64,000 nucleotides of DNA from Streptomyces sp. FIT100 (GTDB lineage Bacteria > Actinomycetota > Actinomycetes > Streptomycetales > Streptomycetaceae), in the NCBI RefSeq assembly GCF_024584805.1, contig NZ_CP075715.1:744001-808000 (forward strand), written 5' to 3'. Below are positions 1 through 64,000 of this stretch, one piece after another. The notes beneath the pieces are model-generated. The model searched no databases. It saw only the letters and a list, made by a program, of their open reading frames with translations, and was not told the origin of the DNA. The stretch's first letter is position 1. Each line of letters starts with the position of its first letter. The position numbers and the translations under genes were made by a program.

Positions 1-28
1 CCAGGCCTTCCAGGCCCTGCACGGCTGA
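1..28 (+). CDS. 3' end of an unidentified upstream gene (partial)
   Basis: The first bases read in frame as Q-A-F-Q-A-L-H-G followed by TGA at 26-28, in the same direction as the ClpP gene. Too little is visible to name it. ClpP paralogues of this type often lie next to an Xre-type regulator or another clpP gene in Streptomyces, so either is possible. It is separated from clpP by about 170 bases, so the two need not be co-transcribed. Confidence 0.4.
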
Positions 29-148
29 GCCGACCACACCCCGAGAGCCGCAGGCGCGGGGAGGACGGCCCCGACGCCGCGCAGCCGCCACTCCCCCGGG
101 CTTCCTGCCCCCTCCACCCCACAGCGCAACTCCCTCACCATAATTATC

Positions 149-176
149 TGTACGTCCTGTACATTTTTTACAGAGA
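149..176. promoter_or_regulatory. Overlapping inverted repeats upstream of clpP (putative operator)
   Basis: TGTAC-GTCCT-GTACA (149-163) is a perfect inverted repeat. It overlaps a second one, CTGTA...TACAG, that ends in the AT-rich stretch before the clpP ribosome binding site. The AT-rich context is striking in this GC-rich genome and suits a promoter/operator. It does not match the PopR or ClgR operators as I remember them, so the regulator is unknown. Confidence 0.4.
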
Positions 177-201
177 CTCGCGCCCCGAGGAGAGGTACGC
201 C

Positions 202-837
202 ATGAACCGGCCTTCCGCCCGCTACGTCCTGCCCGAGCTGACCGAGCGCACCAGCTCCGGCTTCCGCTCGCTCGACCCGTACTCGAAGCTCCTGCAGGAG
301 CGGATCGTCTTCCTCGGCAGCGCCGTCGACGACACCTCGGCCAACGACCTCATCGCCCAGTTCCTGTACCTCGAGTACGACGCCCCTGACCAGGACATCA
401 GCCTCTACATCAACTCGCCTGGCGGCAGCGTCAGCGCCATGACGTCGATCTACGACACCATGCAGGTGGTGAGGTGCGACATCGCGACGACCTGCCTCGG
501 CCAGGCCGCCTCCACCGCCGCCGTCCTGCTCGCGGCCGGCACGCCCGGCAAGCGCATGGCCCTGCCCGGCGCCCGGGTGGTCGTCCAGCAGCCCGCGCTG
601 CCCGAGCCCGTACAGGGACAGCCGACCGATCTGGACATCCAGGCGCGGGAGTTGCTGCGGCTGCGCGATCAGATCACCACGATCCTCGCTCGCCACACGG
701 GTCACAGCTCCGGGCGTGTCGCCGCCGACCTCGAACGCGACACGGTGTTCAATGCCCAAGCGGCCAGGGATTACGGTCTGATCGATCACATCATCAAGAA
801 CCGCAAGGCGTCCGCCGCTTCGCCGCTGGTGCGGTGA
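202..837 (+). CDS. ClpP-family proteolytic subunit paralogue lacking the catalytic His
   Basis: This 211-aa protein has the length and fold signatures of the ClpP peptidase ring subunit: SLYINSPGG near residue 67, GQAAST with the nucleophile Ser104, and the third-residue Asp180 in LERDT. At the position of the catalytic His, where active ClpPs read IHQP, it reads VVQQP, so His is replaced by Gln129. The subunit is therefore unlikely to be a normal serine peptidase by itself. It may work in a mixed ring with another ClpP or play a structural role. The ATG follows GAGGAGAGG at a good distance. Overlapping inverted repeats lie upstream. Streptomyces carries several clpP genes; this is not the housekeeping clpP1P2 pair. 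Confidence 0.9.
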
Positions 838-843
838 CGGCCC

Positions 844-1152
844 GTGCTGCCTCCGGAGCCTCCACCGCTGCCCGCACTGACGCGCGCCGAAAGCGAGTTC
901 ATCGACTGCTGGCTCGAAGTCGTCGACCAGCTGGGACGGATCAATCCGGCCCGGGCCACCCGCACCTACGGCGCGCTGCGCGCCGCACAGGCGCTGGCCG
1001 TTCGGGCGGCCGCACTCCGCGACTCGCTCGCTCTGATGCACGCACGGGGCGAGAACGAGCTGCACACGCCCACATTGGCCCGTGCCCTGCGGGTGTTGGA
1101 CGGGGAGCGGCGCGCCGCGCGGATCACCCTCCCGCCCGAGTCCACGAGTTGA
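844..1152 (+). CDS. Hypothetical protein downstream of clpP
   Basis: This 102-aa frame starts with GTG six bases after the clpP stop and has Streptomyces-like codon use. The product looks mostly helical (roughly residues 12-92), with no signal peptide, membrane segment or recognised motif. The tight spacing suggests co-transcription with clpP, but I cannot assign a function. There is no strong ribosome binding site of its own, so it may depend on coupling, or the frame may be fortuitous. Confidence 0.5.
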   Translation: MLPPEPPPLPALTRAESEFIDCWLEVVDQLGRINPARATRTYGALRAAQALAVRAAALRDSLALMHARGENELHTPTLARALRVLDGERRAARITLPPESTS

Positions 1153-1504
1153 CGCCGCGGCACCCCGACGCGCCGTGGCGGCGCGCCACGCTGGGCCACA
1201 AGGCGTACGAGTGGGTGTCGCCCATCCGGGGCAGACGTGGCATCGGCTTGCGTGGCTGCGAGTTGCGCCGCAGGTTGGTCCATCCGGTGGAGTCGGCCGT
1301 TCCGTTGCTGGTACGGCGCTCGTTCCCGCGCCACTCGACCTCGGCCGAACGGCCGTCTCCACTCGAACGGATCAGCCGTGAGGAGCCTCACATATCGTCG
1401 TTTCCAACCAGAAATCCGGCACGGAATGAGTCAAGATCCCTGGGACGACAAGCCCCCGCCACCACGGCGGGGCGGTCCGGGCGGACGCCGAGTCCTGCCG
1501 CCGC
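1153..1504. other. Intergenic stretch without a convincing gene
   Basis: No frame here has a ribosome binding site, recognisable domain or consistent codon bias. It should hold the promoter for the riboswitch-led NlpC/P60 transcript, but I cannot place it exactly. Confidence 0.5.
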
Positions 1505-1665
1505 ACCGGATGCCTGGTCGACATGAAGTGCTTCGGCAGGAGTGGAGGACCCATGCAGTACGGGCCGGCCGCCACCCGCGACCGGTCCTCGGGGTGAAGC
1601 CGCTTCCGCGGCCGGGCGTCTTCGCAGGCCCGAACCCGACAGGTCATCCTTCACAGGCGGCTGAC
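1505..1665 (+). ncRNA. c-di-AMP riboswitch (ydaO/yuaA type)
   Basis: The leader contains the conserved blocks of the ydaO motif in order: GGAGGACCCA (1543-1552), CGGGGTGAAGCC (1590-1601), a variable hairpin with GGGCG, then CCGAACCCGACAG (1629-1641) and CACAGGCGG (1652-1660). A closing helix can pair GCCT (1512-1515) with AGGC (1655-1658). This class binds cyclic di-AMP and in actinobacteria commonly controls cell-wall hydrolases, normally turning them off when ligand is bound. The gene directly downstream is a secreted NlpC/P60 hydrolase, which fits. Exact ends are approximate. Confidence 0.85.
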
Positions 1666-1677
1666 GAAGGGTTGCGC

Positions 1678-2154
1678 ATGGCTGCGCAGACACAACTTCC
1701 GTCCCTGCTGTCCCGGACGGGTGCCGTTTCGGCTCTGACCATCGCCGCCGTCGGCGGCTCCTTGCTCGTACCGGGCGGCACGGCGGAGGCCCACGCCGCC
1801 TCGGGACACGCGGCGAAGGCCCTCAAGGTGGCCGCGTCGAAGAGGGGATCCCCGTACCGGTGGGGCGCCACGGGCCCGAACCGGTTCGACTGCTCCGGGC
1901 TGACGCAGTACGCCTTCAAGAGGGCCGGCAAGCGCCTGCCGCGTACGGCCCAGGCCCAGTACAACCGCACCCGCCACATCCCCGCCTCCCGCCGCAGCGT
2001 CGGCGACCTGGTGTTCTTCCACTGGGGCGGCGCCGTGTACCACGTGGGGATCTACGCCGGCCACGGAAAGATGTGGCACTCCCCCAAGACCGGTTCCGTC
2101 GTGAAGCTGAGCAAGATCTGGGCCAAGAACGTCCGGTACGGCCGCGTCCGCTGA
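1678..2154 (+). CDS. Secreted C40 family (NlpC/P60) peptidoglycan hydrolase
   Basis: The 158-aa product begins with a Sec-type signal region (hydrophobic core about residues 15-35, ending near TAEAHA). One compact NlpC/P60 domain follows. The catalytic Cys lies in RFDCSG and the His in YHVGIY. GDLVFF precedes the His, as is usual in these D,L-endopeptidases, which cut peptide stems in peptidoglycan. The ATG at 1678 was chosen because it gives the signal peptide and lies just after the riboswitch; the longer open frame runs through the riboswitch RNA and is not real. There are no extra binding domains, so it is among the smallest of its family. Expression is probably tied to cyclic di-AMP. Confidence 0.92.
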   Translation: MAAQTQLPSLLSRTGAVSALTIAAVGGSLLVPGGTAEAHAASGHAAKALKVAASKRGSPYRWGATGPNRFDCSGLTQYAFKRAGKRLPRTAQAQYNRTRHIPASRRSVGDLVFFHWGGAVYHVGIYAGHGKMWHSPKTGSVVKLSKIWAKNVRYGRVR

Positions 2155-2235
2155 CCCTCGTGGTCGGCCGGCAGGCCGCAAGCCGCAAGCCGAGGAGACC
2201 GGCATGTTCCGCGGGGTACGGGCAACTCGTACGGT

Positions 2236-2823
2236 ATGCCCGACACCGACCCCCGTACCCCGCGGAACGATCCCCCTCCGGACGGCACCGGGGAGCTCCC
2301 CCCGGACGGCACCGAGCGTGACGAGACCGAGCCCGAGCGGGCCGACCGCAACTTCGCCGAGCTGCTCCAGGAGCTGCGGGTCACCCAGACGGGCGTGCAG
2401 ATCCTGTTCGCCTTCCTGCTGACCATCGCCTTCACGGCCGCGTTCCCCCGGCTCGACTCCTTCCAGCGCGGCACGTACGTGACCACGCTGCTGCTGTCCG
2501 TGCTGGCCGCGGTGCTGTTCACGGCGCCCGCCGCGGTCCATCGCGGCCTGTTCCGGCAGGGCGCCAAACCGGAGATCGTGACGGTCTCCTCGCGACTGGC
2601 CGCTGCCGGCCTCGCGGTCCTCGCGCCGGCGCTCGCCTCCGCGGTGCTGCTGGTCGTCGACGTCGTGCACGGCACGCCCGAAGGCATCGTCACCGCCGTG
2701 GCGACGCTGCTCGTCTGCGCCGTGCTCTGGGGAGTCCTGCCCGCGATGATACGGCGGAGGCTCAAAGGGTCGGCGGACCCGTCACCGGGGCCGGACCGAG
2801 AGCGGTCGGGGTCCGTCCGCTGA
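2236..2823 (+). CDS. Four-helix membrane protein, DUF6328-like
   Basis: The 195-aa protein has an acidic, proline-rich N-terminal tail (residues 1-38). The motif ELLQELRVTQTGVQILFAFL then leads into about four hydrophobic helices between residues 50 and 170, and the tail is basic. The ELLQELRVTQTG block is typical of actinobacterial DUF6328 proteins, whose function is unknown. It stands alone: the upstream gene ends 80 bases before it, and the next gene is on the other strand. Confidence 0.8.
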   Translation: MPDTDPRTPRNDPPPDGTGELPPDGTERDETEPERADRNFAELLQELRVTQTGVQILFAFLLTIAFTAAFPRLDSFQRGTYVTTLLLSVLAAVLFTAPAAVHRGLFRQGAKPEIVTVSSRLAAAGLAVLAPALASAVLLVVDVVHGTPEGIVTAVATLLVCAVLWGVLPAMIRRRLKGSADPSPGPDRERSGSVR

Positions 2824-2937
2824 CGCCGCACGGCACACGCCGCACGGCACACGGGCGGGCGGGGTCACGCCCGAGATGTGCGGCCACCGCCTCGGATACG
2901 GGGCCGCCGCCCCCTGAGGCGCCGCCGCCCCCGTACG

Positions 2938-3378
2938 TCAACCGCCGGAAGGCCCCGGGAACGGTGTCCACGGAAGGGCGATCCACACCGTCTTGCCGCC
3001 CTCGGGGGTCGGGGTCACCGACAGGCGGCCGCCGTACTCCGCGGTGAGCCAGCGGATGATGACCATGCCGCGGCCGTTGTCCTGCTGGACCGCGGCCGGG
3101 AGGCGCTGGGGCCAGCGGGGGTGGCTGTCGGTGACGCCGATGCGCAGCTGCTCGTCGCGTACCAGGCGGAGGGCGACGGTGAAGGTCGGCGACTGGCCGA
3201 AGGTGTGCTGCACCGCGTTGGTGGCGAGTTCGGAGACGATCAGCCGGACGGTGTCCGCGGTGTCCGCCTCCCCGGGGAGGCCCCATTCGGCGAGGACGCC
3301 GCTGACGTACCTCCGCGCGGCGGAGACCGAGGCGGGATCGCTCGGCAGAGTGACGGAGGCTTCCTGGAGGTCTGCCAT
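2938..3378 (-). CDS. Anti-sigma-factor-type ATP-binding protein (HATPase_c)
   Basis: This 146-aa protein is a stand-alone GHKL ATPase domain of the RsbW/SpoIIAB-like class abundant in Streptomyces. Visible motifs are the N-box LIVSELATNAVQHT (about residues 48-61), a degenerate G1 box (GVTDSHPRWP) and the G2-like DNGRGMVIIRWL. Such proteins bind and phosphorylate or sequester partners in sigma-factor switching, but the partner is unknown here. The ATG at 3378 follows an AAGGGA-type ribosome binding site. It also agrees with family N-termini; a longer upstream frame is open but lacks family similarity. Confidence 0.85.
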   Translation of the reverse strand: MADLQEASVTLPSDPASVSAARRYVSGVLAEWGLPGEADTADTVRLIVSELATNAVQHTFGQSPTFTVALRLVRDEQLRIGVTDSHPRWPQRLPAAVQQDNGRGMVIIRWLTAEYGGRLSVTPTPEGGKTVWIALPWTPFPGPSGG

Positions 3379-3819
3379 GGCGAGCTGTCCCTTTCCCACC
3401 GGGGCCGGTTGCCGGTACGTGGCGACACGCAGCGGATGAGGAGCCGGCGCGGCCTCGGATTGCGCTGGGCGCCAGACTGCCACCCTTGCCACCGCCGTTG
3501 GAGGCGATCCACCCGGGTATGCAGGGATCTGTCGCTCGAAGCGGTGAACTCTGCGACGCGAGAGCGTATTTGGCCGCACGCCCGGTGGCCCCGGGTCGCC
3601 CTGCCCTGCCCCGGGCTGCCCTGCCATGCGCGGGCCGCGGCTCGCGCGGGGACTCCATCGGCCGGGCGGCACGGGCGGGTTCGGCGCGCACGCCGGACAG
3701 CTCGACCCTGCCGGAGCTGCTCCGGGCGCCGACTCCGCGCGTGCGGTGGCGCGTTCGGCGCCGGACGGGACGCCTCCGGCGGCCTTGGACTCGCTGGTGG
3801 AGGTGGGGCCCGACCGGGT
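3379..3819. other. Non-coding gap between bioF and the ATPase gene
   Basis: No gene is supported here. Around 3598-3630 there is a run of CTGCC-type short repeats. The open frames on both strands are compositional shadows without start signals. Confidence 0.5.
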
Positions 3820-4977
3820 TCAGCGGGGCGGTGCGGCCCGAAGGATCACGCCGACGGCGTCGTCGATCTGCCGGTCGGTGAGGTCGGCCCGCGCGGTGAG
3901 CCGGATCCGGGAGATGCCGTCCGGGACGGACGGGGGCCGGAAGCAGCCCACGGCCAGCCCGCCGGCCCGGCAGTCCGCGGCCCATCGCACGGCCGCCTCG
4001 GGCGACGGCGCCTGTACGGAGACGACCGCCGCGTCCGGGCGTGCCGCGGTCAGCCCGGCGTCCGTCAGCCGCTCGTACAGCGTGGTGGCGACGGTGCGCG
4101 CCCGCCCGGCGAGCTCCGGTTCCCGGCGCAGCAGCCGCAGACTCGCGAGTGCCGCGCCCGCGGCGGCCGGGGCGAGGCCGGTGTCGAAGATGAACGTGCG
4201 GGCGGCGTTGACGAGATGGTCGACGACCCGCGCCGGGCCGAGGACGGCACCGCCCTGGCTGCCGAGGGACTTGGAGAGGGTGAGCGTGGCCACGACACCC
4301 GTCGAGCCCGCGAGGCCCGCGGCGTGCAGCGCGCCCCGGCCGCCGTCGCCGAGCACCCCGAAGCCGTGCGCGTCGTCGACGACCAGTGCGGCGCCATGGG
4401 CGCCGCACACGTCGGCGAGGTCCGTGAGCGGAGCGGCGTCGCCGTCCACCGAGAAGACCGAGTCGCTGACGACGAGGGCGCGCCGTCCCGGATCGGCGTC
4501 GAGCGTCTTGCGTACGGCCTCGGGGTCGGCGTGCGGCACGACGGCCGTCTCGGCGCGGGAGAGCCGGCAGCCGTCGACGATGGACGCGTGGTTGCCCGCG
4601 TCGGAGACGATCAGGGAGCCATGGGTGCTCAGCGCCGTGAGGGCGGCGAGGTTGGCGGCGTACCCGGAGGAGAAGACCAGCGCGGCCTCGAAGCCGCAGA
4701 ACTCGGCGAGTTCGCCTTCGAGTTCGGTGTGCAGCTCGGTGGTGCCGGTGACGAGCCGGGAGCCGGTGGCGCCCGCGCCCCAGCGCAGGGCGGCCTCCGC
4801 CGCGGCCGCCGTGATCTCCGGCCGGCGGGTGAGGCCGAGGTAGTCGTTGCTCGCGAGATCGAGCAGTGCCGTGGCGGCGGGGCGGGGCCGCAGCGCGCGT
4901 ACGAGTCCGGCGTCCGCGCGCAGGCGCGCCGCTTCGGCGGTCCACTCGAAGGGATCCTGGGGCTGGGACTGCGACAT
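3820..4977 (-). CDS. bioF: 8-amino-7-oxononanoate synthase
   Basis: The 385-aa product is a fold-type I PLP enzyme of the alpha-oxoamine synthase family. It condenses pimeloyl thioester and alanine in the first committed step of the biotin ring pathway. Visible landmarks are GAGATGSR and GTTELHTELE (residues 67-88), the substrate loop SDAGNHASIVDG, the PLP-contacting DDAHGFG (201-207) and the Schiff-base lysine K236 in TLSKSLGSQGG. The ATG at 4977 was chosen for normal length and a GGA-type site. It is divergent from bioB across a 148-base shared control region. The next gene downstream is 440 bases away, so bioF appears monocistronic. Confidence 0.95.
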   Translation of the reverse strand: MSQSQPQDPFEWTAEAARLRADAGLVRALRPRPAATALLDLASNDYLGLTRRPEITAAAAEAALRWGAGATGSRLVTGTTELHTELEGELAEFCGFEAALVFSSGYAANLAALTALSTHGSLIVSDAGNHASIVDGCRLSRAETAVVPHADPEAVRKTLDADPGRRALVVSDSVFSVDGDAAPLTDLADVCGAHGAALVVDDAHGFGVLGDGGRGALHAAGLAGSTGVVATLTLSKSLGSQGGAVLGPARVVDHLVNAARTFIFDTGLAPAAAGAALASLRLLRREPELAGRARTVATTLYERLTDAGLTAARPDAAVVSVQAPSPEAAVRWAADCRAGGLAVGCFRPPSVPDGISRIRLTARADLTDRQIDDAVGVILRAAPPR

Positions 4978-5040
4978 GAGGGTGGTCCGGTCCTTTTGTA
5001 GGCAGCGCACAGACACTAGCCCGGGACAGCTGAGGTCAGA

Positions 5041-5056
5041 GTGTGGCCATGCACAC
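5041..5056. promoter_or_regulatory. Inverted repeat in the bioF-bioB divergent promoter region
   Basis: GTGTG-GCCATG-CACAC is an interrupted palindrome placed between the two divergent biotin genes, where a repressor would be expected. I do not recognise it as a BirA or BioQ box, so this is positional evidence only. Confidence 0.3.
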
Positions 5057-5125
5057 ACCCTGTTCGGCGCGTGTTGTCGAGTTCCTCCTTGGCCCGGGGG
5101 TGTCCGGTAAGCGAGGATCAGCGCC

Positions 5126-6337
5126 ATGGACCTCCTGAACACGCTGGTGGACAAGGGGCTGCGGCGTGAGCTGCCGTCCCGCGAAGAAGCGCTCGCCGTG
5201 CTGGCGACCTCCGACGACGAACTGCTCGAAGTGGTGGCCGCGGCCGGAAAGGTGCGCCGCCAGTGGTTCGGGCGGCGGGTGAAGCTCAACTACCTGGTCA
5301 ATCTGAAGTCCGGGCTGTGTCCCGAGGACTGCTCGTACTGTTCCCAGCGGCTCGGTTCCAAGGCCGACATCCTCAAGTACACCTGGCTGAAGCCGGACGA
5401 GGCGTCACAGGCGGCTGCCGCGGGGGTCGCGGGCGGCGCGAAGCGGGTCTGCCTCGTCGCGAGCGGCCGGGGTCCGACGGACCGGGACGTCGACCGGGTC
5501 TCGCAGACCATCGAGGCGATCAAGGAGCGGAACGAGGGCGTCGAGGTGTGTGCCTGCCTCGGGCTGCTCTCGGACGGCCAGGCGGAGCGGCTGCGCGAGG
5601 CGGGCGCGGACGCGTACAACCACAACCTCAACACGTCCGAGGGGACGTACGGGGACATCACGACCACCCACACGTACGCCGACCGGGTCGACACCGTGCA
5701 GAAGGCCCACGCCGCCGGTCTGTCGGCCTGCTCGGGTCTGATCGCGGGCATGGGCGAGAGCGACGAGGACCTGGTCGACGTCGTCTTCGCGCTGCGCGAG
5801 CTGGACCCGGACTCGGTGCCGGTGAACTTCCTCATCCCGTTCGAGGGCACCCCGCTCGCCAAGGAGTGGAACCTGACGCCGCAGCGCTGTCTGCGCATCC
5901 TCGCGATGGTCCGGTTCGTCTGCCCGGACGTGGAGGTGCGCATCGCGGGCGGGCGTGAGGTCCATCTGCGCGCGATGCAGCCGCTCGCGCTGCACCTCGC
6001 CAACTCGATCTTCCTCGGCGACTACCTCACCAGCGAGGGCCAGGCCGGCAAGGCCGACCTGGAGATGATCGCGGACGCCGGCTTCGAGGTGGAGGGAACG
6101 GAGACGACGACGCTGCCGGGGCACCGGGCGGACGCGGCGGCCGGCGGCGCGTGCGGCTCGCACTCCGGTGGCTGCGCACCGTGCGGCGACGGCGCATCCC
6201 AGGCCGTGGCCGAGGCCGGGCAAGAGGCCGGGCAAGAGGCCGGGCGAGGGGCCGGGCAAGAGGCGTCGGCCGCCCGTACGGATCTGGTGGCGGTCCGCCG
6301 CCGGGGTGCAGGGACGGACCTCGCGCCCAATGCGTGA
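5126..6337 (+). CDS. bioB: Biotin synthase, with long C-terminal tail
   Basis: The 403-aa radical SAM enzyme inserts sulfur into dethiobiotin. It has the CxxxCxxC cluster motif CPEDCSYC (C65, C69, C72), YNHNLNTS, and the usual TIM-barrel blocks up to about residue 325 ([14 protein letters not shown]). The remaining roughly 70 residues are an extension. It contains a cysteine-rich stretch ([11 protein letters not shown]) followed by short repeats [18 protein letters not shown], encoded by an 11-12 base tandem DNA repeat at about 6210-6262. The tail is absent from enterobacterial BioB and is probably not catalytic. The stop overlaps the bioA start by 8 bases, indicating translational coupling. 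Confidence 0.95.
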
Positions 6338-7634
6338 GCCGTTGAACGCCCGGGAGCTGGTGGCCCTGGACCGCGCCCACGTCTGGCACCCGTACGGTCC
6401 GATGCCGGGCCGTACCGACCCGCTCGTCGTGGAGTCCGCCGACGGGGTACGGCTGCGGCTCGCGGAAGCCGCCCACGGGCAGCGGGAGTTGGTCGACGGG
6501 ATGTCGTCCTGGTGGTCGGCGATCCACGGCTACAACCACCCGGTGCTCAACGAGGCCGCGCGCGGCCAGCTGGACCGGATGAGCCATGTGATGTTCGGGG
6601 GACTCACCCACGAGCCCGCCGTCCGGCTCGCCACCCGGCTGGTGGAGATCACCCCCGAGCCGCTCCGGCACGTCTTCCTCTGCGACTCGGGCTCGGTCTC
6701 GGTCGAGGTCGCCGTGAAGATGTGCCTGCAGTACTGGCGTTCGGTCGGCCGCCCGGCCAAGCAGCGGCTGCTGACCTGGCGCGGCGGGTACCACGGTGAC
6801 ACCTGGCAGCCCATGTCGGTCTGCGACCCCGAGGGCGGGATGCACGGCCTGTGGTCGGGCGTGCTCCCGCGCCAGATCTTCGCGGACGCCCCGCCCGGGA
6901 CGTACGAGGAGTACGACCCGTCGTACGGGGACCGGCTGCGCGAGCTCATCGGGCGCCACGCGGACGAGCTGGCCGCCGTGATCGTGGAGCCGGTGGTGCA
7001 GGGCGCGGGCGGGATGCGCTTCCACTCCCCCGAGTACCTGCGGGTGCTGCGGGAGGCGTGCGACGCCCACGGCGTCCTCCTCGTCCTCGACGAGATCGCC
7101 ACGGGCTTCGGGCGCACGGGCCGGCTCTTCGCCGCCGAGCACGCGGGCGTCTCGCCCGATGTGCTGTGCCTCGGCAAGGCGCTGACCGGCGGTTACCTCA
7201 CGATGGCGGCGACGCTGTGCACGAGCCGGATCGCCGACGGCATCTCCCGGGGCGAGGTCCCGGTCCTCGCCCACGGCCCCACGTTCATGGCCAACCCGCT
7301 CGCGTCCGCGGTCGCCTGCGCCTCGCTCGACCTGCTCCTCGGCCAGGACTGGTCCCAGGAGGTCAAGCGCCTGGAGGCGGGCCTGCGCGAGGGCCTGGCG
7401 GAGGCGGCCACGCTGCCGGGCGTCCTCGACGTCCGCGTCCTCGGCGCCATCGGCGTCGTGCAGTTGGACCACCCCGTGGACATGGCTGCGGCGACGGAGG
7501 CGGCGGTGCGGGAGGGCGTATGGCTGCGGCCGTTCCGCGACCTCGTGTACACGATGCCGCCGTACGTGACGGGCGACGAGGACCTGGCGCGCATCACGCG
7601 CGCGGTCCGCGCCGCGGCGGCGGCGGCGGGGTGA
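6330..7634 (+). CDS. bioA: Adenosylmethionine-8-amino-7-oxononanoate aminotransferase
   Basis: The 434-aa class III PLP aminotransferase converts KAPA to DAPA using SAM as amino donor. Diagnostic regions are [42 protein letters not shown] and the PLP lysine K283 in LGKALTGGY. The ATG at 6330 lies inside the end of bioB and gives the family-typical N-terminus ([14 protein letters not shown]). It is co-transcribed with bioB. A 168-base fold-back repeat separates it from bioD. Confidence 0.95.
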
Positions 7635-7653
7635 CGGTCGGGGCCTTCCGTGA

Positions 7654-7765
7654 CTGGGGGCAAGCCCCCAGACCCCCGTACGGCCTTCGGCCGTGTCCTC
7701 AATCGCCGGACGGGCTGAAAATCGCCGGCGATTGAGGCGCGGGGGTCCGGGGGCGGAGCCCCCGC
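7654..7765. repeat. Streptomyces-type intergenic fold-back repeat between bioA and bioD
   Basis: The segment contains nested inverted repeats. CTGGGGGC/GCCCCCAG (7654-7671) is a tight hairpin. CCTCAATCGCCGG (7697-7709) pairs with CCGGCGATTGAGG (7725-7737). GGGGGC-GGA-GCCCCC (7749-7763) is a third hairpin. This composition, including the CAATCGCCGG core, recurs between genes in many Streptomyces genomes. It may act as a terminator or mRNA-stability element within the biotin operon, or may be a miniature mobile repeat. Confidence 0.7.
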
Positions 7766-7802
7766 TCGACGGACAACAGCCGTACAACCAGGAGCAGCAC
7801 AC

Positions 7803-8519
7803 ATGACCATCCTCGTCGTCAGCGGCACCGGCACCGAGATCGGCAAGACCGTCGTCACCGCCGCCGTCGCCGCCCTCGCCACCACCCGCGGCCGGACGGT
7901 CGCGGTGCTCAAGCCCGCCCAGACCGGCCTCGCCGCCGGGGAGACGGGTGACGCCCAGGAGGCCGCGCGGCTGGCCGGGAGCGGGGCGGCGAGCGTCGAG
8001 CTCGCGCGTTTTCCCGAACCGCTGGCCCCCGCGACGGCCGCGCGGCGCGCCGGCCTGCCCCCCGTGCGGCCCCAGGACGTGGCCGAGGCGGCCCGGAAGC
8101 TCGCCGCCGAGCACGATCTCGTCCTCGTCGAGGGCGCCGGTGGCCTCCTCGTACGCTTCGACGACCGGGGCGGCACGCTCGCCGATGTCGCCCGCCTGCT
8201 GCGCGCCCCCGTGCTCGTCGTCGCCCCCGCCGGGCTCGGCACGCTGAACACGACCGCGCTCACCGCCGAGGCGCTGCGCGCCCGCTCGCTGGAGCCGCTC
8301 GGCGTCGTCGTCGGCAGCTGGCCCGCCCGGCCGGACCTCGCCGCCCGCTGCAACCTCGCCGACCTGCCGGAGGCGGCGGGCGCGCCGCTGCTGGGCGCGG
8401 TGCCGGAGGGCTCGGGCTCGCTGCCGCCCGCCGCGTTCCGCGCCGCCGCCGCGCGCTGGCTGGCCCCGCGGCTCGGTGGCCGCTGGGACGCGGAGTCGTT
8501 CGCCGCGTCCGTAAGCTGA
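7803..8519 (+). CDS. bioD: Dethiobiotin synthase
   Basis: The 238-aa ATP-dependent carboxylase closes the ureido ring to form dethiobiotin from DAPA and CO2. The P-loop variant GTGTEIGKT (residues 8-16), KPAQTG (switch region) and VEGAGGLL are all present. The ATG is preceded by CAGGAGCAG. It is the third gene of the bioBAD run, although the fold-back repeat between bioA and bioD could lower or separate its expression. Confidence 0.95.
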   Translation: MTILVVSGTGTEIGKTVVTAAVAALATTRGRTVAVLKPAQTGLAAGETGDAQEAARLAGSGAASVELARFPEPLAPATAARRAGLPPVRPQDVAEAARKLAAEHDLVLVEGAGGLLVRFDDRGGTLADVARLLRAPVLVVAPAGLGTLNTTALTAEALRARSLEPLGVVVGSWPARPDLAARCNLADLPEAAGAPLLGAVPEGSGSLPPAAFRAAAARWLAPRLGGRWDAESFAASVS

Positions 8520-8524
8520 CCTGC

Positions 8525-8869
8525 ATGCGAGCACGTATCGAGGAGATCGTCTTCGACTGCGCCGAGCCCCTGCCCCTCGCCCGGTTCTGGTCCGCCCTGC
8601 TCGGCGGCGAGGCGGTGGAGCGGAGCGCGGACTGGGCGTACGTCGACCCGCCGGAGTTCGTACGCGTCGCCTTCCAGCGGGTGCCGGAGGGCAAGGCCGC
8701 CAAGAACCGGCTCCATCTGGACCTGGCCGCGGGTGACGTCGAGGCCGCGGCGGCCGAGGCCGCACGGTACGGCGCGACCCTGGTCGGCGGTGTGGTCATG
8801 GACGACTACGGGCGTTTTCAGGTGGTGCGGGACCCGGAGGGCAACGAGTTCTGTTTTGTGGGCGATTGA
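8525..8869 (+). CDS. VOC-family (glyoxalase-like) protein
   Basis: The 114-aa product starts five bases after the bioD stop and has the single-domain glyoxalase-like layout: ARFWSALLGG near the N-terminus, HLDLAAGD in the middle and VVRDPEGNEFCFV at the end. These proteins form dimers of paired beta-alpha-beta-beta-beta units with diverse metal-dependent activities. The substrate cannot be deduced. It is probably translated from the end of the bio operon without an obvious role in biotin synthesis. Confidence 0.85.
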   Translation: MRARIEEIVFDCAEPLPLARFWSALLGGEAVERSADWAYVDPPEFVRVAFQRVPEGKAAKNRLHLDLAAGDVEAAAAEAARYGATLVGGVVMDDYGRFQVVRDPEGNEFCFVGD

Positions 8870-8958
8870 TGGGCTGACGGGCGCCGTCCCGGGGGACAAT
8901 TTCCCTATCCGGCCCACCGGGTCCGTCCGGTCGTGCCGGTCGTCGGAGGAGGCCCACG

Positions 8959-9642
8959 ATGCCGCTGCGCCCTGCGAAAGTCCCACGGGACGCCGTCCAC
9001 CACCCCGTCTTCGCCCGCTTCTACGCGCGGATGAGCGTGGCCGCCGACACGAAGGGCGGAATCGCCGCCCACCGTGCGGAGCTGCTCTCCGGGCTCTCCG
9101 GCCGGGTCATCGAGATCGGCGCGGGCAACGGGCTGAACTTCGCGCATTACCCGCGCGCCGTCTCCGAGGTCGTCGCCATCGAACCGGAGCGCACGCTGCG
9201 CCGGTTGGCGGCGACCGCCGCGCTGCACGCAGACGTCCCCGTGGACGTGGTGCCGGCGGCCGCCGAGGCGCTGCCGGTGAAGAGCGAGGCGTTCGACGCC
9301 GCCGTCGTCTCGCTGGTGCTGTGCACGGTGCGGGACCTGCCGCGGGCGCTGTCGGAGATCAGGCGGGTGCTGCGCCCCGGCGGTGAGCTGCGCTTCTTCG
9401 AGCACGGTCTGGCGCCCGGCGGAGGCGCGATGGCGCGGGCGCAGCGGGTGCTGGACCGCACGGTGTGGCCGTTCCTGTTCGGTGGCTGCCACACGGCCAG
9501 GGACCCGATCGCGGCGCTGGACCGGGCCGGCTTCGGCGTCGGTGAGTACCGCAGGCTGCGCATCCCGGAGAAGGGGCCCCGACTTCCCACGTCCTTCGCC
9601 GTGCTGGGGGTGGCGCGCCGGCCGTTCGAGGACGGTCAGTGA
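8959..9642 (+). CDS. Class I SAM-dependent methyltransferase
   Basis: The 227-aa protein carries a Rossmann methyltransferase fold with motif I VIEIGAGNGLNF, an acidic end of strand 2 (AIEP), and motif post-I DAAVVSLVLCTV followed by LRPGGELRFFEHG. It belongs to the UbiE/Methyltransf_11 type. The substrate is unknown. GGAGG precedes the ATG. Its 3' end overlaps the convergent toxin gene by seven bases. Confidence 0.85.
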   Translation: MPLRPAKVPRDAVHHPVFARFYARMSVAADTKGGIAAHRAELLSGLSGRVIEIGAGNGLNFAHYPRAVSEVVAIEPERTLRRLAATAALHADVPVDVVPAAAEALPVKSEAFDAAVVSLVLCTVRDLPRALSEIRRVLRPGGELRFFEHGLAPGGGAMARAQRVLDRTVWPFLFGGCHTARDPIAALDRAGFGVGEYRRLRIPEKGPRLPTSFAVLGVARRPFEDGQ

Positions 9643-10007
9643 CACCAGTGGCGCAGCTCGTCCGCGATGGCGCGGACGTCCGCCTTGCCCTCCTTGACCA
9701 GCCGGGCGAGGTCGCGGACCTGCTCGGGCGAGGTGGCGACCTTCAGCCCGGAGGCGACGAGGAAGCCGTAGGCGACGGCGGAGGCGAACATCGCGTTCGA
9801 GCGCTCCAGCGCGGGCACATGCAGCAGCAGCTGGAGCAGGGACGCGGCGCGGCTGTGCGGATCGCTGTAGACCGGGGTGCCGAAGATCTCCGCCTCGTGA
9901 CGGCTGACGGCGGCGACGAGCGCGCCCCAGTCGGTGACCTGCGGGTCGCCGGGCGTCTTGTGCTCGGCGACCATGAGGAGCCAGGCGAGGTCGATCGACA
10001 GGTTCAA
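9636..10007 (-). CDS. Fic/Doc-like toxin-antitoxin system toxin (degenerate motif)
   Basis: The 123-aa protein resembles the small toxin annotated in streptomycetes as a Fic-family toxin component. Its core reads LLHVPALERSNAMF (residues 61-74), corresponding to the HxFxxGNKR motif. H63 and N71 are in place, but the Lys/Arg pair and the DG/GN glycine are missing. Ordinary AMP- or phosphate-transfer activity is therefore uncertain. A TTG start at 10007 overlaps the antitoxin stop (TTGA), the usual coupling of such pairs. The downstream end meets the convergent methyltransferase gene. Confidence 0.75.
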   Translation of the reverse strand: MNLSIDLAWLLMVAEHKTPGDPQVTDWGALVAAVSRHEAEIFGTPVYSDPHSRAASLLQLLLHVPALERSNAMFASAVAYGFLVASGLKVATSPEQVRDLARLVKEGKADVRAIADELRHWCH

Positions 10008-10309
10008 AGCGCGCCCTTGCGCCGCTTGTTCCCCGTGTCCGCGCCCACGCCCGCCGCCGGGCTCGGGGCGGACGCCGGCCGGGGACCTGCCTCGGCGCCG
10101 TCGGCGCCGAACTCCTCCGTGAAAACCGACTCGTACTGCTTCATGAAGTCGGCCGCGGCCTCGACGAAGGTCCGTCCCACCTCGCCGGCGTCCTGCTTGA
10201 CGAGCTCCTCGATGTACCGGTTCACGCTCACCCCGCGCTGGTGCGCCCGCCGCCGCGCCGCCTCCGCGGTGGTCTCGTCCACGCGTACGTTCAGCTGAGT
10301 CTTCGCCAC
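10004..10309 (-). CDS. Ribbon-helix-helix-like antitoxin
   Basis: The 101-aa protein begins TQLNVRVDETTAEAARRRA, a typical ribbon (residues 4-9) followed by two helices with the turn HQRGVSVNRYIEELVKQ. A flexible, charged C-terminal tail probably binds the toxin. It starts with GTG and its stop overlaps the toxin start. In such pairs the antitoxin usually represses its own promoter, which here would lie at 10310-10400. Confidence 0.75.
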   Translation of the reverse strand: MAKTQLNVRVDETTAEAARRRAHQRGVSVNRYIEELVKQDAGEVGRTFVEAAADFMKQYESVFTEEFGADGAEAGPRPASAPSPAAGVGADTGNKRRKGAL

Positions 10310-10438
10310 ACCGCCACGCTAGCGCGGTGCCGCTAGCACCGCCAGCTGCGGGTAGGGCCCTTACGCTCGGGGTACGCAGCACGGAGTACGGGAGCCGAGA
10401 CGCCCACGACGGCGACGCCCACGATCCGGGAGGCAGCC

Positions 10439-11247
10439 TTGTCCACCCCTGCCCCAGCACCCGCCCAGGACCTTCCCGCGGATCCCCCGCTCGCCGCACG
10501 CGCCCGCGGCCTCACCAAGGCGTACGGATCGGGCGAGACGGCGGTCCTCGCCCTGGACTCCGTGGACGTGGACATCGCGCGCGGGCGGTTCACCGCCGTG
10601 ATGGGCCCGTCCGGCTCCGGCAAGTCCACACTGATGCTTCCCCTCGCTGCGCTGGGGAGACCCCAAGCCTCGCCGGTCTCGACACGGTCTCCGCCGGGCA
10701 GGTCTGGCTCGGCGCGACCGAGATCACCGGGCTGCGCGAGCGCGAGCTGACCCGGCTGCGGCGGGACCGAGTCGGGTTTGTGTTCCAGGCGTTCAATCTG
10801 CTGCCGACGCTGACGGCCGCCGAGAACATCACCCTGCCGATGGACATCGCGGGCCGCAGACCCGACCAGGAGTGGGTGGACCGCGTCATCGACACGCTGA
10901 GGCTGCGCGACCGGCTCTCCCACCGGCCCGCGCAGCTCTCCGGGGGACAGCAGCAGCGCGTCGCCTGCGCCCGCGCCCTCGCCTCCCGCCCGGATCTGAT
11001 CTTCGCCGACGAGCCGACCGGCAATCTGGACTCGCGGTCGGGGGCGGAGGTGCTCGCGTTCCTGCGGGAGGCCGTGGACCGGCTGGACCAGACGGTGGTG
11101 ATGGTGACTCACGACCCGGGGGCGGCCGCCCACGCCGACCTCGTCCTGTTCCTCGCCGACGGACGGATCGTGGACGTGATGCACGGACCGACCGCCGAGA
11201 CCGTGCTGGAGCGGCTCAAGCGCTTCGACTCGCTGCGCAGGAGCTGA
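10439..11247 (+). pseudogene. ABC transporter ATPase (MacB/LolD type) broken by a palindromic insertion
   Basis: A TTG start behind GGGAGGCAG opens a normal ATPase: the Walker A box GPSGSGKST is intact. After the codons for STLM the frame is interrupted by 32 bases (10637-10668), where relatives have about six. The net gain of 26 shifts the frame. The rest of the protein continues in another frame from [13 protein letters not shown], with signature [14 protein letters not shown], Walker [14 protein letters not shown] and the H-loop VTHD all intact. Neither half alone could be an ATPase. Apart from the insertion the gene looks undecayed, so the event is recent or the break is somehow bypassed. 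Its partner permease follows. Confidence 0.85.
10636..10668. repeat. Short self-complementary insertion in the ABC ATPase gene
   Basis: The insert begins GCTTCCCC and ends CCCCAAGC. It can form a hairpin through CCCC (10640-10643) and GGGG (10654-10657), or an alternative one through GGGG and CCCC (10661-10664). The ends GCTT/AAGC are also complementary. It looks like a small palindromic repeat unit rather than random drift. Confidence 0.6.
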
Positions 11248-11256
11248 CGCCCGGCT

Positions 11257-11346
11257 GCCGAGACCCGATGACGAGACCCGATGACGAGACCCCGATGCCG
11301 AGGCGCCGATGCTGAGAACCCCATGCTGAGAACCCGATGCTGAGAG
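11257..11346 (+). repeat. Degenerate 13-base tandem repeat spanning the permease start
   Basis: About seven diverged copies of a unit close to GATGCTGAGAACCC run from the ATPase stop into the first codons of the permease gene. Several copies contain an ATG. The last copy supplies the permease start codon at 11337. Confidence 0.65.
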
Positions 11347-13901
11347 CGACGCTGCGCAGCTTCTTCGCACACAAGGGCCGGCTGATGCTGTCGGCCCTCG
11401 CAGTGGTGCTGTCGGTGGCGTTCGTCAGCGGTTCGCTGATCTTCTCGGACACGGTGGCCCGTACCTTCGACCGGCTGTTCGCCTTGACGGCGGCGGACGT
11501 GACGGTGTCCCGAAGGACGGGGCTCGACGAGTACGTGCCCTCCGGCGCGGTCCGTACGGTCCCGGCGTCGCTCGCGCGGCGGATCGCCGCGGTCGACGGG
11601 GTCGCCCGCGCCCACGTCGACGCGGCCGTCCAGAACATCACCGTCGTCGACGAGCGGGGCGAGCCGGTCGGACCGACCACCGGCGCGCCGACCATCGCCG
11701 CCAACTGGTACGTCACCGAGCGCAGTCCGGTGGAGCTCACCAGCGGGCGCGCGCCGCGCGGCCCCGGTGAGGCGCTCCTGGACGCGGACACCGCCGCCGA
11801 GCGGCACCTGGGCATCGGGGACAGGCTGACCGTGCTCGCGCAGCCCGGCTCGTTCACCGTGCGGATCGTCGGCATCGAGACCTTCACCACCACCAACCCC
11901 GGGGCCGCGCTGCTCCATCTGGACACCGCGACCGCGCAGCGGGCACTGCTGGGCCGGCCGGACGTGGCCACCTCGATCTCGGTCGAGGCGGCCGACGGGG
12001 TGCCCGACGCGGTGCTCAAGCGCCGGATCGCGGCCGTGCTCGGGGACGCGTACGAGCTGAGGACCGCGGACGAGCAGGCCGAGTCGGAGATCGAGCAGCT
12101 GGGCGGCTTCCTCGATGTGATCAAGTACGTGATGCTCGGCTTCGCCGGGGTCGCCGTGCTGGTCGGGATCTTCCTGATCGTCAACACCTTCTCGATGCTG
12201 ATCGCCCAGCGCACCCGTGAACTGGGCCTGTTGCGGGCGCTGGGCGCGGACCGGCGCCAGGTGCGGCGCTCGGTGCTGACCGAGGCGGTGCTGCTCGGGC
12301 TGGCCGGGGCGACAGCGGGACTCGCCGCGGGCATCGGCCTGGCTGCCGGACTGATCGAGCTGATGGGCCTGTTCGGGATGAATCTGCGGGCCGCCGAGAT
12401 GGTGATCGGGGCGGCCACCCCGGTCGCGGCGTACACCGTCGGGCTCGGCGTCACCTTCGTCGCCGCCTACCTCCCGGCCAGGCGCGCGGCCCGCGTCTCG
12501 CCGATGGCCGCGCTCGTGGACGCCGAGGTCGCGGGCGTGGGTCGGCCGCTGACCGTGCGGGCGGTCGCGGGCGCTCCGGTCGGGGCCGCGGGTCTCGCCG
12601 CGCTCGCGGGGTGTGCGGCGAGCGGGCGGACTGCGACCGCGTCCTGGCTCCTCGGGCTGGGCGTGGTGCTGACGCTGATCGCCGCCGTCGTGTCGGGGCC
12701 GCTGCTGGTGCGGCCGGTGATCCGGGTGCTGGGCGCGGCGTTCCCCCGGCTGTTCGGCGCGGTCGGGCGGATGGGCCGGCGCAACGCGCTGCGCAATCCG
12801 CGCCGTACGGGAGCGACGGCCGCGGCCCTGATGATCGGGCTGGCGCTGGTGGCCGGCCTGTCGGTGGCGAGCGCTTCGATGACACGCTCCTTCGACCGGC
12901 AGATCGACCGCACGCTGGGCGCCGACTTCGTCGTGCAGAACACCAACTTCCAGCCCTTCCCGGCCGAGGTCACCGAGAAGGTGCGGGGTGTGGCGGGCGC
13001 GGGGACGGTGGTGCGGCAGCGGTTCACGCCGCTCGCGCTCACGCTGCCGGACGGGGAGCGGATCGAGTCGACCGCCGCCGGGTACGACCCGGAGCTGGAC
13101 GAGGCCGCCAACGTCACGTACACGAGCGGCGACACCCGGGCGGCGCTGGCGGCGGACGCGCTCGGCATGGACCGGGACTTCGCCTCGGAGCACGGGGTGC
13201 GGGTCGGGACGGTCCTGCCCGTGGAGTTCCCCGGCGGGCGGCGGGCGCGGCTGACGGTCGGCGCGCTGACGGACATGGACCAGGCCACGGGACCGGGGAT
13301 GCGGGGCGGCCTGTTCATGGGCCTGGCCACGCTGGAGCGCCGGGTGCCGGGCGGTCAGGAGAGCGCGCTGTACGTCAACGCGGCGGCGGGCACCGGCACG
13401 GACGAGCTGCGGACCGGCCTGGAGCGGGCGCTGGATCCGTATCCCCAGGTGCAGGTGCGGGACCAGGCCGACTACAAGGAGCTGGTGCGGCAGCAGATCG
13501 CCGTGCTGCTCTATCTGGTGTACGCGCTGCTGGGGCTGGCCATCGTGATCGCCGTGCTGGGCGTGGTGAACACGCTGGCCCTGTCGGTGGTGGAGCGGAC
13601 CCGGGAGATCGGGCTGCTGCGGGCGATCGGCCTCTCACGTGTGCAGCTGCGCCGCATGATCCGGCTGGAGTCCGTCGTCATCGCGGTCTTCGGCGCGGTA
13701 CTCGGTCTTGCGCTGGGGATGGTGTGGGGAGTGGCGGTGCAGCAGGTGCTGGAGCTGGAGGGCATGACCGAGTTCGCCGTGCCGTGGGGGACGCTCGTCG
13801 CGGTCGTGGTGGGCTCGGTGGTGGTGGGGCTCGTCGCGGCCGTCCTTCCGGCGCTGCGGGCATCACGGATGAACGTGCTGGCGGCGATCGCGCACGAATA
13901 G
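11337..13901 (+). CDS. ABC transporter permease, two FtsX-like domains
   Basis: The 854-aa integral membrane protein has the architecture of actinobacterial LolE/MacB-like exporters. It has an N-terminal helix (residues 16-40), a periplasmic-like extracellular domain, three helices around 260-400 with QRTRELGLLRALGA, and a central helix pair. A second extracellular domain follows, and a C-terminal three-helix bundle contains ERTREIGLLRAIGL. The two RELGLL/REIGLL motifs mark the duplicated FtsX domains. Substrates are usually lipoproteins, lipids or antibiotics; here it is unknown. The cognate ATPase upstream is frameshifted, so the complex may be inactive unless another ATPase serves it. The start has no clear Shine-Dalgarno sequence. 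Confidence 0.9.
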   Translation: MLRATLRSFFAHKGRLMLSALAVVLSVAFVSGSLIFSDTVARTFDRLFALTAADVTVSRRTGLDEYVPSGAVRTVPASLARRIAAVDGVARAHVDAAVQNITVVDERGEPVGPTTGAPTIAANWYVTERSPVELTSGRAPRGPGEALLDADTAAERHLGIGDRLTVLAQPGSFTVRIVGIETFTTTNPGAALLHLDTATAQRALLGRPDVATSISVEAADGVPDAVLKRRIAAVLGDAYELRTADEQAESEIEQLGGFLDVIKYVMLGFAGVAVLVGIFLIVNTFSMLIAQRTRELGLLRALGADRRQVRRSVLTEAVLLGLAGATAGLAAGIGLAAGLIELMGLFGMNLRAAEMVIGAATPVAAYTVGLGVTFVAAYLPARRAARVSPMAALVDAEVAGVGRPLTVRAVAGAPVGAAGLAALAGCAASGRTATASWLLGLGVVLTLIAAVVSGPLLVRPVIRVLGAAFPRLFGAVGRMGRRNALRNPRRTGATAAALMIGLALVAGLSVASASMTRSFDRQIDRTLGADFVVQNTNFQPFPAEVTEKVRGVAGAGTVVRQRFTPLALTLPDGERIESTAAGYDPELDEAANVTYTSGDTRAALAADALGMDRDFASEHGVRVGTVLPVEFPGGRRARLTVGALTDMDQATGPGMRGGLFMGLATLERRVPGGQESALYVNAAAGTGTDELRTGLERALDPYPQVQVRDQADYKELVRQQIAVLLYLVYALLGLAIVIAVLGVVNTLALSVVERTREIGLLRAIGLSRVQLRRMIRLESVVIAVFGAVLGLALGMVWGVAVQQVLELEGMTEFAVPWGTLVAVVVGSVVVGLVAAVLPALRASRMNVLAAIAHE

Positions 13902-13916
13902 CGAGGGGTTGAGACG

Positions 13917-14801
13917 GTGAGGCCGTTCCGGTTCGCGGTGAACATGGTGACGCCCGCGGAGGGCGAGGAGTGGCGCACACGGTGCCGGCGGGCCGAGGCG
14001 CTCGGCTACGACGTGATCCTGGTGCCCGATCATCTGGGCATGGTCGCGCCGTTCCCCGCCCTGGTCGCCGCGGCCGGGGCCACCGAGCGACCGCGGCTCG
14101 GCACGTTCGTGCTCAACGCCGCCTTCTGGAACCCGGCGCTGCTCGCCCGGGAGATCGCCACCACGGACGCGCTCACGGGCGGCCGGCTGGAGGTGGGGCT
14201 CGGCACGGGCTATGTGAGGGAGGAGCACGACCGGGCGGGGCTGGAGTTCCTGCCGCCGGGCCGGCGGGTGGACCTGCTGACGCGTACGGTCGAGGAGGTC
14301 GGCCGGCTGCTCGCGGACGGGGACCACGTGCCGCGTGCGGTGCAGCGGCCGCGGCCGCCGCTGCTGATCGGCGGGAACGGCGACCGGGTGCTGCGGCTGG
14401 CGGCGGAGCACGCGGACATCACCGCGTTCACCGGGGCCCGCACGGCGAAGGACGGCACGCTGCTGCCGCTCACTGCCGAGGAGCTGGACGAGCGGGTGGC
14501 GGCGTACCGTTCGTTCGAGGCAGTGTCCGGGCGGCGGACTCCGGCCGAGCTGAATCTCCTGGTCCAGGCACCCGTGGTCACCGACGACCGGCGGGCCGCG
14601 GCCAAGGAGTTGCTGCCTCGGCTGCCGCAGCTGACGGAGGAGCAGCTGCTGGAGCTGCCGCTGCTGACGATCGGCACGGTGGAGGAGATCGCCGCCCAGC
14701 TGAGGGCGCAGCGGGAGCGGTACGGCTTCTCGTACATCACGGTGCTCGATCCGTACATGGAGGCGTTCGGGCAGGTGGTCGAGGAGCTGCGCGGCCACTG
14801 A
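13917..14801 (+). CDS. LLM-class F420-dependent oxidoreductase
   Basis: The 294-aa protein is a bacterial luciferase-like TIM barrel. Landmarks are GYDVILVPDHLG, TFVLNAAFWNP, EIATTDALTGGRLEVGLGTGY and PPLLIGGNG. This subgroup in mycobacteria and streptomycetes uses coenzyme F420 for hydride transfer. The substrate is unknown. GTG at 13917 follows GAGGGG, 15 bases after the permease stop, so it may be the last gene of that transcript. Confidence 0.88.
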   Translation: MRPFRFAVNMVTPAEGEEWRTRCRRAEALGYDVILVPDHLGMVAPFPALVAAAGATERPRLGTFVLNAAFWNPALLAREIATTDALTGGRLEVGLGTGYVREEHDRAGLEFLPPGRRVDLLTRTVEEVGRLLADGDHVPRAVQRPRPPLLIGGNGDRVLRLAAEHADITAFTGARTAKDGTLLPLTAEELDERVAAYRSFEAVSGRRTPAELNLLVQAPVVTDDRRAAAKELLPRLPQLTEEQLLELPLLTIGTVEEIAAQLRAQRERYGFSYITVLDPYMEAFGQVVEELRGH

Positions 14802-14815
14802 GCGCACGGGCGAGC

Positions 14816-14922
14816 GGGCAGGCGGGGCCACAGCACGAGCGGGCGGGGTGGCGGCGCGGGCGTGCGGGCGGGGTGGCGGCGCGGGGGTGCGGGCGGGGCC
14901 ACAGCGCGGGCGTGCGGGCGGG
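14816..14922 (+). repeat. 25-base GC-rich tandem repeat
   Basis: About four copies of a 25-base unit close to GGGCGGGG(TGGCGG/CCACAG)CGCGGGCGTGC occur between the oxidoreductase and the truncated GNAT gene. Two alternating versions of the middle six bases are present. No coding function is evident. Confidence 0.7.
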
Positions 14923-14996
14923 AGCGGACCTGCGGCGCGTACCGCATGCCGGAACGGCGTCGACGGCGCCGCACGGGCAGTGGTGGGATGGCGGCC

Positions 14997-15197
14997 ATGA
15001 CCGATCTGCGGATACGGGCCGCCACGCCCGCCGATCTCGACGCCGTGCTCGCCTTCTGGAAGGTGGCCGCGGAGGGCACCAGCATCAGTGACGACCGGGC
15101 AGGCGTCGAGCGGCTGGTCGCGCGCGACCCCGAGGCGCTCATCCTCGCCGAACGGGGCGGTGAGCTGGCGGGCACGGTGATCGCGGGCTTCGACGGG
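14997..15197 (+). pseudogene. 5' remnant of a GNAT acetyltransferase gene interrupted by the island
   Basis: The first 67 codons of a GNAT gene are present (MTDLRIRAATPADLDAVLAF... to VIAGFDG) and match 47 of 67 residues in the first 67 of the complete protein at 29302-29724. Similarity stops abruptly after GGG at 15197, where sequence of a decayed IS630 transposase region begins. The acetyl-CoA binding half of the fold is missing, so this copy cannot be functional. It marks the left edge of the 14.3-kb island. Confidence 0.85.
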
Positions 15198-15217
15198 TCG
15201 AATTTTCTGTCCTCACA

Positions 15218-15800
15218 AGATAGCCCCGGGACGTGGACCACAGGGGTGTGGCCGCAGCGGGACCAGGTGCGGGTGGTCGGCGGCGTCATCGAGAATCTGG
15301 CTTCGTCCTCGAAGACGAGCCAGGCGTCGAGCGCCGCCACGGTCCTTCCACCTGGGGCCAGGTCTCCCCACCCAGCCGGCCACCACGTTCTCGTCCCGCT
15401 CGATCGCACGCCGGGCGGGAACCTGGCAGGTCCAGCCGTGCCGCTTGAGCAGGGCAGCCACCCCTTGCACGGTGTAGCTCTTGTGGAACCGACGCCCGAT
15501 CAGCGTCTTGATCCGTGACAGGGTCCAGGTCTGGTCCAGCCAGCCGTGTGCCACTGGCCCCTTGGCCAGCTGCCGCTCCAACACGGCGAACAGTTCGTCG
15601 CTGAGCAGCGGCAGCGATGCCGGGCCCTTCGAGGCCAGGGCTCTCGATCCGGCCTGCGACCAGGCCTTGCGCCAACGCTGTACCGACCGGACGCTGACCC
15701 GCAGGTCGTGAGCGATGACCGCGTTCTCCTCGCCCAGGGCGAACCACCCGGCCGCCTCCATCCTCAACCTCTCACGGAAGGCCCGCCGTTCGTCGGTCAA
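15218..15800 (-). pseudogene. IS630-family transposase, frameshifted and 3'-truncated
   Basis: The N-terminal part carries the family helix-turn-helix (ENAVIAHDLRVSVRSVQRWR) and the winged region ending in PARRAIERDENVVAGWV. The following ETWPQVEGPWRR lies in a second frame. The start of the DDE domain, AWLVFEDEARFSMTPPTTRTW, lies in a third frame. Homology ends at HTPVVHVPGLS, so the second Asp and the Glu of the triad are missing. The element is dead and abuts the GNAT remnant directly. It may be a trace of the event that created the island boundary. Confidence 0.85.
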
Positions 15801-15974
15801 CCCGCCCCCCTTGCGCGTACCTCATGCAGTCGGATACCGCAGGGATCACGAGACGTCAGCCTCTACGACACCACGCTTTGAAGGTCAGTAACGCTCGGCA
15901 GCGACAGCAGAGCCCTTCGGCCGCGGCCGTCTAAACGGCCGAGGTAGAAGGAAATCCTTTAGGTGACGACAGTC

Positions 15975-16009
15975 AGGGCGGCCTGTCGGTACAGAAGACA
16001 GGCCGCCCT
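15975..16009 (-). terminator. Strong hairpin ending the toxin/immunity transcript
   Basis: AGGGCGGCCTGTC pairs perfectly with GACAGGCCGCCCT (13 bp) around a nine-base loop. It lies just beyond the stop of the immunity-like gene transcribed leftward. No long U tract is present, as is usual for streptomycete terminators. Confidence 0.75.
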
Positions 16010-16017
16010 AGATCGAA

Positions 16018-16239
16018 TCAGTTATCGGGATCTGGTTCGACGTTCTCCAGGTGCGACCACAGACCGCTCAGGCCGAACCTGGACAAGTATTCTTCGAGGA
16101 ATACGAAAGGAGGGGTGTTCGTGGGCTCTCCCGAGTCCCACACGGTGTCGCATTCCTTGCATACGAGGAACTGATCCTGCCTTCCTCGAACGCGGCGGGA
16201 GACAACCCATCCCTGCTCGCATCTGGGACACCAGATCAT
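16018..16239 (-). CDS. Small zinc-ribbon-like protein, candidate immunity protein
   Basis: The 73-aa protein starts nine bases after the end of the large toxin gene with a clear AGGAGA site. It contains two CxxC knuckles, CPRC (residues 4-7) and CKEC (27-30), which probably bind one zinc ion, followed by an acidic C-terminal half (FLEEYLSRFG... EPDPDN). A small acidic gene directly downstream of a polymorphic toxin is most often its immunity protein, so I infer that it neutralises the C-terminal toxin domain. No known immunity family is recognised. Confidence 0.7.
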   Translation of the reverse strand: MIWCPRCEQGWVVSRRVRGRQDQFLVCKECDTVWDSGEPTNTPPFVFLEEYLSRFGLSGLWSHLENVEPDPDN

Positions 16240-16248
16240 TCTTTTCTC

Positions 16249-19200
16249 CTAGAGTTGCGGGAAAGCTGTGATGATCCTAGTGGTGCCTGGCACCACTACG
16301 ACGCGAATCTTTTTCTCGCCGGCTGTACCAACCACTCTGTTCAGATTCACAACGTACTTGGCGGGATCTGATGGGTCGGGTGCGCCCCTCTTGGTCCATG
16401 CCTCGTCGAGCAGCGCAAGGATCTTCGCCTGGTCAGGGTCCGCAAAGACACCGTGTGTGGGCTTGGACGGATCCGGAACAGCATGCGCCATGACGTGGGT
16501 CAGTCGATGGCCTTCGGCGGATCCAGGGCCGAAAATCAGCCCTGCTGGCGACCTGAAACGATCTCCGCCGAGGTCTGTGAATCCTACGGGGCAGCTGGCA
16601 TTGTGCACCAGGATGGGCGTGCTTCCCGCCAGTACATAGAATGTGTGCAGATCGCCAACGGTCAGCGTGTAAGTCCGCTCGTTCTTCGCGAAGGGCTCGC
16701 TATTCTGAATCGTGACCGCGGTTCCGTCGAAAGACTGAAGGGTCATCCCCTGACGAAGATCGCCAGCCTCGATCCAGGCCCTTTCTGATGGTGACCAGAA
16801 AGGATGTTCCTTCGTTGCTGTGATCTGCTCCTGACTCGTAGAGGTTGCGATTGTGAGCGTGTTGAATGACTTGTCATGCTCGGTGACGATGACATTGGTG
16901 ACCGTGCGCTGCCCCCGCTCGCCAGACTCCGGGTCGGCGGCAATCACGGAATCGCCGCTGTTGACAGCCTCGATGTTCTTCGTGGAGCCGTCGCCCATCA
17001 GCACCTTAGTTCCCGCCAGGAAGCATTGGAAGCATAGGATCGCCTTTGCTGCCCGTGTCCCCTCGGCGACGTCCTCTAGGGCATCCCATCCCTTTTTGAG
17101 AAGCTTCACCTTTCCGACTGGGAGCACCCCCACGGCTGCCCAGATACATTGTGCGAGTGTTGGGTTGTCAACGCATTCGATGATGTCGTTGATGCCGAGC
17201 CCCTCGCCAATAACCAGCCTGGCCAGCTCGGCTGATGGTTTTGGCATGACTATGGGTTCGCCGGCGAGTGCACAGACCGGAAGATGGTCCTTGGCCATGT
17301 ACGCGTAGCAAGTGGGCTTGCTCTCTCTTTCCTTCTTTCGCTGCTCCTCAGCCTGCCGGCGTGCTTCGGCTTCTTCGGCCTGCCGCTTCTTGACGACGTC
17401 CTTCCAGGCTTGGTTGGCCAGGCTGTTGGCTTCCTCGGCGCTCTTACCTGCGTCCAGTGCAGACACGCGGGCATCCACTGCGGCATCGCCAGCAAGTTCT
17501 GCGGAAGTACGTGCGTATTGTGCGGAGAATTCGGCTTGGGCTGCGGATTCTTCGGCGGCGATGGCGTCTTGTTCGGCGCGGTTGGCGGCGTTGCGGGCGG
17601 TGGTGGCGGAGGTGGCTGCTTGGGCGGCGCTGGTTTCGGCGTCGTCGGCTGCTGCGTCGGCCTGTGTGGCGTACTGGGCTGCTTGGTCGGCGCTCTTCTG
17701 GGCCTCGGTGGCCGCCGTCGCGGCTTCAGCCGCGGCCTGGTTGGCCTCGGCGGCCGCCTTGGCGGCGAGCCAGCGGTTCTGCTGGGCCTTGGCCGCGATG
17801 ATGCCGCCTTCGGCGATCAGACGCTGGACCTGGGCGATGTGGGTGTTGGCGAGCTGGTCCTTGCGGTCGGCCATGTACTGGCCGGCCTGGACGAATGTGT
17901 GAAGCTGGTCGGCCGGTCCTGACAGCGCGATCTTCGCCGCGGCTTTGACCTCGGGCCCGCCGTCGTTGAACAGCTTGCTGGCGGTCACCCGCTCGTCGGT
18001 GTTGCGGGTGGCGTACTGGCCGCTGTTGAGGAAACCGAGCAGGGCCTGAGTGCTGCCGTCCTCCAGCGCTGCCCTGGCTGCTTCCTTCACCGCGGTGTCA
18101 CCGTCGTTGTAGATCTTGCTGACCTCGACGCGGTAGTCGGTCTCGGCGACCTGGTGTCGGCCGGTGGTGTAGAAGCTGCGGATCTGCTCGTCGGTGCCGT
18201 CCAGCACCTCGGTGGCCGCGGTGCGCACGGCCTCGTAGGGGCTGGTGGAGGCGATGTCGGCGACCTGCTGGCGCATCTCGTCCTGGACAGCCTTGTCCCA
18301 CCCGGTGCGCAGGTACTCCAGGACGTCTGCGTCGGTGCCGGACAGAGCCCGAGCAGCGGCTTCCTGGCGCCAAGACCCGAAGTACTCCAACGCCCGCAGG
18401 GCAACCTCGCGGCCCTCGTCGGCGATCGCCGTCTGGTCGGCGTCCGGCTTGGCGAGCTCGGCGGCCAGGGCCTTGGTGTCGCCCTCGATCGCCTGACCCT
18501 CCACGACCGTCTTGGAGATCTCAACGGTGAAGCTGCTCGCGATCGTCGTCTGTGACTTGGCACTCTCGACGGCCGCGGCGGTGCGGGTGTTGAGGTCTTC
18601 GGCCTCGGTCTCCCGCGCGATGTCGAAGGTCGTCTTCGCCATCGCCACCGCGGCCGCAGCCGCATCGGCGGCAACCTTGGCAGCGTTCGCCTGCTTCGTC
18701 GCCTCCGCCGCATGATTGGCTGCCTCACCGGCATGCTCAGCCGCTTCATCGGCGGCATCCGCGGCGTTCTCAGCGTGAGTGGCAGCCGAGTTGGCAGCAT
18801 CACGGGCCTCGTTCGCGGCGGTGGCCGACTTGCGCGCCAACGCCTCGGCAGCGTTGGCCGCACGGTTGGCCTCGTTCGCATGCCGACGGGTCTCCGCCGC
18901 TGCGGCCCGGGCCTCGGCCGAGGAAGCACCGGCCGCATCCGCGTAGTCGGCTGCTTCGTCGGCAGCATCGGCCGCGGTGTTCGCGTTGCCACTGGCACTG
19001 CGGGACGCCGCCGCCGCCTCGGCAGCCGCGAGCGACGCCTTGCTGGCCTGCTCGGCAGCCTTCGCGGACTTCCGGGCCAGTGCTCCCGCATCCCGGGCGA
19101 TCTTGGCCCGGTCACGGGCGGCCTGAGCCTGGGACGCGTCCTTGCCCGCGGCGATCGCCGCATTCGAGGCACGTGTGGCCGCATCGGCCGCAGCCGCGGC

Positions 19201-20244
19201 CGCACTCGCGGTCTGCGCCGCAGCCAGCGCAGCGATCCGCGCCGAACGGTTGGCGGCATTAGCCGCACCGATCGCCGTCTGCGCCGCATCAGCCGCGGCC
19301 CGGGCGGCATCGGCAGCCTGCTTGGCCTTCACCGACGCACGCTTGGCATCATCCTTGGCAGCCTCGGTCTCCGCAGCAGCCTTCTGCGCCGCCTGCTTGG
19401 CCAACTCCGCCGCAGCGATCGCCTTGCCGGAGGCCTCCTGAGCCGCCTTGGTCGCATCCTCGGCCTGCTTGCCGGCCTTCTCAGCCTGCTCCGTCAGCTG
19501 CGCAATGGTGGCGTGCTCCTGGTCGCGGTTCCGCGCGACAAACTGGCCCACCTCAAGAAACTCAACTACGTCGGCCGGCGTACCCCTGAGCGCGAGCATG
19601 GCGGCCGCCTTCACATTCGGCCCACCACTGTTGTACAGCTTGGAGGTCTCGACCCGGTCGTCGGTCTCCCGCGCCTTGTACTGACCAACCTGAAGGAACT
19701 TCTTGACATCCTCCGGCGTCCCCTGCAGCGCCGCTTCACCAGCGTCCTTGACCGCCACGCCGCCGAAGTTGACAACCCTCGAGGTTTCCACCCGCATGTC
19801 CAGCTCATGCGGAGCCTTCCACCCGTCCTTCAGGAACGCTTCCACGTCCGCGGGCGTGCCCTGCAACGCCTGCTTTGCCGCCTCCCGCACCGCCAAACCG
19901 CCAGCATTGAGTACTCGGGAGACATCCACCCGGTCGTCGATCTGCTGAATCGCAGGCGCATCCGCAAGGAACTGACGGATGTCGTCATCGGTGCCGAGAA
20001 GCGCCTGCTCGGCCGCTTCCTGGATGCCCACGCCGCCGGTCATCCAGTAGTCGACGACCAGTTCGCGATCGGGGGGCGAGGCCGGTTCGTCGGCTGAGGC
20101 CGGCGACACTCCCAGCAGCCCGGCCGCGAGCGCGGCGGACAGCACCGTCGCACATGTCGTCCGCGACGCGAGAACCCAGGATGCCGGTCTGTGTCGAAGC
20201 CTGAAGGTTCCCCTCGAACCTATAGAACGAAATCGCTGCTTCAC
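16249..20244 (-). CDS. Secreted polymorphic toxin with ALF repeats, coiled coils, HINT and C-terminal toxin
   Basis: The 1331-aa protein starts at GTG 20244 (GAAGGG upstream) with a long signal peptide ending near ASADEP. Residues about 60-230 hold four ALF-type repeats (for example REAAKQALQGTPADVEAFL), followed by a very Ala-rich coiled coil. A second group of four ALF repeats lies near 640-830, and another coiled coil reaches about 1000. Residues 1074-1215 form a HINT autoprocessing domain: CFLAGTKVLM start, TATKEHPFW, GDLHTFYV and terminal ILVHN. Release after that Asn would free residues 1216-1331, a small toxin with GHRLTHVMAH and a final IRVVVVPGTTRIITAF strand pair, reminiscent of RNases of the EndoU/colicin/RelE class. 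That activity is inference. Confidence 0.88.
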   Translation of the reverse strand: MKQRFRSIGSRGTFRLRHRPASWVLASRTTCATVLSAALAAGLLGVSPASADEPASPPDRELVVDYWMTGGVGIQEAAEQALLGTDDDIRQFLADAPAIQQIDDRVDVSRVLNAGGLAVREAAKQALQGTPADVEAFLKDGWKAPHELDMRVETSRVVNFGGVAVKDAGEAALQGTPEDVKKFLQVGQYKARETDDRVETSKLYNSGGPNVKAAAMLALRGTPADVVEFLEVGQFVARNRDQEHATIAQLTEQAEKAGKQAEDATKAAQEASGKAIAAAELAKQAAQKAAAETEAAKDDAKRASVKAKQAADAARAAADAAQTAIGAANAANRSARIAALAAAQTASAAAAAADAATRASNAAIAAGKDASQAQAARDRAKIARDAGALARKSAKAAEQASKASLAAAEAAAASRSASGNANTAADAADEAADYADAAGASSAEARAAAAETRRHANEANRAANAAEALARKSATAANEARDAANSAATHAENAADAADEAAEHAGEAANHAAEATKQANAAKVAADAAAAAVAMAKTTFDIARETEAEDLNTRTAAAVESAKSQTTIASSFTVEISKTVVEGQAIEGDTKALAAELAKPDADQTAIADEGREVALRALEYFGSWRQEAAARALSGTDADVLEYLRTGWDKAVQDEMRQQVADIASTSPYEAVRTAATEVLDGTDEQIRSFYTTGRHQVAETDYRVEVSKIYNDGDTAVKEAARAALEDGSTQALLGFLNSGQYATRNTDERVTASKLFNDGGPEVKAAAKIALSGPADQLHTFVQAGQYMADRKDQLANTHIAQVQRLIAEGGIIAAKAQQNRWLAAKAAAEANQAAAEAATAATEAQKSADQAAQYATQADAAADDAETSAAQAATSATTARNAANRAEQDAIAAEESAAQAEFSAQYARTSAELAGDAAVDARVSALDAGKSAEEANSLANQAWKDVVKKRQAEEAEARRQAEEQRKKERESKPTCYAYMAKDHLPVCALAGEPIVMPKPSAELARLVIGEGLGINDIIECVDNPTLAQCIWAAVGVLPVGKVKLLKKGWDALEDVAEGTRAAKAILCFQCFLAGTKVLMGDGSTKNIEAVNSGDSVIAADPESGERGQRTVTNVIVTEHDKSFNTLTIATSTSQEQITATKEHPFWSPSERAWIEAGDLRQGMTLQSFDGTAVTIQNSEPFAKNERTYTLTVGDLHTFYVLAGSTPILVHNASCPVGFTDLGGDRFRSPAGLIFGPGSAEGHRLTHVMAHAVPDPSKPTHGVFADPDQAKILALLDEAWTKRGAPDPSDPAKYVVNLNRVVGTAGEKKIRVVVVPGTTRIITAFPQL

Positions 20245-20521
20245 CCAACTACCCTTCTTTGACTCAAGAGATCATCTATTTATCCGCCTAGATCCTTACA
20301 TGGAACAAATGTCCGCTTTGGCCTGCATCGTGACGATGCGGCACCATGGCGGGTTATTGTCAACTGCGAAGGGAACTGGCGTGCACTCGGCCACCCCGCC
20401 CTCTCGTGTGAATGAGCAGGGGAGAGGGCTTCACGTGGATCTTACATATGCTTTACTTCAGCCAACTGGAGGGCAGCGTTCCGCCTTGCTCTCAGTCGGC
20501 TCACTTCCTGAGAGGACCCCC

Positions 20522-21034
20522 ATGGCGATACCCCGTGCCCGGAAGACGCTTCTGGCAGGGCTCACCGCAGCGATCGTGGCGTGCCTCGGCGCCACTGCCC
20601 TGGCTGCCCCGCAGACTGTTCCGGCCGCGCCCCGTGCAGCTGGTGACATGCCGCTCGCTGTCGAGGACTTCAACTACCCCGGCGCCGACAAGCTCCTCCA
20701 GGAGCGTCAGATCACGCTGAAGCGCGGTGACGGCCACATCATCCTCACCGACATCACCGACAAGAACGAGTGCTGGGCGGACCCCGCGAACATCCTGGTC
20801 GAGTCCTTCCTCGGCAACTTCTGCTTCAGGACCAACGCCACGACCGGCTACCTGACCATGGAGCTTCCCAAGACCTTCAACCTCTGGACCGGAGACCAGC
20901 CGATTCAGGCCACCCTGACCGCTGAGGGCGAGGAAACTGTCGTCCAGGCCCCCGCGAACGAGCTCACCACCGTCGGCATCGCCGGCGACACCGGCAAGCA
21001 GTCCGCCCTGGTCGAAATCCGCCTCAAGGGCTGA
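20522..21034 (+). CDS. Small secreted protein of unknown function
   Basis: The 170-aa product has a clear Sec signal peptide (basic start MAIPRARK, hydrophobic core, cleavage near ALAAPQ). A beta-rich domain with two cysteines (NECWAD and NFCFRT) follows and could form a disulfide. GAGAGGACC precedes the ATG at 20522. It is divergent from the toxin gene and upstream of the two pseudoprotease genes. I recognise no family; the regular strands suggest an extracellular binding domain. Confidence 0.7.
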   Translation: MAIPRARKTLLAGLTAAIVACLGATALAAPQTVPAAPRAAGDMPLAVEDFNYPGADKLLQERQITLKRGDGHIILTDITDKNECWADPANILVESFLGNFCFRTNATTGYLTMELPKTFNLWTGDQPIQATLTAEGEETVVQAPANELTTVGIAGDTGKQSALVEIRLKG

Positions 21035-21379
21035 CCAGAGCTGCCCCCGCCCGCTCTACGCTCGAGCCCCAGGAAAAGACATTCCGCGCTCGCGGGGCAT
21101 CAAGGCCAAACGATGTATGGACTGCAGCGCCCCGTCTTCGGCTCATGCCGTTGAGCCCTGCGCCTGACGTGCCCCTGCCTCCGAATGACTGCGGCGAACG
21201 GGCAACGTGGCAGCCAACGAACACTGGTACGTCGGTGCATCGACAACAGGGTCCTGAGCTTGCTGCACGCCGAAAGGTCGCAGCGGGTACTGACCGCGTA
21301 TGGATGTCCCTTTCGCGCCGACAGCGCACGGGAAGACCGCTCGGTGACTCGCTTGAACCACATGCGTAGGGAACAGAAA
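21035..21379. other. Intergenic region before the first FG-GAP protein
   Basis: No gene is supported. The open frames reading into 21380 lack a start signal before the signal peptide. It presumably holds the promoter for the tandem pseudoprotease genes. Confidence 0.4.
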
Positions 21380-22933
21380 GTGCCTGAAATACGTCGACGC
21401 TTTGCCGTTGTGGCGAGCGTCATCGCGGCGGTAACCGCCTCCGGTGTGCTTACCGCGTCGCCCGCCAGTGCCGTCGCCGGTACGGCCGTCGCGGATAACG
21501 CTTACGCGTTCACCGCACGTCTCCAGATCGGCGACGACGAGGACACGATGCGCGCCTGTTCCGGCGCCCTTGTCGACGCCCAGTGGGTGTTGACCGCCGC
21601 GTCCTGCTTCACGGGCGGGCTCACCGAACTCGCCCCCGGCAGGCCGGCGGAGAAGACGGTCGCGACGATCGGCCGCGCTGATCTGACCGGCACCGACGGG
21701 CACGTCAGCGAGATCGTCGATCTCGTGCCGCGTGCCGGCCGGGACATGGTGATGGCCCGCCTGGCCTCCCCCGCCACCGGTATCACCCCGGTGACCGTGG
21801 CCACCATTCAGGCGACGCAAGGTGACACGCTCACGGTCGCCGGTTACGGCCGTACCAAGACGGAGTGGGCGCCGCTCAGGCTCCACACCGCCGCCTTTGC
21901 GGTCAACGCGGTCACCGACACCGAGGTGAACATCGCCGGCAAGACCGCGAACGACGCGATCTGCAAGGGCGACACCGGAGCCCCGCTCCTACGCGACCAC
22001 AACGGCACCCCCGAACTCGTCGGCGTCAACAGCCGCTCCTGGCAGGGCGGTTGCTTCGGCACCGACCCGGCCGAGACCCGCACCGACGCCGTGTCGGCGC
22101 GTGCGGACGATGTGGCCTCGTGGATCGGGCAGCTGCGTCTGGCGCCTCTGGTCGAGCAGGTCACCGACGTGGTGACCAGTGCCGATTTCAATGGTGACGG
22201 TCGTCAGGATGTTGCCGCGGTGCTCGCCGACGGTTCGCTGCACGCCTTCTACGGGCGCGTGGACGGCACCCTCCAGTACGGCCGCGACCTGTGGCGCGAC
22301 AAGGGCTGGAAGAGCATCAAGAAGATCATCGGTGGTGACTTCAACGGTGACGGGAAGGCCGACATCGCGGCCATCTCCGCCGCCGGGGTGCTGCTGCTCT
22401 ACCCGGGTACGAGCCATGACGGCAAGCTCGGCGACAACCGGCCCATGTGGACGGACAACAGCTGGAGCAGCGACCGGCCGGTCACCCGCTTCAAGGTCGA
22501 CTCCTCCGGCCGTGACGGTCTGGCCGTGCAGGCCGCCGACGGTGCGCTCTACGGCTACCCCAGCAACACTGACGGCGTTCTGACCGGTGCCCGGCTGAAC
22601 CTGTGGCACGACAAGTCGTGGACCAAGCGCCACATCGCCGCGGGCGACCTGACCGGCGACGGCTACGACGACATGGTCGCGGTCGCACCGGACGGGAAGC
22701 TGCACCTCTACCCCGGCACCGCCCAGCACGGGCTCGGCGCCGCACGTCAGATATGGCCCGACACCACCTGGCTGGGGATGAAGACCGTCCTGGCCGGTGA
22801 CGTCAACGGCGACGGCAAGGGCGACGTCATCGGCCGCGTGAACGCCGGTGGCCTGTACGGATACGCCGGCGACGGCACCGGAACCATCGCCCCCGGCCGC
22901 CTGATGTGGCCCACCATCACCTCGGCCAGCTGA
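21380..22933 (+). CDS. Secreted trypsin-like pseudoprotease with five FG-GAP repeats
   Basis: The 517-aa protein has a signal peptide and an S1-type domain. The usual TAAHC is TAASC (WVLTAASCFTGG) and the usual GDSGGP is GDTGAP, so both the catalytic His and Ser are replaced while the Asp motif RDMVMARL remains. Paired cysteines of the fold are kept. Residues about 255-515 form five FG-GAP/VCBS repeats, several with the calcium-binding loop DFNGDGxxD, giving part of a beta-propeller. GTG 21380 is preferred over an ATG at 21362 because AGGGA lies at correct spacing. It is probably an extracellular binding protein. It is tandem with a close paralogue. Confidence 0.85.
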   Translation: MPEIRRRFAVVASVIAAVTASGVLTASPASAVAGTAVADNAYAFTARLQIGDDEDTMRACSGALVDAQWVLTAASCFTGGLTELAPGRPAEKTVATIGRADLTGTDGHVSEIVDLVPRAGRDMVMARLASPATGITPVTVATIQATQGDTLTVAGYGRTKTEWAPLRLHTAAFAVNAVTDTEVNIAGKTANDAICKGDTGAPLLRDHNGTPELVGVNSRSWQGGCFGTDPAETRTDAVSARADDVASWIGQLRLAPLVEQVTDVVTSADFNGDGRQDVAAVLADGSLHAFYGRVDGTLQYGRDLWRDKGWKSIKKIIGGDFNGDGKADIAAISAAGVLLLYPGTSHDGKLGDNRPMWTDNSWSSDRPVTRFKVDSSGRDGLAVQAADGALYGYPSNTDGVLTGARLNLWHDKSWTKRHIAAGDLTGDGYDDMVAVAPDGKLHLYPGTAQHGLGAARQIWPDTTWLGMKTVLAGDVNGDGKGDVIGRVNAGGLYGYAGDGTGTIAPGRLMWPTITSAS

Positions 22934-22974
22934 CACCTCTTCGCCGTCTGGCCTGTATTTCCAAGGAATCCATC

Positions 22975-25104
22975 ATGTCTTCGAGACGTCCTCTAGCCGC
23001 AGTGGTGGCGAGCGCCATCGCGGCCATAGCGGCTGCCGGCACTATCACCGCCGGTCCTGCGCACGCCGTCACCGGCACCCCTGCCACCGACAGCACCTAC
23101 GCCTTCACCGCACGCATCGAGATCGGCGACAACGACGACACCCGCCGTGCCTGTTCCGGTGCCCTCGTCGACGCCCAGTGGGTCCTGACCGCCGCGTCCT
23201 GCTTCACCGGTGGGCTCACGGAGCTCACGCCGGGCAAGCCGGCGGAGAAGACGGTCGCGACGATCGGCCGGGCCGATATCACCGGAACTGGCGGCCACGT
23301 CAGCGAGGTCGTCGACCTGGTGCCCCGCGCCGGTCGCGACATGGTCATGGCCCGCCTCGCCACCCCGGCGACCGGTATCACACCGGTCAAGATGGCCACC
23401 ACCCCGGCCGCGGGCGGGGACACGCTCACCGTCGCCGGCTACGGCCGCACCAAGACCGAATGGGCACCAAAGAAGCTCCACACCGCCAGTTTTGCGGTCA
23501 ACGCGGTCACCGACACCGAGCTGAACATCACCGGCAAGACCGCGAACGACGCCATCTGCAGCGGCGACACCGGCGCCCCGCTCCTGCGCGACAACAATGG
23601 CACCCTGGAAGTCGTCGCTGTCAGCAGCCACTCCTGGCAGGGCGGTTGCTTCGGCACCGACGCGACGGAGACCCGGACCGACGCCGTAACTACCCGGGTC
23701 GACAACATCACCCTCGGCAACCGCCTGAACGCCGGTCAGCAGCTGCTCTCGGGTGACAGCCTCGTCTCCGCCGTGACCCGGTTGACCATGCAGCCGGACG
23801 GCAACCTCGCCATCACCAACCCTGGCGGCAAGACCCTGTGGTCCACAGGCACCGGCGGCAACCCCGGCGCCACGGCCGAACTCGGCACCGACGGCAATCT
23901 CGTCGTCCGCAACGCGGCCGACACCGCCACCCTGTGGGAGTCGAAGACCACCGCCACCGGCGGCTACGCCATCCTGCAGAACCGCGGCAACCTGGTCATC
24001 CACGATGCCCAGAACGCATCCCAGTGGTCCAGCAACAGCGCACCGCGCCGTGACGTCAACGGCGACGGGCTCAGTGACATGACCGACTGGTACGAGTACA
24101 CCGACGGCAAGGACGGCATCCACACCTTCGCCGGCACCGCCGACGGGACCTTCGCCGCTCCGTTCCAGGCCTACAAGAGCACGGGCAACAACTGGACGAT
24201 GAGCCTGTCCCAGCGCGTCCAGGGCGACTTCAACGGCGACGGCCATGCAGATGTCGCAATGATCTACGACTACCCGGACGACACAGCGAAGTTGTGGACG
24301 TTCCTCGGCAAGACTGACGGCGGTGTCCAGTCGCCGACCGCGTCCTGGACCTCCCCGGCAGGCACCTGGGACCCGACCCGCTCCACCCTCCATGTCGGTG
24401 ACTTCAACGCCGACGGCCGCGACGACATCGCCGCTTGGTACGACTACGCCGACGGCTCGGACGCCCTGTTCACCTTCGTCGCCAACCCCGGCGGTGGCTT
24501 CGCCGCCCCCGTAAAGAGCTGGTCCGCACCCAACAACTGGTCCGCCTCCATGGCCAAGTACATCACCGGCGACTTCAACGGTGACGGCCGCGACGACATC
24601 ACGATCCTCTATGACTACGCTGCCAGCGCCGTCAAGCTGTGGACGTTCACCGCCAATCCCACGGGAGGCTTCAACGCCCCCGTACAGGCGTGGAGCCACG
24701 ACGGCTGGGGTGACTGGGCCCGCACCGCCGTCTACGCCGGCGACTTCAACGGCGACCGACGCGACGACGTGGCCCTCTGGTTCGACTACCCCGACGGCCG
24801 CGACACCGTCTACTACACCCTGGCGGGCAACACCGACGGCACCTTCACCTCCCCCCAGGCAGCCATGACCATCCCCGCCGGCACCATGACCTACCAGTCG
24901 ATGCAGATCGTGCCCGGCGACTACAACGGCGACGGCCGCGACGACCTCGGCGCCATGTACGGCTACAGCGACGGCAACGTCAAGATGTTCACCTGGCTCT
25001 CCAAGCCCGACAACACCCTCGACGCGGTCAAGTTTGGCTGGACCAGCCCCACCACAACCAGCTGGACCTACTCCCTGACTCACTTCATCCGCCAGGACAG
25101 CTGA
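22975..25104 (+). CDS. Secreted trypsin-like pseudoprotease with bulb-type lectin-like and FG-GAP repeats
   Basis: The 709-aa protein repeats the domain of its neighbour with very similar DNA and protein sequence. It has a signal peptide, then an S1-like fold with the same TAASC and GDTGAP replacements. It differs next: residues about 245-355 contain three repeats of the form LxxQPDGNLxxxxxxxxxLW, the pattern of beta-prism (B_lectin) mannose-binding domains. About six FG-GAP repeats with (D/N)xNGDGxxD loops follow to the C-terminus. AAGGAATCC precedes the ATG. Both proteins appear to be surface or secreted adhesins or sensors built on an inactive protease scaffold. Confidence 0.85.
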   Translation: MSSRRPLAAVVASAIAAIAAAGTITAGPAHAVTGTPATDSTYAFTARIEIGDNDDTRRACSGALVDAQWVLTAASCFTGGLTELTPGKPAEKTVATIGRADITGTGGHVSEVVDLVPRAGRDMVMARLATPATGITPVKMATTPAAGGDTLTVAGYGRTKTEWAPKKLHTASFAVNAVTDTELNITGKTANDAICSGDTGAPLLRDNNGTLEVVAVSSHSWQGGCFGTDATETRTDAVTTRVDNITLGNRLNAGQQLLSGDSLVSAVTRLTMQPDGNLAITNPGGKTLWSTGTGGNPGATAELGTDGNLVVRNAADTATLWESKTTATGGYAILQNRGNLVIHDAQNASQWSSNSAPRRDVNGDGLSDMTDWYEYTDGKDGIHTFAGTADGTFAAPFQAYKSTGNNWTMSLSQRVQGDFNGDGHADVAMIYDYPDDTAKLWTFLGKTDGGVQSPTASWTSPAGTWDPTRSTLHVGDFNADGRDDIAAWYDYADGSDALFTFVANPGGGFAAPVKSWSAPNNWSASMAKYITGDFNGDGRDDITILYDYAASAVKLWTFTANPTGGFNAPVQAWSHDGWGDWARTAVYAGDFNGDRRDDVALWFDYPDGRDTVYYTLAGNTDGTFTSPQAAMTIPAGTMTYQSMQIVPGDYNGDGRDDLGAMYGYSDGNVKMFTWLSKPDNTLDAVKFGWTSPTTTSWTYSLTHFIRQDS

Positions 25105-25119
25105 AACACCCCAACCGAC

Positions 25120-25160
25120 CGCTGCGCCCCTACCGGACCTCATCCGGTAGGGGCGCAGCG
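25120..25160 (+). terminator. Long perfect hairpin after the pseudoprotease genes
   Basis: CGCTGCGCCCCTACCGGA and TCCGGTAGGGGCGCAGCG are perfectly complementary over 18 bp with the loop CCTCA. It lies 16 bases after the stop of the second FG-GAP protein and has no U tract. Confidence 0.85.
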
Positions 25161-25441
25161 TCACCTGCAGGGCAGCTCCCACGCACGACCACCCCACCAG
25201 TCCGCACCCGACACCCTGCGTGCCCTTACCGAGCGCGCCCTGCGCACATTCTGTGACGGAGCGGTAACCCTTCCCGACCCTATGCCTTCTCTGCGGTGCG
25301 CCCACTGTTCTCAGGGTGCCACTTGTGTGGAAGGCAAGCCTGGGCGTCGGCGCTCCTTGGCCACCTTTGTGGTGCTGGTACACGGAGTAACCGCTCTCCT
25401 CACCCCGAGAACCTGGCGCCGCTTGTTCACTTTTCGCAACA
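25161..25441. other. Intergenic region without a supported gene
   Basis: Short open frames exist, but none has a recognisable domain or a convincing ribosome binding site. It probably contains the promoter of the HTH gene. Confidence 0.4.
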
Positions 25442-25951
25442 TTGCATCGACTGCTGGATACCTGGGACTCGCTGCCCTGGCCCGGTCTGACCTATGACCA
25501 GCTGGCCCAACGGTCCCCAGTGGGTCGGGCGACCCTCGCACGGGCAACCAGCGGTCGGGCACTGCCGTCCCGTTCCGCCGTCGCCGCCTTCCTCGACGCC
25601 GTAAAGGCTCCCCCGTCAAAGCGTGCCGCAACGCTCCAACTGTGGGAGCACGCCAGCGCCGACCTTCGCAAAACGGAGGAGGAAAGCACTGACTACCTCG
25701 TGAAGGCGCTTCACGACCTGCACGAGCGAGCTGGTCGGCCTTCCATGCGCGAGATCGCCAACCGAGCGGGACAGAGTGTGAGCCATCAGACGATCCACCG
25801 GGTCATGTCAGGCGAGGTGGTCCCCTCGGCCGGGACGCTGGATGCCGTGGTCACCGCGCTCACCAATCACCTATCGCCCGGCAGAACGCAGCAAGTCGCA
25901 CACACTCTTCCAACAACTTGCCCAAACGATGTATCGCCCCACCGGCGATAA
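25442..25951 (+). CDS. Helix-turn-helix (Xre-like) protein
   Basis: The 169-aa frame opens at a TTG and encodes LTYDQLAQRSPVGRATLARATSGRALPS (about residues 16-43), a typical helix-turn-helix with the turn at SPVGR. A second similar unit follows, MREIANRAGQSVSHQTIHRVMSGEVVPS (about 101-128). Proteins with such paired lambda-repressor-like units occur in many streptomycete islands. The last 25 residues are unlike the rest. A good continuation lies in another frame from about 25900, so the C-terminus may be altered by a frameshift. The start codon is uncertain. Confidence 0.6.
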   Translation: MHRLLDTWDSLPWPGLTYDQLAQRSPVGRATLARATSGRALPSRSAVAAFLDAVKAPPSKRAATLQLWEHASADLRKTEEESTDYLVKALHDLHERAGRPSMREIANRAGQSVSHQTIHRVMSGEVVPSAGTLDAVVTALTNHLSPGRTQQVAHTLPTTCPNDVSPHRR

Positions 25952-26360
25952 GCCCCGTGAGCCGGTCCATCGCGCTGGATCGGCGCCTGCCGCCCCATCG
26001 AGCAATGTGGCCTTCCAGCACGCGCTGAATCTGATGGAACGACTGCTCGACGTCAACCGGCGCCTGGAAAAGGAACTGCGGGAGCGTACACCCTCCACTG
26101 AGGAGTCTGACCAGCTCCTCGACGAGGCTCGACGCACCCGACACTGGGGGACTGCGCTCATTCGGCAACTAGACGAGGAGGGACGGGGTCCCGCGACGCC
26201 GCCTTCCTCTCAGAACGCAACCCAACGCACTCAGGCGATCATGGTCGCGGCTGCCCTTCTCGAGGGGACTGACGCGGCACACCTGAGCGAGAACATCGAC
26301 CGGCTGTTGGCGCTCAGGAACGAGTTGGCCCATGACGCTGCCCCGCTCGATGGAGACTGA
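25929..26360 (+). CDS. Hypothetical helical protein overlapping the HTH gene
   Basis: From ATG 25929 the frame encodes 143 residues with a long charged helix (HALNLMERLLDVNRRLEKELRER) and a C-terminal helix (ENIDRLLALRNELAHD). Codon use is consistent with a real gene, but there is no ribosome binding site. The frame also remains open upstream within the HTH gene. It is either a coupled second gene or the frameshifted C-terminal half of the HTH protein. I cannot decide between these. Confidence 0.45.
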   Translation: MYRPTGDKPREPVHRAGSAPAAPSSNVAFQHALNLMERLLDVNRRLEKELRERTPSTEESDQLLDEARRTRHWGTALIRQLDEEGRGPATPPSSQNATQRTQAIMVAAALLEGTDAAHLSENIDRLLALRNELAHDAAPLDGD

Positions 26361-27052
26361 CGGCAAAGACATAGCCGCGCAGGAGGCCAACTGGGGAGGG
26401 TCCGCAATTCTCCCCCTCTGCCCCCGCACCAACGCTCTGGACGTGGTCCTTCGACGTCATCCTGGGCTCCGCGCTGATCGCCGCGGTGGCCGGCGTCGGC
26501 CTGTTCGTCCTTGGCCTGGACCGCGCCACCGGGGGCGCTAACTCTGGTCACGCTCGCGGCGCGGGCCGCACTCTGGGGGAAGGTCTTGGTGTACCACGCC
26601 CCGGCCTGATACCCGGGGGCGCCCGGGCGGGGACAGCCGGGCACGTCCTCGTGCTCGCGCCGCTCGGCGGGCAGATGGCGCAGTGCGGCCACTGCCGGCC
26701 GGAGTCCACACGGCGGGCCCCGGCACAGCGAAGGGGTCGTTCACCCGTATGCGGGTGAACGGCCCTTTCCGTGTATCAGCCAACGCTCTCCACCTCCGCA
26801 GGAGCAGCTGAAGCGGGAACAAATGCACCGCTCCGCCAGCGCGGCGCCGGAACCTCGCGGAGCGGTTCTCCCGCTGAACGACCGGCCCGGCCACTCGGTC
26901 ACGGCGGGCAGGTCTCCGGGAACGTGCAGACGCCAAATCGTGTGCCTGCCACGAATCGCAAGAGTTCTCTGCACTTTCGCGGGGGATGACTCGGGCTTCC
27001 TTTCATAAGAGCGCAGCACTACAACTTCCTTGTACAAGATGGAGTGATGTCC
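26361..27052. other. Intergenic region with a degraded membrane-protein frame
   Basis: A frame between about 26380 and 26530 encodes WTWSFDVILGSALIAAVAGVGLFV, which looks like a membrane helix, but no start codon or ribosome binding site precedes it. It is probably a remnant. Nothing else coding is supported. A hairpin lies at 26738-26761, and a promoter for the sigma-like gene should lie near its right end. Confidence 0.4.
26738..26761. terminator. Hairpin, terminator-like
   Basis: CGTTCACCCG and CGGGTGAACG form a perfect 10-bp stem around TATG. AAGGG/CCCTTT flanks the stem and extends it partly, ending in TTTCC. It could terminate transcription from either side. Confidence 0.55.
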
Positions 27053-27817
27053 GTGTCTGCCAACCACAAGTCGTCCGCCGGCTACCTCGAGGCGCACCGG
27101 GGGAACCCTGAGCAGCGGGCCGCCGACCGCGAGTTGTACGAGCAGCTGGTGACCGACGGCTTTACCGGTCCGCGGTTCGAGCTTCTCCGCGAAGACCTTT
27201 GGCTGTACGGGTGGCGCGTCCTGCGGAGGTGGATGCGGGAGGGTGAGATCATCGCCCGCTGCCGTGAGAGCGACATCTACTTCTTCGCCCCGTACACGGA
27301 AGTGGAGGAGATGATGCGGCGCGATGAGGTCCGCGTCGACATCGCCGGGCTCTGCTTGGGGAAGGCCGTTCCCCTGTTCATGCGTCTGCTCTCCCAGGGA
27401 CGCTGGAACCCGGAGGGAGGCGCGTCCATCCGCACCTTCTTCATTGGCCTGTGCCTCGCCTGCTTCCGTGACGCGTACCGGGAGTGGGCCGGCCCGTACC
27501 GCCGCCGCCTTGCGGAAGTCCTCCACCCCGACGTCATCGGAGGGTTCCCCAAGGTCAGCCTCGCCCCGGAACCCGCGGCGCAGATGCTGTTCCGCGACAC
27601 GATCGACACGATCCTGGCCGACGCCTCGTGGGAGGAACGGGCTGTCTGCATGTTGATGCTGACCACCGGTGCCACGCAGGAACAGATCGCGCAGCGGCTC
27701 GGCACCACACGCAAGGCGGTGGAGCGCCGCCTCGGCCGTATCCGGCGCCGGGCCCAGGAACTCGCCGCTGCCGGCGTCATCATGGTCCCCTCGGTCAGTT
27801 CGGCGGTGGCCAAGTGA
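27053..27817 (+). CDS. Sigma-70-like regulator with region 4-type HTH
   Basis: The 254-aa protein has a C-terminal helix-turn-helix like sigma region 4 (ERAVCMLMLTTGATQEQIAQRLGTTRKAVERRLGRIRRRA). The N-terminal half has the spacing of region 2 but weak similarity (LRRWMREGEIIARCRES, RTFFIGLCLACFRDAYREW). It resembles divergent sigma-like proteins of streptomycete accessory DNA. GTG 27053 is chosen because GGAG lies eight bases upstream; ATG 27047 is too close to that site. Its stop overlaps a small membrane-protein gene by one base, so the two are coupled. Confidence 0.65.
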   Translation: MSANHKSSAGYLEAHRGNPEQRAADRELYEQLVTDGFTGPRFELLREDLWLYGWRVLRRWMREGEIIARCRESDIYFFAPYTEVEEMMRRDEVRVDIAGLCLGKAVPLFMRLLSQGRWNPEGGASIRTFFIGLCLACFRDAYREWAGPYRRRLAEVLHPDVIGGFPKVSLAPEPAAQMLFRDTIDTILADASWEERAVCMLMLTTGATQEQIAQRLGTTRKAVERRLGRIRRRAQELAAAGVIMVPSVSSAVAK

Positions 27818-27993
27818 TGGGCGGCCCGCTCGATCTCCGTGCCGTGGTTCTGATGATGGCCGGCGCGGTCACGGCGTACGTCGCCTACCTTCACCCCGAC
27901 GTGGGCGTGGCCCTGCTCGTCGGAGCGGGGGTGGTGACGCTGCTGTACCTGCTGATGGGCTCCGGCGGGAGCGGATCGGCCCCGCCCCGCTGA
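27817..27993 (+). CDS. Small membrane protein coupled to the sigma-like gene
   Basis: The ATG uses the A of the preceding TGA. The 58-aa product has two hydrophobic segments (residues about 7-24 and 30-47) and a short Gly/Ser-rich tail. With its coupling to a sigma-like gene it could be a membrane anchor or tiny anti-sigma factor, but no cytoplasmic binding domain is visible, so this is only a suggestion. Confidence 0.6.
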   Translation: MGGPLDLRAVVLMMAGAVTAYVAYLHPDVGVALLVGAGVVTLLYLLMGSGGSGSAPPR

Positions 27994-28364
27994 CCGGTGG
28001 TCACCGTCTGGCGAGGAGGCGCCGGTTCGCGCTCGGCGCCTCGTCCGACTCTCCTCGCCCTGCCGTACCTGGGGCGTTGACATACCCGTAGGCGGAAATC
28101 GATTCGAGCCTGTCAGAACCCCCGCGTATGCTGTGTGTCGTTCCTCTCCGGCCCATGCGTGGATGAGGTAACGGCTTCGCGACCTGGGATGGTTGGTCGG
28201 CAGCCGCAGATGTTCCTGCGGAGCGACGACGTACAACAGGGCAGCCGCTTCGAGCTTCTGTGTCGGCAGTGGCTCGCTTTCGACACCTGTCCTGGTGGTG
28301 TCGGACTGCGAGCTGCCTTCACAGGCTCAGGTCCGGCACCCCCTCTGTCCCTTGGGAGGGGCCC
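27994..28364. other. Intergenic region without a supported gene
   Basis: An open frame from 28135 lacks a ribosome binding site and domain similarity. The region probably carries the promoter for the small membrane-protein gene at 28365. Confidence 0.4.
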
Positions 28365-28577
28365 ATGAGTACGTCTTCCAGCGCGACCCCGCAGTCCGGC
28401 CGGATCCTCGGCACGGTCATCGTCTTTCTGCTCGCCGTCATCATCACGCTGGTCGTCAGCTTCGTTCTGGTCGGCCTTGGCCTCAGCGGCCCCCTGACCG
28501 TTGCGAGTGCGATCACGCTGTTCATTTCCGCCTCGACGCTCGGGATGAAGGTCCTGGCCTACCTCGCTCCGGCCTGA
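28365..28577 (+). CDS. Small membrane protein
   Basis: The 70-aa product follows an excellent ribosome binding site (GGGAGGGGCCC then ATG). After a short Ser/Thr-rich start it has two hydrophobic helices (about residues 15-37 and 42-66). A strong terminator hairpin follows eight bases after the stop, so it is a single-gene unit. Its function is unknown. Confidence 0.7.
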   Translation: MSTSSSATPQSGRILGTVIVFLLAVIITLVVSFVLVGLGLSGPLTVASAITLFISASTLGMKVLAYLAPA

Positions 28578-28584
28578 TGGGCGA

Positions 28585-28617
28585 CGGCTCCACCAGGCGG
28601 TGGGCCTGGTGGAGCCG
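28585..28617 (+). terminator. Perfect 14-bp terminator hairpin
   Basis: CGGCTCCACCAGGC pairs with GCCTGGTGGAGCCG around GGTGG, immediately after the small membrane-protein gene. Confidence 0.85.
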
Positions 28618-29015
28618 GATTAGCCGGTGCGACGGGGGGAGACACACGGGCTCTGTACTCAGTGTGGCTCAAGCCGGTTTGTCCTGGACGTGGTCGGCGC
28701 CCGCGCCAATCGCGGGCTGCGAAACCCGACGTAGCCGGGGAGGGGTGCGCACGCTGCGCGCCCTCCGCAGGTGAGCACCCTGAGGGCGATGGCTTCAAGA
28801 AGATCTCTTCATCCCAACGCCAGGATGACTCGTGGCCCTTTTCCCGAGAGAACTCCACTCAATCTTGGCCGCCACAAGCGGCCTGAGCAGCACGCCAGCC
28901 TGCCTGACACCCCATCAGAACGAGCGTCATATGAGCGTCACGGGCGTCATTTCAGCGTCAAGATATCGCCCGTAACGCCCACACCGCACATAATGCACAC
29001 GGGCAAAGCCGCAGG
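28618..29015. other. Intergenic region near the right end of the island
   Basis: No gene is supported. The stretch has weaker codon-position bias than the flanking core genome and precedes the methyltransferase fragment. Confidence 0.4.
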
Positions 29016-29126
29016 TCAGGAGCCCTTCGCGGCCGGTTCAAGGATGGCGACACACTCCACATGGTGCGTCATCGGAAACAGGTCGAGGATCCACACGGCC
29101 GGACGCCTACCCTTACGTTCGACCAG
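29016..29126 (-). pseudogene. C-terminal fragment of a 23S rRNA/tRNA uracil methyltransferase (TrmA/RumA type)
   Basis: Read leftward, the segment encodes DLFPMTHHVECVAILEPAAK and a stop. DLFP-TxHVE is the conserved C-terminal block of RNA uracil-5 methyltransferases and contains the catalytic-base Glu. Upstream similarity fades within a few codons and the rest of the gene is absent. It is a scrap left by a deletion or brought in with the island end. The left limit of similarity is clear; the right one is approximate. Confidence 0.7.
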
Positions 29127-29301
29127 CTCGACGTCCACCAGATCCGCGCCGCAACCAACATCCGCCTGCGTGGGCAATGCACGGGATTCGACCGGTGGGC
29201 TCGCGGCCTGCGGAAACCCCAGGCCCCGGCTTGCTCCCTCCCGATTCCCCCGTCCGAAAATCCGTTCGCCCAGCACGTATGCGCTCTGCTTGGCTCGCCC
29301 C

Positions 29302-29724
29302 ATGAGCGATCTCCACATCCGCCACGCCGCCCTCGCGGACATCGACACCGTGCTCCAGTTCTGGCGCGAAGCCGCGGAAGGAACGAGCATCAGCGACGAC
29401 CACGACGGAGTGACCCGACTCATCACACGAGACCCCGAAGCACTGCTCCTCGCAGAGCGCGACGGCCTCCTCACCGGAACCGTCATAGCCGGCTCCGACG
29501 GCTGGCGCTGCCACCTCTACCGGCTCGCGGTCCACCCCGAGCACCGGCGGCGCGGAGTGGGCGGGGCGCTGCTCGCCGCCGCGGAGGAACGTTTCGTACG
29601 GCTGGGCGGGCGGCGCGGGGACGCGATGGTGCTGGACCGGAACGCCCTCGCGCACCATGCGTGGCGGGCCGCGGGCTACGCACCCCAGCCGGAGTGGAGC
29701 CGCTGGGTGAAGCCGCTCTCCTGA
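29302..29724 (+). CDS. GNAT acetyltransferase, chimeric copy at the right end of the island
   Basis: The 140-aa single-domain N-acetyltransferase has the acetyl-CoA loop HRRRGVGGALL (residues about 83-93) and a C-terminal WRAAGYAPQPEWSRWVKPL. The first 67 codons contain many A-ending codons (GAA, GGA, CGA, ACA, GCA, ATA). From about 29503 onward codon use becomes the GC-rich chromosomal type. The first 67 residues are 70% identical to the truncated gene at 14997-15197, which lacks exactly the second half. I infer that the island brought a replacement 5' half and restored the gene. The ATG lacks a clear ribosome binding site. The substrate is unknown. Confidence 0.85.
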   Translation: MSDLHIRHAALADIDTVLQFWREAAEGTSISDDHDGVTRLITRDPEALLLAERDGLLTGTVIAGSDGWRCHLYRLAVHPEHRRRGVGGALLAAAEERFVRLGGRRGDAMVLDRNALAHHAWRAAGYAPQPEWSRWVKPLS

Positions 29725-29730
29725 CCGCAC

Positions 29731-29760
29731 CCGGCCCAGCCGGCCCAGCCGGCCCAGCCC
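29731..29760 (+). repeat. Ten-base tandem repeat, three copies
   Basis: CCGGCCCAGC is repeated three times directly after the GNAT stop codon. Confidence 0.8.
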
Positions 29761-29931
29761 GACAGGGGCGCCGGGGTCTTTTGCCGGTCCTTTACCATGG
29801 AGGTTCTCCTCAGCGACGAACGAAAGGTGTGAGCGTCCGCCCATGGGCGAGCCTCCCAGTAGCAGACAACCGGGCAGCCGACATCGCGCAGTCCTCCTCC
29901 CCCTGGCCGATCATGGGACGGAGGTGAACCG

Positions 29932-31593
29932 ATGACCGAAGTGCTCCTGCTCGTGGTGGCGGTGCTGCTCTGCCTCGCCTGTGGAGCGTTCGTCGCGGCG
30001 GAGTTCTCGCTCACCACCGTCGAGCGCACCGATCTGGAGCGCGCGGCGGAGCGCGGCGAGCGCGGGGCCGCGAGCGCCCTGAAGGCCGTCCGGGAGCTCA
30101 CCTTCCAGCTCTCCGGCGCGCAGCTCGGCATCACCGTCACCAATCTCGTCGTCGGCATGCTCGCCGAGCCGTCCATCGCCGTACTGCTCAGCGGGCCGGT
30201 CGAGGCGCTCGGCGCGTCCCCGCAGGTGGCCTCGTCGCTGGCGCTCGTCATCGGCACGGCCCTGTCGACCGTCGTACTGATGGTCATCGGCGAGCTGGTC
30301 CCCAAGAACTGGGCGATCTCGTCGCCGCTCGCGGTCGCGAAGGTCGTCGCGCCCCCGCAGCGCGTGTTCTCGGCGGCCTTCCGGCCGCTGATCGGGCACC
30401 TGAACAACACGGCCAACCGCATCCTGCGCCGTCTCGGCCTGGAGCCGACAGAGGAGCTGGCGTCCGCGCGCAGCCCGCAGGAGCTGGTCGCGCTGGCCCG
30501 CCACTCCGCCCGGGAGGGCGCGCTGGAGGCGGACACCGCCGACCTGTTCGTCCGTACCCTCGGCCTGGCCGGGCTGACCGCGGAGAATGTGATGACGCCC
30601 CGCGTCCAGGTCACCGCCCTCGACGCGCAGGCGACCGCCGAGGACGTCGCCAACGCCACCCGTGCCACGGGGCTCTCGCGCTTCCCCGTCTACCAGGGCA
30701 CCCTCGACGCCGTCGTCGGGATCGCGCACATCAAGGACGTCCTGGCCGTGCCGGCCGACCTGCGCCCGCGGCGCCCGGTCTCCGAGCTGATGCGGGAGCC
30801 GCTCCTGGTGCCCGAGACGCTGACCGTCGACCGGCTGCTCGACCGGCTCTCCGGCAAGCGGACGATGGCGGTCGTGATCGACGAGTACGGCGGGACGGCC
30901 GGGGTCGTCACGCTGGAGGACATCGTCGAGGAGGTCGTGGGCGAGGTCCGCGACGAACACGACCCGCACGAGACACCCGACCTGGCGCGCGCGGGCGAGG
31001 ACGCCGACGCCCGGGCCCTGTGGTCGGCCGACGGCGCCGCCCGCACCGACCAGCTGGAGGCGATCGGCCTCCGGGTCCCCGAGGGGCCCTACGAGACGCT
31101 CGCCGGCCTGATCGCGAGCGATCTCGGCCGGATCCCGGCCGTCGGCGACACCATCGAACTCACCGGCTGGCAGCTCGACGTCATCGACGCGTCGGGCCGG
31201 CGCGCGGCGCGGGTGCTGCTGCACGCGCCGCAGGCGTCGAGGGACGACGCCGTGGACGGCGACGCCGCCGCGCCCGCTCCCGGGCGCTTCCGCCGCGGAG
31301 GCCGCGGCGGAAGCGGCGGAAGCGGCGGAAGCGGCGGAAGCGGCGGCGAGTCCGGCGGCACCGACGATTCCGACAGCTCCGACAGCTCCGACAGCTCCGA
31401 CGACCCGAGCGGCTTTGACGAACCGGGCGATTCCGGAGCCTCCCAGGAATCCCGGAGCCCTCAGGATTCCCAGGATTCCCAGGATTCCCAGGGCTCTCGC
31501 GGGTCCCGTGGGTCCCATGGCCCGCGTCGCTCCCGTCGCTCCCGTCGCTCCGGTCGCTCCGGTCGCTCCGACGAGGGGAGGGCCGGACGATGA
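29932..31593 (+). CDS. CNNM/CorC (hemolysin-family) membrane protein with low-complexity tail
   Basis: The 553-aa protein has an N-terminal DUF21/CNNM membrane domain (three to four helices in residues 1-140, with AAEFSLTTVERTDLERAA and QLSGAQLGITVTNLVVGM). A CBS pair follows (about 205-325; NVMTPRVQVTAL, VVIDEYGGTAGVVTLEDIVEE), then a CorC_HlyC domain (to about 430). Such proteins are linked to Mg2+/Co2+ efflux. The last 110 residues are an extension of repeats: GGS units, DSS units, QDS/GSR units and basic SRRS/SGRS units. Such an extension is not typical of the family. GGAGGTGAACCG precedes the ATG. The stop overlaps the next gene by ATGA. Confidence 0.93.
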   Translation: MTEVLLLVVAVLLCLACGAFVAAEFSLTTVERTDLERAAERGERGAASALKAVRELTFQLSGAQLGITVTNLVVGMLAEPSIAVLLSGPVEALGASPQVASSLALVIGTALSTVVLMVIGELVPKNWAISSPLAVAKVVAPPQRVFSAAFRPLIGHLNNTANRILRRLGLEPTEELASARSPQELVALARHSAREGALEADTADLFVRTLGLAGLTAENVMTPRVQVTALDAQATAEDVANATRATGLSRFPVYQGTLDAVVGIAHIKDVLAVPADLRPRRPVSELMREPLLVPETLTVDRLLDRLSGKRTMAVVIDEYGGTAGVVTLEDIVEEVVGEVRDEHDPHETPDLARAGEDADARALWSADGAARTDQLEAIGLRVPEGPYETLAGLIASDLGRIPAVGDTIELTGWQLDVIDASGRRAARVLLHAPQASRDDAVDGDAAAPAPGRFRRGGRGGSGGSGGSGGSGGESGGTDDSDSSDSSDSSDDPSGFDEPGDSGASQESRSPQDSQDSQDSQGSRGSRGSHGPRRSRRSRRSGRSGRSDEGRAGR

Positions 31594-32612
31594 CCATGAT
31601 TCAGCTGCTGATCGGGCTCCTGACGCTGGTCGTCAATGCCTTCTTCGTCGGCGCCGAATTCGCCCTGATCTCCGTGCGCCGCAGTCAGATCGAGCCGGAG
31701 GCGGAGGCCGGGAACCGGCGCGCCCGGAGTGTCATCTGGGGGCTGGAGCACGTCTCGGCGCTGCTTGCCGCCGCCCAGCTCGGCATCACGCTGTGCACGC
31801 TGGTGCTCGGTGTCGTCGCTGAGCCGGCCATCGCGCATCTGCTGGAGCCGGTCTTCGACGCCGTCGGGGTGCCGCACGGGCTGATCCATCCGATCTCGTT
31901 CGTGATCGCGCTGGCCGTGGCGACCTATCTGCACATGCTCCTGGGCGAGATGGTGCCGAAGAACATCGCGCTGGCCGAGCCGACGCGTACGGCACTGGCG
32001 CTCGGCCCGCCGCTGGTGGCGATGGCCCGGGCGCTGCGTCCGGTGATCTTCACGGTCAACGCCTTCGCGAACGCCCTGCTGAAACTGTTGCGCGTGGAGG
32101 CCAGGAACGAGGTGGCCGCGACCTTCTCGGACGACGAGCTGGCGCGGATGGTCAGGGACTCCGGTGACGCGGGGCTGCTGGACGACCGGGCCGCCGAGCG
32201 GCTGCGCGACGCACTGGAGCTGGGGCGCCGGCCGGTGGCCGATGTGGTGATGCCGGTGGAGCGGGTGGTGGCCACGCACATCGGCACCACCCCCGAGGAG
32301 CTGGAGCGGCTGTCGGCGGAATCGGGCTTCTCCCGCTTCCCGGTCCTCGACCCCGCTCAGCGGATCCTGGGCTACCTCCATGTGAAGGACGCCCTGGACG
32401 AGGCGCCGCGCGACAGCCCGTTCCCGGTCACGGCGCTGCGGCCGATCGCCCGGGTGCGGGCCGTGACCCCCTTGGACGACGTGCTCACCGCGATGCGTCG
32501 CAGCCGTACGCACCTGGCGGCGGTCCTCGACGAGGACGGCACGCTCGCCGGGCTCGTCACCATGGAGGACGTGCTCCGGGAACTGGTGGGCCCGCCGGGC
32601 CGCGGCCTCTGA
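31590..32612 (+). CDS. Second CNNM/CorC-type membrane protein
   Basis: The 340-aa protein shares the domain order of its upstream neighbour but lacks the CorC_HlyC domain and tail. It has a CNNM membrane region (residues 1-150, GAEFALISVRRSQIEPEA, AAQLGITLCTLVLGVV) and a CBS pair (DVVMPVERVVATHIGTT to AAVLDEDGTLAGLVTMEDVLREL). Translation is coupled to the first gene through an ATGA overlap. The two probably form a hetero-oligomeric transporter or regulator, as tandem pairs of this family are common in actinobacteria. A strong terminator follows. Confidence 0.93.
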   Translation: MTMIQLLIGLLTLVVNAFFVGAEFALISVRRSQIEPEAEAGNRRARSVIWGLEHVSALLAAAQLGITLCTLVLGVVAEPAIAHLLEPVFDAVGVPHGLIHPISFVIALAVATYLHMLLGEMVPKNIALAEPTRTALALGPPLVAMARALRPVIFTVNAFANALLKLLRVEARNEVAATFSDDELARMVRDSGDAGLLDDRAAERLRDALELGRRPVADVVMPVERVVATHIGTTPEELERLSAESGFSRFPVLDPAQRILGYLHVKDALDEAPRDSPFPVTALRPIARVRAVTPLDDVLTAMRRSRTHLAAVLDEDGTLAGLVTMEDVLRELVGPPGRGL

Positions 32613-32627
32613 GCACCCCGCTCCGGC

Positions 32628-32658
32628 TGCCCCGTCCGACGATGCGTCGGACGGGGCA
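32628..32658 (+). terminator. Perfect 14-bp terminator hairpin
   Basis: TGCCCCGTCCGACG and CGTCGGACGGGGCA pair around ATG directly after the CNNM gene pair. Confidence 0.85.
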
Positions 32659-32695
32659 CGTCGTCGGCCGTACCGCACGGTAGTATCGCTCCGCC

Positions 32696-33505
32696 ATGGA
32701 GATGAATGCCACATACACCAGTTTTGTCGCGGTCGGCGACTCGTTCACCGAGGGCATGTCCGACCTGCTCCCGGACGGCTCGTACCGCGGTTGGGCCGAT
32801 CTCCTCGCGAGCCGGCTCGCGGCCCGTACCCCCGGCTTCCGGTACGCGAACCTCGCCGTGCGCGGCAAGCTCATCGGGCAGATCGTCGAGGAGCAGGTGG
32901 ACAACGCGTCCGCGATGAGGGCCGATGTGGTGACGCTGGTGGGCGGCCTCAACGACACGCTGCGCCCCAAGTGCGACATGGTCCGGGTGCGCGCGCTGCT
33001 GGAGGAGGCCGTGGAGCGGCTCGCGCCGTCCTGCGGACAGCTGGTGCTGATGCGCAGCCCGGGCCGCAACGGCCCGGTGATGGAGCGCTTCCGGCCGCGC
33101 ATGGAGGAGCTCTTCGCCCACATCGACGCGCTCGCGGCGCGGCACGGCGCCCTCGTCGTCGACCTGTACGGCGCCGAGGTGCTCGGCGACCAGCGGCTGT
33201 GGGACGTGGACCGGCTGCATCTGACCGCCGATGGGCACCGCAGGGTCGCCGAGGCGGTGTGGCAGACGCTGGGGCTTGCGGCCGAGGAGGACTGGCGGAC
33301 ACCGCTGCCGCCCGCCATGCGCCCCGGCTGGGCGGCGCGGCGGACGGCGGACGCGCGGTTCGCCCGGGAGCACCTGGTCCCCTGGATCGGACGCAGGCTC
33401 ACCGGCCGCTCATCGGGCGACGGCAGACCCGCCAAGCGCCCCGAGCTGCTGCCGTTCGGGCCCGTGGAGCCGGCGCTGCCGGACGGCGACAGCGTGGTCT
33501 CGTAG
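32696..33505 (+). CDS. SGNH/GDSL-type hydrolase
   Basis: The 269-aa protein has the SGNH blocks: FVAVGDSFTEG with the nucleophile Ser (block I), a Gly region (VRGKLIGQ), GGLND (block III Asn) and DRLHLTADGH (block V Asp-x-x-His). It lacks a signal peptide, so it is cytoplasmic. Such enzymes are esterases or deacylases of varied specificity. ATG 32696 is used; ATG 32702 is an alternative two codons later. The C-terminal 60 residues after RPGWAARR are basic and proline-rich, as in the streptomycete subgroup. Confidence 0.9.
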   Translation: MEMNATYTSFVAVGDSFTEGMSDLLPDGSYRGWADLLASRLAARTPGFRYANLAVRGKLIGQIVEEQVDNASAMRADVVTLVGGLNDTLRPKCDMVRVRALLEEAVERLAPSCGQLVLMRSPGRNGPVMERFRPRMEELFAHIDALAARHGALVVDLYGAEVLGDQRLWDVDRLHLTADGHRRVAEAVWQTLGLAAEEDWRTPLPPAMRPGWAARRTADARFAREHLVPWIGRRLTGRSSGDGRPAKRPELLPFGPVEPALPDGDSVVS

Positions 33506-33588
33506 CAACCGGGGCGGGGCGCTGACCTGCGTAAACCGCCAGCAGAAGCAGGGCAACGCTGCCAACTCCGGGGATACCCTCAAACGCC

Positions 33589-34240
33589 CTAGGTGTATTG
33601 GCCCGGAGGGTTGTTGACACGGCTGATGGGTGGCTGGCCGTCGAGTGCGGTGTGGCAGCGGTGGTGGTTGGAAGGCCTGGGCCCGCTGCCGGTATGCGGC
33701 GGCGGCGTACTGGCGCCCGTCGCGCAGGATCTCGCTGTAGGCCACGCGGGAGCGGTCGGCGGCGGCGGAGTGGATATAGCTGTAGCCGATCACTGGCTTG
33801 CAGCCCGTGCGCTGGTCGGTGGTGTGCTGGCGGTTGCGCTCGCCTGCCGCTCTGCCGACCGTGCGCCGGCCGCCGTCGGGAATGTTGCCCAGTTCCTTGA
33901 TGCCAACGTGGACCAGCTCACCGGACCGGGCCCGTTCGTGGCGGCGGATGGGTTCACCGGTGGGCCGGTCGAACCAGGCCAGGCGGTTCAGGCCCTGCCC
34001 GGCCAGGACGCGGTGGACGGTGGAGCGGCCAGGCCAGGATGGGCGATGCACGCCGGTCCGAGCTTGCGGGCCCGGCACAGCTCGCAGACCCGGGCTGCGA
34101 CCTTCCTTCGCATCCTGGACTACGCGGGTGCGGACATGTTCAACGACGGTGGAAGAGTTGTCCGGCGTGCCGAGGCGCGGTCTCGATGTCTCACAGGGGC
34201 AATCGCAGCCCGCCCTACGGTGACGTTGCGTGACGGGGGA
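33589..34240 (-). pseudogene. IS481-family transposase remnant
   Basis: The 3' end is intact in one frame (HTALDGQPPISRVNN... GQYT, stop at 33589-33591), and a large middle part is recognisable (STVHRVLAGQGLNRLAWFDRPTGEPIRRHERARSGELVHVGIKELGNIPDGG, GYSYIHSA, AYSEIL). Three defects are visible. The 5' third is spread over frames. The first catalytic Asp is Gly (ELVHVGIKELG for VHVDIKKLG). An internal deletion joins RAQAF to the HHRxHTAL region. It is dead. It borders the RiPP cluster on its left. Confidence 0.85.
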
Positions 34241-34640
34241 GTTTTGCCGGGGTGGTCCGGGGTGGTCTGCGGGTCGTGATGACGCAGCAAGGACGTGGCC
34301 TCCGCAGCAGGCAGTTGCGTGCACCGACTGGCTCTTCGAATGCCTGCGTGGGCGAACGTGGCACGCTGCTCGGTTGGCTCCTCCAGCTCGAATCCCTGTC
34401 GGGCCTGCAGATTCGGCGAGTCTGCCACCGACGCTCGCGGCTTTCCAAGTAGGCACCGTAACATGTCAGTTGATCGGCAAAAATCGGTGCATGCCTTGCA
34501 TGTGACGGCCTTGACGGAGTGTCCGATTCGCTACAACAATTGCTGCCTGATCCTGATCTGCCAACTACGTGGCGACGAGGAAGGGTTGGCTGCGGGCAAG
34601 GCAAGAGTGCGAGTCGGACCGTCGAGCATCAAGAGGCAAT
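34241..34640. other. Region between the IS481 remnant and the radical SAM gene
   Basis: No gene is supported. It should contain the promoter of the RiPP operon. A short piece at about 34376-34405 vaguely resembles a tRNA T-arm but does not fold as one. Confidence 0.4.
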
Positions 34641-36869
34641 GTGAGACAACTCTTCCTGTATCCGATCACTGGCCTCTACAACGAGTGCCACGATGTCGAC
34701 CACGCGGCCCTCCGGGACGCGGTGCCGCCGACTGCCGGCGACCCACGCGCGCTGGCCGACGTCAACAACCTCTGGTGGCAGCATGTTTTGGAGCCGGAGG
34801 CTGTGCGCGCAGCCGTGGGCATGCTCGACCGTCTGATGCGTCCTGGCGACGCGCATCCGGCCGCATGGGAGGCCATCGTCGCGGCGCCCGAGAAGTTCGT
34901 GGACGAAGTCGTCAGGGCGCCACGGGCACTGGTGGATCTGGGGGCGGGACCGCGGGCCGCGTTCCGGGCGCTGGAGACCCTTCAGCTCTACACGGACATC
35001 CACTCGGCCACGATCGGCCGCCCCTTCGAGCTGTCGCTTCAGGAAGGCTATGTCGTCAACGAGCTCTCCTCGCTTGAGCTCGTCCAGTCGGCGCTCGTCC
35101 CGGGCTCCAATCCCTATCTGCCGTTCCTGAGGGAATTCGTCTTCCCCGTCATAGAGGACAGCCCCCCGGACATTGCCTGGATCGTGGGCCGCATCAAGAT
35201 GTCGACCATGGCCATGGCCATGAGGATCAAGGAAGTCAATCCGTCCTGTCACGTGTCCGTGGTGGGGCACTCGAGCGAGTACTACTCACTCAACAAGATC
35301 ACCAAGTATCTCCGGACCAACAGCCAGCTCTTCAGTGAGATCGACAGCATCGTCCTCGACGACTTCGACAACACACCCCGGCTGCTGCGCGAAGCCCTCG
35401 AAGGTGGCGACCCGCTGGAGTCGGTCCCCAACCTGATGTACCGCGAGGGCGATCGCATCCACCAGACCGGCTACGTGGTGGCCGACCGGGCGTTGGACGC
35501 CGACCTGCGCAGTGCGCCGCCACGCGACGAGTACGCCGATATGACGGCACCGAGCCTCTCCGTGGCGGAGACACGACTGTGGCCGGCCGCTCAGTGCTAC
35601 TGGAACAACTGCAACTTCTGTGCGATCAACCGCCGTTACAACACCCTTCCGCGCAATAGCTTCTCGCTGGAGCACGAACGGGCGGAGCTGATGCTGCGCC
35701 TCGCGGAGCAGGGGACGTCGTACCTGTGGTCCGTTGACGAGGCCATCCCCCCGGTCAACCTCGGGATCCTCGCCCAGGAGCTGATCGCCCTGGGCTCGCC
35801 GCTGGTCTGGGAGACCCGCAGCAAGATCGACCGCAACTTCTCGCCCGAGATCTGCACAGACCTCGGCAAGTCTGGTCTGCGGGAGATCCGGCTGGGATTC
35901 GAGTCCGCGAGTCCTCGTGTTCTGGCACTGATGGGCAAGTACCCCGAGGGTTGGTCACTCGACCTGGTCGAGAAGATCGTCTCGCGTTTTCACGCCGCCG
36001 GTGTCTCGGTGCATTTCCCCACCATCGTCGGGTTCCCCGGCGAGACTCCGGAAGAGCGCCGTGAGACGTACGAGTTCCTCGAGCACCTGGTATCCCAGTA
36101 CCCCAGTGTCACCTTCAACGTGAACATTCTCGGCTTCGACGTCGCCAGCAAACTCTTCGAGGACTACGAGGAGTTCGGCGTCACCACCCTGAGGTGGCCG
36201 ACGCCGACGAAGTACTTCCTGGGGAACCTGATCGATTGGGACTGCGCCGAAACGCCCTTCGACTACGGCCGGCTGGACCAGGAACGCAACGAGTTCATGC
36301 GGCAGGTCCTCTACCCTTGGATGCCCGCATCAGCCAGCATCCCCCCGTACATCTTCTACCGTCTGACCGAGACCTCCCGTGCCACGATGGTGTGGAAGTC
36401 CCAGCGAGCGGCGACCGGGCGATGGCGTGAACCGGCGCTGTCCGCGGACCTGTCACAGGAGATCCGGACCAGCCCCTCGCTGGTGGCCATGGGGCCTTTC
36501 AAGAAGAGCTCGTACGCCACCGAGGAACACTACGCCTGCTATGTCTGGCAGACCCATCATGCCTTCGAGTGCGACGGGCCCACCGCCGGCCTGTTGGAGT
36601 TCCTCACTGAGCCCCACTCCCTCGCCGAAGCGGCCCAGGCGACGGGGCTGACGCCCGAGGAGACGGGCGCGGTCGTCAGGGCGCTCTCGGCCATCGGCGC
36701 GGTTGTCACGGCATCCACCGACGACGTCCCGGTGAGCCTGCCCGTCTTCGCACCCGCTCCCCGACGCTGGCACGCCCTTGCGGGGCCGGCTCCGGCCCCA
36801 CGCAAGCGCATCAGCGCCCAACGCAAGCAGGACCTCACGCTCACACTGGGGAGGACATCGTCGACATGA
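34641..36869 (+). CDS. Radical SAM enzyme with cobalamin-binding-like domain (RiPP maturase candidate)
   Basis: The 742-aa protein starts at GTG 34641, behind AGAGG. Residues about 170-276 resemble a B12-binding Rossmann domain of cobalamin radical SAM enzymes (DIAWIVGRIKMSTMAMAMRIKE, VSVVGHSSEYYS, IDSIVLDDFDNTP, SVPNLMYREGDRI). The cluster motif CYWNNCNFC (C319, C324, C327) is CX4CX2C, not the usual CX3CX2C. It recalls the CWWxxxxxCxFC motif of 'RiPP maturation radical SAM protein 1'. Barrel motifs follow (VWETRSKIDRN, LREIRLGFESASPRVL, VHFPTIVGFPGETPEE). The last 100 residues include a small winged-helix-like unit (LAEAAQATGLTPEETGAVVRAL). Its stop overlaps the precursor ATG. I infer that it modifies the glycine core. 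Confidence 0.85.
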   Translation: MRQLFLYPITGLYNECHDVDHAALRDAVPPTAGDPRALADVNNLWWQHVLEPEAVRAAVGMLDRLMRPGDAHPAAWEAIVAAPEKFVDEVVRAPRALVDLGAGPRAAFRALETLQLYTDIHSATIGRPFELSLQEGYVVNELSSLELVQSALVPGSNPYLPFLREFVFPVIEDSPPDIAWIVGRIKMSTMAMAMRIKEVNPSCHVSVVGHSSEYYSLNKITKYLRTNSQLFSEIDSIVLDDFDNTPRLLREALEGGDPLESVPNLMYREGDRIHQTGYVVADRALDADLRSAPPRDEYADMTAPSLSVAETRLWPAAQCYWNNCNFCAINRRYNTLPRNSFSLEHERAELMLRLAEQGTSYLWSVDEAIPPVNLGILAQELIALGSPLVWETRSKIDRNFSPEICTDLGKSGLREIRLGFESASPRVLALMGKYPEGWSLDLVEKIVSRFHAAGVSVHFPTIVGFPGETPEERRETYEFLEHLVSQYPSVTFNVNILGFDVASKLFEDYEEFGVTTLRWPTPTKYFLGNLIDWDCAETPFDYGRLDQERNEFMRQVLYPWMPASASIPPYIFYRLTETSRATMVWKSQRAATGRWREPALSADLSQEIRTSPSLVAMGPFKKSSYATEEHYACYVWQTHHAFECDGPTAGLLEFLTEPHSLAEAAQATGLTPEETGAVVRALSAIGAVVTASTDDVPVSLPVFAPAPRRWHALAGPAPAPRKRISAQRKQDLTLTLGRTSST

Positions 36870-37126
36870 TCAGAATCATGGCAGGAACTCTCACGCCGCT
36901 GCCCGCTACGGAGCACGAGGAAGCAGCCGAGCCCGACATCCGCCGTCACGTGCGGCTGCTTGGCTCCCCACTCGACGGCGGCCCTCCGCAGGCCGACGCC
37001 GACTGGAGCCAGGTGCAGAAGTACGCGATCAGCATGCGTGGTGGGGGCGGCGGCGGTGGTGGAGGCGGTGGCGGGGGAGGAGGAGGCGGGGGTGGTGGCG
37101 GTGGTGGAGGCGGCGGCGGTTGGTAG
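36866..37126 (+). CDS. Candidate RiPP precursor with a (Gly)27-Trp core
   Basis: The 86-aa peptide starts within the radical SAM stop codon (ATGA). Residues 1-58 form a plausible leader (acidic EHEEAAEPDIRRHVRLLG, then WSQVQKYAISMR). Residues 59-85 are 27 consecutive glycines and residue 86 is Trp, followed by TAG. The glycine codons are a mixture of all four synonyms (10 GGC, 9 GGT, 5 GGA, 3 GGG), so the tract is not a simple replication-slippage run and is probably selected at the protein level. Position, size and coupling fit a precursor whose C-terminal core is modified by the radical SAM and 2OG enzymes. I know of no characterised product of this kind. Confidence 0.8.
   Translation: MIRIMAGTLTPLPATEHEEAAEPDIRRHVRLLGSPLDGGPPQADADWSQVQKYAISMRGGGGGGGGGGGGGGGGGGGGGGGGGGGW
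37076..37086 (+). promoter_or_regulatory. Ribosome binding site formed by glycine codons of the precursor
   Basis: GGAGGAGGAGG, read as Gly-Gly-Gly in the precursor frame, lies 5-8 bases before the GTG codons at 37092 and 37095 in the next gene's frame. It is the best Shine-Dalgarno sequence in the cluster. Confidence 0.6.
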
Positions 37127-37760
37127 TCCCAGGGCGGCGGCAGCGCGGCACTGCCCTGAGCATCCGCTTCCGGAGCCGGCTCGCACCTGGATCGAGGACT
37201 TCGTAGCGGCACCGCACCCGCAGCTGGGCCGTCCGGGGGCCATCTGTCCCAACCTCCCCTTCATTCTCGCGCGACGGCAGCTGTACTGGGGCTCCGTCGA
37301 CTACGCCGCGGTCGGGAGCGGTGCGATGCCACCGGCCCGCACGCTGACCGTCCTGTTCAGGCAGGCGCTGGCCGAAGCGGCCCGGATCATCGCGGAGTCC
37401 GGTGACACGTACCGGACCGCTGTGGTCTGGGTGATCGAGTCGGCGCCGCCGCACACCCACCGGTCCGTGATCGAACCCGCCTTCCAGGCGATCCGGAGCG
37501 AAAGCATTGCGGCGGGGATCATGGTCGGCTGCTTCCATCCCTACCGCCGCCGGCGCAGCAGAGTGCAGCCCGAGCTGGCGACGATGAGATCACCGGTCCC
37601 GATGATTGCCATGCGCCGTCTGCTGCGCGGTGACCTCGATTCGGTGAGGGATGAACCGGACTCGAGGCGGGCCTTTGACGAGTACTTCACTGCTCACGAC
37701 CGAGATCGCCGATCACGAGCAAGGCCGCCGCTCACGGCTGAGAGCACCGATGATGAATGA
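37095..37760 (+). CDS. DUF6875-like protein encoded in the RiPP cluster
   Basis: The roughly 221-aa protein has a conserved-looking core TWIEDFVAAPHPQLGRPGAICPNLPFILARRQLYWGSVD (about residues 29-68) with a Cys-Pro motif, then a helix (LFRQALAEAARIIAES) and VVWVIES. The C-terminus is basic. It resembles, from memory, proteins labelled DUF6875 that accompany biosynthetic genes; its biochemical role is unknown. The start is one of several GTG codons (37092, 37095, 37101, 37104) inside the glycine tract of the precursor; 37095 is chosen for spacing to GGAGG. Its 3' end overlaps the convergent hydrolase by 29 bases. Confidence 0.65.
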   Translation: MAVVEAAAVGSPRAAAARHCPEHPLPEPARTWIEDFVAAPHPQLGRPGAICPNLPFILARRQLYWGSVDYAAVGSGAMPPARTLTVLFRQALAEAARIIAESGDTYRTAVVWVIESAPPHTHRSVIEPAFQAIRSESIAAGIMVGCFHPYRRRRSRVQPELATMRSPVPMIAMRRLLRGDLDSVRDEPDSRRAFDEYFTAHDRDRRSRARPPLTAESTDDE

Positions 37761-38640
37761 GGTCAAAGAACCGGGCGGAGTTCTCGTGGAAGACGCGCCT
37801 CAGGTCACCGTCCTTGACGTCCAGGGCCGCCAGCTTCGTCCGAGCGTCGAGCGCGAGGAGGAACCCCGGATCCGATGGCCCCGTCGCACCCCGAAAAACC
37901 ACCCGGCCGCTGCGTACCGACCAGGACCGGTCTCCGGAGACAACGAGCCTGTCGCCGTAGCCCAGTTCGACCAACTCCTTCACCAAGTTCATCCGGGCCG
38001 TGTCGGCGGTGCTCGTCAGGGGCGTGATGTCCGTGACGCAGAGCAGAGCTCCCTCGTCGAGGCAGGCTCGCATGGATCGCAGCACCTCGTCGAAGGGCTT
38101 TCGTCGCCGCCCTTTCAGCTCCAGTTCGGGGTGGCTGAGCATCACGCGGTGCGGCTCCACGCCCAGCGAGCGCAGAAGACGCAGGTGCTCAAGGGCTCCG
38201 CTCGGCGAGTGGGTGACGATAGGCAGCCCGGTGCTTCGGTGAACCGCCGCCACAGCCCGGAAGGCGTTGCCCTCGAAATCCGACAGGGTTCCTTGATGGG
38301 CCGCGACCTTCACAGCGGCCACGTGAACACGTCCCCGCAGACGGGCCCGCTTCCGCAGAAGCCGTTGTTCCAGCCGCGTGGCCGACAACTCCCTGACCGG
38401 TCGACTGACCGAATGGGAAAGGTAGTACCCCACACAGGCGTGGACGCGCACGGGAACGTCGCTGATCAGATCCGCATACCGGAGGGGATCGATGTAAGCC
38501 GTCAGGTCAACGATGTCCGTGACCCCGGCGCGTGCGGCGCGCGACAGCTCCTCACGCAGGAACTCCGCGGTCAACGCCTCCCTGCCACCCGGAAACCGGG
38601 AGAACACGTGTTCATGCGGCAGGATGACCGGAGATTCCAT
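37732..38640 (-). CDS. Phosphotriesterase-like metal-dependent hydrolase
   Basis: The 302-aa protein keeps the metal ligands of the phosphotriesterase/amidohydrolase superfamily: HEH (H9, H11), the carbamylated lysine K111 in VKVAAHQG, H144 in VTHSPSG, H170 in LSHPELE and D237 in VSGDRSW. Members hydrolyse lactones, esters or peptides using a binuclear zinc centre. It is divergent from the oxygenase gene and convergent with the DUF6875-like gene. Within a peptide cluster it might act on a modified peptide or on the released leader, but that is inference. The start is uncertain because no clear ribosome binding site precedes ATG 38640 or the two ATGs just upstream. Confidence 0.8.
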   Translation of the reverse strand: MESPVILPHEHVFSRFPGGREALTAEFLREELSRAARAGVTDIVDLTAYIDPLRYADLISDVPVRVHACVGYYLSHSVSRPVRELSATRLEQRLLRKRARLRGRVHVAAVKVAAHQGTLSDFEGNAFRAVAAVHRSTGLPIVTHSPSGALEHLRLLRSLGVEPHRVMLSHPELELKGRRRKPFDEVLRSMRACLDEGALLCVTDITPLTSTADTARMNLVKELVELGYGDRLVVSGDRSWSVRSGRVVFRGATGPSDPGFLLALDARTKLAALDVKDGDLRRVFHENSARFFDLIHHRCSQP

Positions 38641-38727
38641 GCGGGGCATCATACCGATGCGGTTCTTCGGCAAAGCACGGCAAGGACGCCACCCCGACCG
38701 CTGACAAAACTGCCGATGGGATGATCG

Positions 38728-39666
38728 ATGGCCAAGGTCCCGGTGATCGACCTGGACGCCGATCCCGAACTGGAGGGACGCAGAGTCTGGGGAATCCTGC
38801 GCGACGAAGGGTACTTCTACCTCACCGGATCCAAAGTCGCCGACGTGGACCTCGAAAAACTGGTGGCGGTGGCGGAGGAATTCTTCCGTATGCCGGTCAG
38901 CGAGAAAATGAAGTTCCACATCAGCGGATCAGCCTGCCACCGAGGCTACTACCCGCCTGGCGAAGAAGGACCTGCTGATGGAATACCCGACCTCAAAGAA
39001 GGGTACGACTCCGGCCTGTTCGAGATCCGATCCGGTCGCGACGATCACACCACCTCGTCGCCGGGCTGCTCTCCTCCCGTACCCGGTTTTCTGGCCACAG
39101 TGAACAGCTACCACTCGGCCATGACTGATATCGCGCACGCCCTGTCCGTGGTCGTCGCCCACGCCATAGGCATGCCTGACCGGTTCTTCCTCGAACGTTC
39201 TCAGAATCCGCCCAATCAGCTGCGCCTGCTGCACTATCCGGCAAGCCCCACCCCGCGCCAGGGAGTCGGAACCCACAAAGACTTCGAGTGCTTCACACTG
39301 CTGGCCTCCACCGGACCGGGACTCGAAGTCGAACGGTCGGACGGCGCCTGGATCCTGGTCCCACCCCGCCAGGACACGCTGGTCGTCACCACCGGGGAGA
39401 TGCTCGAAATCCTTACCAACGGTGCCCTCCTCGCCGCACGCCACAGAGTGGGGTGGATCCGCGAAGACAGATATTCCTTCCCGTACTTCTTCAGCCTTGA
39501 CCGGAATATCCTGGTGGAGCCGCTCGATCGATTCGTTGGCCCCGAAGGCACCCACTACGCATCGCTCACCGCCGGAGACCATCTCCAGGCCCGGACATCT
39601 CAGGTCTTCCGGTATCTGAGGAACAGAGAACAGGGCAAGCGCGATCACTTGCAGCAGCAGTCCTGA
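38728..39666 (+). CDS. 2-oxoglutarate/Fe(II)-dependent oxygenase (isopenicillin N synthase family)
   Basis: The 312-aa protein has the family N-terminus (VPVIDLDADP, GYFYLTG) and the iron triad H183-x-D185 (GTHKDFE) and H239 (ARHRVGW). The 2OG/substrate clamp R248-x-S250 (DRYSFPYFF) follows. Such enzymes hydroxylate, desaturate or cyclise substrates. Its position as the last gene of the putative RiPP locus suggests that it acts on the radical SAM product, for example by hydroxylating or oxidising glycine residues. The ATG lies closely behind GGGATGAT, so initiation is plausible but not strong. The hydrolase gene is divergent from it. Confidence 0.88.
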   Translation: MAKVPVIDLDADPELEGRRVWGILRDEGYFYLTGSKVADVDLEKLVAVAEEFFRMPVSEKMKFHISGSACHRGYYPPGEEGPADGIPDLKEGYDSGLFEIRSGRDDHTTSSPGCSPPVPGFLATVNSYHSAMTDIAHALSVVVAHAIGMPDRFFLERSQNPPNQLRLLHYPASPTPRQGVGTHKDFECFTLLASTGPGLEVERSDGAWILVPPRQDTLVVTTGEMLEILTNGALLAARHRVGWIREDRYSFPYFFSLDRNILVEPLDRFVGPEGTHYASLTAGDHLQARTSQVFRYLRNREQGKRDHLQQQS

Positions 39667-39924
39667 GAGGTCGTCGTCAACGGCCTGATCGCCGGCCGCG
39701 CCCACAGCCCGAGGGACATCGTCGATCTCATGCGCCATGTCGGCCTCGACCCGGACCAGTTCGACCTCAAGCGCAGCGCGTCGCCCAGCGCAAGCAGGCC
39801 GCCCTGGTGCCGCACAGGACTCGGCCTTCGTCGAGTGGCGGCGATCAGTTGACCGGGCGCGACGTCCGTCCTGTTGCAGTCGGCCACGGTGCAGTGAAAG
39901 TAGACCTCCCCCTCGGACCCCCAC

Positions 39925-39964
39925 CAGATGGTGGCCGTATCGATCAGATGGTGGCCGTATCGAT
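39925..39964 (+). repeat. Perfect 20-base tandem duplication
   Basis: CAGATGGTGGCCGTATCGAT occurs twice head to tail without mismatch, suggesting a recent duplication in non-coding DNA. Confidence 0.9.
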
Positions 39965-40244
39965 CTTGATGCTCACGGTCACGTTGTTGCGAACCTGGTG
40001 GATGACCTTGGTCGACGGGACGCTGTTCGTTGTGTCGCCGCAGTGGTAAGAGGCCGGGGGGACCCACGCCAACGTGCAGTTCAGAGAGCCAGACGTGCGA
40101 AACGCGCTCCAAGGCGAGCTCTCTGGGGGGTGCTCACAACCCGTCCTTGAGGTTGCCCGTGCCCGTGCCGCCGCTGATCAGATACGAGACCATCGGGTGT
40201 GCTCGGGGTACCCCCACGGGTGTGTCTACGGGGTCTGGCCTGCG

Positions 40245-40296
40245 CGTATGACGCCTGCCCCGGTCGTGTCCGACGCGGCGGACGGGGCGTCATACG
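40245..40296. repeat. Inverted repeat with 11-bp arms
   Basis: CGTATGACGCC (40245-40255) pairs with GGCGTCATACG (40286-40296) across a 30-base loop. It could be a terminator or an operator. No adjacent gene makes the choice clear. Confidence 0.5.
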
Positions 40297-40744
40297 GCGG
40301 GACCTTGAGCGCCATGCTCGAAGGGTGCAACGGCCTGCGGGTGCAGGCCCGTGTCCCGCATCCAGCGGTAGCCGTGCGCGAGGAACGCGACCGCGTGTCG
40401 GCCAGCGTCCGACGCGGTCATGACAGTGCTCATGAGCACTGCGAGATCGTCCGACAGGGGCTGGTCAACGCGGACGGGCATCCGGCGTCGCGCGGTACCA
40501 GCGTGCGGCGCGCGTCCCACGCTTCGAGGTGGGCGAAGCCCTTGCCGTCCCGGCCGACGCGGGACGGGTGGATGCCCTTCGGATCAAGGCGCCGTTCGGT
40601 GGTTGCACACCGGGCGGCGCCGCCGTCTGACACGCGTCTCGCAGACGTGAGGCGTGAGACGGGCCCGGGCGCCCCTGACCTGCGGTTTTGTCACCGCTAT
40701 GGACGATTCGTTGCAGTGATGGACGGAAGGTAAACTCCGTTCAC

Positions 40745-42178
40745 GTGACTGCAAAGCCTCGCATCCCCAATGTTCTGGCCGGCCGCTACGCCTCCGCGGA
40801 GCTCGCCGTCCTGTGGTCCCCCGAGCAGAAGGTGAAGCTGGAGCGTCAGCTCTGGCTCGCCGTGCTGCGCGCGCAGAAGGACCTCGGGATCGAGGTGCCG
40901 GACGCCGCGCTCGCCGACTACGAGCGCGTGCTCGACCAGGTCGACCTGGGCTCCATCGCGGAGCGCGAGAAGGTCACCCGGCACGATGTGAAGGCCCGAA
41001 TCGAGGAGTTCAACGCCCTCGCCGGGCACGAGCACGTACACAAGGGCATGACCTCGCGCGATCTCACGGAGAACGTGGAGCAGCTGCAGATCCGGCTCTC
41101 GCTGGAGCTGATGCGGGACCGCACGGTCGCCGTTCTCGCCCGCCTCGGCCGGCTGGCCGGGGAGTACGCGGAGCTGGTCATGGCCGGCCGCTCGCACAAT
41201 GTCGCGGCTCAGGCGACGACGCTCGGCAAGCGTTTCGCCACGGGCGCCGACGAGCTGCTGGTGGCGTACGGGCGTCTTGAGGAGCTGCTCGGCCGCTACC
41301 CGCTGCGCGGGATCAAGGGCCCGGTGGGCACCGCCCAGGACATGCTGGACCTGCTCGGCGGGGACGCGGCGAAGCTCGCCGAGCTGGAGCAGCGGATCGC
41401 GGGCCACCTCGGCTTCGCGCACGCCTTCACCTCCGTGGGCCAGGTCTATCCGCGCTCGCTCGACTACGACGTCGTCACGGCGCTGGTGCAGCTTGCCGCC
41501 GCGCCGTCCTCGCTGGCGAAGACGATCCGCCTGATGGCCGGGCACGAGCTGGTCACCGAGGGCTTCAAGCCCGGGCAGGTCGGCTCGTCCGCGATGCCGC
41601 ACAAGATGAACACCCGCTCCTGCGAGCGCGTCAACGGCCTCATGGTGATCCTGCGCGGCTACGCGTCGATGACGGGCGAGCTGGCGGGCGACCAGTGGAA
41701 CGAGGGCGACGTCTCCTGCTCGGTGGTGCGCCGGGTCGCGCTGCCGGACGCGTTCTTCGCGTTCGACGGGCTGCTGGAGACGTTCCTCACGGTCCTGGAC
41801 GAGTTCGGCGCGTTCCCCGCGGTCGTCGCCCGCGAACTCGACCGCTATCTCCCCTTCCTCGCCACCACCAAGGTGCTGATGGGCGCGGTGCGCGCCGGGG
41901 TCGGCCGCGAGGTCGCCCACGAGGCCATCAAGGAGAACGCGGTCGCCTCCGCGCTGGCGATGCGCGAGCAGGGTGCCGAGCGCAACGAGCTGCTGGACAA
42001 GCTCGCCGCGGATGAACGCATTCCGCTGGACCGGGCCCAGCTCGACGCCCTGATGGCCGACAAGCTGTCCTTCACGGGTGCCGCCGGCGACCAGGTGGCC
42101 TCGGTGGTCTCCCGTATCGAGGAGATCGCGAAGCAGCACCCGGAGGCGGCCGCGTACGCCCCCGGGTCGATCCTCTGA
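40745..42178 (+). CDS. purB: Adenylosuccinate lyase
   Basis: The 477-aa enzyme catalyses two steps of purine synthesis: SAICAR to AICAR and adenylosuccinate to AMP, each releasing fumarate. It shows HKGMTSRDLTENVEQLQI (catalytic-base region), the fumarase-superfamily signature GSSAMPHKMNT and GDQWNEGDVSCS. The start is set at GTG 40745 (TAKPRIPNVLAGRYAS), the family N-terminus; GGAAGG is 14 bases upstream, rather far. Upstream lies the gene-poor region, so it is transcribed from its own promoter, probably with mug. Confidence 0.96.
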   Translation: MTAKPRIPNVLAGRYASAELAVLWSPEQKVKLERQLWLAVLRAQKDLGIEVPDAALADYERVLDQVDLGSIAEREKVTRHDVKARIEEFNALAGHEHVHKGMTSRDLTENVEQLQIRLSLELMRDRTVAVLARLGRLAGEYAELVMAGRSHNVAAQATTLGKRFATGADELLVAYGRLEELLGRYPLRGIKGPVGTAQDMLDLLGGDAAKLAELEQRIAGHLGFAHAFTSVGQVYPRSLDYDVVTALVQLAAAPSSLAKTIRLMAGHELVTEGFKPGQVGSSAMPHKMNTRSCERVNGLMVILRGYASMTGELAGDQWNEGDVSCSVVRRVALPDAFFAFDGLLETFLTVLDEFGAFPAVVARELDRYLPFLATTKVLMGAVRAGVGREVAHEAIKENAVASALAMREQGAERNELLDKLAADERIPLDRAQLDALMADKLSFTGAAGDQVASVVSRIEEIAKQHPEAAAYAPGSIL

Positions 42179-42207
42179 ACCGCATCTCCCCTGAACCGGA
42201 TCTTCCC

Positions 42208-42780
42208 GTGCCCCGCTTCACGCCCGCCGAGCTGGAGGCCGCCCGCGACCGCCTCGTCCCCGATGTGGTCGCGGACGGTCTGGCCGTCCTCTTCTGCGGC
42301 ATCAACCCCGGTCTGATGTCGGCCGCGACGGGCCACCACTTCGCCCGCCCCGGCAACCGCTTCTGGCCGGTGCTCCATCTGTCGGGCTTCACCCCGTGGC
42401 AGTTGAAACCGTCCGAGCAGGACGAGCTGCCGGCGTACGGACTCGGCATCACCAATGTGGCGGCGCGGGCGACCGCGCGCGCCGACGAGCTCGGCGAGGA
42501 GGAGTTCCGCGAGGGCGGCCGGATCCTCGCCGGGAAGGTGGAGCGGCTGCGGCCCCGCTGGCTGGCGGTGGCCGGGGTCACCGCGTACCGCACGGCCTTC
42601 GGGGACCGCACGGCACGGGTAGGGCCGCAGGAGCGGACGATCGGCGGCACGCGCATCTGGGTACTGCCCAACCCCAGTGGGCTGAACGCGCATTGGACGG
42701 TCCGGACGATGGCCGAGGAGTTCGCGCGGCTGCGAGCCGCGGCCATGTCGGGGGACGCCGGGGACGTGTCCGGCACATAG
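42208..42780 (+). CDS. mug: G/U mismatch-specific DNA glycosylase
   Basis: The 190-aa uracil/thymine DNA glycosylase of the MUG/TDG class removes U or T mispaired with G. The catalytic-water Asn lies in the motif GINPG (VLFCGINPGLMSA), and NPSGLNAHWT is the DNA-intercalating loop block. FARPGNRFWPVLHLSGF is also typical. It lies 29 bases after purB in the same direction, as in other streptomycetes, so the two are probably co-transcribed. The start at GTG 42208 gives the normal length. Confidence 0.93.
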   Translation: MPRFTPAELEAARDRLVPDVVADGLAVLFCGINPGLMSAATGHHFARPGNRFWPVLHLSGFTPWQLKPSEQDELPAYGLGITNVAARATARADELGEEEFREGGRILAGKVERLRPRWLAVAGVTAYRTAFGDRTARVGPQERTIGGTRIWVLPNPSGLNAHWTVRTMAEEFARLRAAAMSGDAGDVSGT

Positions 42781-42905
42781 CGGCGCCCCGCCGCAGGGCC
42801 GGGCGCGCGCGGTATTGCCGTGCGTGCCATCGCACGGCGGAGGGTCCGCTACGGGGCAGGGCGTGCCGGGCCTCGCGCGGCCGGGCGGGATGTGTCAGAC
42901 ACGGC

Positions 42906-43343
42906 CTACGGAGGATCCGCGTCCGTGACGGCGGCCACCAGCTGGAACGGCAGCTCGGTGTCCCACTGCGAGACACCGAGCGCGATCCAGCGGCCGTCCG
43001 CCCGCCACAGGTGCACATCCGGCACGGAGTTGCTCAGCGTCCCCCAGGGCTCGGGTATCTCCTCGCCGTCGTCGACCGACCTGGCCAGCAACGAGGCCAG
43101 GCTGAACACCTGGGCCTCGCCCCAGCGCTCGCTCAGCAGCAGGGCCAGGGCCTCGCGCTCCGCCGCGCACTGCTCCTCGACGACCTCCCACATCGAACGG
43201 TCCTCACTGAACCCCTCGCTCGTGGTGAGCTCCGCCAGATGGAAGCCGGGGCCGCAGGCGCCCACATCCGATCTGCCGGGCTCCGCCGGAAAGGGGCGGG
43301 AGCGCAGCAGGTCGATGATCGCCACATGCCGTGCAAGGGTCAT
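42906..43343 (-). CDS. Conserved hypothetical protein
   Basis: The 145-aa product starts at ATG 43343 behind GGAGGAAGG. The N-terminal half is helical and acidic (MWEVVEEQCAAEREALALLLSERWG). The C-terminal half contains WGTLSNSVPDVHLWRADGRWIALGVSQWDTELPFQLVAAV, a beta-rich stretch with several Trp residues. Coding bias is clear and the site is divergent from the ROK regulator gene. I do not recognise the family. It has no signal peptide or membrane segment. Confidence 0.75.
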   Translation of the reverse strand: MTLARHVAIIDLLRSRPFPAEPGRSDVGACGPGFHLAELTTSEGFSEDRSMWEVVEEQCAAEREALALLLSERWGEAQVFSLASLLARSVDDGEEIPEPWGTLSNSVPDVHLWRADGRWIALGVSQWDTELPFQLVAAVTDADPP

Positions 43344-43526
43344 GGCTTCAGTAAACCTTCCTCCACTGACATTTGGCGGTCCGTCAGATGGACGGGCGGC
43401 AGCCGGCGGGGTGGCCCGGCGGGCGGGGCCGCCGACGCGTGACGAGCGGCTGCGGACAGTGCTCGCGGGGCCCTGCCGCCATTGAGTACGATCCGCAGAC
43501 ACGCGCACGAGCTGGAAGGACACACG

Positions 43527-44687
43527 GTGGGCCGGCTGACCGGCGGGGACCCGTCCCTGCTGCGGCGGATCAACTCCGCGGTGGTACTGCACGCGCTGCG
43601 GGGCGGCGCGGACTCCCCCACGCTCACCGATCTGACGCGGGTCACCGGGCTGTCCCGGCCGACCGTCGAGGGCGTGATCGAGGGGCTGATCGAGTCCGGC
43701 CTGGTGACCGAGGCGGCGCCCGACGAGGGCGAGGCCCGGCGGCAGGGCCGGCCGGCGCGGAGGTTCCGCTTCCGGGCCGAGGCCGGGCATCTGCTGGGCG
43801 TGGAGATCGGTCCGCACCGGGTGGCGGCGCTGCTGTCCGGGCTCGACGGGCGGGTCACGGGCGCCGGGTCTCGGGAGGTGGCGGAGACCGCTTCCGTCGA
43901 GGAGCGGCTGGAGCGGGTCCGTACGGTCGTGGCCGATGTGCTGCGCAGGTCCGGGGTGCCCCGCAGCTCGCTGCGGGCGGTCGGGGTCGGCACGCCGGGG
44001 ATCGTGGAGGCCGACGGGACCGTACGGCTCTGTACGGCGCTGCCCGGCTGGACGGGGCTCGCGCTCGGCGAGCGACTGCGGCGTTCGTTCCGCTGCCCGG
44101 TGCTGGTCGAGAACGACGCCAACGCGGCCGCGGTCGCCGAGCACTGGAAGGGGGCCGCGACGGATTCGGACGACATCGTCTTCGTCCTCGCGGGGCTGAG
44201 CCCCGGCGCGGGCTCGCTGATCGGCGGCCGGCTGCACCGGGGGTACGGGGGCGCGGCCGGGGAGATCGGCGCGCTGCACCTGCTGGGCCGCGAGGTGACG
44301 CCGGAGACGCTGCTGTCCACGACCGGTGAGCCGCTGCACCCCCTGGACGAGCAGGCGGTGGCCGAGGTGTTCACACACGCCCGGCAGGGCGACGAGCGGG
44401 CGCGGGCGGCGGTCGACCGGTTCATCCAGCGGCTCGTGCACGACGTGGCCGCGCTGGTGCTGGCGCTCGACCCCGAGCTGGTGGTCGTCGGCGGCTGGGC
44501 GGCCGGCCTGGACGGTGTGCTCGATCCTCTGCGCGGCGAACTGTCCCGCTACTGCCTGCGCCCGCCTCGGGTGACGCTGTCCTTGCTCGGCGAGGCGGCG
44601 GTGGCGACGGGCGCGTTGCGGTTGGCCCTGGACCACGTCGAGGAGCAGCTCTTCGCCGTCGAGGGATCGGTGACGGCCCGCCGCTGA
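43527..44687 (+). CDS. ROK-family transcriptional regulator
   Basis: The 386-aa protein has an N-terminal winged helix (RRINSAVVLHALRGG, DLTRVTGLSRPTVEGVIEGLIESG) followed by a ROK sugar-kinase-like fold (GVEIGPHRVAALLSGLDG, GVGTPGIVEADG, VENDANAAAVAEHW, GGAAGEIGALHL). The zinc motif CxCGxxGC found in many ROK repressors and kinases is absent, so it is probably a regulator without kinase activity. GTG 43527 is chosen because GGAAGG stands at good spacing; an upstream TTG at 43482 lacks a site. The ligand is likely a sugar or its phosphate. Confidence 0.9.
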   Translation: MGRLTGGDPSLLRRINSAVVLHALRGGADSPTLTDLTRVTGLSRPTVEGVIEGLIESGLVTEAAPDEGEARRQGRPARRFRFRAEAGHLLGVEIGPHRVAALLSGLDGRVTGAGSREVAETASVEERLERVRTVVADVLRRSGVPRSSLRAVGVGTPGIVEADGTVRLCTALPGWTGLALGERLRRSFRCPVLVENDANAAAVAEHWKGAATDSDDIVFVLAGLSPGAGSLIGGRLHRGYGGAAGEIGALHLLGREVTPETLLSTTGEPLHPLDEQAVAEVFTHARQGDERARAAVDRFIQRLVHDVAALVLALDPELVVVGGWAAGLDGVLDPLRGELSRYCLRPPRVTLSLLGEAAVATGALRLALDHVEEQLFAVEGSVTARR

Positions 44688-44843
44688 GCACGGTCGGCGC
44701 GGTGCTGAGCACGGTCCCGCGGCGGGCGCGCGGGCGCGGCGCCGCGGGGCGGGCACGGCGCGGCAGGGATGGCGCGGCGCGCGGGCACAGAGGGGGCTCG
44801 CCCGCCTCCCTGCCCCCGCCGTCGGAGCGCCTCGCGCCCGCTG

Positions 44844-45608
44844 TCAGGAAGCGCGGCGCTGCGCTGCGTCGTGCCGGATCTCCAGGTCGCCCGCGGCACC
44901 GAAGGTGAGGCGGCAGGTGTCCGCGCGATAGGTCGCGACCGAGACGACCGCCGTACGGCCTTCGGTGAAGTAGCGCGTGGTGACGACCAGGACGGGGGCG
45001 CCGGGTAGGCGGTCCAGTTCCTTGGCGTCGTCGGCGCGCGCGGAGCCGAGCTCGACGGCCCGGTCGAGGCCGGCCGGGGCGAGGTGCTGGAGTTCGCGCA
45101 GGACGGCGCGGGCGCGGGCGGCGCCCGCGGGGGCGTCTATGGCGGAGAGCTCGGGGACGGAGGAGGAGGGGACGTAGAGCAGTTCGGCGGCGACCGGCTG
45201 ACCGTGGGTGACCAGCATCCGGCGCAGCGTGTGGACGTCCTCGTCGATGTCCGTGTCGAGTGCGCGGGCGACGGCGGCGGGCGGCAGGGCGGTCGTGCAG
45301 CCGACCGGCTGCCAGGCGTCCGTCGAGGAGCCCGGCCAGTCCTGGGGGGAGGCGGAGACGTCGACGCCCATGCGCGGCGGCGCGACGGTCGTGCCGACAC
45401 CGCGGCGGCGCTGCAGCCGGCCTTCCAGCTCCAGCTGCTCGAGCGCCTGCCGGAGGGTGGCCCGGGCGACGCCGAACCGGGCGGCGAGCTCGCGCTCGTT
45501 GGGCAGGATCTCGCCGACCGCGAAGTCGGAGTCGAGCGCCTCGCCGATCACCGTCTTGAGGTGCCAGTACTTCGGCTCCGGCACCGTGTCGAGCTGCGTG
45601 GTCCCCAC
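44844..45608 (-). CDS. GntR/UTRA-family transcriptional regulator
   Basis: The 254-aa protein has a GntR winged helix at residues about 10-76 (YWHLKTVIGEALDSDFAVGEILPNERELAARFGVARATLRQALEQLELEGRLQRRRGVGT). A UTRA effector domain follows to the C-terminus (VHTLRRMLVTHGQPVAAELLYVP, RYFTEGRTAVVSVATYRADTCRLTF). This DasR-like architecture binds amino-sugar phosphates or related ligands. The GTG at 45608 follows GGAGGACAGG. The gene is alone between the convergent ROK gene and a non-coding gap, so autoregulation at 45609-45720 is likely. Confidence 0.9.
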   Translation of the reverse strand: MGTTQLDTVPEPKYWHLKTVIGEALDSDFAVGEILPNERELAARFGVARATLRQALEQLELEGRLQRRRGVGTTVAPPRMGVDVSASPQDWPGSSTDAWQPVGCTTALPPAAVARALDTDIDEDVHTLRRMLVTHGQPVAAELLYVPSSSVPELSAIDAPAGAARARAVLRELQHLAPAGLDRAVELGSARADDAKELDRLPGAPVLVVTTRYFTEGRTAVVSVATYRADTCRLTFGAAGDLEIRHDAAQRRAS

Positions 45609-45873
45609 CCTGTCCTCCGCAATCGCCGTGTCCCCGGCGGCTTTTCCGTGCCCTTGTTTATTAAAGGTTCCTGCACTAACTCTGCGACCATAGGACGGCC
45701 CACAGACTTGGTCAAGACCAATCCTCGGGGCAGGCGCCATGGAATCACCCTGCGCCATGGGCTGTTCACAGAACGTTTGTGCGGTGGCGAAAAACGGTGG
45801 CTTCGCTTCCGCCTCGCCCGTGGCGTCGCGGCCCACGGGCCACGGGCGGCGCCGGTACGACGACGCCGGCCGG

Positions 45874-46755
45874 CTACCCCGCGAGGCCGCCGAGCTTGTC
45901 CGGATTGCGCACCAGGTAGATGCACTGGATCCGCCCGTCCCTGACCTCGACCTGGAAGACGGTGTCCGGACGGCCGCCGGAGAGCACGAGCAGCCCCGGC
46001 GCTCCGTTGACCTCGGTGAGGCGGAACTCCCCCTCGGGCACCGGGTCCTTGGCGACGGCGAACAGGAAGCGCCCGACCTTGTCCGCGGTCTCGATGACGC
46101 GCCGCGGCGCCTTCGACTTGCCGCCGCTGTCGCTGACCAGCCGGACGTCCGGGGCGAGCAGTCCGAGCAGCTCGTCCAGGTCGCCGCCGGAGGCCGCGGC
46201 GAGGAACCGCTCGGTCAGCGCGCGGCGTTCGGCCGGGTCGACGTCGTACCGGGGCCTGCGCTCCTCGACATGGCGGCGCGCCCGCCCGCCGAGCTGGCGC
46301 ACCGCGGCCTCGCTGCGGTCGAGGGCCGTGGCGATGTCGCCGTACGGGAATCCGAACGCCTCGCGGAGCACGAACACCGCGCGCTCCAGCGGCGAGAGGG
46401 ATTCGAGGACGACGAGGACCGCGAGGGACACGGACTCCGTCAGCACGGCGCGTTCGGCGGTGTCGGGGGCGGTGTCGCCGAAGTCGGTGGCGATGGGCTC
46501 GGGCAGCCAGGGCCCGACGTACGACTCGCGGCGCGACTGCGCCTGGCGGAGCCGGTCGATGGCGAGCCGTGTGGTGATCCGCACGAGATAGCCGCGCGGC
46601 TCCCGGACGTCGTCGCGCTCCTCGGCCGACCAGCGCAGCCAGGCGTCCTGGACGACGTCCTCGGCGTCGGCGAACCTGCCGAGCATGCGGTACGCCACTC
46701 CCGTCAGCAGGGAGCGGTGGGCCTCGAAGACGTCGGTCACGGTGTCGGTCGCCAC
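45874..46755 (-). CDS. ECF41-type RNA polymerase sigma factor
   Basis: The 293-aa protein has region 2 (VAYRMLGRFADAEDVVQDAWLRW) and region 4 (LSPLERAVFVLREAFGFPYGDIATALDRSEAAVRQLGGRARRHV). A SnoaL-like C-terminal extension follows, carrying the two marks of the ECF41 group: SDSGGKSKAP (the DGGGK motif) and VRNPDKL. The extension acts as a built-in regulator instead of a separate anti-sigma factor. ECF41 genes usually lie next to an oxidoreductase, epimerase or hydrolase; here the divergent alpha/beta hydrolase gene is the likely target. Confidence 0.92.
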   Translation of the reverse strand: MATDTVTDVFEAHRSLLTGVAYRMLGRFADAEDVVQDAWLRWSAEERDDVREPRGYLVRITTRLAIDRLRQAQSRRESYVGPWLPEPIATDFGDTAPDTAERAVLTESVSLAVLVVLESLSPLERAVFVLREAFGFPYGDIATALDRSEAAVRQLGGRARRHVEERRPRYDVDPAERRALTERFLAAASGGDLDELLGLLAPDVRLVSDSGGKSKAPRRVIETADKVGRFLFAVAKDPVPEGEFRLTEVNGAPGLLVLSGGRPDTVFQVEVRDGRIQCIYLVRNPDKLGGLAG

Positions 46756-46924
46756 GTTCCCATCCCAGCCGACGGCACCCGCGATGTCCAGCGAACGGCC
46801 CGTGGGCGGATCCGCGCGCCCGACACCCTCTTGAACCGGCGGCTACCGAGCGGTAATTGTTGCTGACAGGACGTCTACGAAGTCACGGTCGCGGAACGGC
46901 CGGGGAACGATCAGGAGCGGCAGC

Positions 46925-47755
46925 ATGGTCTCGAAGGTCTCGTTCACGCTCGACACCCCCGGCGGCGGCCACGAGCTGTCCGTCGCGTACGAACGCCGCG
47001 GCGACGGGGAGCCCTTGCTGCTGCTCCACGGCATCGGGCACCACTGGCAGGCATGGGAACCGGTGCTGCCCGTCCTCGCGGCGGAGCGGGACGTCATCGC
47101 GGTCGATCTGCCCGGCTTCGGCACCTCCCCGGCGCTGCCCGACGGTGTGTCGTACGACCTGTCGGCCGTGGTCCCGGCACTGGGGGCGTTCTGCGCGGCG
47201 CTCGGCATCGACCGGCCGCATGTCGTGGGCAACTCGCTCGGCGGACTGCTCGCACTGGAGCTGGGGCGCGAGAAGCTCGTACGGTCCGTCACGGCGATCT
47301 CCCCCGCCGGGTTCTGGACGGAGAGCGAGCGACGGTACGCGTTCGGGACGCTCCTCGCGATGCGCCGCGGCGCGCGGATCCTGCCGTTGCCGGTGATCGA
47401 CCGGCTGTCCCGCACGCCCGCCGGGCGTGCGGCGCTGACCAGCACCATCTACGCCCGCCCCGGGCGCCGTTCACCCGAGGCGGTCGTCGCCGAGACGCTC
47501 GCGCTCCGTGACGCCGCCGGCTTCCGCCGGACGCTCGACGCGGGGCGCGGGGTGCTGTTCACCCACGACCTGCCCGGGCTGCCCGTCACCGTGGCCTGGG
47601 GCACGCGCGACCGGCTGCTGCTGCGCCGCCAGGGCGTCCGTGCCAAGCAGGCGATCCCCGGCGCCCGGCTGGTGCGGCTGCCCGGCTGCGGGCATGTGCC
47701 GATGAACGACGATCCGGCGCTGGTCGCACGCGTGATCCTCGACGGCAGCCGCTGA
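46925..47755 (+). CDS. Alpha/beta hydrolase
   Basis: The 276-aa protein has an alpha/beta hydrolase fold with the oxyanion region LLLHGIGHHWQAW, nucleophile elbow GNSLGG (Ser near residue 101), acid region VTVAWGTRDRLL and catalytic His in GCGHVPMND. GATCAGGAGCGGCAGC precedes the ATG. It is divergent from the ECF41 sigma factor gene, which probably drives it. The substrate is unknown. Confidence 0.9.
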   Translation: MVSKVSFTLDTPGGGHELSVAYERRGDGEPLLLLHGIGHHWQAWEPVLPVLAAERDVIAVDLPGFGTSPALPDGVSYDLSAVVPALGAFCAALGIDRPHVVGNSLGGLLALELGREKLVRSVTAISPAGFWTESERRYAFGTLLAMRRGARILPLPVIDRLSRTPAGRAALTSTIYARPGRRSPEAVVAETLALRDAAGFRRTLDAGRGVLFTHDLPGLPVTVAWGTRDRLLLRRQGVRAKQAIPGARLVRLPGCGHVPMNDDPALVARVILDGSR

Positions 47756-47912
47756 TCCGGGGCGCGCCGGCCACCGGGTCGACGCATGGCGACGCATGGC
47801 GACGACAGGCCCAACGCCCGGTTGTTCACGCGGGGTTCGCGTACCGGCCGTCACGGCGCACTAGGCATGGGCACGGCAGTCCTCCCCCACCCCCTCCCTG
47901 GAGGTCCGTACG

Positions 47913-49463
47913 ATGCCGTACAACCGCCGTGCCGTTCTGCGCAGTTCGCTCGCCGCGTCGGCGGCGCTCACGCTCGGGGCCGCCGCCCCGGCCCAGGTCC
48001 TGCGCGGCAGGCCGAGCGCCGGCTGGGGCGTCCAGACGGGCGACGTCACCTCGTCGTCGGCGACGGTGTGGGTGCGGTCCGACCGGCCCGCCCGGATGCT
48101 CGTGGAGACCTCGGCGACCGAGTCGTTCCGCCGTGCGCACAGCTGGCACGGCCCCCTGCTGGGCCCCGGCACGGACTTCACCGGCACGACGGCGCTCCGC
48201 GGGCTGCCGGCGGGCGAGCAGATCCACTACCGGGTGTCGCTCACCGACCCCGAGGACCCGCGCCGCCGCGGCGAGCCCGTGCTCGGCACGTTCCGCACGG
48301 CGCCCGCACACCGCCGCTCCGGTGTGCGCTTCCTGTGGTCGGGCGACATCGCCGGGCAGGGCTGGGGCATCAACCCGGACATCGGCGGCTTCCGCGCGTA
48401 CGAGGAGATGCGGCGACTCGACCCGGACTTCTTCCTGTGCAGCGGGGACACGGTGTACGCGGACGGGCCGCTCGTCCCCAGCGTGACGCTGCCGGACGGA
48501 CGGGTGTGGCGGAACGTCACCACCGAGGAGAAGTCCAAGGTCGCGGAGACGCTCGACGAGTACCGCGGGAACTTCCGCTACAACCTGCTCGACGCGAACG
48601 TCCGCCGGTTCAACGCGCAGGTGCCGACGGTGGTGCAGTGGGACGACCACGAGGTGCGCAACAACTGGTACCCGGGCCAGATCCTCGACGACGCGCGCTA
48701 CACGGAGAAGGACGTGGACGTGCTGGCGGAGCGCGCGCTGCGGGCGTTCGGCGAGTACTTCCCCGTCTCCACGCTCCGGACGGGCGGCCGCGAGGGACGG
48801 ATGCACCGGGTGGTGCGGTACGGCCCGCTGCTCGACGTCTTCGTCCTCGACATGCGCTCCCACCGCAACGCCAACTCCCCCGGGCGGCAGGCCGACGACA
48901 CGACCGGCATCCTCGGCGCGGAGCAACTGGCCTGGCTCAAGCGCGAGCTGGCCCGGTCCCGTGCGGTGTGGAAGGTGCTCGCGGCCGACATGCCGCTCGG
49001 GCTGGTCGTCCCGGACGGTGCGGTGAACTTCGAGGCGGTCGCGCAGGGCGATCCGGGTGCGCCGCTCGGGCGCGAGCTGCAGATCGCCGAGCTGCTGCGG
49101 TTCATCAAGCACCGGCGGATCACCGGCACGGTGTGGCTGACCGCGGACGTGCACTACACGTCGGCGCAGCACTACGCGCCGGAGCGGGCCGCGTTCGCGG
49201 ACTTCGCGCCGTTCTGGGAGTTCGTCTCCGGGCCGCTGGCGGCGGGAGGCTTCCCGGCGAACGCGCTCGACGCGACGTTCGGGCCGGACCGGGTGTTCGT
49301 ACGGGCTCCGGAGCGGGCCAATGTGTCGCCGATGGAGTCGCCGCAGTACTTCGGCGAGGTCGACATCGACGGCGGCAGCGGGGAGTTGACGGTGCGGCTG
49401 CGGGCGGAGGGCGGAACGGTACTGTTCAGCAAGGTGCTCCAGCCGGGGCGGGTCGGCCAGTAG
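47913..49463 (+). CDS. PhoD-family alkaline phosphatase
   Basis: The 516-aa secreted phosphatase has a twin-arginine-like signal (YNRRAVLRSSLAASAALTLG). A fibronectin-like N-terminal domain follows (GVQTGDVTSSSATVWVRSDRP). The metallophosphatase core has WSGDIAGQG, DFFLCSGDTVYADGP, WDDHEVRNNW, LDMRSHR and TADVHYT, supplying Fe/Ca ligands. PhoD enzymes release phosphate from diesters and monoesters outside the cell and are often PhoP-controlled in streptomycetes; no clear pho box is visible. The ATG follows GGAGG. Confidence 0.93.
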   Translation: MPYNRRAVLRSSLAASAALTLGAAAPAQVLRGRPSAGWGVQTGDVTSSSATVWVRSDRPARMLVETSATESFRRAHSWHGPLLGPGTDFTGTTALRGLPAGEQIHYRVSLTDPEDPRRRGEPVLGTFRTAPAHRRSGVRFLWSGDIAGQGWGINPDIGGFRAYEEMRRLDPDFFLCSGDTVYADGPLVPSVTLPDGRVWRNVTTEEKSKVAETLDEYRGNFRYNLLDANVRRFNAQVPTVVQWDDHEVRNNWYPGQILDDARYTEKDVDVLAERALRAFGEYFPVSTLRTGGREGRMHRVVRYGPLLDVFVLDMRSHRNANSPGRQADDTTGILGAEQLAWLKRELARSRAVWKVLAADMPLGLVVPDGAVNFEAVAQGDPGAPLGRELQIAELLRFIKHRRITGTVWLTADVHYTSAQHYAPERAAFADFAPFWEFVSGPLAAGGFPANALDATFGPDRVFVRAPERANVSPMESPQYFGEVDIDGGSGELTVRLRAEGGTVLFSKVLQPGRVGQ

Positions 49464-49631
49464 GGCCCGCTCCCGGGCCTCTCTGCCGGCCGCTGACCGC
49501 AGTACGCCACGGTTGCGATCAGTTCAGGACAGAAATGGCAGAAACCGGTCCATAGCATGCAAGAGCCCTCCTTAACCCATCAGTCACAAAGCGTTCGTGA
49601 TCACGCAACACCGCTCAGTCACAGTGATTGC

Positions 49632-51137
49632 ATGACTGAAGTGACTTCCGCGAAGCGCAGCGCCCGCCGCCACCACCACTGGCGCCGGGACATGGTCGAG
49701 CTGGCCGCCCTGTTCACCGCCGTCGCCGTGGCCGACGCGGTGGCGAACATGATCGCCCACGGCCCCGACGGCCCGTACCTGCTCGTCGCCTCCGCCGTCG
49801 CGCTCATCGCCACGGCCGCGTTCCACACATGGTGGGCACGCCGCCACGGCCATGCACCCCCGACAACCGATACCGGCGGTCCCGGAGCCAGGGGCTCCGG
49901 GACCGGGCCCGCCTTCACCACCACGGAGCCGGGCGCGCCCGCCGACGACGGCGAGTCGACGCGCCCGCACGAGACGACGCTGTGGCGGATGCGGACGACC
50001 GTACGGGACCAGCCCGGCAGCCTCGCCGCACTGTGCACCGCGCTCGCCCGGCACCAGGTGGACATCCTCACCCTCCAGACGCACCCCCTGGCGGACGGCA
50101 CGGTCGACGAGTTCCTGCTGCGGGCGCCCGCAGCGCTCCAGGCCCCGCAGATCACCCGCGAGGTCGCGGCCGCCGGCGGCCGGAGCACCTGGATCGAGCG
50201 CGCCGACGCCCACGACCTGGTGGACACCCCCACCAGGCTGCTGGGCCTCGCCACCCGCACCGCGCTGGACGCGGCCGAACTGCCGCTCGCGCTGCGCCAG
50301 CTCCTCGGCCGGTGCACCATCCACTCGCTGCCCGCCACCACACTCGGGGGCCGGCCGGCCGAGAACCCGGCGCCCGAGGAGGGCGTGCTGGACGAGACGG
50401 TGATACGGCTGCGCGACCCGCACGGCGGCACGATCACGGTCGAGCGGCCGTATCTGCCGTTCACGCCGACCGAGTTCGCGCGGGCACGCGCACTGGTCGA
50501 GCTCGACGCCCGCCTCGGCCCGCGCATCCCGCGCAGCCAGGACGTGCTGACACTCCCCGAGGGCAACGAGATCACGGTGCGGCGCGCCGACCGCGGCGAT
50601 CTCGCGGCCGCCCGCGCCATGCACGACCGCTGCTCCGCACGCACCCTGAGCCTGCGCTACCACGGCCCCGTCGGCGACGCCGACCGCTATCTCGACCATC
50701 TGCTCAGCCCGCGCTTCGGCCGCACCCTGGCCGTCCAGGCGGCCTCAGGGCGGATCGTCGCCCTCGGCCATCTGCTGTGGGACGGCGACGAGACCGAGGT
50801 GGCCCTGCTCGTCGAGGACGAGTGGCAGCACCGCGGCATCGGCTCGGAACTGCTCGGCAGGCTCGTCACGATGGCCGTCGAGGCGCGCTGCGAGAGCGTG
50901 TACGCCGTGACGCAGGCGTCCAACACCGGCATGGTCGCGGCGATGCGCGGGCTCGGACTGCCCCTCGACTACCAGATAGAGGAGGGGACGCTGGTGATCA
51001 CCGCCCGGCTGGACTCCGGGCGCGCGGGATCCCACCCCTCGTACGGGACCCCGCGCGAGCTGTCCGCCGGACTCAGCCGGCTGCCTCACCCGCCGCTGCT
51101 GCCGGAACTGCCGCACGAGCGGGCCGAGCAGGGGTAG
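49632..51137 (+). CDS. Membrane-anchored GNAT acetyltransferase with ACT domain
   Basis: The 501-aa protein combines three parts. Two N-terminal membrane helices (ELAALFTAVAVADAVANMI and PYLLVASAVALIATAAF) come first. An ACT-like domain follows a Gly/Thr-rich linker (WRMRTTVRDQPGSLAALCTALARHQVDILTLQ). A GNAT domain near residues 310-465 has RRADRGDLAAARAMHDR and the acetyl-CoA loop EWQHRGIGSELLG. ACT domains usually bind amino acids, so amino-acid control of a protein acetyltransferase is an attractive inference. ATG 49632 is chosen; the region just upstream is AT-richer and has no strong ribosome binding site. The 3' end overlaps the next gene convergently. Confidence 0.85.
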   Translation: MTEVTSAKRSARRHHHWRRDMVELAALFTAVAVADAVANMIAHGPDGPYLLVASAVALIATAAFHTWWARRHGHAPPTTDTGGPGARGSGTGPAFTTTEPGAPADDGESTRPHETTLWRMRTTVRDQPGSLAALCTALARHQVDILTLQTHPLADGTVDEFLLRAPAALQAPQITREVAAAGGRSTWIERADAHDLVDTPTRLLGLATRTALDAAELPLALRQLLGRCTIHSLPATTLGGRPAENPAPEEGVLDETVIRLRDPHGGTITVERPYLPFTPTEFARARALVELDARLGPRIPRSQDVLTLPEGNEITVRRADRGDLAAARAMHDRCSARTLSLRYHGPVGDADRYLDHLLSPRFGRTLAVQAASGRIVALGHLLWDGDETEVALLVEDEWQHRGIGSELLGRLVTMAVEARCESVYAVTQASNTGMVAAMRGLGLPLDYQIEEGTLVITARLDSGRAGSHPSYGTPRELSAGLSRLPHPPLLPELPHERAEQG

Positions 51138-52326
51138 TGGAACGGGCGTGGGCGGCGACCGGGACAGGGGTCGCGCTCAGCGCCTCGCAGAGGTCCGCCC
51201 AGAGGTCCTCGACGTCCTCGAGACCGACCGACATGCGCAGCAGCCGGTCGCTGACGCCCGCGGCACGCCGGTCTCCCTCGGCCACGATCCGGTGGCTGAT
51301 GGAGGCCGGGTGCTGGATCAGCGTGTCGACGCTGCCGAGGCTCACCGCGGGCGTGATCAGCCGGACCCCCGCGACCACGTCGCGCGCCTCGCCGTACACC
51401 TCGAACGAGACCATCGCACCGCCCACCGCCGGGTAGTGGACCCGGGCGACGCGCGGGTCGGCGGCGAGTCGCCGGGCCAGATCGGCCGCGGTGACCGATG
51501 CCGCCCGTATCCGCACCGGAAGCGTTGCCAGCCCGCGCAGCAGCAGATAGCCGGCCATCGGGTGCAGCACCCCTCCGGTGGCGAAGCGCACCTGCCGCAG
51601 GGCGGCCGCGAACTCCTCGTCGCAGGCCACGACCCCGCCCATGACGTCGCCGTGCCCACCCAGGTACTTGGTCGCGCTGTGCAGGACGACCCGGGCACCC
51701 TGCTCCACGGGGCGCTGGAGGACGGGGGTGGCGAAGGTGTTGTCGACCAGCAGCGGCACCGAGCCGCACACATGGGCGAGAGCGCGGATGTCGGTCTCGG
51801 CGAGGGTGGGGTTCGCCGGGGTCTCGACCATCACCAGGCCGGTGTCGGGCCGGATCGCGTCGGCGACGCCCGCCGGGTCGGTCCAGGTCACCTCGGTGCC
51901 GAGCAGCCCGCCGTCCAGGAGGTGGTCGCTGCAGCCGTAGAGCGGCCGGACGGCGACCACGTGCCGCAGCCCCATGGAGGCCCTGACCAGCAGGACCGCG
52001 GTGAGGGCGGCCATTCCGCTGGCGAAGGCGACGGCGTCGGCCGCGCCCTCCAGCCGGGCGAGCGCGGTCTCGAAACGGGCCGTCGTGGGGTTGTCGAGCC
52101 GGGCGTAGACCGGCGGGCCGTCGAGCCGGGCGCCGGTCGCGGCGAAGGTGTCGATCCGCGCCGCCTCCGCCGCCACGTCGTGCGAGGGGTAGGTGGTGGA
52201 CAGATCGATGGGTGCGGCGTGCAGGCCGAGGGCGACGAGGTCCTCGCGGCCGGCGTGCACGGCTTCGGTGGCCAGCGCCCGCGCGGTGGGTGTGGCGGCG
52301 GGGGTGGCCGGAGCGGCGTAGTCCAT
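51073..52326 (-). CDS. Trans-sulfuration PLP enzyme (cystathionine gamma-synthase/lyase family)
   Basis: The 417-aa enzyme belongs to the Cys/Met metabolism PLP family: TTYPS, the YARLDNPTTARFETALARLEGA block, FASGMAALTAVLL, VETPANPTLAETDI, DNTFATPVLQRP and the PLP lysine in HSATKYLGGHGD. Members make or cleave cystathionine or methionine; the exact reaction cannot be fixed from sequence. It is divergent from an Lrp/AsnC gene with a palindrome between them, so it is probably Lrp-regulated. The Ala-rich C-terminal tail (about 35 residues) is not catalytic. Confidence 0.92.
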   Translation of the reverse strand: MDYAAPATPAATPTARALATEAVHAGREDLVALGLHAAPIDLSTTYPSHDVAAEAARIDTFAATGARLDGPPVYARLDNPTTARFETALARLEGAADAVAFASGMAALTAVLLVRASMGLRHVVAVRPLYGCSDHLLDGGLLGTEVTWTDPAGVADAIRPDTGLVMVETPANPTLAETDIRALAHVCGSVPLLVDNTFATPVLQRPVEQGARVVLHSATKYLGGHGDVMGGVVACDEEFAAALRQVRFATGGVLHPMAGYLLLRGLATLPVRIRAASVTAADLARRLAADPRVARVHYPAVGGAMVSFEVYGEARDVVAGVRLITPAVSLGSVDTLIQHPASISHRIVAEGDRRAAGVSDRLLRMSVGLEDVEDLWADLCEALSATPVPVAAHARSTTPARPARAAVPAAAAGEAAG

Positions 52327-52344
52327 GGGCGCAGCCTGAACAAT

Positions 52345-52356
52345 TACCGGGCGGTA
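52345..52356. promoter_or_regulatory. Palindrome between the PLP enzyme and Lrp genes
   Basis: TACCG-GG-CGGTA is a perfect 12-bp palindrome in the 59-base divergent intergenic region and is likely bound by the adjacent Lrp-type regulator. Confidence 0.5.
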
Positions 52357-52385
52357 GTGCGATCACTCCGTGCTACGTTCGGGCC

Positions 52386-52862
52386 ATGGCCGAATCCGTC
52401 GAACTGGACCCGGTGGATCTCCGCATACTGCGCGTTCTCCAGAACGACGCCCGGACCACCTACCGGGAGGTGGCCGCCGAGGTGGGCGTCGCGCCCTCGA
52501 CCTGTCTCGACCGGGTGGCCCGGTTGCGCCGCGCCGGGGTCATCCTGGGTCATCAGCTCCGACTCGATCCGGCCAAACTCGGCCGGGGTCTTGAAGCGCT
52601 CCTCTCCGTTCAGGTACGCCCCCACAGGCGCGAGCTGATCGGGCCCTTCGTGGACCGGATCCGGGCGCTGCCGGAGTCCCGTGCGCTCTTCCATCTCACC
52701 GGGCCCGACGACTATCTCGTGCACGTGGCCGTCTCCGACACGGCCGATCTCCAGCGGCTGGTGCTCGACGAGTTCACCTCGCGGCCCGAAGTCGCCCGCG
52801 TGGAGACCCGGCTGATCTTCCAGCACTGGGACTGCGGACCGCTGCTCCCGCCGGGTGCCTGA
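52386..52862 (+). CDS. Lrp/AsnC-family regulator
   Basis: The 158-aa protein has an N-terminal helix-turn-helix (DLRILRVLQNDARTTYREVAAEVGVAPSTCLDRVARLRRAGVI) and an AsnC ligand-binding alpha/beta domain (FHLTGPDDYLVHVAVSDTADLQRLV). It forms dimers or higher oligomers that respond to amino acids. It is divergent from the sulfur amino-acid enzyme gene, its probable target. Confidence 0.93.
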   Translation: MAESVELDPVDLRILRVLQNDARTTYREVAAEVGVAPSTCLDRVARLRRAGVILGHQLRLDPAKLGRGLEALLSVQVRPHRRELIGPFVDRIRALPESRALFHLTGPDDYLVHVAVSDTADLQRLVLDEFTSRPEVARVETRLIFQHWDCGPLLPPGA

Positions 52863-53042
52863 GAGCGTTCCCCGGCCGTTCCGCGGCCGGTCCCGACCGC
52901 TCCGCGTCCGTTCCGATGCCTTTCCGGCGCTTTTCCCTCACCTTCCCCGTATCGCTCAAACGCGGCGGGACAGGCTCGTTTGTCAGCCGACCGAGATCCA
53001 ACGATGATGACGCGGGCACCCCACCCGTATCAGGATGAGCCC

Positions 53043-54731
53043 ATGCCAGAGACACCGAGCAGCGCGCTGCCCCGCCAGGTCGCCGACGCCTACGTCGACG
53101 CACTCATCGACCTCGACCCGATCACCGGTACCTACCTCGGAGTTCCGGAGAGCGCAGGCCGCCTCCCCGACTTCTCCCCGGCCGGCCAGGACGCACTGGC
53201 CGGCCTCGCCCGCGCGACGCTCGAACGGCTCGACGAGGCCGAGCGGCTGCCCGGCGCCGGCACGGACACCGAACGGCGGTGCGGACGGCTGCTGCGCGAG
53301 CGCCTCACGGCCGAACTGGCCGTCCACGATGCCGAAGAGGGGCTGCGCACCGTCAGCAATCTCCGCTCCCCCGCGCACGCGGTGCGCAATGTGTTCACCG
53401 TCATGCCGACCGCTACGAAGGCCGACTGGTCGGCCGTGGCGGAGCGGCTGCGGGCGGTGCCCGAGGCGCTGGAGGGCTACCGGGCGTCGCTCGCCCTCGG
53501 GCTCGAACGCAAGCTGCCTGCCGGGCCGCGGGCGACGGCCGCCTTCATCGGACAGCTGGCGGAGTGGTCGGGAGCGGGCCGAGCACCGGGCTGGTTCGAG
53601 GAGTTCGTCGCACCGGGCCCGGCCGAGCTCCGCGCCGAACTCGACAGCGCCGCACGGGCGGCGACGGCCGCGGTCACCGGGCTGCGCGACTGGATGCGCG
53701 ACGTCTACGCGCCCGCCGTCGAGTCGGCGTCCGACACCGTCGGCCGTGAGCGGTACGTGCGCTGGGCCCGCTTCTTCAACGGCACCGAGCTCGACATCGA
53801 CGAGGCGTACGCGTACGGCTGGGCCGAATACCACCGGCTGATGGCCGAGATGACGGCCGAGGCGGACAAGATCCTGCCCGGCGCCGGCCCGTGGGAGGCC
53901 CTCGCCCACCTCGACGAGCACGGCACCCACATCGAGGGCGTCGACGAGGTCCGGACCTGGCTGCAGTCGCTGATGGACGAGGCCGTCGACGCGCTGGACG
54001 GCACGCATTTCGAGCTCGCGGAGCGGGTGCGCCGGGTCGAGTCCCGTATCGCACCGGCCGGCAGTGCGGCAGCGCCGTACTACACGGGCCCCTCGGAGGA
54101 CTTCTCGCGACCCGGCCAGACCTGGCTGCCGACGATGGGCGAGACACGCTTCCCCGTGTACGACCTGGTCTCCACCTGGTACCACGAGGGCGTCCCCGGC
54201 CACCACCTCCAGATCGCGCAGTGGGCGCACGTCGCCGACCAGCTCTCGCGCTACCAGGCCACCGTCGGATCGGTCAGCGCCAACTGCGAGGGCTGGGCGC
54301 TGTACGCGGAGCGCCTCATGGACGAGCTCGGCTTCCTGCCCGACGCCGAGCGCAGGCTCGGCTATCTGGACGCGCAGATGATGCGGGCCTGCCGGGTGAT
54401 CGTCGACATCGGCATGCACCTGGAGCTGGAGATCCCGGCCGATTCGCCGTTCCACCCGGGCGAGCGCTGGACGCCGGAGCTGGCGCAGGAGTTCTTCGGG
54501 CGCCACAGCGGACGTCCTGCGGACTTCGTCGAGAGCGAGCTGACCCGCTATCTCTCCATGCCGGCCCAGGCCATCGGCTACAAGCTCGGTGAGCGGGCGT
54601 GGCTGCTGGGCCGTGAGCGGGCACGTGCCGCGCGCGGCGAGGCGTTCGACGCCAAGGCGTGGCACATGGCCGCGCTCTCCCAGGGGCCGCTCGGCCTGGA
54701 CGACCTCGTCGACGAGCTGGCGAAGCTCTGA
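53043..54731 (+). CDS. DUF885-family putative metalloprotease
   Basis: The 562-aa protein belongs to the DUF885 group of zinc metallopeptidase-like proteins, seen in the C-terminal block DLVSTWYHEGVPGHHLQIAQ (HExxxxH-like zinc site), followed by NCEGWALYAERLMDE and PAQAIGYKLGE. The N-terminal half is helical (YVDALIDLDPITGTYLG). There is no signal peptide. GGATGAG precedes ATG 53043. Substrates are unknown, although homologues resemble carboxypeptidases. Confidence 0.9.
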   Translation: MPETPSSALPRQVADAYVDALIDLDPITGTYLGVPESAGRLPDFSPAGQDALAGLARATLERLDEAERLPGAGTDTERRCGRLLRERLTAELAVHDAEEGLRTVSNLRSPAHAVRNVFTVMPTATKADWSAVAERLRAVPEALEGYRASLALGLERKLPAGPRATAAFIGQLAEWSGAGRAPGWFEEFVAPGPAELRAELDSAARAATAAVTGLRDWMRDVYAPAVESASDTVGRERYVRWARFFNGTELDIDEAYAYGWAEYHRLMAEMTAEADKILPGAGPWEALAHLDEHGTHIEGVDEVRTWLQSLMDEAVDALDGTHFELAERVRRVESRIAPAGSAAAPYYTGPSEDFSRPGQTWLPTMGETRFPVYDLVSTWYHEGVPGHHLQIAQWAHVADQLSRYQATVGSVSANCEGWALYAERLMDELGFLPDAERRLGYLDAQMMRACRVIVDIGMHLELEIPADSPFHPGERWTPELAQEFFGRHSGRPADFVESELTRYLSMPAQAIGYKLGERAWLLGRERARAARGEAFDAKAWHMAALSQGPLGLDDLVDELAKL

Positions 54732-54732
54732 C

Positions 54733-54830
54733 GGCTCGGTCGGCCCGGACGGCTCGGACACCGCTCTGACAGTTCGGTCGGCTCGGACGGCTCGGACACT
54801 GTTCAGACGGCTCGGACCGCTCAGACGGTG
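54733..54830 (+). repeat. Short imperfect repeats of GGCTCGGAC
   Basis: The region after the DUF885 stop contains many copies of GGCTCGGAC and close variants in direct orientation. No gene is supported between 54732 and 55023. Confidence 0.6.
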
Positions 54831-55023
54831 TGCGGGCCCTTCGACCGCTCCGACGCCCGGCCGTACGGCGTCGGGCGGCGCCCCGGGGGCCCCGCGGGCC
54901 CCGCAGGTTCCGTGAGCGCCGCGAGCCCCGTGGGCATCATGACGGCCCGGGCCCGCGCATCCGCGGCGGCCGGGCCGGCGCGGATGCGCGGGCCCGGCCT
55001 TCCGGTCAGGCACGGCCCGCCGG

Positions 55024-55878
55024 TCACGAACGACTGAAGCCGCCCTCGGAGTTGATGACCTGGCCCGTGACCCATTCCGCCTCGTCGGTCGCGAGCCAGG
55101 CGATCAGCCGGGCCGGATCGTCAGGCATCCCCCAGCGGCCGGCCGGGAAGCGGGCGGCGACGGAGTCGTACACCTCGCCCGAAAGGTAATCCGTGTCCAC
55201 GGGCCCCGGATTGACGGTGTTGACCGTCACCGCGAGGCCGCCGAGGGCGGTGGCGAGCGTACGCGTGGCCGACGCCAAGGCGCCCTTGGCCAGGGCGTAC
55301 GCAACCTCGCGCGGCATCCCGTCGGCGAGGTCCTGGCCGGAGGTCATCATGACGACCCGGCCGCCGGGCGTGCGGGGCGGCAGGGCCGCACGCAGCCGGG
55401 CGTACGCCTGGGCCAGCAGGATCACGGATCGGGTGTCGGTCGCCCAGTGGGCGTCGAGCATGACCGCGTCGATCGTGTCGAGCGTGCCGTCGGAGCCGCT
55501 CAGGGCGTGGTTGGCGACGAGGATGTCGACCCGCCCGCCGAGCGCCCCGGCCGCCCGGTCCATCAGCTCCGCCGGGGCGTCGGGGTCGGTGAGATCGCCG
55601 GGGCCGTGGCAGACCCGCGCCTCCGGGTCGCCGAGCGCCTCCCGCACTCCGTCCGCCACCGCGTCGGGGCCGCCGGGCTCGGCGCCCCAGGGCTGGGTCG
55701 CGTCGTGCGGGACATGGTGGTGCAGATAGAGGCTCGCGCCGTACGCGGCGAGCCGGCGGGCGATCGCGTATCCGATGCCGCTGCGCCGGCTCGCGCCGGT
55801 CACCAGCGCGGTACGGCCGCGCAGCGGCAGGGGGTCACGGCGCAGTTCGGCCGTGCCGGGGTGCGGGAACCTGGGCAT
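55024..55878 (-). CDS. Short-chain dehydrogenase/reductase
   Basis: The 284-aa protein has a Rossmann fold with the cofactor loop VTGASRRSGIGYAIARRL, the DILVANHA segment (an NNAG variant) and catalytic YALAK with the upstream Ser in MMTSGQD. The C-terminus INSEGGFSRS is that of classical SDRs. The loop variant TGASRRSGIG occurs in a subgroup acting on aminoglycoside- or sugar-like substrates and ketones, but the substrate is unknown here. Confidence 0.9.
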   Translation of the reverse strand: MPRFPHPGTAELRRDPLPLRGRTALVTGASRRSGIGYAIARRLAAYGASLYLHHHVPHDATQPWGAEPGGPDAVADGVREALGDPEARVCHGPGDLTDPDAPAELMDRAAGALGGRVDILVANHALSGSDGTLDTIDAVMLDAHWATDTRSVILLAQAYARLRAALPPRTPGGRVVMMTSGQDLADGMPREVAYALAKGALASATRTLATALGGLAVTVNTVNPGPVDTDYLSGEVYDSVAARFPAGRWGMPDDPARLIAWLATDEAEWVTGQVINSEGGFSRS

Positions 55879-55941
55879 GGCAGCCCATCCTGGAGCGGCT
55901 TCCTCGCGGTGTCACGCGAATTCCCGCGCGGCGGACTCCCT

Positions 55942-56406
55942 TCAGCAGCCGCAGGCCCCAGCCCCGGCCGGTGCGGTGAGCGGGTCGGGGGCGCCGCGCC
56001 GCTCGCCCTCCCAGGTCTCGTACGCGAAGCCCTCCCGCACCCAGTACTCGAAGCCGCCGAGCATCTCCTTGACCCGGTAGCCGAGTTCGGCGAGGGCGAG
56101 CGCCGCGCGGCTGGCGCCGTTGCAGCCGGGGCCCCAGCAGTAGGTGACGACCGGAACGGACGGGTCCAGGAGGTGTGCCGCCTGCTCGGGGACGAGGGCG
56201 GTGGGCAGGTGGACCGCGCCCGGGACGTGGCCCTGGTCCCACGCCTCGGTGGAACGGGAGTCGAGCAGGACGAACCCCGGGTCACCGCCGCCGGCGGCGA
56301 GCGCGGCGGCGACGTCCGAGACGTCGGCGTGGAGGGCCAGGCTCGCCGAGAAGTAGGCGGCGGCCGTGGCGGACGGGGCCGGGGGAACACGGAGTACGGG
56401 GTTCAT
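55942..56406 (-). CDS. Rhodanese-like sulfurtransferase
   Basis: The 154-aa single-domain protein has LLDSRSTEAWDQGHVPGAVHLP and the active-site loop YCWGPGCNGA, whose first Cys is the usual persulfide carrier. The C-terminus is cysteine-containing (AGACGC). ATG 56406 is preferred over upstream ATGs because the family N-terminus begins close by. It is divergent from an Lrp-type gene, an arrangement frequent for this rhodanese/Lrp pair in actinobacteria. Confidence 0.88.
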   Translation of the reverse strand: MNPVLRVPPAPSATAAAYFSASLALHADVSDVAAALAAGGGDPGFVLLDSRSTEAWDQGHVPGAVHLPTALVPEQAAHLLDPSVPVVTYCWGPGCNGASRAALALAELGYRVKEMLGGFEYWVREGFAYETWEGERRGAPDPLTAPAGAGACGC

Positions 56407-56500
56407 GACCCCCAATCTAGGTTCGGGGATCATCACGATGAAGGGAGGATTCCCGGCACTCCTCTTGATGGACCGCGGAATCCCCTGCTATTCCTCCTGT

Positions 56501-56947
56501 ATGACGGGATATTCACCGGACGCCACGGACTGGCGCATCCTCGACGCCCTGCAGAGCCAGGGGCGCGCCAGTTTCACCGAGCTGGCCAGGGCGGTCTCGA
56601 TGTCGCCGAGCGCGGTGACCGAGCGGGTCCGCAGGCTGGAGGAGGCCGGGGTGATCTCGGGCTACACGGCGGTGGTGGACCAGGAGCGGCTCGGGCTGCC
56701 GATCCTCGCGTTCGTGCGGCTGCGGTATCCGAACGGCAACTACAAGCCGTTCCACGACCTGCTCTCGGCGACGCCCGAGGTGCTGGAGGCACACCATGTG
56801 ACGGGCGACGACTGCTTCGTCCTCAAGGTCGCCGCCCGGTCGATGAGCCACCTGGAAGAGGTGTCCGGAAGGATCGGCACGCTCGGGTCGGTGACGACGA
56901 GCGTCGTCTACTCTTCCCCGCTCCGGCGCCGGGCGATCAGCCGCTGA
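56501..56947 (+). CDS. Lrp/AsnC-family regulator
   Basis: The 148-aa regulator has DWRILDALQSQGRASFTELARAVSMSPSAVTERVRRLEEAGVI as the helix-turn-helix and an AsnC domain (EAHHVTGDDCFVLKVAARSMSHLEEV). TTCCTCCTGT immediately precedes the ATG, so the ribosome binding site is weak and initiation may be nearly leaderless. The 94-base divergent region contains GAGGA...TCCTC arms that may be its operator. The rhodanese gene is the likely target. Confidence 0.92.
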   Translation: MTGYSPDATDWRILDALQSQGRASFTELARAVSMSPSAVTERVRRLEEAGVISGYTAVVDQERLGLPILAFVRLRYPNGNYKPFHDLLSATPEVLEAHHVTGDDCFVLKVAARSMSHLEEVSGRIGTLGSVTTSVVYSSPLRRRAISR

Positions 56948-56961
56948 GACCCGGGCGCGGC

Positions 56962-57030
56962 GCGGCGCTGCGCTCAGGGTGCTGCGCTCGGGACGCTGCG
57001 ATCGGGATGCTGTGATCAGGGCGCTGCGAT
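56962..57030 (+). repeat. 14-base tandem repeat
   Basis: Four to five imperfect copies of a unit near GGGACGCTGCGATC lie between the Lrp gene and the GNAT gene. Confidence 0.7.
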
Positions 57031-57139
57031 CAAGCGCCGTACGCCGCCACGGCCCGGCTGTGAGAGTGCCCCGGAGAGTGCGGTGAACCTCCCGCTGGTT
57101 ACCCTTCCTCGTCCCGCACCCACCAGGGAGGCCCCCAGC

Positions 57140-57682
57140 ATGAGCAGCACCACGTCGTCCTTTCCCGAGCGGATCGAGCTCGTCGGGGAGGGTCTCGTCC
57201 TGCGCGACTGGACGGAGGCGGACACGTCCGCCATGCCGGAGCTGTTCGACCACCCCGACATCGCGTACTGGACGCCGATCGTCTCCCCCTTCGACGACGC
57301 GGCCGCCCGCGCGCGGCTGGAGCGGGCCCGGCAGCTGCGGGCCGAGGGCACGGCCGTCCTCCTCGCCATCACCGTCGACGGCGGGGCACCGCTCGGCGAG
57401 GTGATGCTGCGGCGTTCCCCCGAGGGCACAGAGATCGGCTACGCGGTCGGCCCGGCGCACCGCGGCCAGGGCCTGGCGGCGCGGGCGGTGCGGGTGATGG
57501 CCGACCATGCCTTCGAACAGCTGGGCGTGGAGCGCGTGATATTGGAGCTCGAGGCCGAGAACGCCGCGAGCGTCGCCGTGGCCACCAAGGCGGGCTTCCG
57601 TCTGCTCGACGTGCCGCTGATCGAGGGGGCGGAGAAGGGGCGGCCCTACGCCCTGCAGACATGGGGCCTGAACCGCCCCTGA
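57140..57682 (+). CDS. GNAT-family N-acetyltransferase
   Basis: The 180-aa protein belongs to the RimJ/RimL-like group (Acetyltransf_3): LRDWTEADTSAMPELFDHPDIAYW, the acetyl-CoA loop VGPAHRGQGLAARAVRVM, and LELEAENAASVAVATKAGFR. It resembles N-terminal or amino-sugar acetyltransferases without a specific match. AGGGAGG precedes the ATG at 57140 by good spacing. Confidence 0.9.
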   Translation: MSSTTSSFPERIELVGEGLVLRDWTEADTSAMPELFDHPDIAYWTPIVSPFDDAAARARLERARQLRAEGTAVLLAITVDGGAPLGEVMLRRSPEGTEIGYAVGPAHRGQGLAARAVRVMADHAFEQLGVERVILELEAENAASVAVATKAGFRLLDVPLIEGAEKGRPYALQTWGLNRP

Positions 57683-57812
57683 TCGCCCTCCGCACATGGA
57701 ACAGGCAGCTGTCCGGCGCATGTTCGAGGGGCGGGTGTGGGGCGTGGTGCAGGGGGGAGTAGTGTCCGCTCGCATCAACCCCCCTCAGAAGTACAGAGTG
57801 TGTGGAGGACAG

Positions 57813-58436
57813 ATGAAGGTACTCACCCGTGCGTGGCAGCGCTCGGGCGCTCTGATAACGGGCGCGGCCGTCGGTTTCGTCGGAGTGGGCCTGTGTGCCA
57901 CTCCGGTGGCGGCCCACACGCCCGTGTGGACGGTGACGTGCTCCGAGGTCACCGTCGATCTCACGGCCTACAACGACGATGTCACCAACACGGTGACCAT
58001 CACCGTCGACGGCAAGGACCTGCTGCCCGCCAAGGAGTTCGGGCGCGAGTTCCACGAGACGCTGAAGCTTCCCGAGCACAAGACCGAGGTGCCGGTGCGC
58101 CTCGTCGTGAAGGCGGGCGACGGGGACGGGTTCTCGCGCGACGAGACCAAGTCCTCGCCGGTCTGCGAGACCACGCCGCCCGCCGAGACCACCCCGCCCG
58201 CCGAGACGCCGGAGCCTTCCGGGACTCCGGAGCCCTCGGAGACCACCCCGGGCACCGAGCCGCCCAGCTCGGAGCCGCCCGCTCCGTCGACCAGCGCCCC
58301 GGCGCCGGGTGACCTCGCGGAGACCGGTGGATCCAGCGCGACCCCGGTGATCGCCGGTGCCGCGGTCGTCGCGGTCCTGGCCGGTGGCGGCATCCTGGTC
58401 GTGACCCGCAGGCGCCGCGCGGCCGACCGCGGCTGA
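57813..58436 (+). CDS. Sortase-anchored surface protein (LAETG)
   Basis: The 207-aa protein has a signal peptide (AWQRSGALITGAAVGFVGVG, cleavage near VAAH). A short beta-rich domain with two cysteines (VTCSEV and SPVCET) follows, then a proline/threonine/glutamate-rich stalk of PPAET and PEPS units. The C-terminal sorting signal is LAETG, a hydrophobic helix and RRRR. LAxTG is the signal used by class E sortases of streptomycetes. GGAGGACAG precedes the ATG. It is covalently attached to peptidoglycan; its role is unknown. Confidence 0.88.
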   Translation: MKVLTRAWQRSGALITGAAVGFVGVGLCATPVAAHTPVWTVTCSEVTVDLTAYNDDVTNTVTITVDGKDLLPAKEFGREFHETLKLPEHKTEVPVRLVVKAGDGDGFSRDETKSSPVCETTPPAETTPPAETPEPSGTPEPSETTPGTEPPSSEPPAPSTSAPAPGDLAETGGSSATPVIAGAAVVAVLAGGGILVVTRRRRAADRG

Positions 58437-58452
58437 CCTCCTCCCGGTATCA

Positions 58453-58485
58453 CGTGCCCTGCGGCCTCTTCGGCCGCAGGGCACG
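58453..58485. terminator. Bidirectional terminator hairpin
   Basis: CGTGCCCTGCGGCC and GGCCGCAGGGCACG form a 14-bp perfect stem with loop TCTTC between the convergent sortase-substrate and sbcC genes, so it can serve both. Confidence 0.85.
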
Positions 58486-58523
58486 TCCGTGCGGGGCCAC
58501 CACCACCGGCGGGCGGTGGGGTT

Positions 58524-61500
58524 TCACCCGCCGGACGCGGCCGTCCTCAGCCGTACCGCCGAGCCGTTCCTGTCCTTGACGACCTCCAGCTGCGCGGGGA
58601 TCCGGCGGCGCAGGTCGGGGACGTGGCTGACGATGCCGACGCTGCGATCGCGCTCCCGCAGCGAGTCGAGGACGTCGAGCACCTCGTCGAGGGTCTGGTC
58701 GTCGAGGCTGCCGAAGCCCTCGTCGATGAAGAGGGTGTCCAGGCGTACGCCGCCGGCCTCGTCGGTGACGACGTCCGCGAGGCCGAGTGCGAGGGCGAGC
58801 GAGGCGAAGAACGTCTCGCCTCCGGAAAGCGTCGCCGTGTCGCGCTCGCGGCCGGTCCAGGCGTCGACGACGTGCAGGCCGAGGCCGGCGCGTCTGCCCC
58901 CGGCGCGGGCGTCGGAGTGCACGAGTGTGTAGCGGCCGGAGGACATGCGGTGGAGCCGGACGGTCGCGGCGGCGGCGACCTGTTCGAGGCGGGCGGCGAG
59001 GACGTACGACTCCAGGCGCATCCGGAGCTCGTTGTCGGCCGAGGTGCCCGCGGTGAGGCCGGCGAGCCGGGCGATCCGGTCGTACTCCTCGCGGAGCGGG
59101 CCGAGGCGGCGTACTTCGGCGTCGGCCTGCCGGGACAGACGGGCGAGTTCCGCGCACCGCTGGCGGGCGGCGGCGAGCGCGGACGAGGCGTCGCGCAGGG
59201 CCCGGTCGGCGGCGTCGTGCGCCTGCTGCGCGGTCTGCGGGTCGGCGGGCGGGCGTTCGGCGGCCGCCAGGGTGTCGGGCTCGGCGAGCCGGTCCGCGAC
59301 GGCGGCGGCCTCGTGCTGCCAGGCGTCGATCCGCTGCCGGAGCTCGCGCCGGCCGGCGCCGCCGAGCAGCGCGGCGGCCGCCGCGGCGGGCGTGTCGAAC
59401 CCGGCGCGGAACGCGGCGTCGGCGAGCCGGTCGTCGGCCTCCTTGAGCCGCTGGGCGGTGTCCTCGGCCGCGCGTACGGTATCGGCGGCCGTGGCGAGCA
59501 GCCCGATCCGGCGCTCCAGGAGCGCGGTCCGGTCGGCGACGGTGCCCGCGCCACCGGTCGCGCGGTCCACTTCGGCGTCCAGTGCGGCCTGCTCCCGGTC
59601 CAGCACCTCCCGCCGCGATGTCCGCGCGGCCCCTCGCTGCTCGGCCTCCTGCCGGGCGGCGAGCCGCTCCGCATGCTCCCGCTCGGCCCGCTCCAGCGCC
59701 TCACGCGCACCGTGCGTCCCTGCGGCGAGCGCATGCGCCTCACCGTGCTCGCGCTCGAGCGCCTCGACGAGCTTCCTCAGCTCTCCGACCTCGGGGTCGG
59801 CAGCCGTCTCCTCGGCGTGCCCGCCCCCGTCGGACTGCGCGGGGATGGAAGCGTGCCGCTCCGCGCCGGCGGCGTCGCGGATGCCGTCGGCGCGCGGGCC
59901 CTCGGCGCCGTCGCCGTCGGACGACTCCGCCCCGGCAGCACCGCCGAACCGCGCCCCAGCGGCCACGGCCGACGGTGGCATCCGACCCGCAACAAGCCCC
60001 GCGCCACCGACCGTCCCGTGAACCGACCCCGACCGAGCCGGGTGGGAGTCGGCCTCGGCGTGCGGGTCCGCCGACGCGGTACCGCTGTCCCTCGCCGCAG
60101 CGAGCGCCGACGCCGGCTCCGCCTGGACCGGAATGGTCCCCGGCGTGCCGCCGGTCGCGCGGTCCGCCTGCGGCGATGCCGGCGGGGCGGGCACCGCGGC
60201 TTCCGTCCGGTGCAGTTCGCGGGCGGCGCGGCGGGCGGCGGCGAACGACTCGCGGGCGACGGCGAGTTCGCGCTCCGCGTCGGCGCGGGCACTGTCGGCG
60301 GCCGTGAAGCCGGCGTACGCCGCGTCCTCCCGGGCGCGGTCCACATGGTCCTCGGTGGTGGTGGCCGGGGCGGGGTGGTCGGACGAGCCGCAGACGGCGC
60401 AGGGGGTACCGGGGGAAAGGCCCGCGGCGAGCTCGGCGGCGATGCCGCGCAGGCGGCGCTCCTTGAGGTCGAGCCAGGTGGCGCGCAGTGCGTTCGCGTG
60501 GTCGAGGGCGTCGCGCACGGCGTCCTCCGCGGCGGTGACGCGGGTCGCGAGCTCATCGCGCTCGCGGGCGGCGGCCAGCCGGCGGCGCGCCGGGTCGAGG
60601 CGGCCGGCCAGGCGCTCGGCGCGCGTCGCGGCATCGGTGGCGGCGGCGATGCGGTCCTGGTGGCGGCGGCGTACGGAGTCCCAGCCGGAAAGCCAGTCGC
60701 GGGCGTCCTGGAGGAGGTCCTCGTCGGCGCGCGCCTGGCGCTCCAGGTCCGCGCGCTCCCGGGCGAGTTCGGCGCTGCGGCGTTCGGCACGGCGTGCCGC
60801 GCCGAGGCCGCCGAGCTCCTGGCGCAGCTCGCGCTCCAGCGCTGCGAGCTGCTCCGCACCGGCGTCCACCAGCTGCGGCGGCAGCGTCCTGCGTGCCCGT
60901 TCCCAGGCGGCGCTCGCCGCGTGGTGCGCGCGTTCCGCGTCCTCGCGCAACCGCAGTGCGGGGACGACGAGTTCGGCCTTGCGGTCCTGGTCGAGCAGGG
61001 ACTGGTCCCGGTCCCGCGCGGGCCTGCGGGCGGCCAGTTCCGCGGCGCGCCGCGTCGCCTCGGCATGGCGCTGCTGAAGGCGCACCAGCTCCCGCGCCTC
61101 GTCCAGGGCGCGCCGCGCCGCCGTCTGCCGGCTCTCCGCCGCGGACAGCGCGCAGCCGGTGATGTCGAGGGCCTCCCGTGCGCCGGAGCGGGCCACGGCC
61201 GCCCATTCCAGGACGGATTCGGCGAGCCCCGGGTCGCCGGGCCTGGCGTCGGGCGCCGGCCTGCCGTCGGCCGCGCCGCCCGCCGCCTGGGCCGTCCGCT
61301 GGGCGATGGCGAGCAGTTGCTCGTCCCCTGACCTGACCTGGTGTTCCGCACCGCGCCGCAGCTCCGCGAGCCGTTCCTCGACGAGCGCGAAGCGCCGGGT
61401 GTCGAAGAGCCGGCCGAGCAGCTTGCCGCGTGCCTCCGCGTCCGCCCGCAGGAAGCGTGCGAAGTCGCCCTGCGGCAACAGCACGACCTGGCAGAACTGC

Positions 61501-61952
61501 TCCCTGCTCATCCCGACGAGCTGGGTGAGCTCCTCACCGATCTCCTGGTGGGAACGGCTGAGCGCCTTCCACTCGGCGCGTTCCGCGTCGTACTCCCGCA
61601 GCAGGCTCTGGGCCTTCTCGGTCGTGAAGCCGGTGCCCTTCTTCTTGGGGCGCGGCTGTGCGGGCCGCCGGGTGATCTCCAACCGCCGTCCGGCGACACT
61701 GAGTTCGAGCAGGACCTCGGTGTGCGTGCCCGCCGCGGCGTGATCGCTGCGCAGCGAGGCGCCGGGGCTCTGCCTCGCGCCGGGCACGGCTCCGTACAGC
61801 GCGTAGCAGACGGCGTCCAGGACGGACGTCTTGCCCGCGCCGGTCGGTCCGTGCAGCAGAAAGAGTCCGGCGGCGGACAGCGCGTCGAAGTCGACGTCCT
61901 GCCGCCCGCCGAAGGGGCCGAAGGCGGTCATCTCCAGCCGGTGCAGCCTCAT
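58524..61952 (-). CDS. sbcC: Exonuclease subunit SbcC (SMC-like ATPase)
   Basis: The 1142-aa protein has Walker A (LLHGPTGAGKTSVLDAVCYAL), two long coiled-coil arms, a central zinc hook CAVC (GTPCAVCGSSDH), the signature ATLSGGETFFASLALALGLADVV and Walker B LDTLFIDEGFGSLD. With SbcD it forms the Mre11/Rad50-like nuclease that opens hairpins and processes double-strand ends. Odd feature: about 140 residues of low-complexity Ala/Gly/Ser/Pro/Asp sequence (DNA about 59790-60190) interrupt the returning coiled coil just after the hook. Its ATG overlaps the sbcD stop by ATGA. Confidence 0.95.
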   Translation of the reverse strand: MRLHRLEMTAFGPFGGRQDVDFDALSAAGLFLLHGPTGAGKTSVLDAVCYALYGAVPGARQSPGASLRSDHAAAGTHTEVLLELSVAGRRLEITRRPAQPRPKKKGTGFTTEKAQSLLREYDAERAEWKALSRSHQEIGEELTQLVGMSREQFCQVVLLPQGDFARFLRADAEARGKLLGRLFDTRRFALVEERLAELRRGAEHQVRSGDEQLLAIAQRTAQAAGGAADGRPAPDARPGDPGLAESVLEWAAVARSGAREALDITGCALSAAESRQTAARRALDEARELVRLQQRHAEATRRAAELAARRPARDRDQSLLDQDRKAELVVPALRLREDAERAHHAASAAWERARRTLPPQLVDAGAEQLAALERELRQELGGLGAARRAERRSAELARERADLERQARADEDLLQDARDWLSGWDSVRRRHQDRIAAATDAATRAERLAGRLDPARRRLAAARERDELATRVTAAEDAVRDALDHANALRATWLDLKERRLRGIAAELAAGLSPGTPCAVCGSSDHPAPATTTEDHVDRAREDAAYAGFTAADSARADAERELAVARESFAAARRAARELHRTEAAVPAPPASPQADRATGGTPGTIPVQAEPASALAAARDSGTASADPHAEADSHPARSGSVHGTVGGAGLVAGRMPPSAVAAGARFGGAAGAESSDGDGAEGPRADGIRDAAGAERHASIPAQSDGGGHAEETAADPEVGELRKLVEALEREHGEAHALAAGTHGAREALERAEREHAERLAARQEAEQRGAARTSRREVLDREQAALDAEVDRATGGAGTVADRTALLERRIGLLATAADTVRAAEDTAQRLKEADDRLADAAFRAGFDTPAAAAAALLGGAGRRELRQRIDAWQHEAAAVADRLAEPDTLAAAERPPADPQTAQQAHDAADRALRDASSALAAARQRCAELARLSRQADAEVRRLGPLREEYDRIARLAGLTAGTSADNELRMRLESYVLAARLEQVAAAATVRLHRMSSGRYTLVHSDARAGGRRAGLGLHVVDAWTGRERDTATLSGGETFFASLALALGLADVVTDEAGGVRLDTLFIDEGFGSLDDQTLDEVLDVLDSLRERDRSVGIVSHVPDLRRRIPAQLEVVKDRNGSAVRLRTAASGG

Positions 61953-63139
61953 CCGGACGCCCCCCGCCCAAGGTTCGGTTCGCCGTCCCGCACCGACGTG
62001 GCGACCCGCACCTCGTCGAAGGCGCCGCGCAGCACTGTCCGTTCGCGCTCGTCGGGGCCCGCCCCGCCGCGCACATGGGCCACGAAGTCCTCGGCGATCT
62101 GGTGGTCGTCGCGGTCGCGCAGCCGCTGCGCGTACGAGGCGAGCGGGTCCTCGTCGGTCCGTTCGGGGGCGAAGACCAGGCTGAGGATGTGCGGGAAGCG
62201 TTCGGTGAGCCGGGCCATGGGGTCGGCGGGCCGCACCGGGTCGGTGAGGGTGGCCTCGACCCAGGACTCTTCGTGGCGGGCCGGCGCGGGGTCGGCCAGC
62301 AGCTCGTCGAGCCGCCCCCGGATCCGGGCGATGGGCCGCGGCACGGGGCAGTCGATGCGCTCGGCCGCGATCTCGCCCGCCGGTCCGAGCTCGACGAGCC
62401 ACATCGTCTTGCGGTGGCCCGCTTCGGAGAAGGAGTACGCGAGCGGTGAACCCGAGTACCGTACGCGTGCGTTGATGGTCTGGCAGCCGTGCAGATGTCC
62501 CAGCGCCGTGTAGTCGACGCCGTCGAACACACCGGCGGGGACGGCCGCGACGCCGCCGACGGTGATGTCCCGTTCGCTGTCGCTGGGCTCTCCGCCGACC
62601 ACGAACGCGTGCGCGAGGACGATCGACCGGGTGCCCGGGGCACGCCGTGCGAGGTCGGACCGTACGCGCTCCATGGCCGCGGCGAGTACGGCTTCGTGTC
62701 CGGCGGCGGGCGCGCGCAGCTGCTCGCGCACGAGCGCGGGTTCGAGGTACGGAAGCCCGTAGACCGCGATGTCGCCGTGGGCGTCGGTGAGTGTGACGGG
62801 CGTGCCGCAGCCGGCCGGGTCGGTGCGCAGGTGGATGCCCGCGAGCTCGATGAGCCCGGCGCCGACCCCGAGCCGGCGGGCCGAGTCGTGGTTCCCGGAG
62901 ATCATCACCGTGGGCACGCCGGCTTCGGCGAGCCGGTGCAGTACGTCGTCGAAGAGCTCGACGGCGGCGAGCGGCGGTACCGCGCGGTCGTACACGTCCC
63001 CTGCGACGAGCACCGCGTCCACGTCGTGCTCGCGCGCCGTCGCCACCAGATGGTCGAGGAACACGGCCTGTGCGTCGAGGAGCCCCACCCGGTGGAACGA
63101 CCGTCCCAGATGCCAGTCCGATGTGTGCAGAAACCTCAA
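61949..63139 (-). CDS. sbcD: Exonuclease subunit SbcD (Mre11-like nuclease)
   Basis: The 396-aa metallophosphoesterase has the five phosphoesterase motifs: HTSDWHLGRSF, VLVAGDVYDRAVPP, MISGNHDSARR, VLAHAFV and LGHLHGCQ. It supplies nuclease activity to the SbcCD complex with Mn2+. The C-terminal capping domain follows. The gene is directly upstream of, and overlaps, sbcC, so the two are translated together. Confidence 0.95.
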   Translation of the reverse strand: MRFLHTSDWHLGRSFHRVGLLDAQAVFLDHLVATAREHDVDAVLVAGDVYDRAVPPLAAVELFDDVLHRLAEAGVPTVMISGNHDSARRLGVGAGLIELAGIHLRTDPAGCGTPVTLTDAHGDIAVYGLPYLEPALVREQLRAPAAGHEAVLAAAMERVRSDLARRAPGTRSIVLAHAFVVGGEPSDSERDITVGGVAAVPAGVFDGVDYTALGHLHGCQTINARVRYSGSPLAYSFSEAGHRKTMWLVELGPAGEIAAERIDCPVPRPIARIRGRLDELLADPAPARHEESWVEATLTDPVRPADPMARLTERFPHILSLVFAPERTDEDPLASYAQRLRDRDDHQIAEDFVAHVRGGAGPDERERTVLRGAFDEVRVATSVRDGEPNLGRGASG

Positions 63140-63474
63140 GCGACGGCTCCGACCTGCATGTCTCCCCTCCCTGCCGCGGCATCCGCGCCCCGTCTGCGCG
63201 CGGTCCCGCGACTGGCAACGACCACGCTAGCGCCGGTCGGCCTCTGGTCCCTCACGGACCACAGTTTTTCACCGTGGTCGGCGGGCGGTGGAACCGGGCC
63301 GTACGGAGCGGCGTCCATCCGGGCAGCTGCAAGATCACGACAGCCGCAACCACCGCATCGATCGCAGCAGATGTGCGAGATACGTGAAATGCATGAGATG
63401 TACGAGACACACGAGATATGCGAGATACACGACCGCACCGCGGAGGGCGGCATGGCAGCCGGGGAGGGCGCTCA
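63140..63474. other. Intergenic region with 9-base repeats
   Basis: This divergent region between sbcD and the phosphatase gene has no supported gene. Its right part (63374-63436) is a run of about seven imperfect 9-base units (for example TGCGAGATA, CACGAGATA), notably AT-richer than the surroundings. Confidence 0.55.
63374..63436 (+). repeat. 9-base AT-richer tandem repeat
   Basis: About seven units of the form (TG/CA/TA)CGAGAT(A/G/C) occur head to tail. They begin shortly before the phosphatase gene. Because the unit is a multiple of three, the frame stays open on both strands, which explains spurious peptides such as ISHISCVSYISC. Confidence 0.7.
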
Positions 63475-64000
63475 ATGACGGGGCAGGCGACGCGGTATCT
63501 CTATCTCGCCCGGCACGGCGAGGCTTCGCCTGACGAGAGCACACTCACGGAGAACGGCCGGCGGCAGGCGGTCCTGCTGGGCGAGCGGCTCCGGCACAGT
63601 CCGCTCGCGCGGATCCACCACGGCCCCCTGCCGCGCGCGGCGCAGACCGCCCGGCTGATCGGCGAGCAGCTCGACGGGGTGCCACTGCGGCCGTCGGAGG
63701 CGGCCGGGGACTACCTCCCGTACGTGCCGCGACGGGAAGAGCTGCCCGCGGACACGGCCGACGCCCTGCTCGCCCGCCTGGCCGGTTTCCCCGCCCATGA
63801 GCGCGAGCGCGGACCTGGGCTGGCGCGCGAGGCGCTCGCCCGGTTCACCGGGCCCGTGGACGGTGACGAGCCCCGGCACGAGCTGGTCGTCACGCACAAC
63901 TTCCTCGTCGGCTGGCTCGTCAGGGCCGCGCTCGACGCCCCGCGGTGGCGCTGGATGGGCCTCGATCAGGGCAACGCGGCGCTGACCGTGATCCGGTACG
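63475..64000 (+). CDS. Histidine phosphatase family protein (partial, runs off the window)
   Basis: The visible 175 residues have the phosphohistidine motif YLARHGEA near the N-terminus (RHG), LTENGRRQAVLLGERL, a GPLPRAAQTARLIGEQL block and the second catalytic His in LVVTHNFLVGWLV. It is of the SixA/phosphoglycerate-mutase-like type. The ATG at 63475 follows GGGGAGGG. The C-terminus lies beyond the window. The substrate is unknown. Confidence 0.88.
   Translation, partial: MTGQATRYLYLARHGEASPDESTLTENGRRQAVLLGERLRHSPLARIHHGPLPRAAQTARLIGEQLDGVPLRPSEAAGDYLPYVPRREELPADTADALLARLAGFPAHERERGPGLAREALARFTGPVDGDEPRHELVVTHNFLVGWLVRAALDAPRWRWMGLDQGNAALTVIRY

Follow-up and report, generated by a model that had tools for sequence, protein, structure and literature searches.

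The closest described systems each share something with the locus considered here. In GRRM systems, radical SAM enzymes of the SPASM type work with substrates that contain Gly-rich repeats instead of a homopolymer. Microcin B17 has a Gly-rich core, a pentapeptide-repeat immunity protein, and a YcaO-type azole synthetase working on Cys/Ser. TsrM (PDB 6wte, 6wtf) is a Trp methyltransferase whose substrate is free tryptophan, and TigE (PDB 8vpo), a radical SAM enzyme, carries at its N-terminus a domain which we take to be a RiPP recognition element (RRE). The rSAM_ocin_1 family (TIGR03975) comprises named RiPP C-methyltransferases; to our knowledge, a poly-Gly core is not one of its features. Finally, MgmA (PDB 9ccb), the MCR glutamine C2-methylase, is described as methylating C2 of a glutamine residue within a protein and as being built of a Rossmann domain, a barrel, and a C-terminal domain (PMC11796369).

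The window (the whole stretch of 64,000 nucleotides of Streptomyces sp. FIT100 DNA that was analysed) contains a small gene cluster that likely specifies a ribosomal natural product of a kind not yet described, that is, a new RiPP class, because an enzyme with a predicted peptide-gripping domain is paired with the gene of a Gly-tailed peptide, whose glycines it would rebuild. Among the papers listed by literature searches, none was seen to describe such a poly-Gly precursor system, as judged in part by title and the opening of the abstract. The radical SAM gene (34641..36869, plus strand) encodes 742 aa if translation starts at the ATG at 34641; a start at the GTG at 34569 gives the longest frame, 766 aa. 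As the earlier note had claimed, the stop codon of this gene overlaps, as ATGA, the start of an 86-aa ORF (36866..37126, plus strand), the precursor peptide. It consists of a putative 58-aa leader (36866..37039) and a putative core of 27 Gly codons and a Trp codon (37040..37123), so that the ORF ends in ...ISMR-G27-W. The three neighbors named in the same note were identified correctly, although one of them, the phosphotriesterase-family (PTE) hydrolase (about 37732–38652, start estimated; PF02126, 2.2e-17), lies on the minus strand. The other two, on the plus strand, are a DUF6875 protein (37104..37760; PF21780, 2.1e-23, 83.8 bits against a cut-off of 24.5) and a 2OG-Fe(II) oxygenase (38728..39666; PF03171, 6.4e-17; PF14226, 2.8e-14). 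The start of the DUF6875 gene is uncertain: ahead of the domain, the nearest of the usual start codons is a GTG within the Gly tract, in another frame, and the gene apparently begins there, which corrects the earlier description.

The cluster is a compact insertion of about 7.2 kb (33463..40728) between a GDSL hydrolase gene and purB. Of 11 relatives, 7 have the GDSL gene within 0.3 kb of purB, on its upstream side, and two have it about 1.2–1.3 kb away; in the remaining two, the flank has no GDSL match. The G+C content of the cluster is 0.654 vs. 0.711 for the window.

The Gly tract is singular within this DNA. Among six-frame ORFs of at least 20 aa in the window, it is the sole run of at least eight glycines, and the precursor is the only one of 525 window ORFs of 20–250 aa with at least 12 Gly among its last 35 residues. 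Its codons are mixed, as had been claimed (GGC 10, GGT 9, GGA 5, GGG 3). Conservation of the leader WSQVQKYAISMR, named in the earlier note as possible support, was not borne out: the homology search with it found no relative. A similar search with the leader from locus L006 returned one relative, P0121, a 48-aa peptide ending in G11-R.

Eight family loci were counted (the window, L002–L007, and L015), and in seven of them, spread over four phyla, a Gly-rich short ORF adjoins or lies near the radical SAM enzyme; in L005, a transposase gene stands between the two. The pairing of a short precursor ORF with a modifying enzyme, characteristic of RiPPs, is thus seen in 7/8 loci, including a second precursor with a Gly run and a terminal Trp in another phylum, and the pattern that would have spoken against the proposal, homologues consistently devoid of a Gly-rich neighbor, was not encountered. 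The exception, L003, has no Gly-rich short ORF in the available DNA; only about 1.6 kb of contig precede its PTE gene, but the locus was scored as a miss all the same. L008, with only 25% identity across 171 residues, was excluded before counting. In the enzyme tree, which was midpoint-rooted and has several long branches, precursors accompany clades that lie far apart (L007 with L015, L005 with L006, L004, L002, and the window). The enzyme is rare, and wider samples mostly drew a blank; with the centre genome counted in, the matches were 1/392, 2/397, 1/337, 1/196, 1/119, 1/246, and 1/148. There was no match in the phage collection and none among viral contigs, and 17 plasmid records, none matching more than 51% of the query and all with 25–31% identity, were not counted as family members.

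The seven tails are G27-W (window), G17-W, G12-R, G17-R, one broken off by the contig end past G9 (L004, last residue unseen), and two interrupted ones with a terminal Lys. The uninterrupted poly-Gly tract with a C-terminal Trp is not general in the family: five of the seven tails are pure Gly (L004's as far as its contig reaches), two are interrupted, and only two end in Trp. Gly-richness is the single tail feature common to all seven, while the terminal residue varies among W, R, and K. The putative substrate recalls GRRM systems, where a Gly-rich substrate likewise meets a radical SAM enzyme, and microcin B17, with which the Bacillota loci also share pentapeptide-repeat genes, here adjoining the precursors. 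Unlike the microcin B17 core, the window core contains no Cys or Ser on which a YcaO-type enzyme could work, and no YcaO was present among the proteins scanned (a subset of ORFs). PADLOC gave viperin-like matches for L003's second radical SAM gene and nothing for the pentapeptide-repeat protein of L006 or for four window proteins.

Among the neighbors, DUF6875 follows the terminal residue. At the level of sequence, it adjoins each of the two Trp-ended precursors, and the four genomes with Arg- or Lys-ended precursors lack it; a whole-genome search of L002–L007 and L015 found it in one of seven, that of L002. The motif R-x-G-x-x-C-P, derived from our alignment and not from PMC13307353, is invariant in 11 aligned DUF6875 rows and is kept in the window. 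The PTE family is also present in the L002 and L003 clusters, and no 2OG-Fe(II) oxygenase was noticed among the neighbors read in the other, partly scanned loci.

The enzyme belongs to the radical SAM superfamily, as indicated by PF04055 (1.5e-12; 48.5 bits against a cut-off of 29.5) and by the CX4CX2C cluster motif (35595..35621, plus strand), whose cysteines C319, C324, and C327 are invariant in 24 aligned family members. The AlphaFold model (pLDDT 92.6) predicts three parts: an N-terminal Rossmann fold of the B12 type, then a radical SAM barrel, and lastly a C-terminal domain. The suggested B12-like domain is thus supported by the model at the level of fold only, with matches to MgmA, TsrM, OxsB, and CysS. 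With the whole enzyme, the closest Foldseek matches are MgmA, TsrM, and OxsB. The best of these, MgmA (E 2.1e-13; matched chain of 417 residues), resembles the proposed system in that it is described as methylating C2 of a residue within a ribosomally made chain, but acts on one protein glutamine (PMC11796369). TsrM has 14% identity to the window enzyme over the aligned part. In NCBIfam, two methyltransferase models match best, both scoring under their cut-offs: the PhpK P-methyltransferases TIGR04479 (46.5 against 600; highest among six scanned relatives, 86 in L007) and rSAM_ocin_1 TIGR03975 (42.5 against 281.85; highest among the six, 58.8 in L003), whose profile aligns to residues 186–518, the end of the Rossmann domain and the barrel. 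In the comparison with MgmA, the score for TIGR04014 was 24.9 against 360.

For the C-terminal domain (36438..36740, plus strand), a predicted PqqD-type winged helix, the best structural matches are RREs, and the best PDB sequence match is also TigE (weak, E 0.21); in TigE, the domain is N-terminal. Pfam searches for PqqD or another RRE gave no match common to two of 15 rows. This RRE-type domain had escaped the earlier note, whose interpretation it supports.

We propose, with medium confidence, that the enzyme binds the precursor leader through its predicted RRE domain and alters the alpha-carbons of the glycines, for which cobalamin-dependent C-methylation would be the most probable reaction. 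The peptide would be made and then processed to a product in steps: in Trp-ended versions, DUF6875 would act as an oxidase on the C-terminal indole, the 2OG-Fe(II) oxygenase may add a further oxidation, and the PTE-type hydrolase may cut or trim the product. The pairing, the Gly-richness, the spread over the tree, the RRE fold, the fold and profile matches, the C2 methylation described for MgmA, the association of DUF6875 with Trp together with the Trp oxidation described for its family, and the compact insertion were all counted as support.

A somewhat unlikely alternative is that poly-Gly is merely a flexible tether: with the leader held on the RRE, a TsrM-like enzyme and DUF6875 would modify only the C-terminal residue, to be freed later as a capped peptide or a small molecule. 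TsrM is indeed among the best fold matches, a spacer would allow the variation in tract length (11 to 27 in complete homopolymer tails) and the interruptions in two relatives, and DUF6875, which co-occurs with the Trp end only, belongs to a family described as heme-binding and tryptophan-oxidising (PMC13307353). However, a single enzyme family would then have to handle Trp, Arg, and Lys ends, Gly-richness stays while the end residue changes, and a spacer should freely accept Ser or Ala, which the five pure tails lack.

Decidedly improbable is a B12-independent enzyme that would cross-link or rearrange glycines (Gly-Gly or Gly-Trp bonds, backbone splicing) through a 5'-deoxyadenosyl radical. 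AprD4 has the top structural Z score (17.2), tied with TsrM at 16.7, and the family carries an invariant H/E/Y/K motif in place of the GG-type B12 loop usual at that position; yet three B12 enzymes, MgmA, TsrM, and OxsB, outrank AprD4 in Foldseek, and the pure R-ended tails (L005, L006, P0121) offer no aromatic or Cys partner for cross-linking. That the tract is an assembly artefact or a chance ORF of low complexity that happens to follow an unrelated radical SAM gene has a negligible probability and is rejected, because, although GC-rich genomes yield some Gly-rich small ORFs (4/819 in 21 control loci), none of those four is a homopolymer, the window codons are mixed, and independent counterparts are conserved near the enzyme in six other genomes, A+T-rich Bacillota included.

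Glycine is the only residue without a side chain on its alpha-carbon, so that nothing obstructs a radical enzyme, and we know of no RiPP core in which one residue is repeated up to 27 times. As a rather unlikely extension of the proposed glycine modification, poly-Gly might serve as a blank ribosomal template whose alpha-carbons a B12-dependent enzyme would methylate, once or twice, into a helix built of alanine (possibly D-) or aminoisobutyric acid units with an oxidised-Trp cap; peptaibol-like homopolymers would then arise by a ribosomal route. Rewriting of the glycines, if it occurs, would let a single enzyme yield homopolymers of residues not normally loaded by the ribosome. Enzyme, precursor, and candidate Trp oxidase make up a unit small enough for direct expression and testing.

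In the window, a radical SAM protein of 742 aa (34641-36869, + strand, read from the ATG at 34641) is followed by a precursor ORF of 86 aa (36866-37126, +), which overlaps the stop of the enzyme gene as ATGA and is immediately preceded by the stretch GGGGAGGA. ORF and codon reading confirmed what the earlier note had claimed of this overlap, of the tail of 27 Gly and one Trp (G27-W), and of its mixed Gly codons (GGC 10, GGT 9, GGA 5, GGG 3). The neighbours named there are also present, namely genes for a DUF6875 protein, a phosphotriesterase-family hydrolase (PTE) and a 2OG-Fe(II) oxygenase, with the correction that the PTE gene lies on the strand opposite to precursor and enzyme. The DUF6875 gene comes after the precursor, apparently starting within the Gly tract in a different frame, and the oxygenase gene (+) is located downstream of the preceding cluster genes.

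A profile from 38 homologues, run against 84,980 species genomes, gave seven loci, six of which contain full-size family members: L002 (Hyphomicrobiaceae), L003 (Clostridiales), L004 (Solidesulfovibrio), L005 (Lachnospiraceae), L006 (Blautia) and L007 (Bacillota). An additional locus, L015 (Bacillota), came from 397 genomes belonging to the family of the L006 genome. Gly-rich short ORFs beside enzyme homologues, the sign of a real pairing proposed in the earlier note, were found in seven loci out of eight (the window, L002, L004-L007 and L015), and in L003 none was found within the 12.5 kb examined. These loci represent Actinomycetota (window), Pseudomonadota, Thermodesulfobacteriota and Bacillota, the four phyla being read from record titles and tree labels, with L015 placed by the family searched. 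In a midpoint-rooted tree of 46 enzymes, those loci that have a Gly-rich ORF fall in widely separated clades (with long branches flagged for L015, L007 and L004).

The precursor starts between 4 nt before and 33 nt after the enzyme gene end in the window, L002, L004, L006, L007 and L015. A transposase-domain gene (PF05598) separates the two in L005, where a second, identical precursor ORF lies on the other side. This locus (5916-12794) is a mirror-image duplication around the radical SAM gene, comprising both precursor ORFs, two pentapeptide-repeat genes, the transposase-domain gene and 90 N; the arrangement may be genuine or may be an artefact of scaffolding. The tails read G17-W in L002, G12-R in L005, G17-R in L006 and G9 followed by the contig end in L004, and those of L007 and L015 are interrupted, Gly-rich and end in Lys; the database protein P0121, an L005/L006-type variant, ends in G11-R. 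A filter of at least 12 Gly among the last 35 residues, applied to ORFs of 20-250 aa, selected six of 1080 ORFs in the seven non-window loci, each a precursor (the contig-cut ORF of L004 has too few Gly), and 4/819 in 21 control loci, none a homopolymer.

Among other family members, P0075, P0078 and P0110 are longer (880-908 aa), with methyltransferase domains (precomputed Pfam) fused after the RRE-like region. In L003, another radical SAM gene, encoding a SPASM domain (4608-5750), lies 3' of the family enzyme and matches PADLOC viperin models (pVip, 7.7e-17); past it, carrier-protein-like and transporter-like ORFs were seen by eye.

The GDSL-purB spacing in relatives, an insertion of about 7.2 kb, lower G+C and rarity in the genus together suggest that the cluster was acquired as a compact unit, at a site that varies somewhat. 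The surroundings of purB were examined in 11 genomes of the genus. In seven, no more than 0.3 kb separates the end of the GDSL hydrolase gene from the purB match; in L019 and L026 the distance is about 1.2-1.3 kb, and a GDSL match is absent from the flank examined in L025 and L028. In the window, the homologous ends lie at 33.46 and 40.73 kb, about 7.2 kb apart. The G+C content of the cluster is 0.654 versus 0.711 for the window, and of 392 genomes searched in the genus, only that of the window gave a match to the enzyme. The closest homologue (84% identity) is labelled Streptomyces sp. AK02-01A. Elsewhere in the window, a CNNM/CBS transporter-like protein (29932-31593) has a low-complexity C-terminal tail (GGS, DSS and related repeats), and the only tRNA gene found is tRNA-Sec (22862-22936, -). 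A phage-integrase family recombinase gene near the enzyme in the fetched stretches of four loci (L004:840-1838, L005:4643-5566, L006:11838-12758, L015:526-1452) suggests that the cassette is mobile.

The accompanying genes differ between loci. PTE genes occur in the clusters of the window, L002 and L003, and their products retain an HxH motif (HEH), as read from the sequences. DUF6875 genes occur in the clusters of the window and L002, alongside both Trp-ended tails (2/2). The family is described as heme-binding and tryptophan-oxidising (PMC13307353). A genome-wide search for DUF6875 in L002-L007 and L015 had one positive genome among seven, that of L002; the family was found in none of the four genomes with Arg/Lys-ended tails, nor in those of L003 and L004. 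Among 61 relatives of the window's genome, eight carry it, the window's own counted. R-x-G-x-x-C-P is invariant across 11 aligned DUF6875 proteins and kept in that of the window. A pentapeptide-repeat gene adjoining and facing the precursor gene is conserved in L005 (11334-12794), L006 (10226-11701), L007 (10145-11614) and L015 (3796-4989). Such proteins resemble immunity proteins for gyrase-targeting peptides; the L006 protein weakly matches the NCBIfam models HalA, MfpA and Qnr, all under cut-off.

The enzyme is predicted to have three domains: a B12-type Rossmann fold, a radical SAM barrel and a C-terminal RRE-like domain. The last would bind the precursor leader, the barrel would modify the Gly tract, and oxidation of the C-terminal Trp would fall to DUF6875. 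In the main competing reading, the Gly tract is a tether and the last residue alone is altered; the R/K-ended relatives within the same enzyme family make this less likely. For modification of the tract, we infer B12-type methyl transfer as the likeliest reaction, since methyltransferases supply both of the top NCBIfam models (PhpK and rSAM_ocin_1, each scoring far under cut-off) and the nearest Foldseek structures, MgmA and TsrM. The target of MgmA is C2 of a glutamine residue (PMC11796369). Further matches, MiaB/RimO and HpnJ, do not indicate C-methylation, nor, as far as is known, do AprD4 and OxsB. Binding of B12 by the enzyme is possible rather than assured, for AprD4 has the same fold and the family carries, in place of the usual GG loop, an invariant motif of its own.

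Searches of an open-access library, bioRxiv preprints excepted, turned up no account of a RiPP precursor with a poly-Gly tract, and NCBIfam models of related enzymes score far under their cut-offs. We rate the system as a RiPP by its architecture, with a homopolymer core and an enzyme family that are both new.
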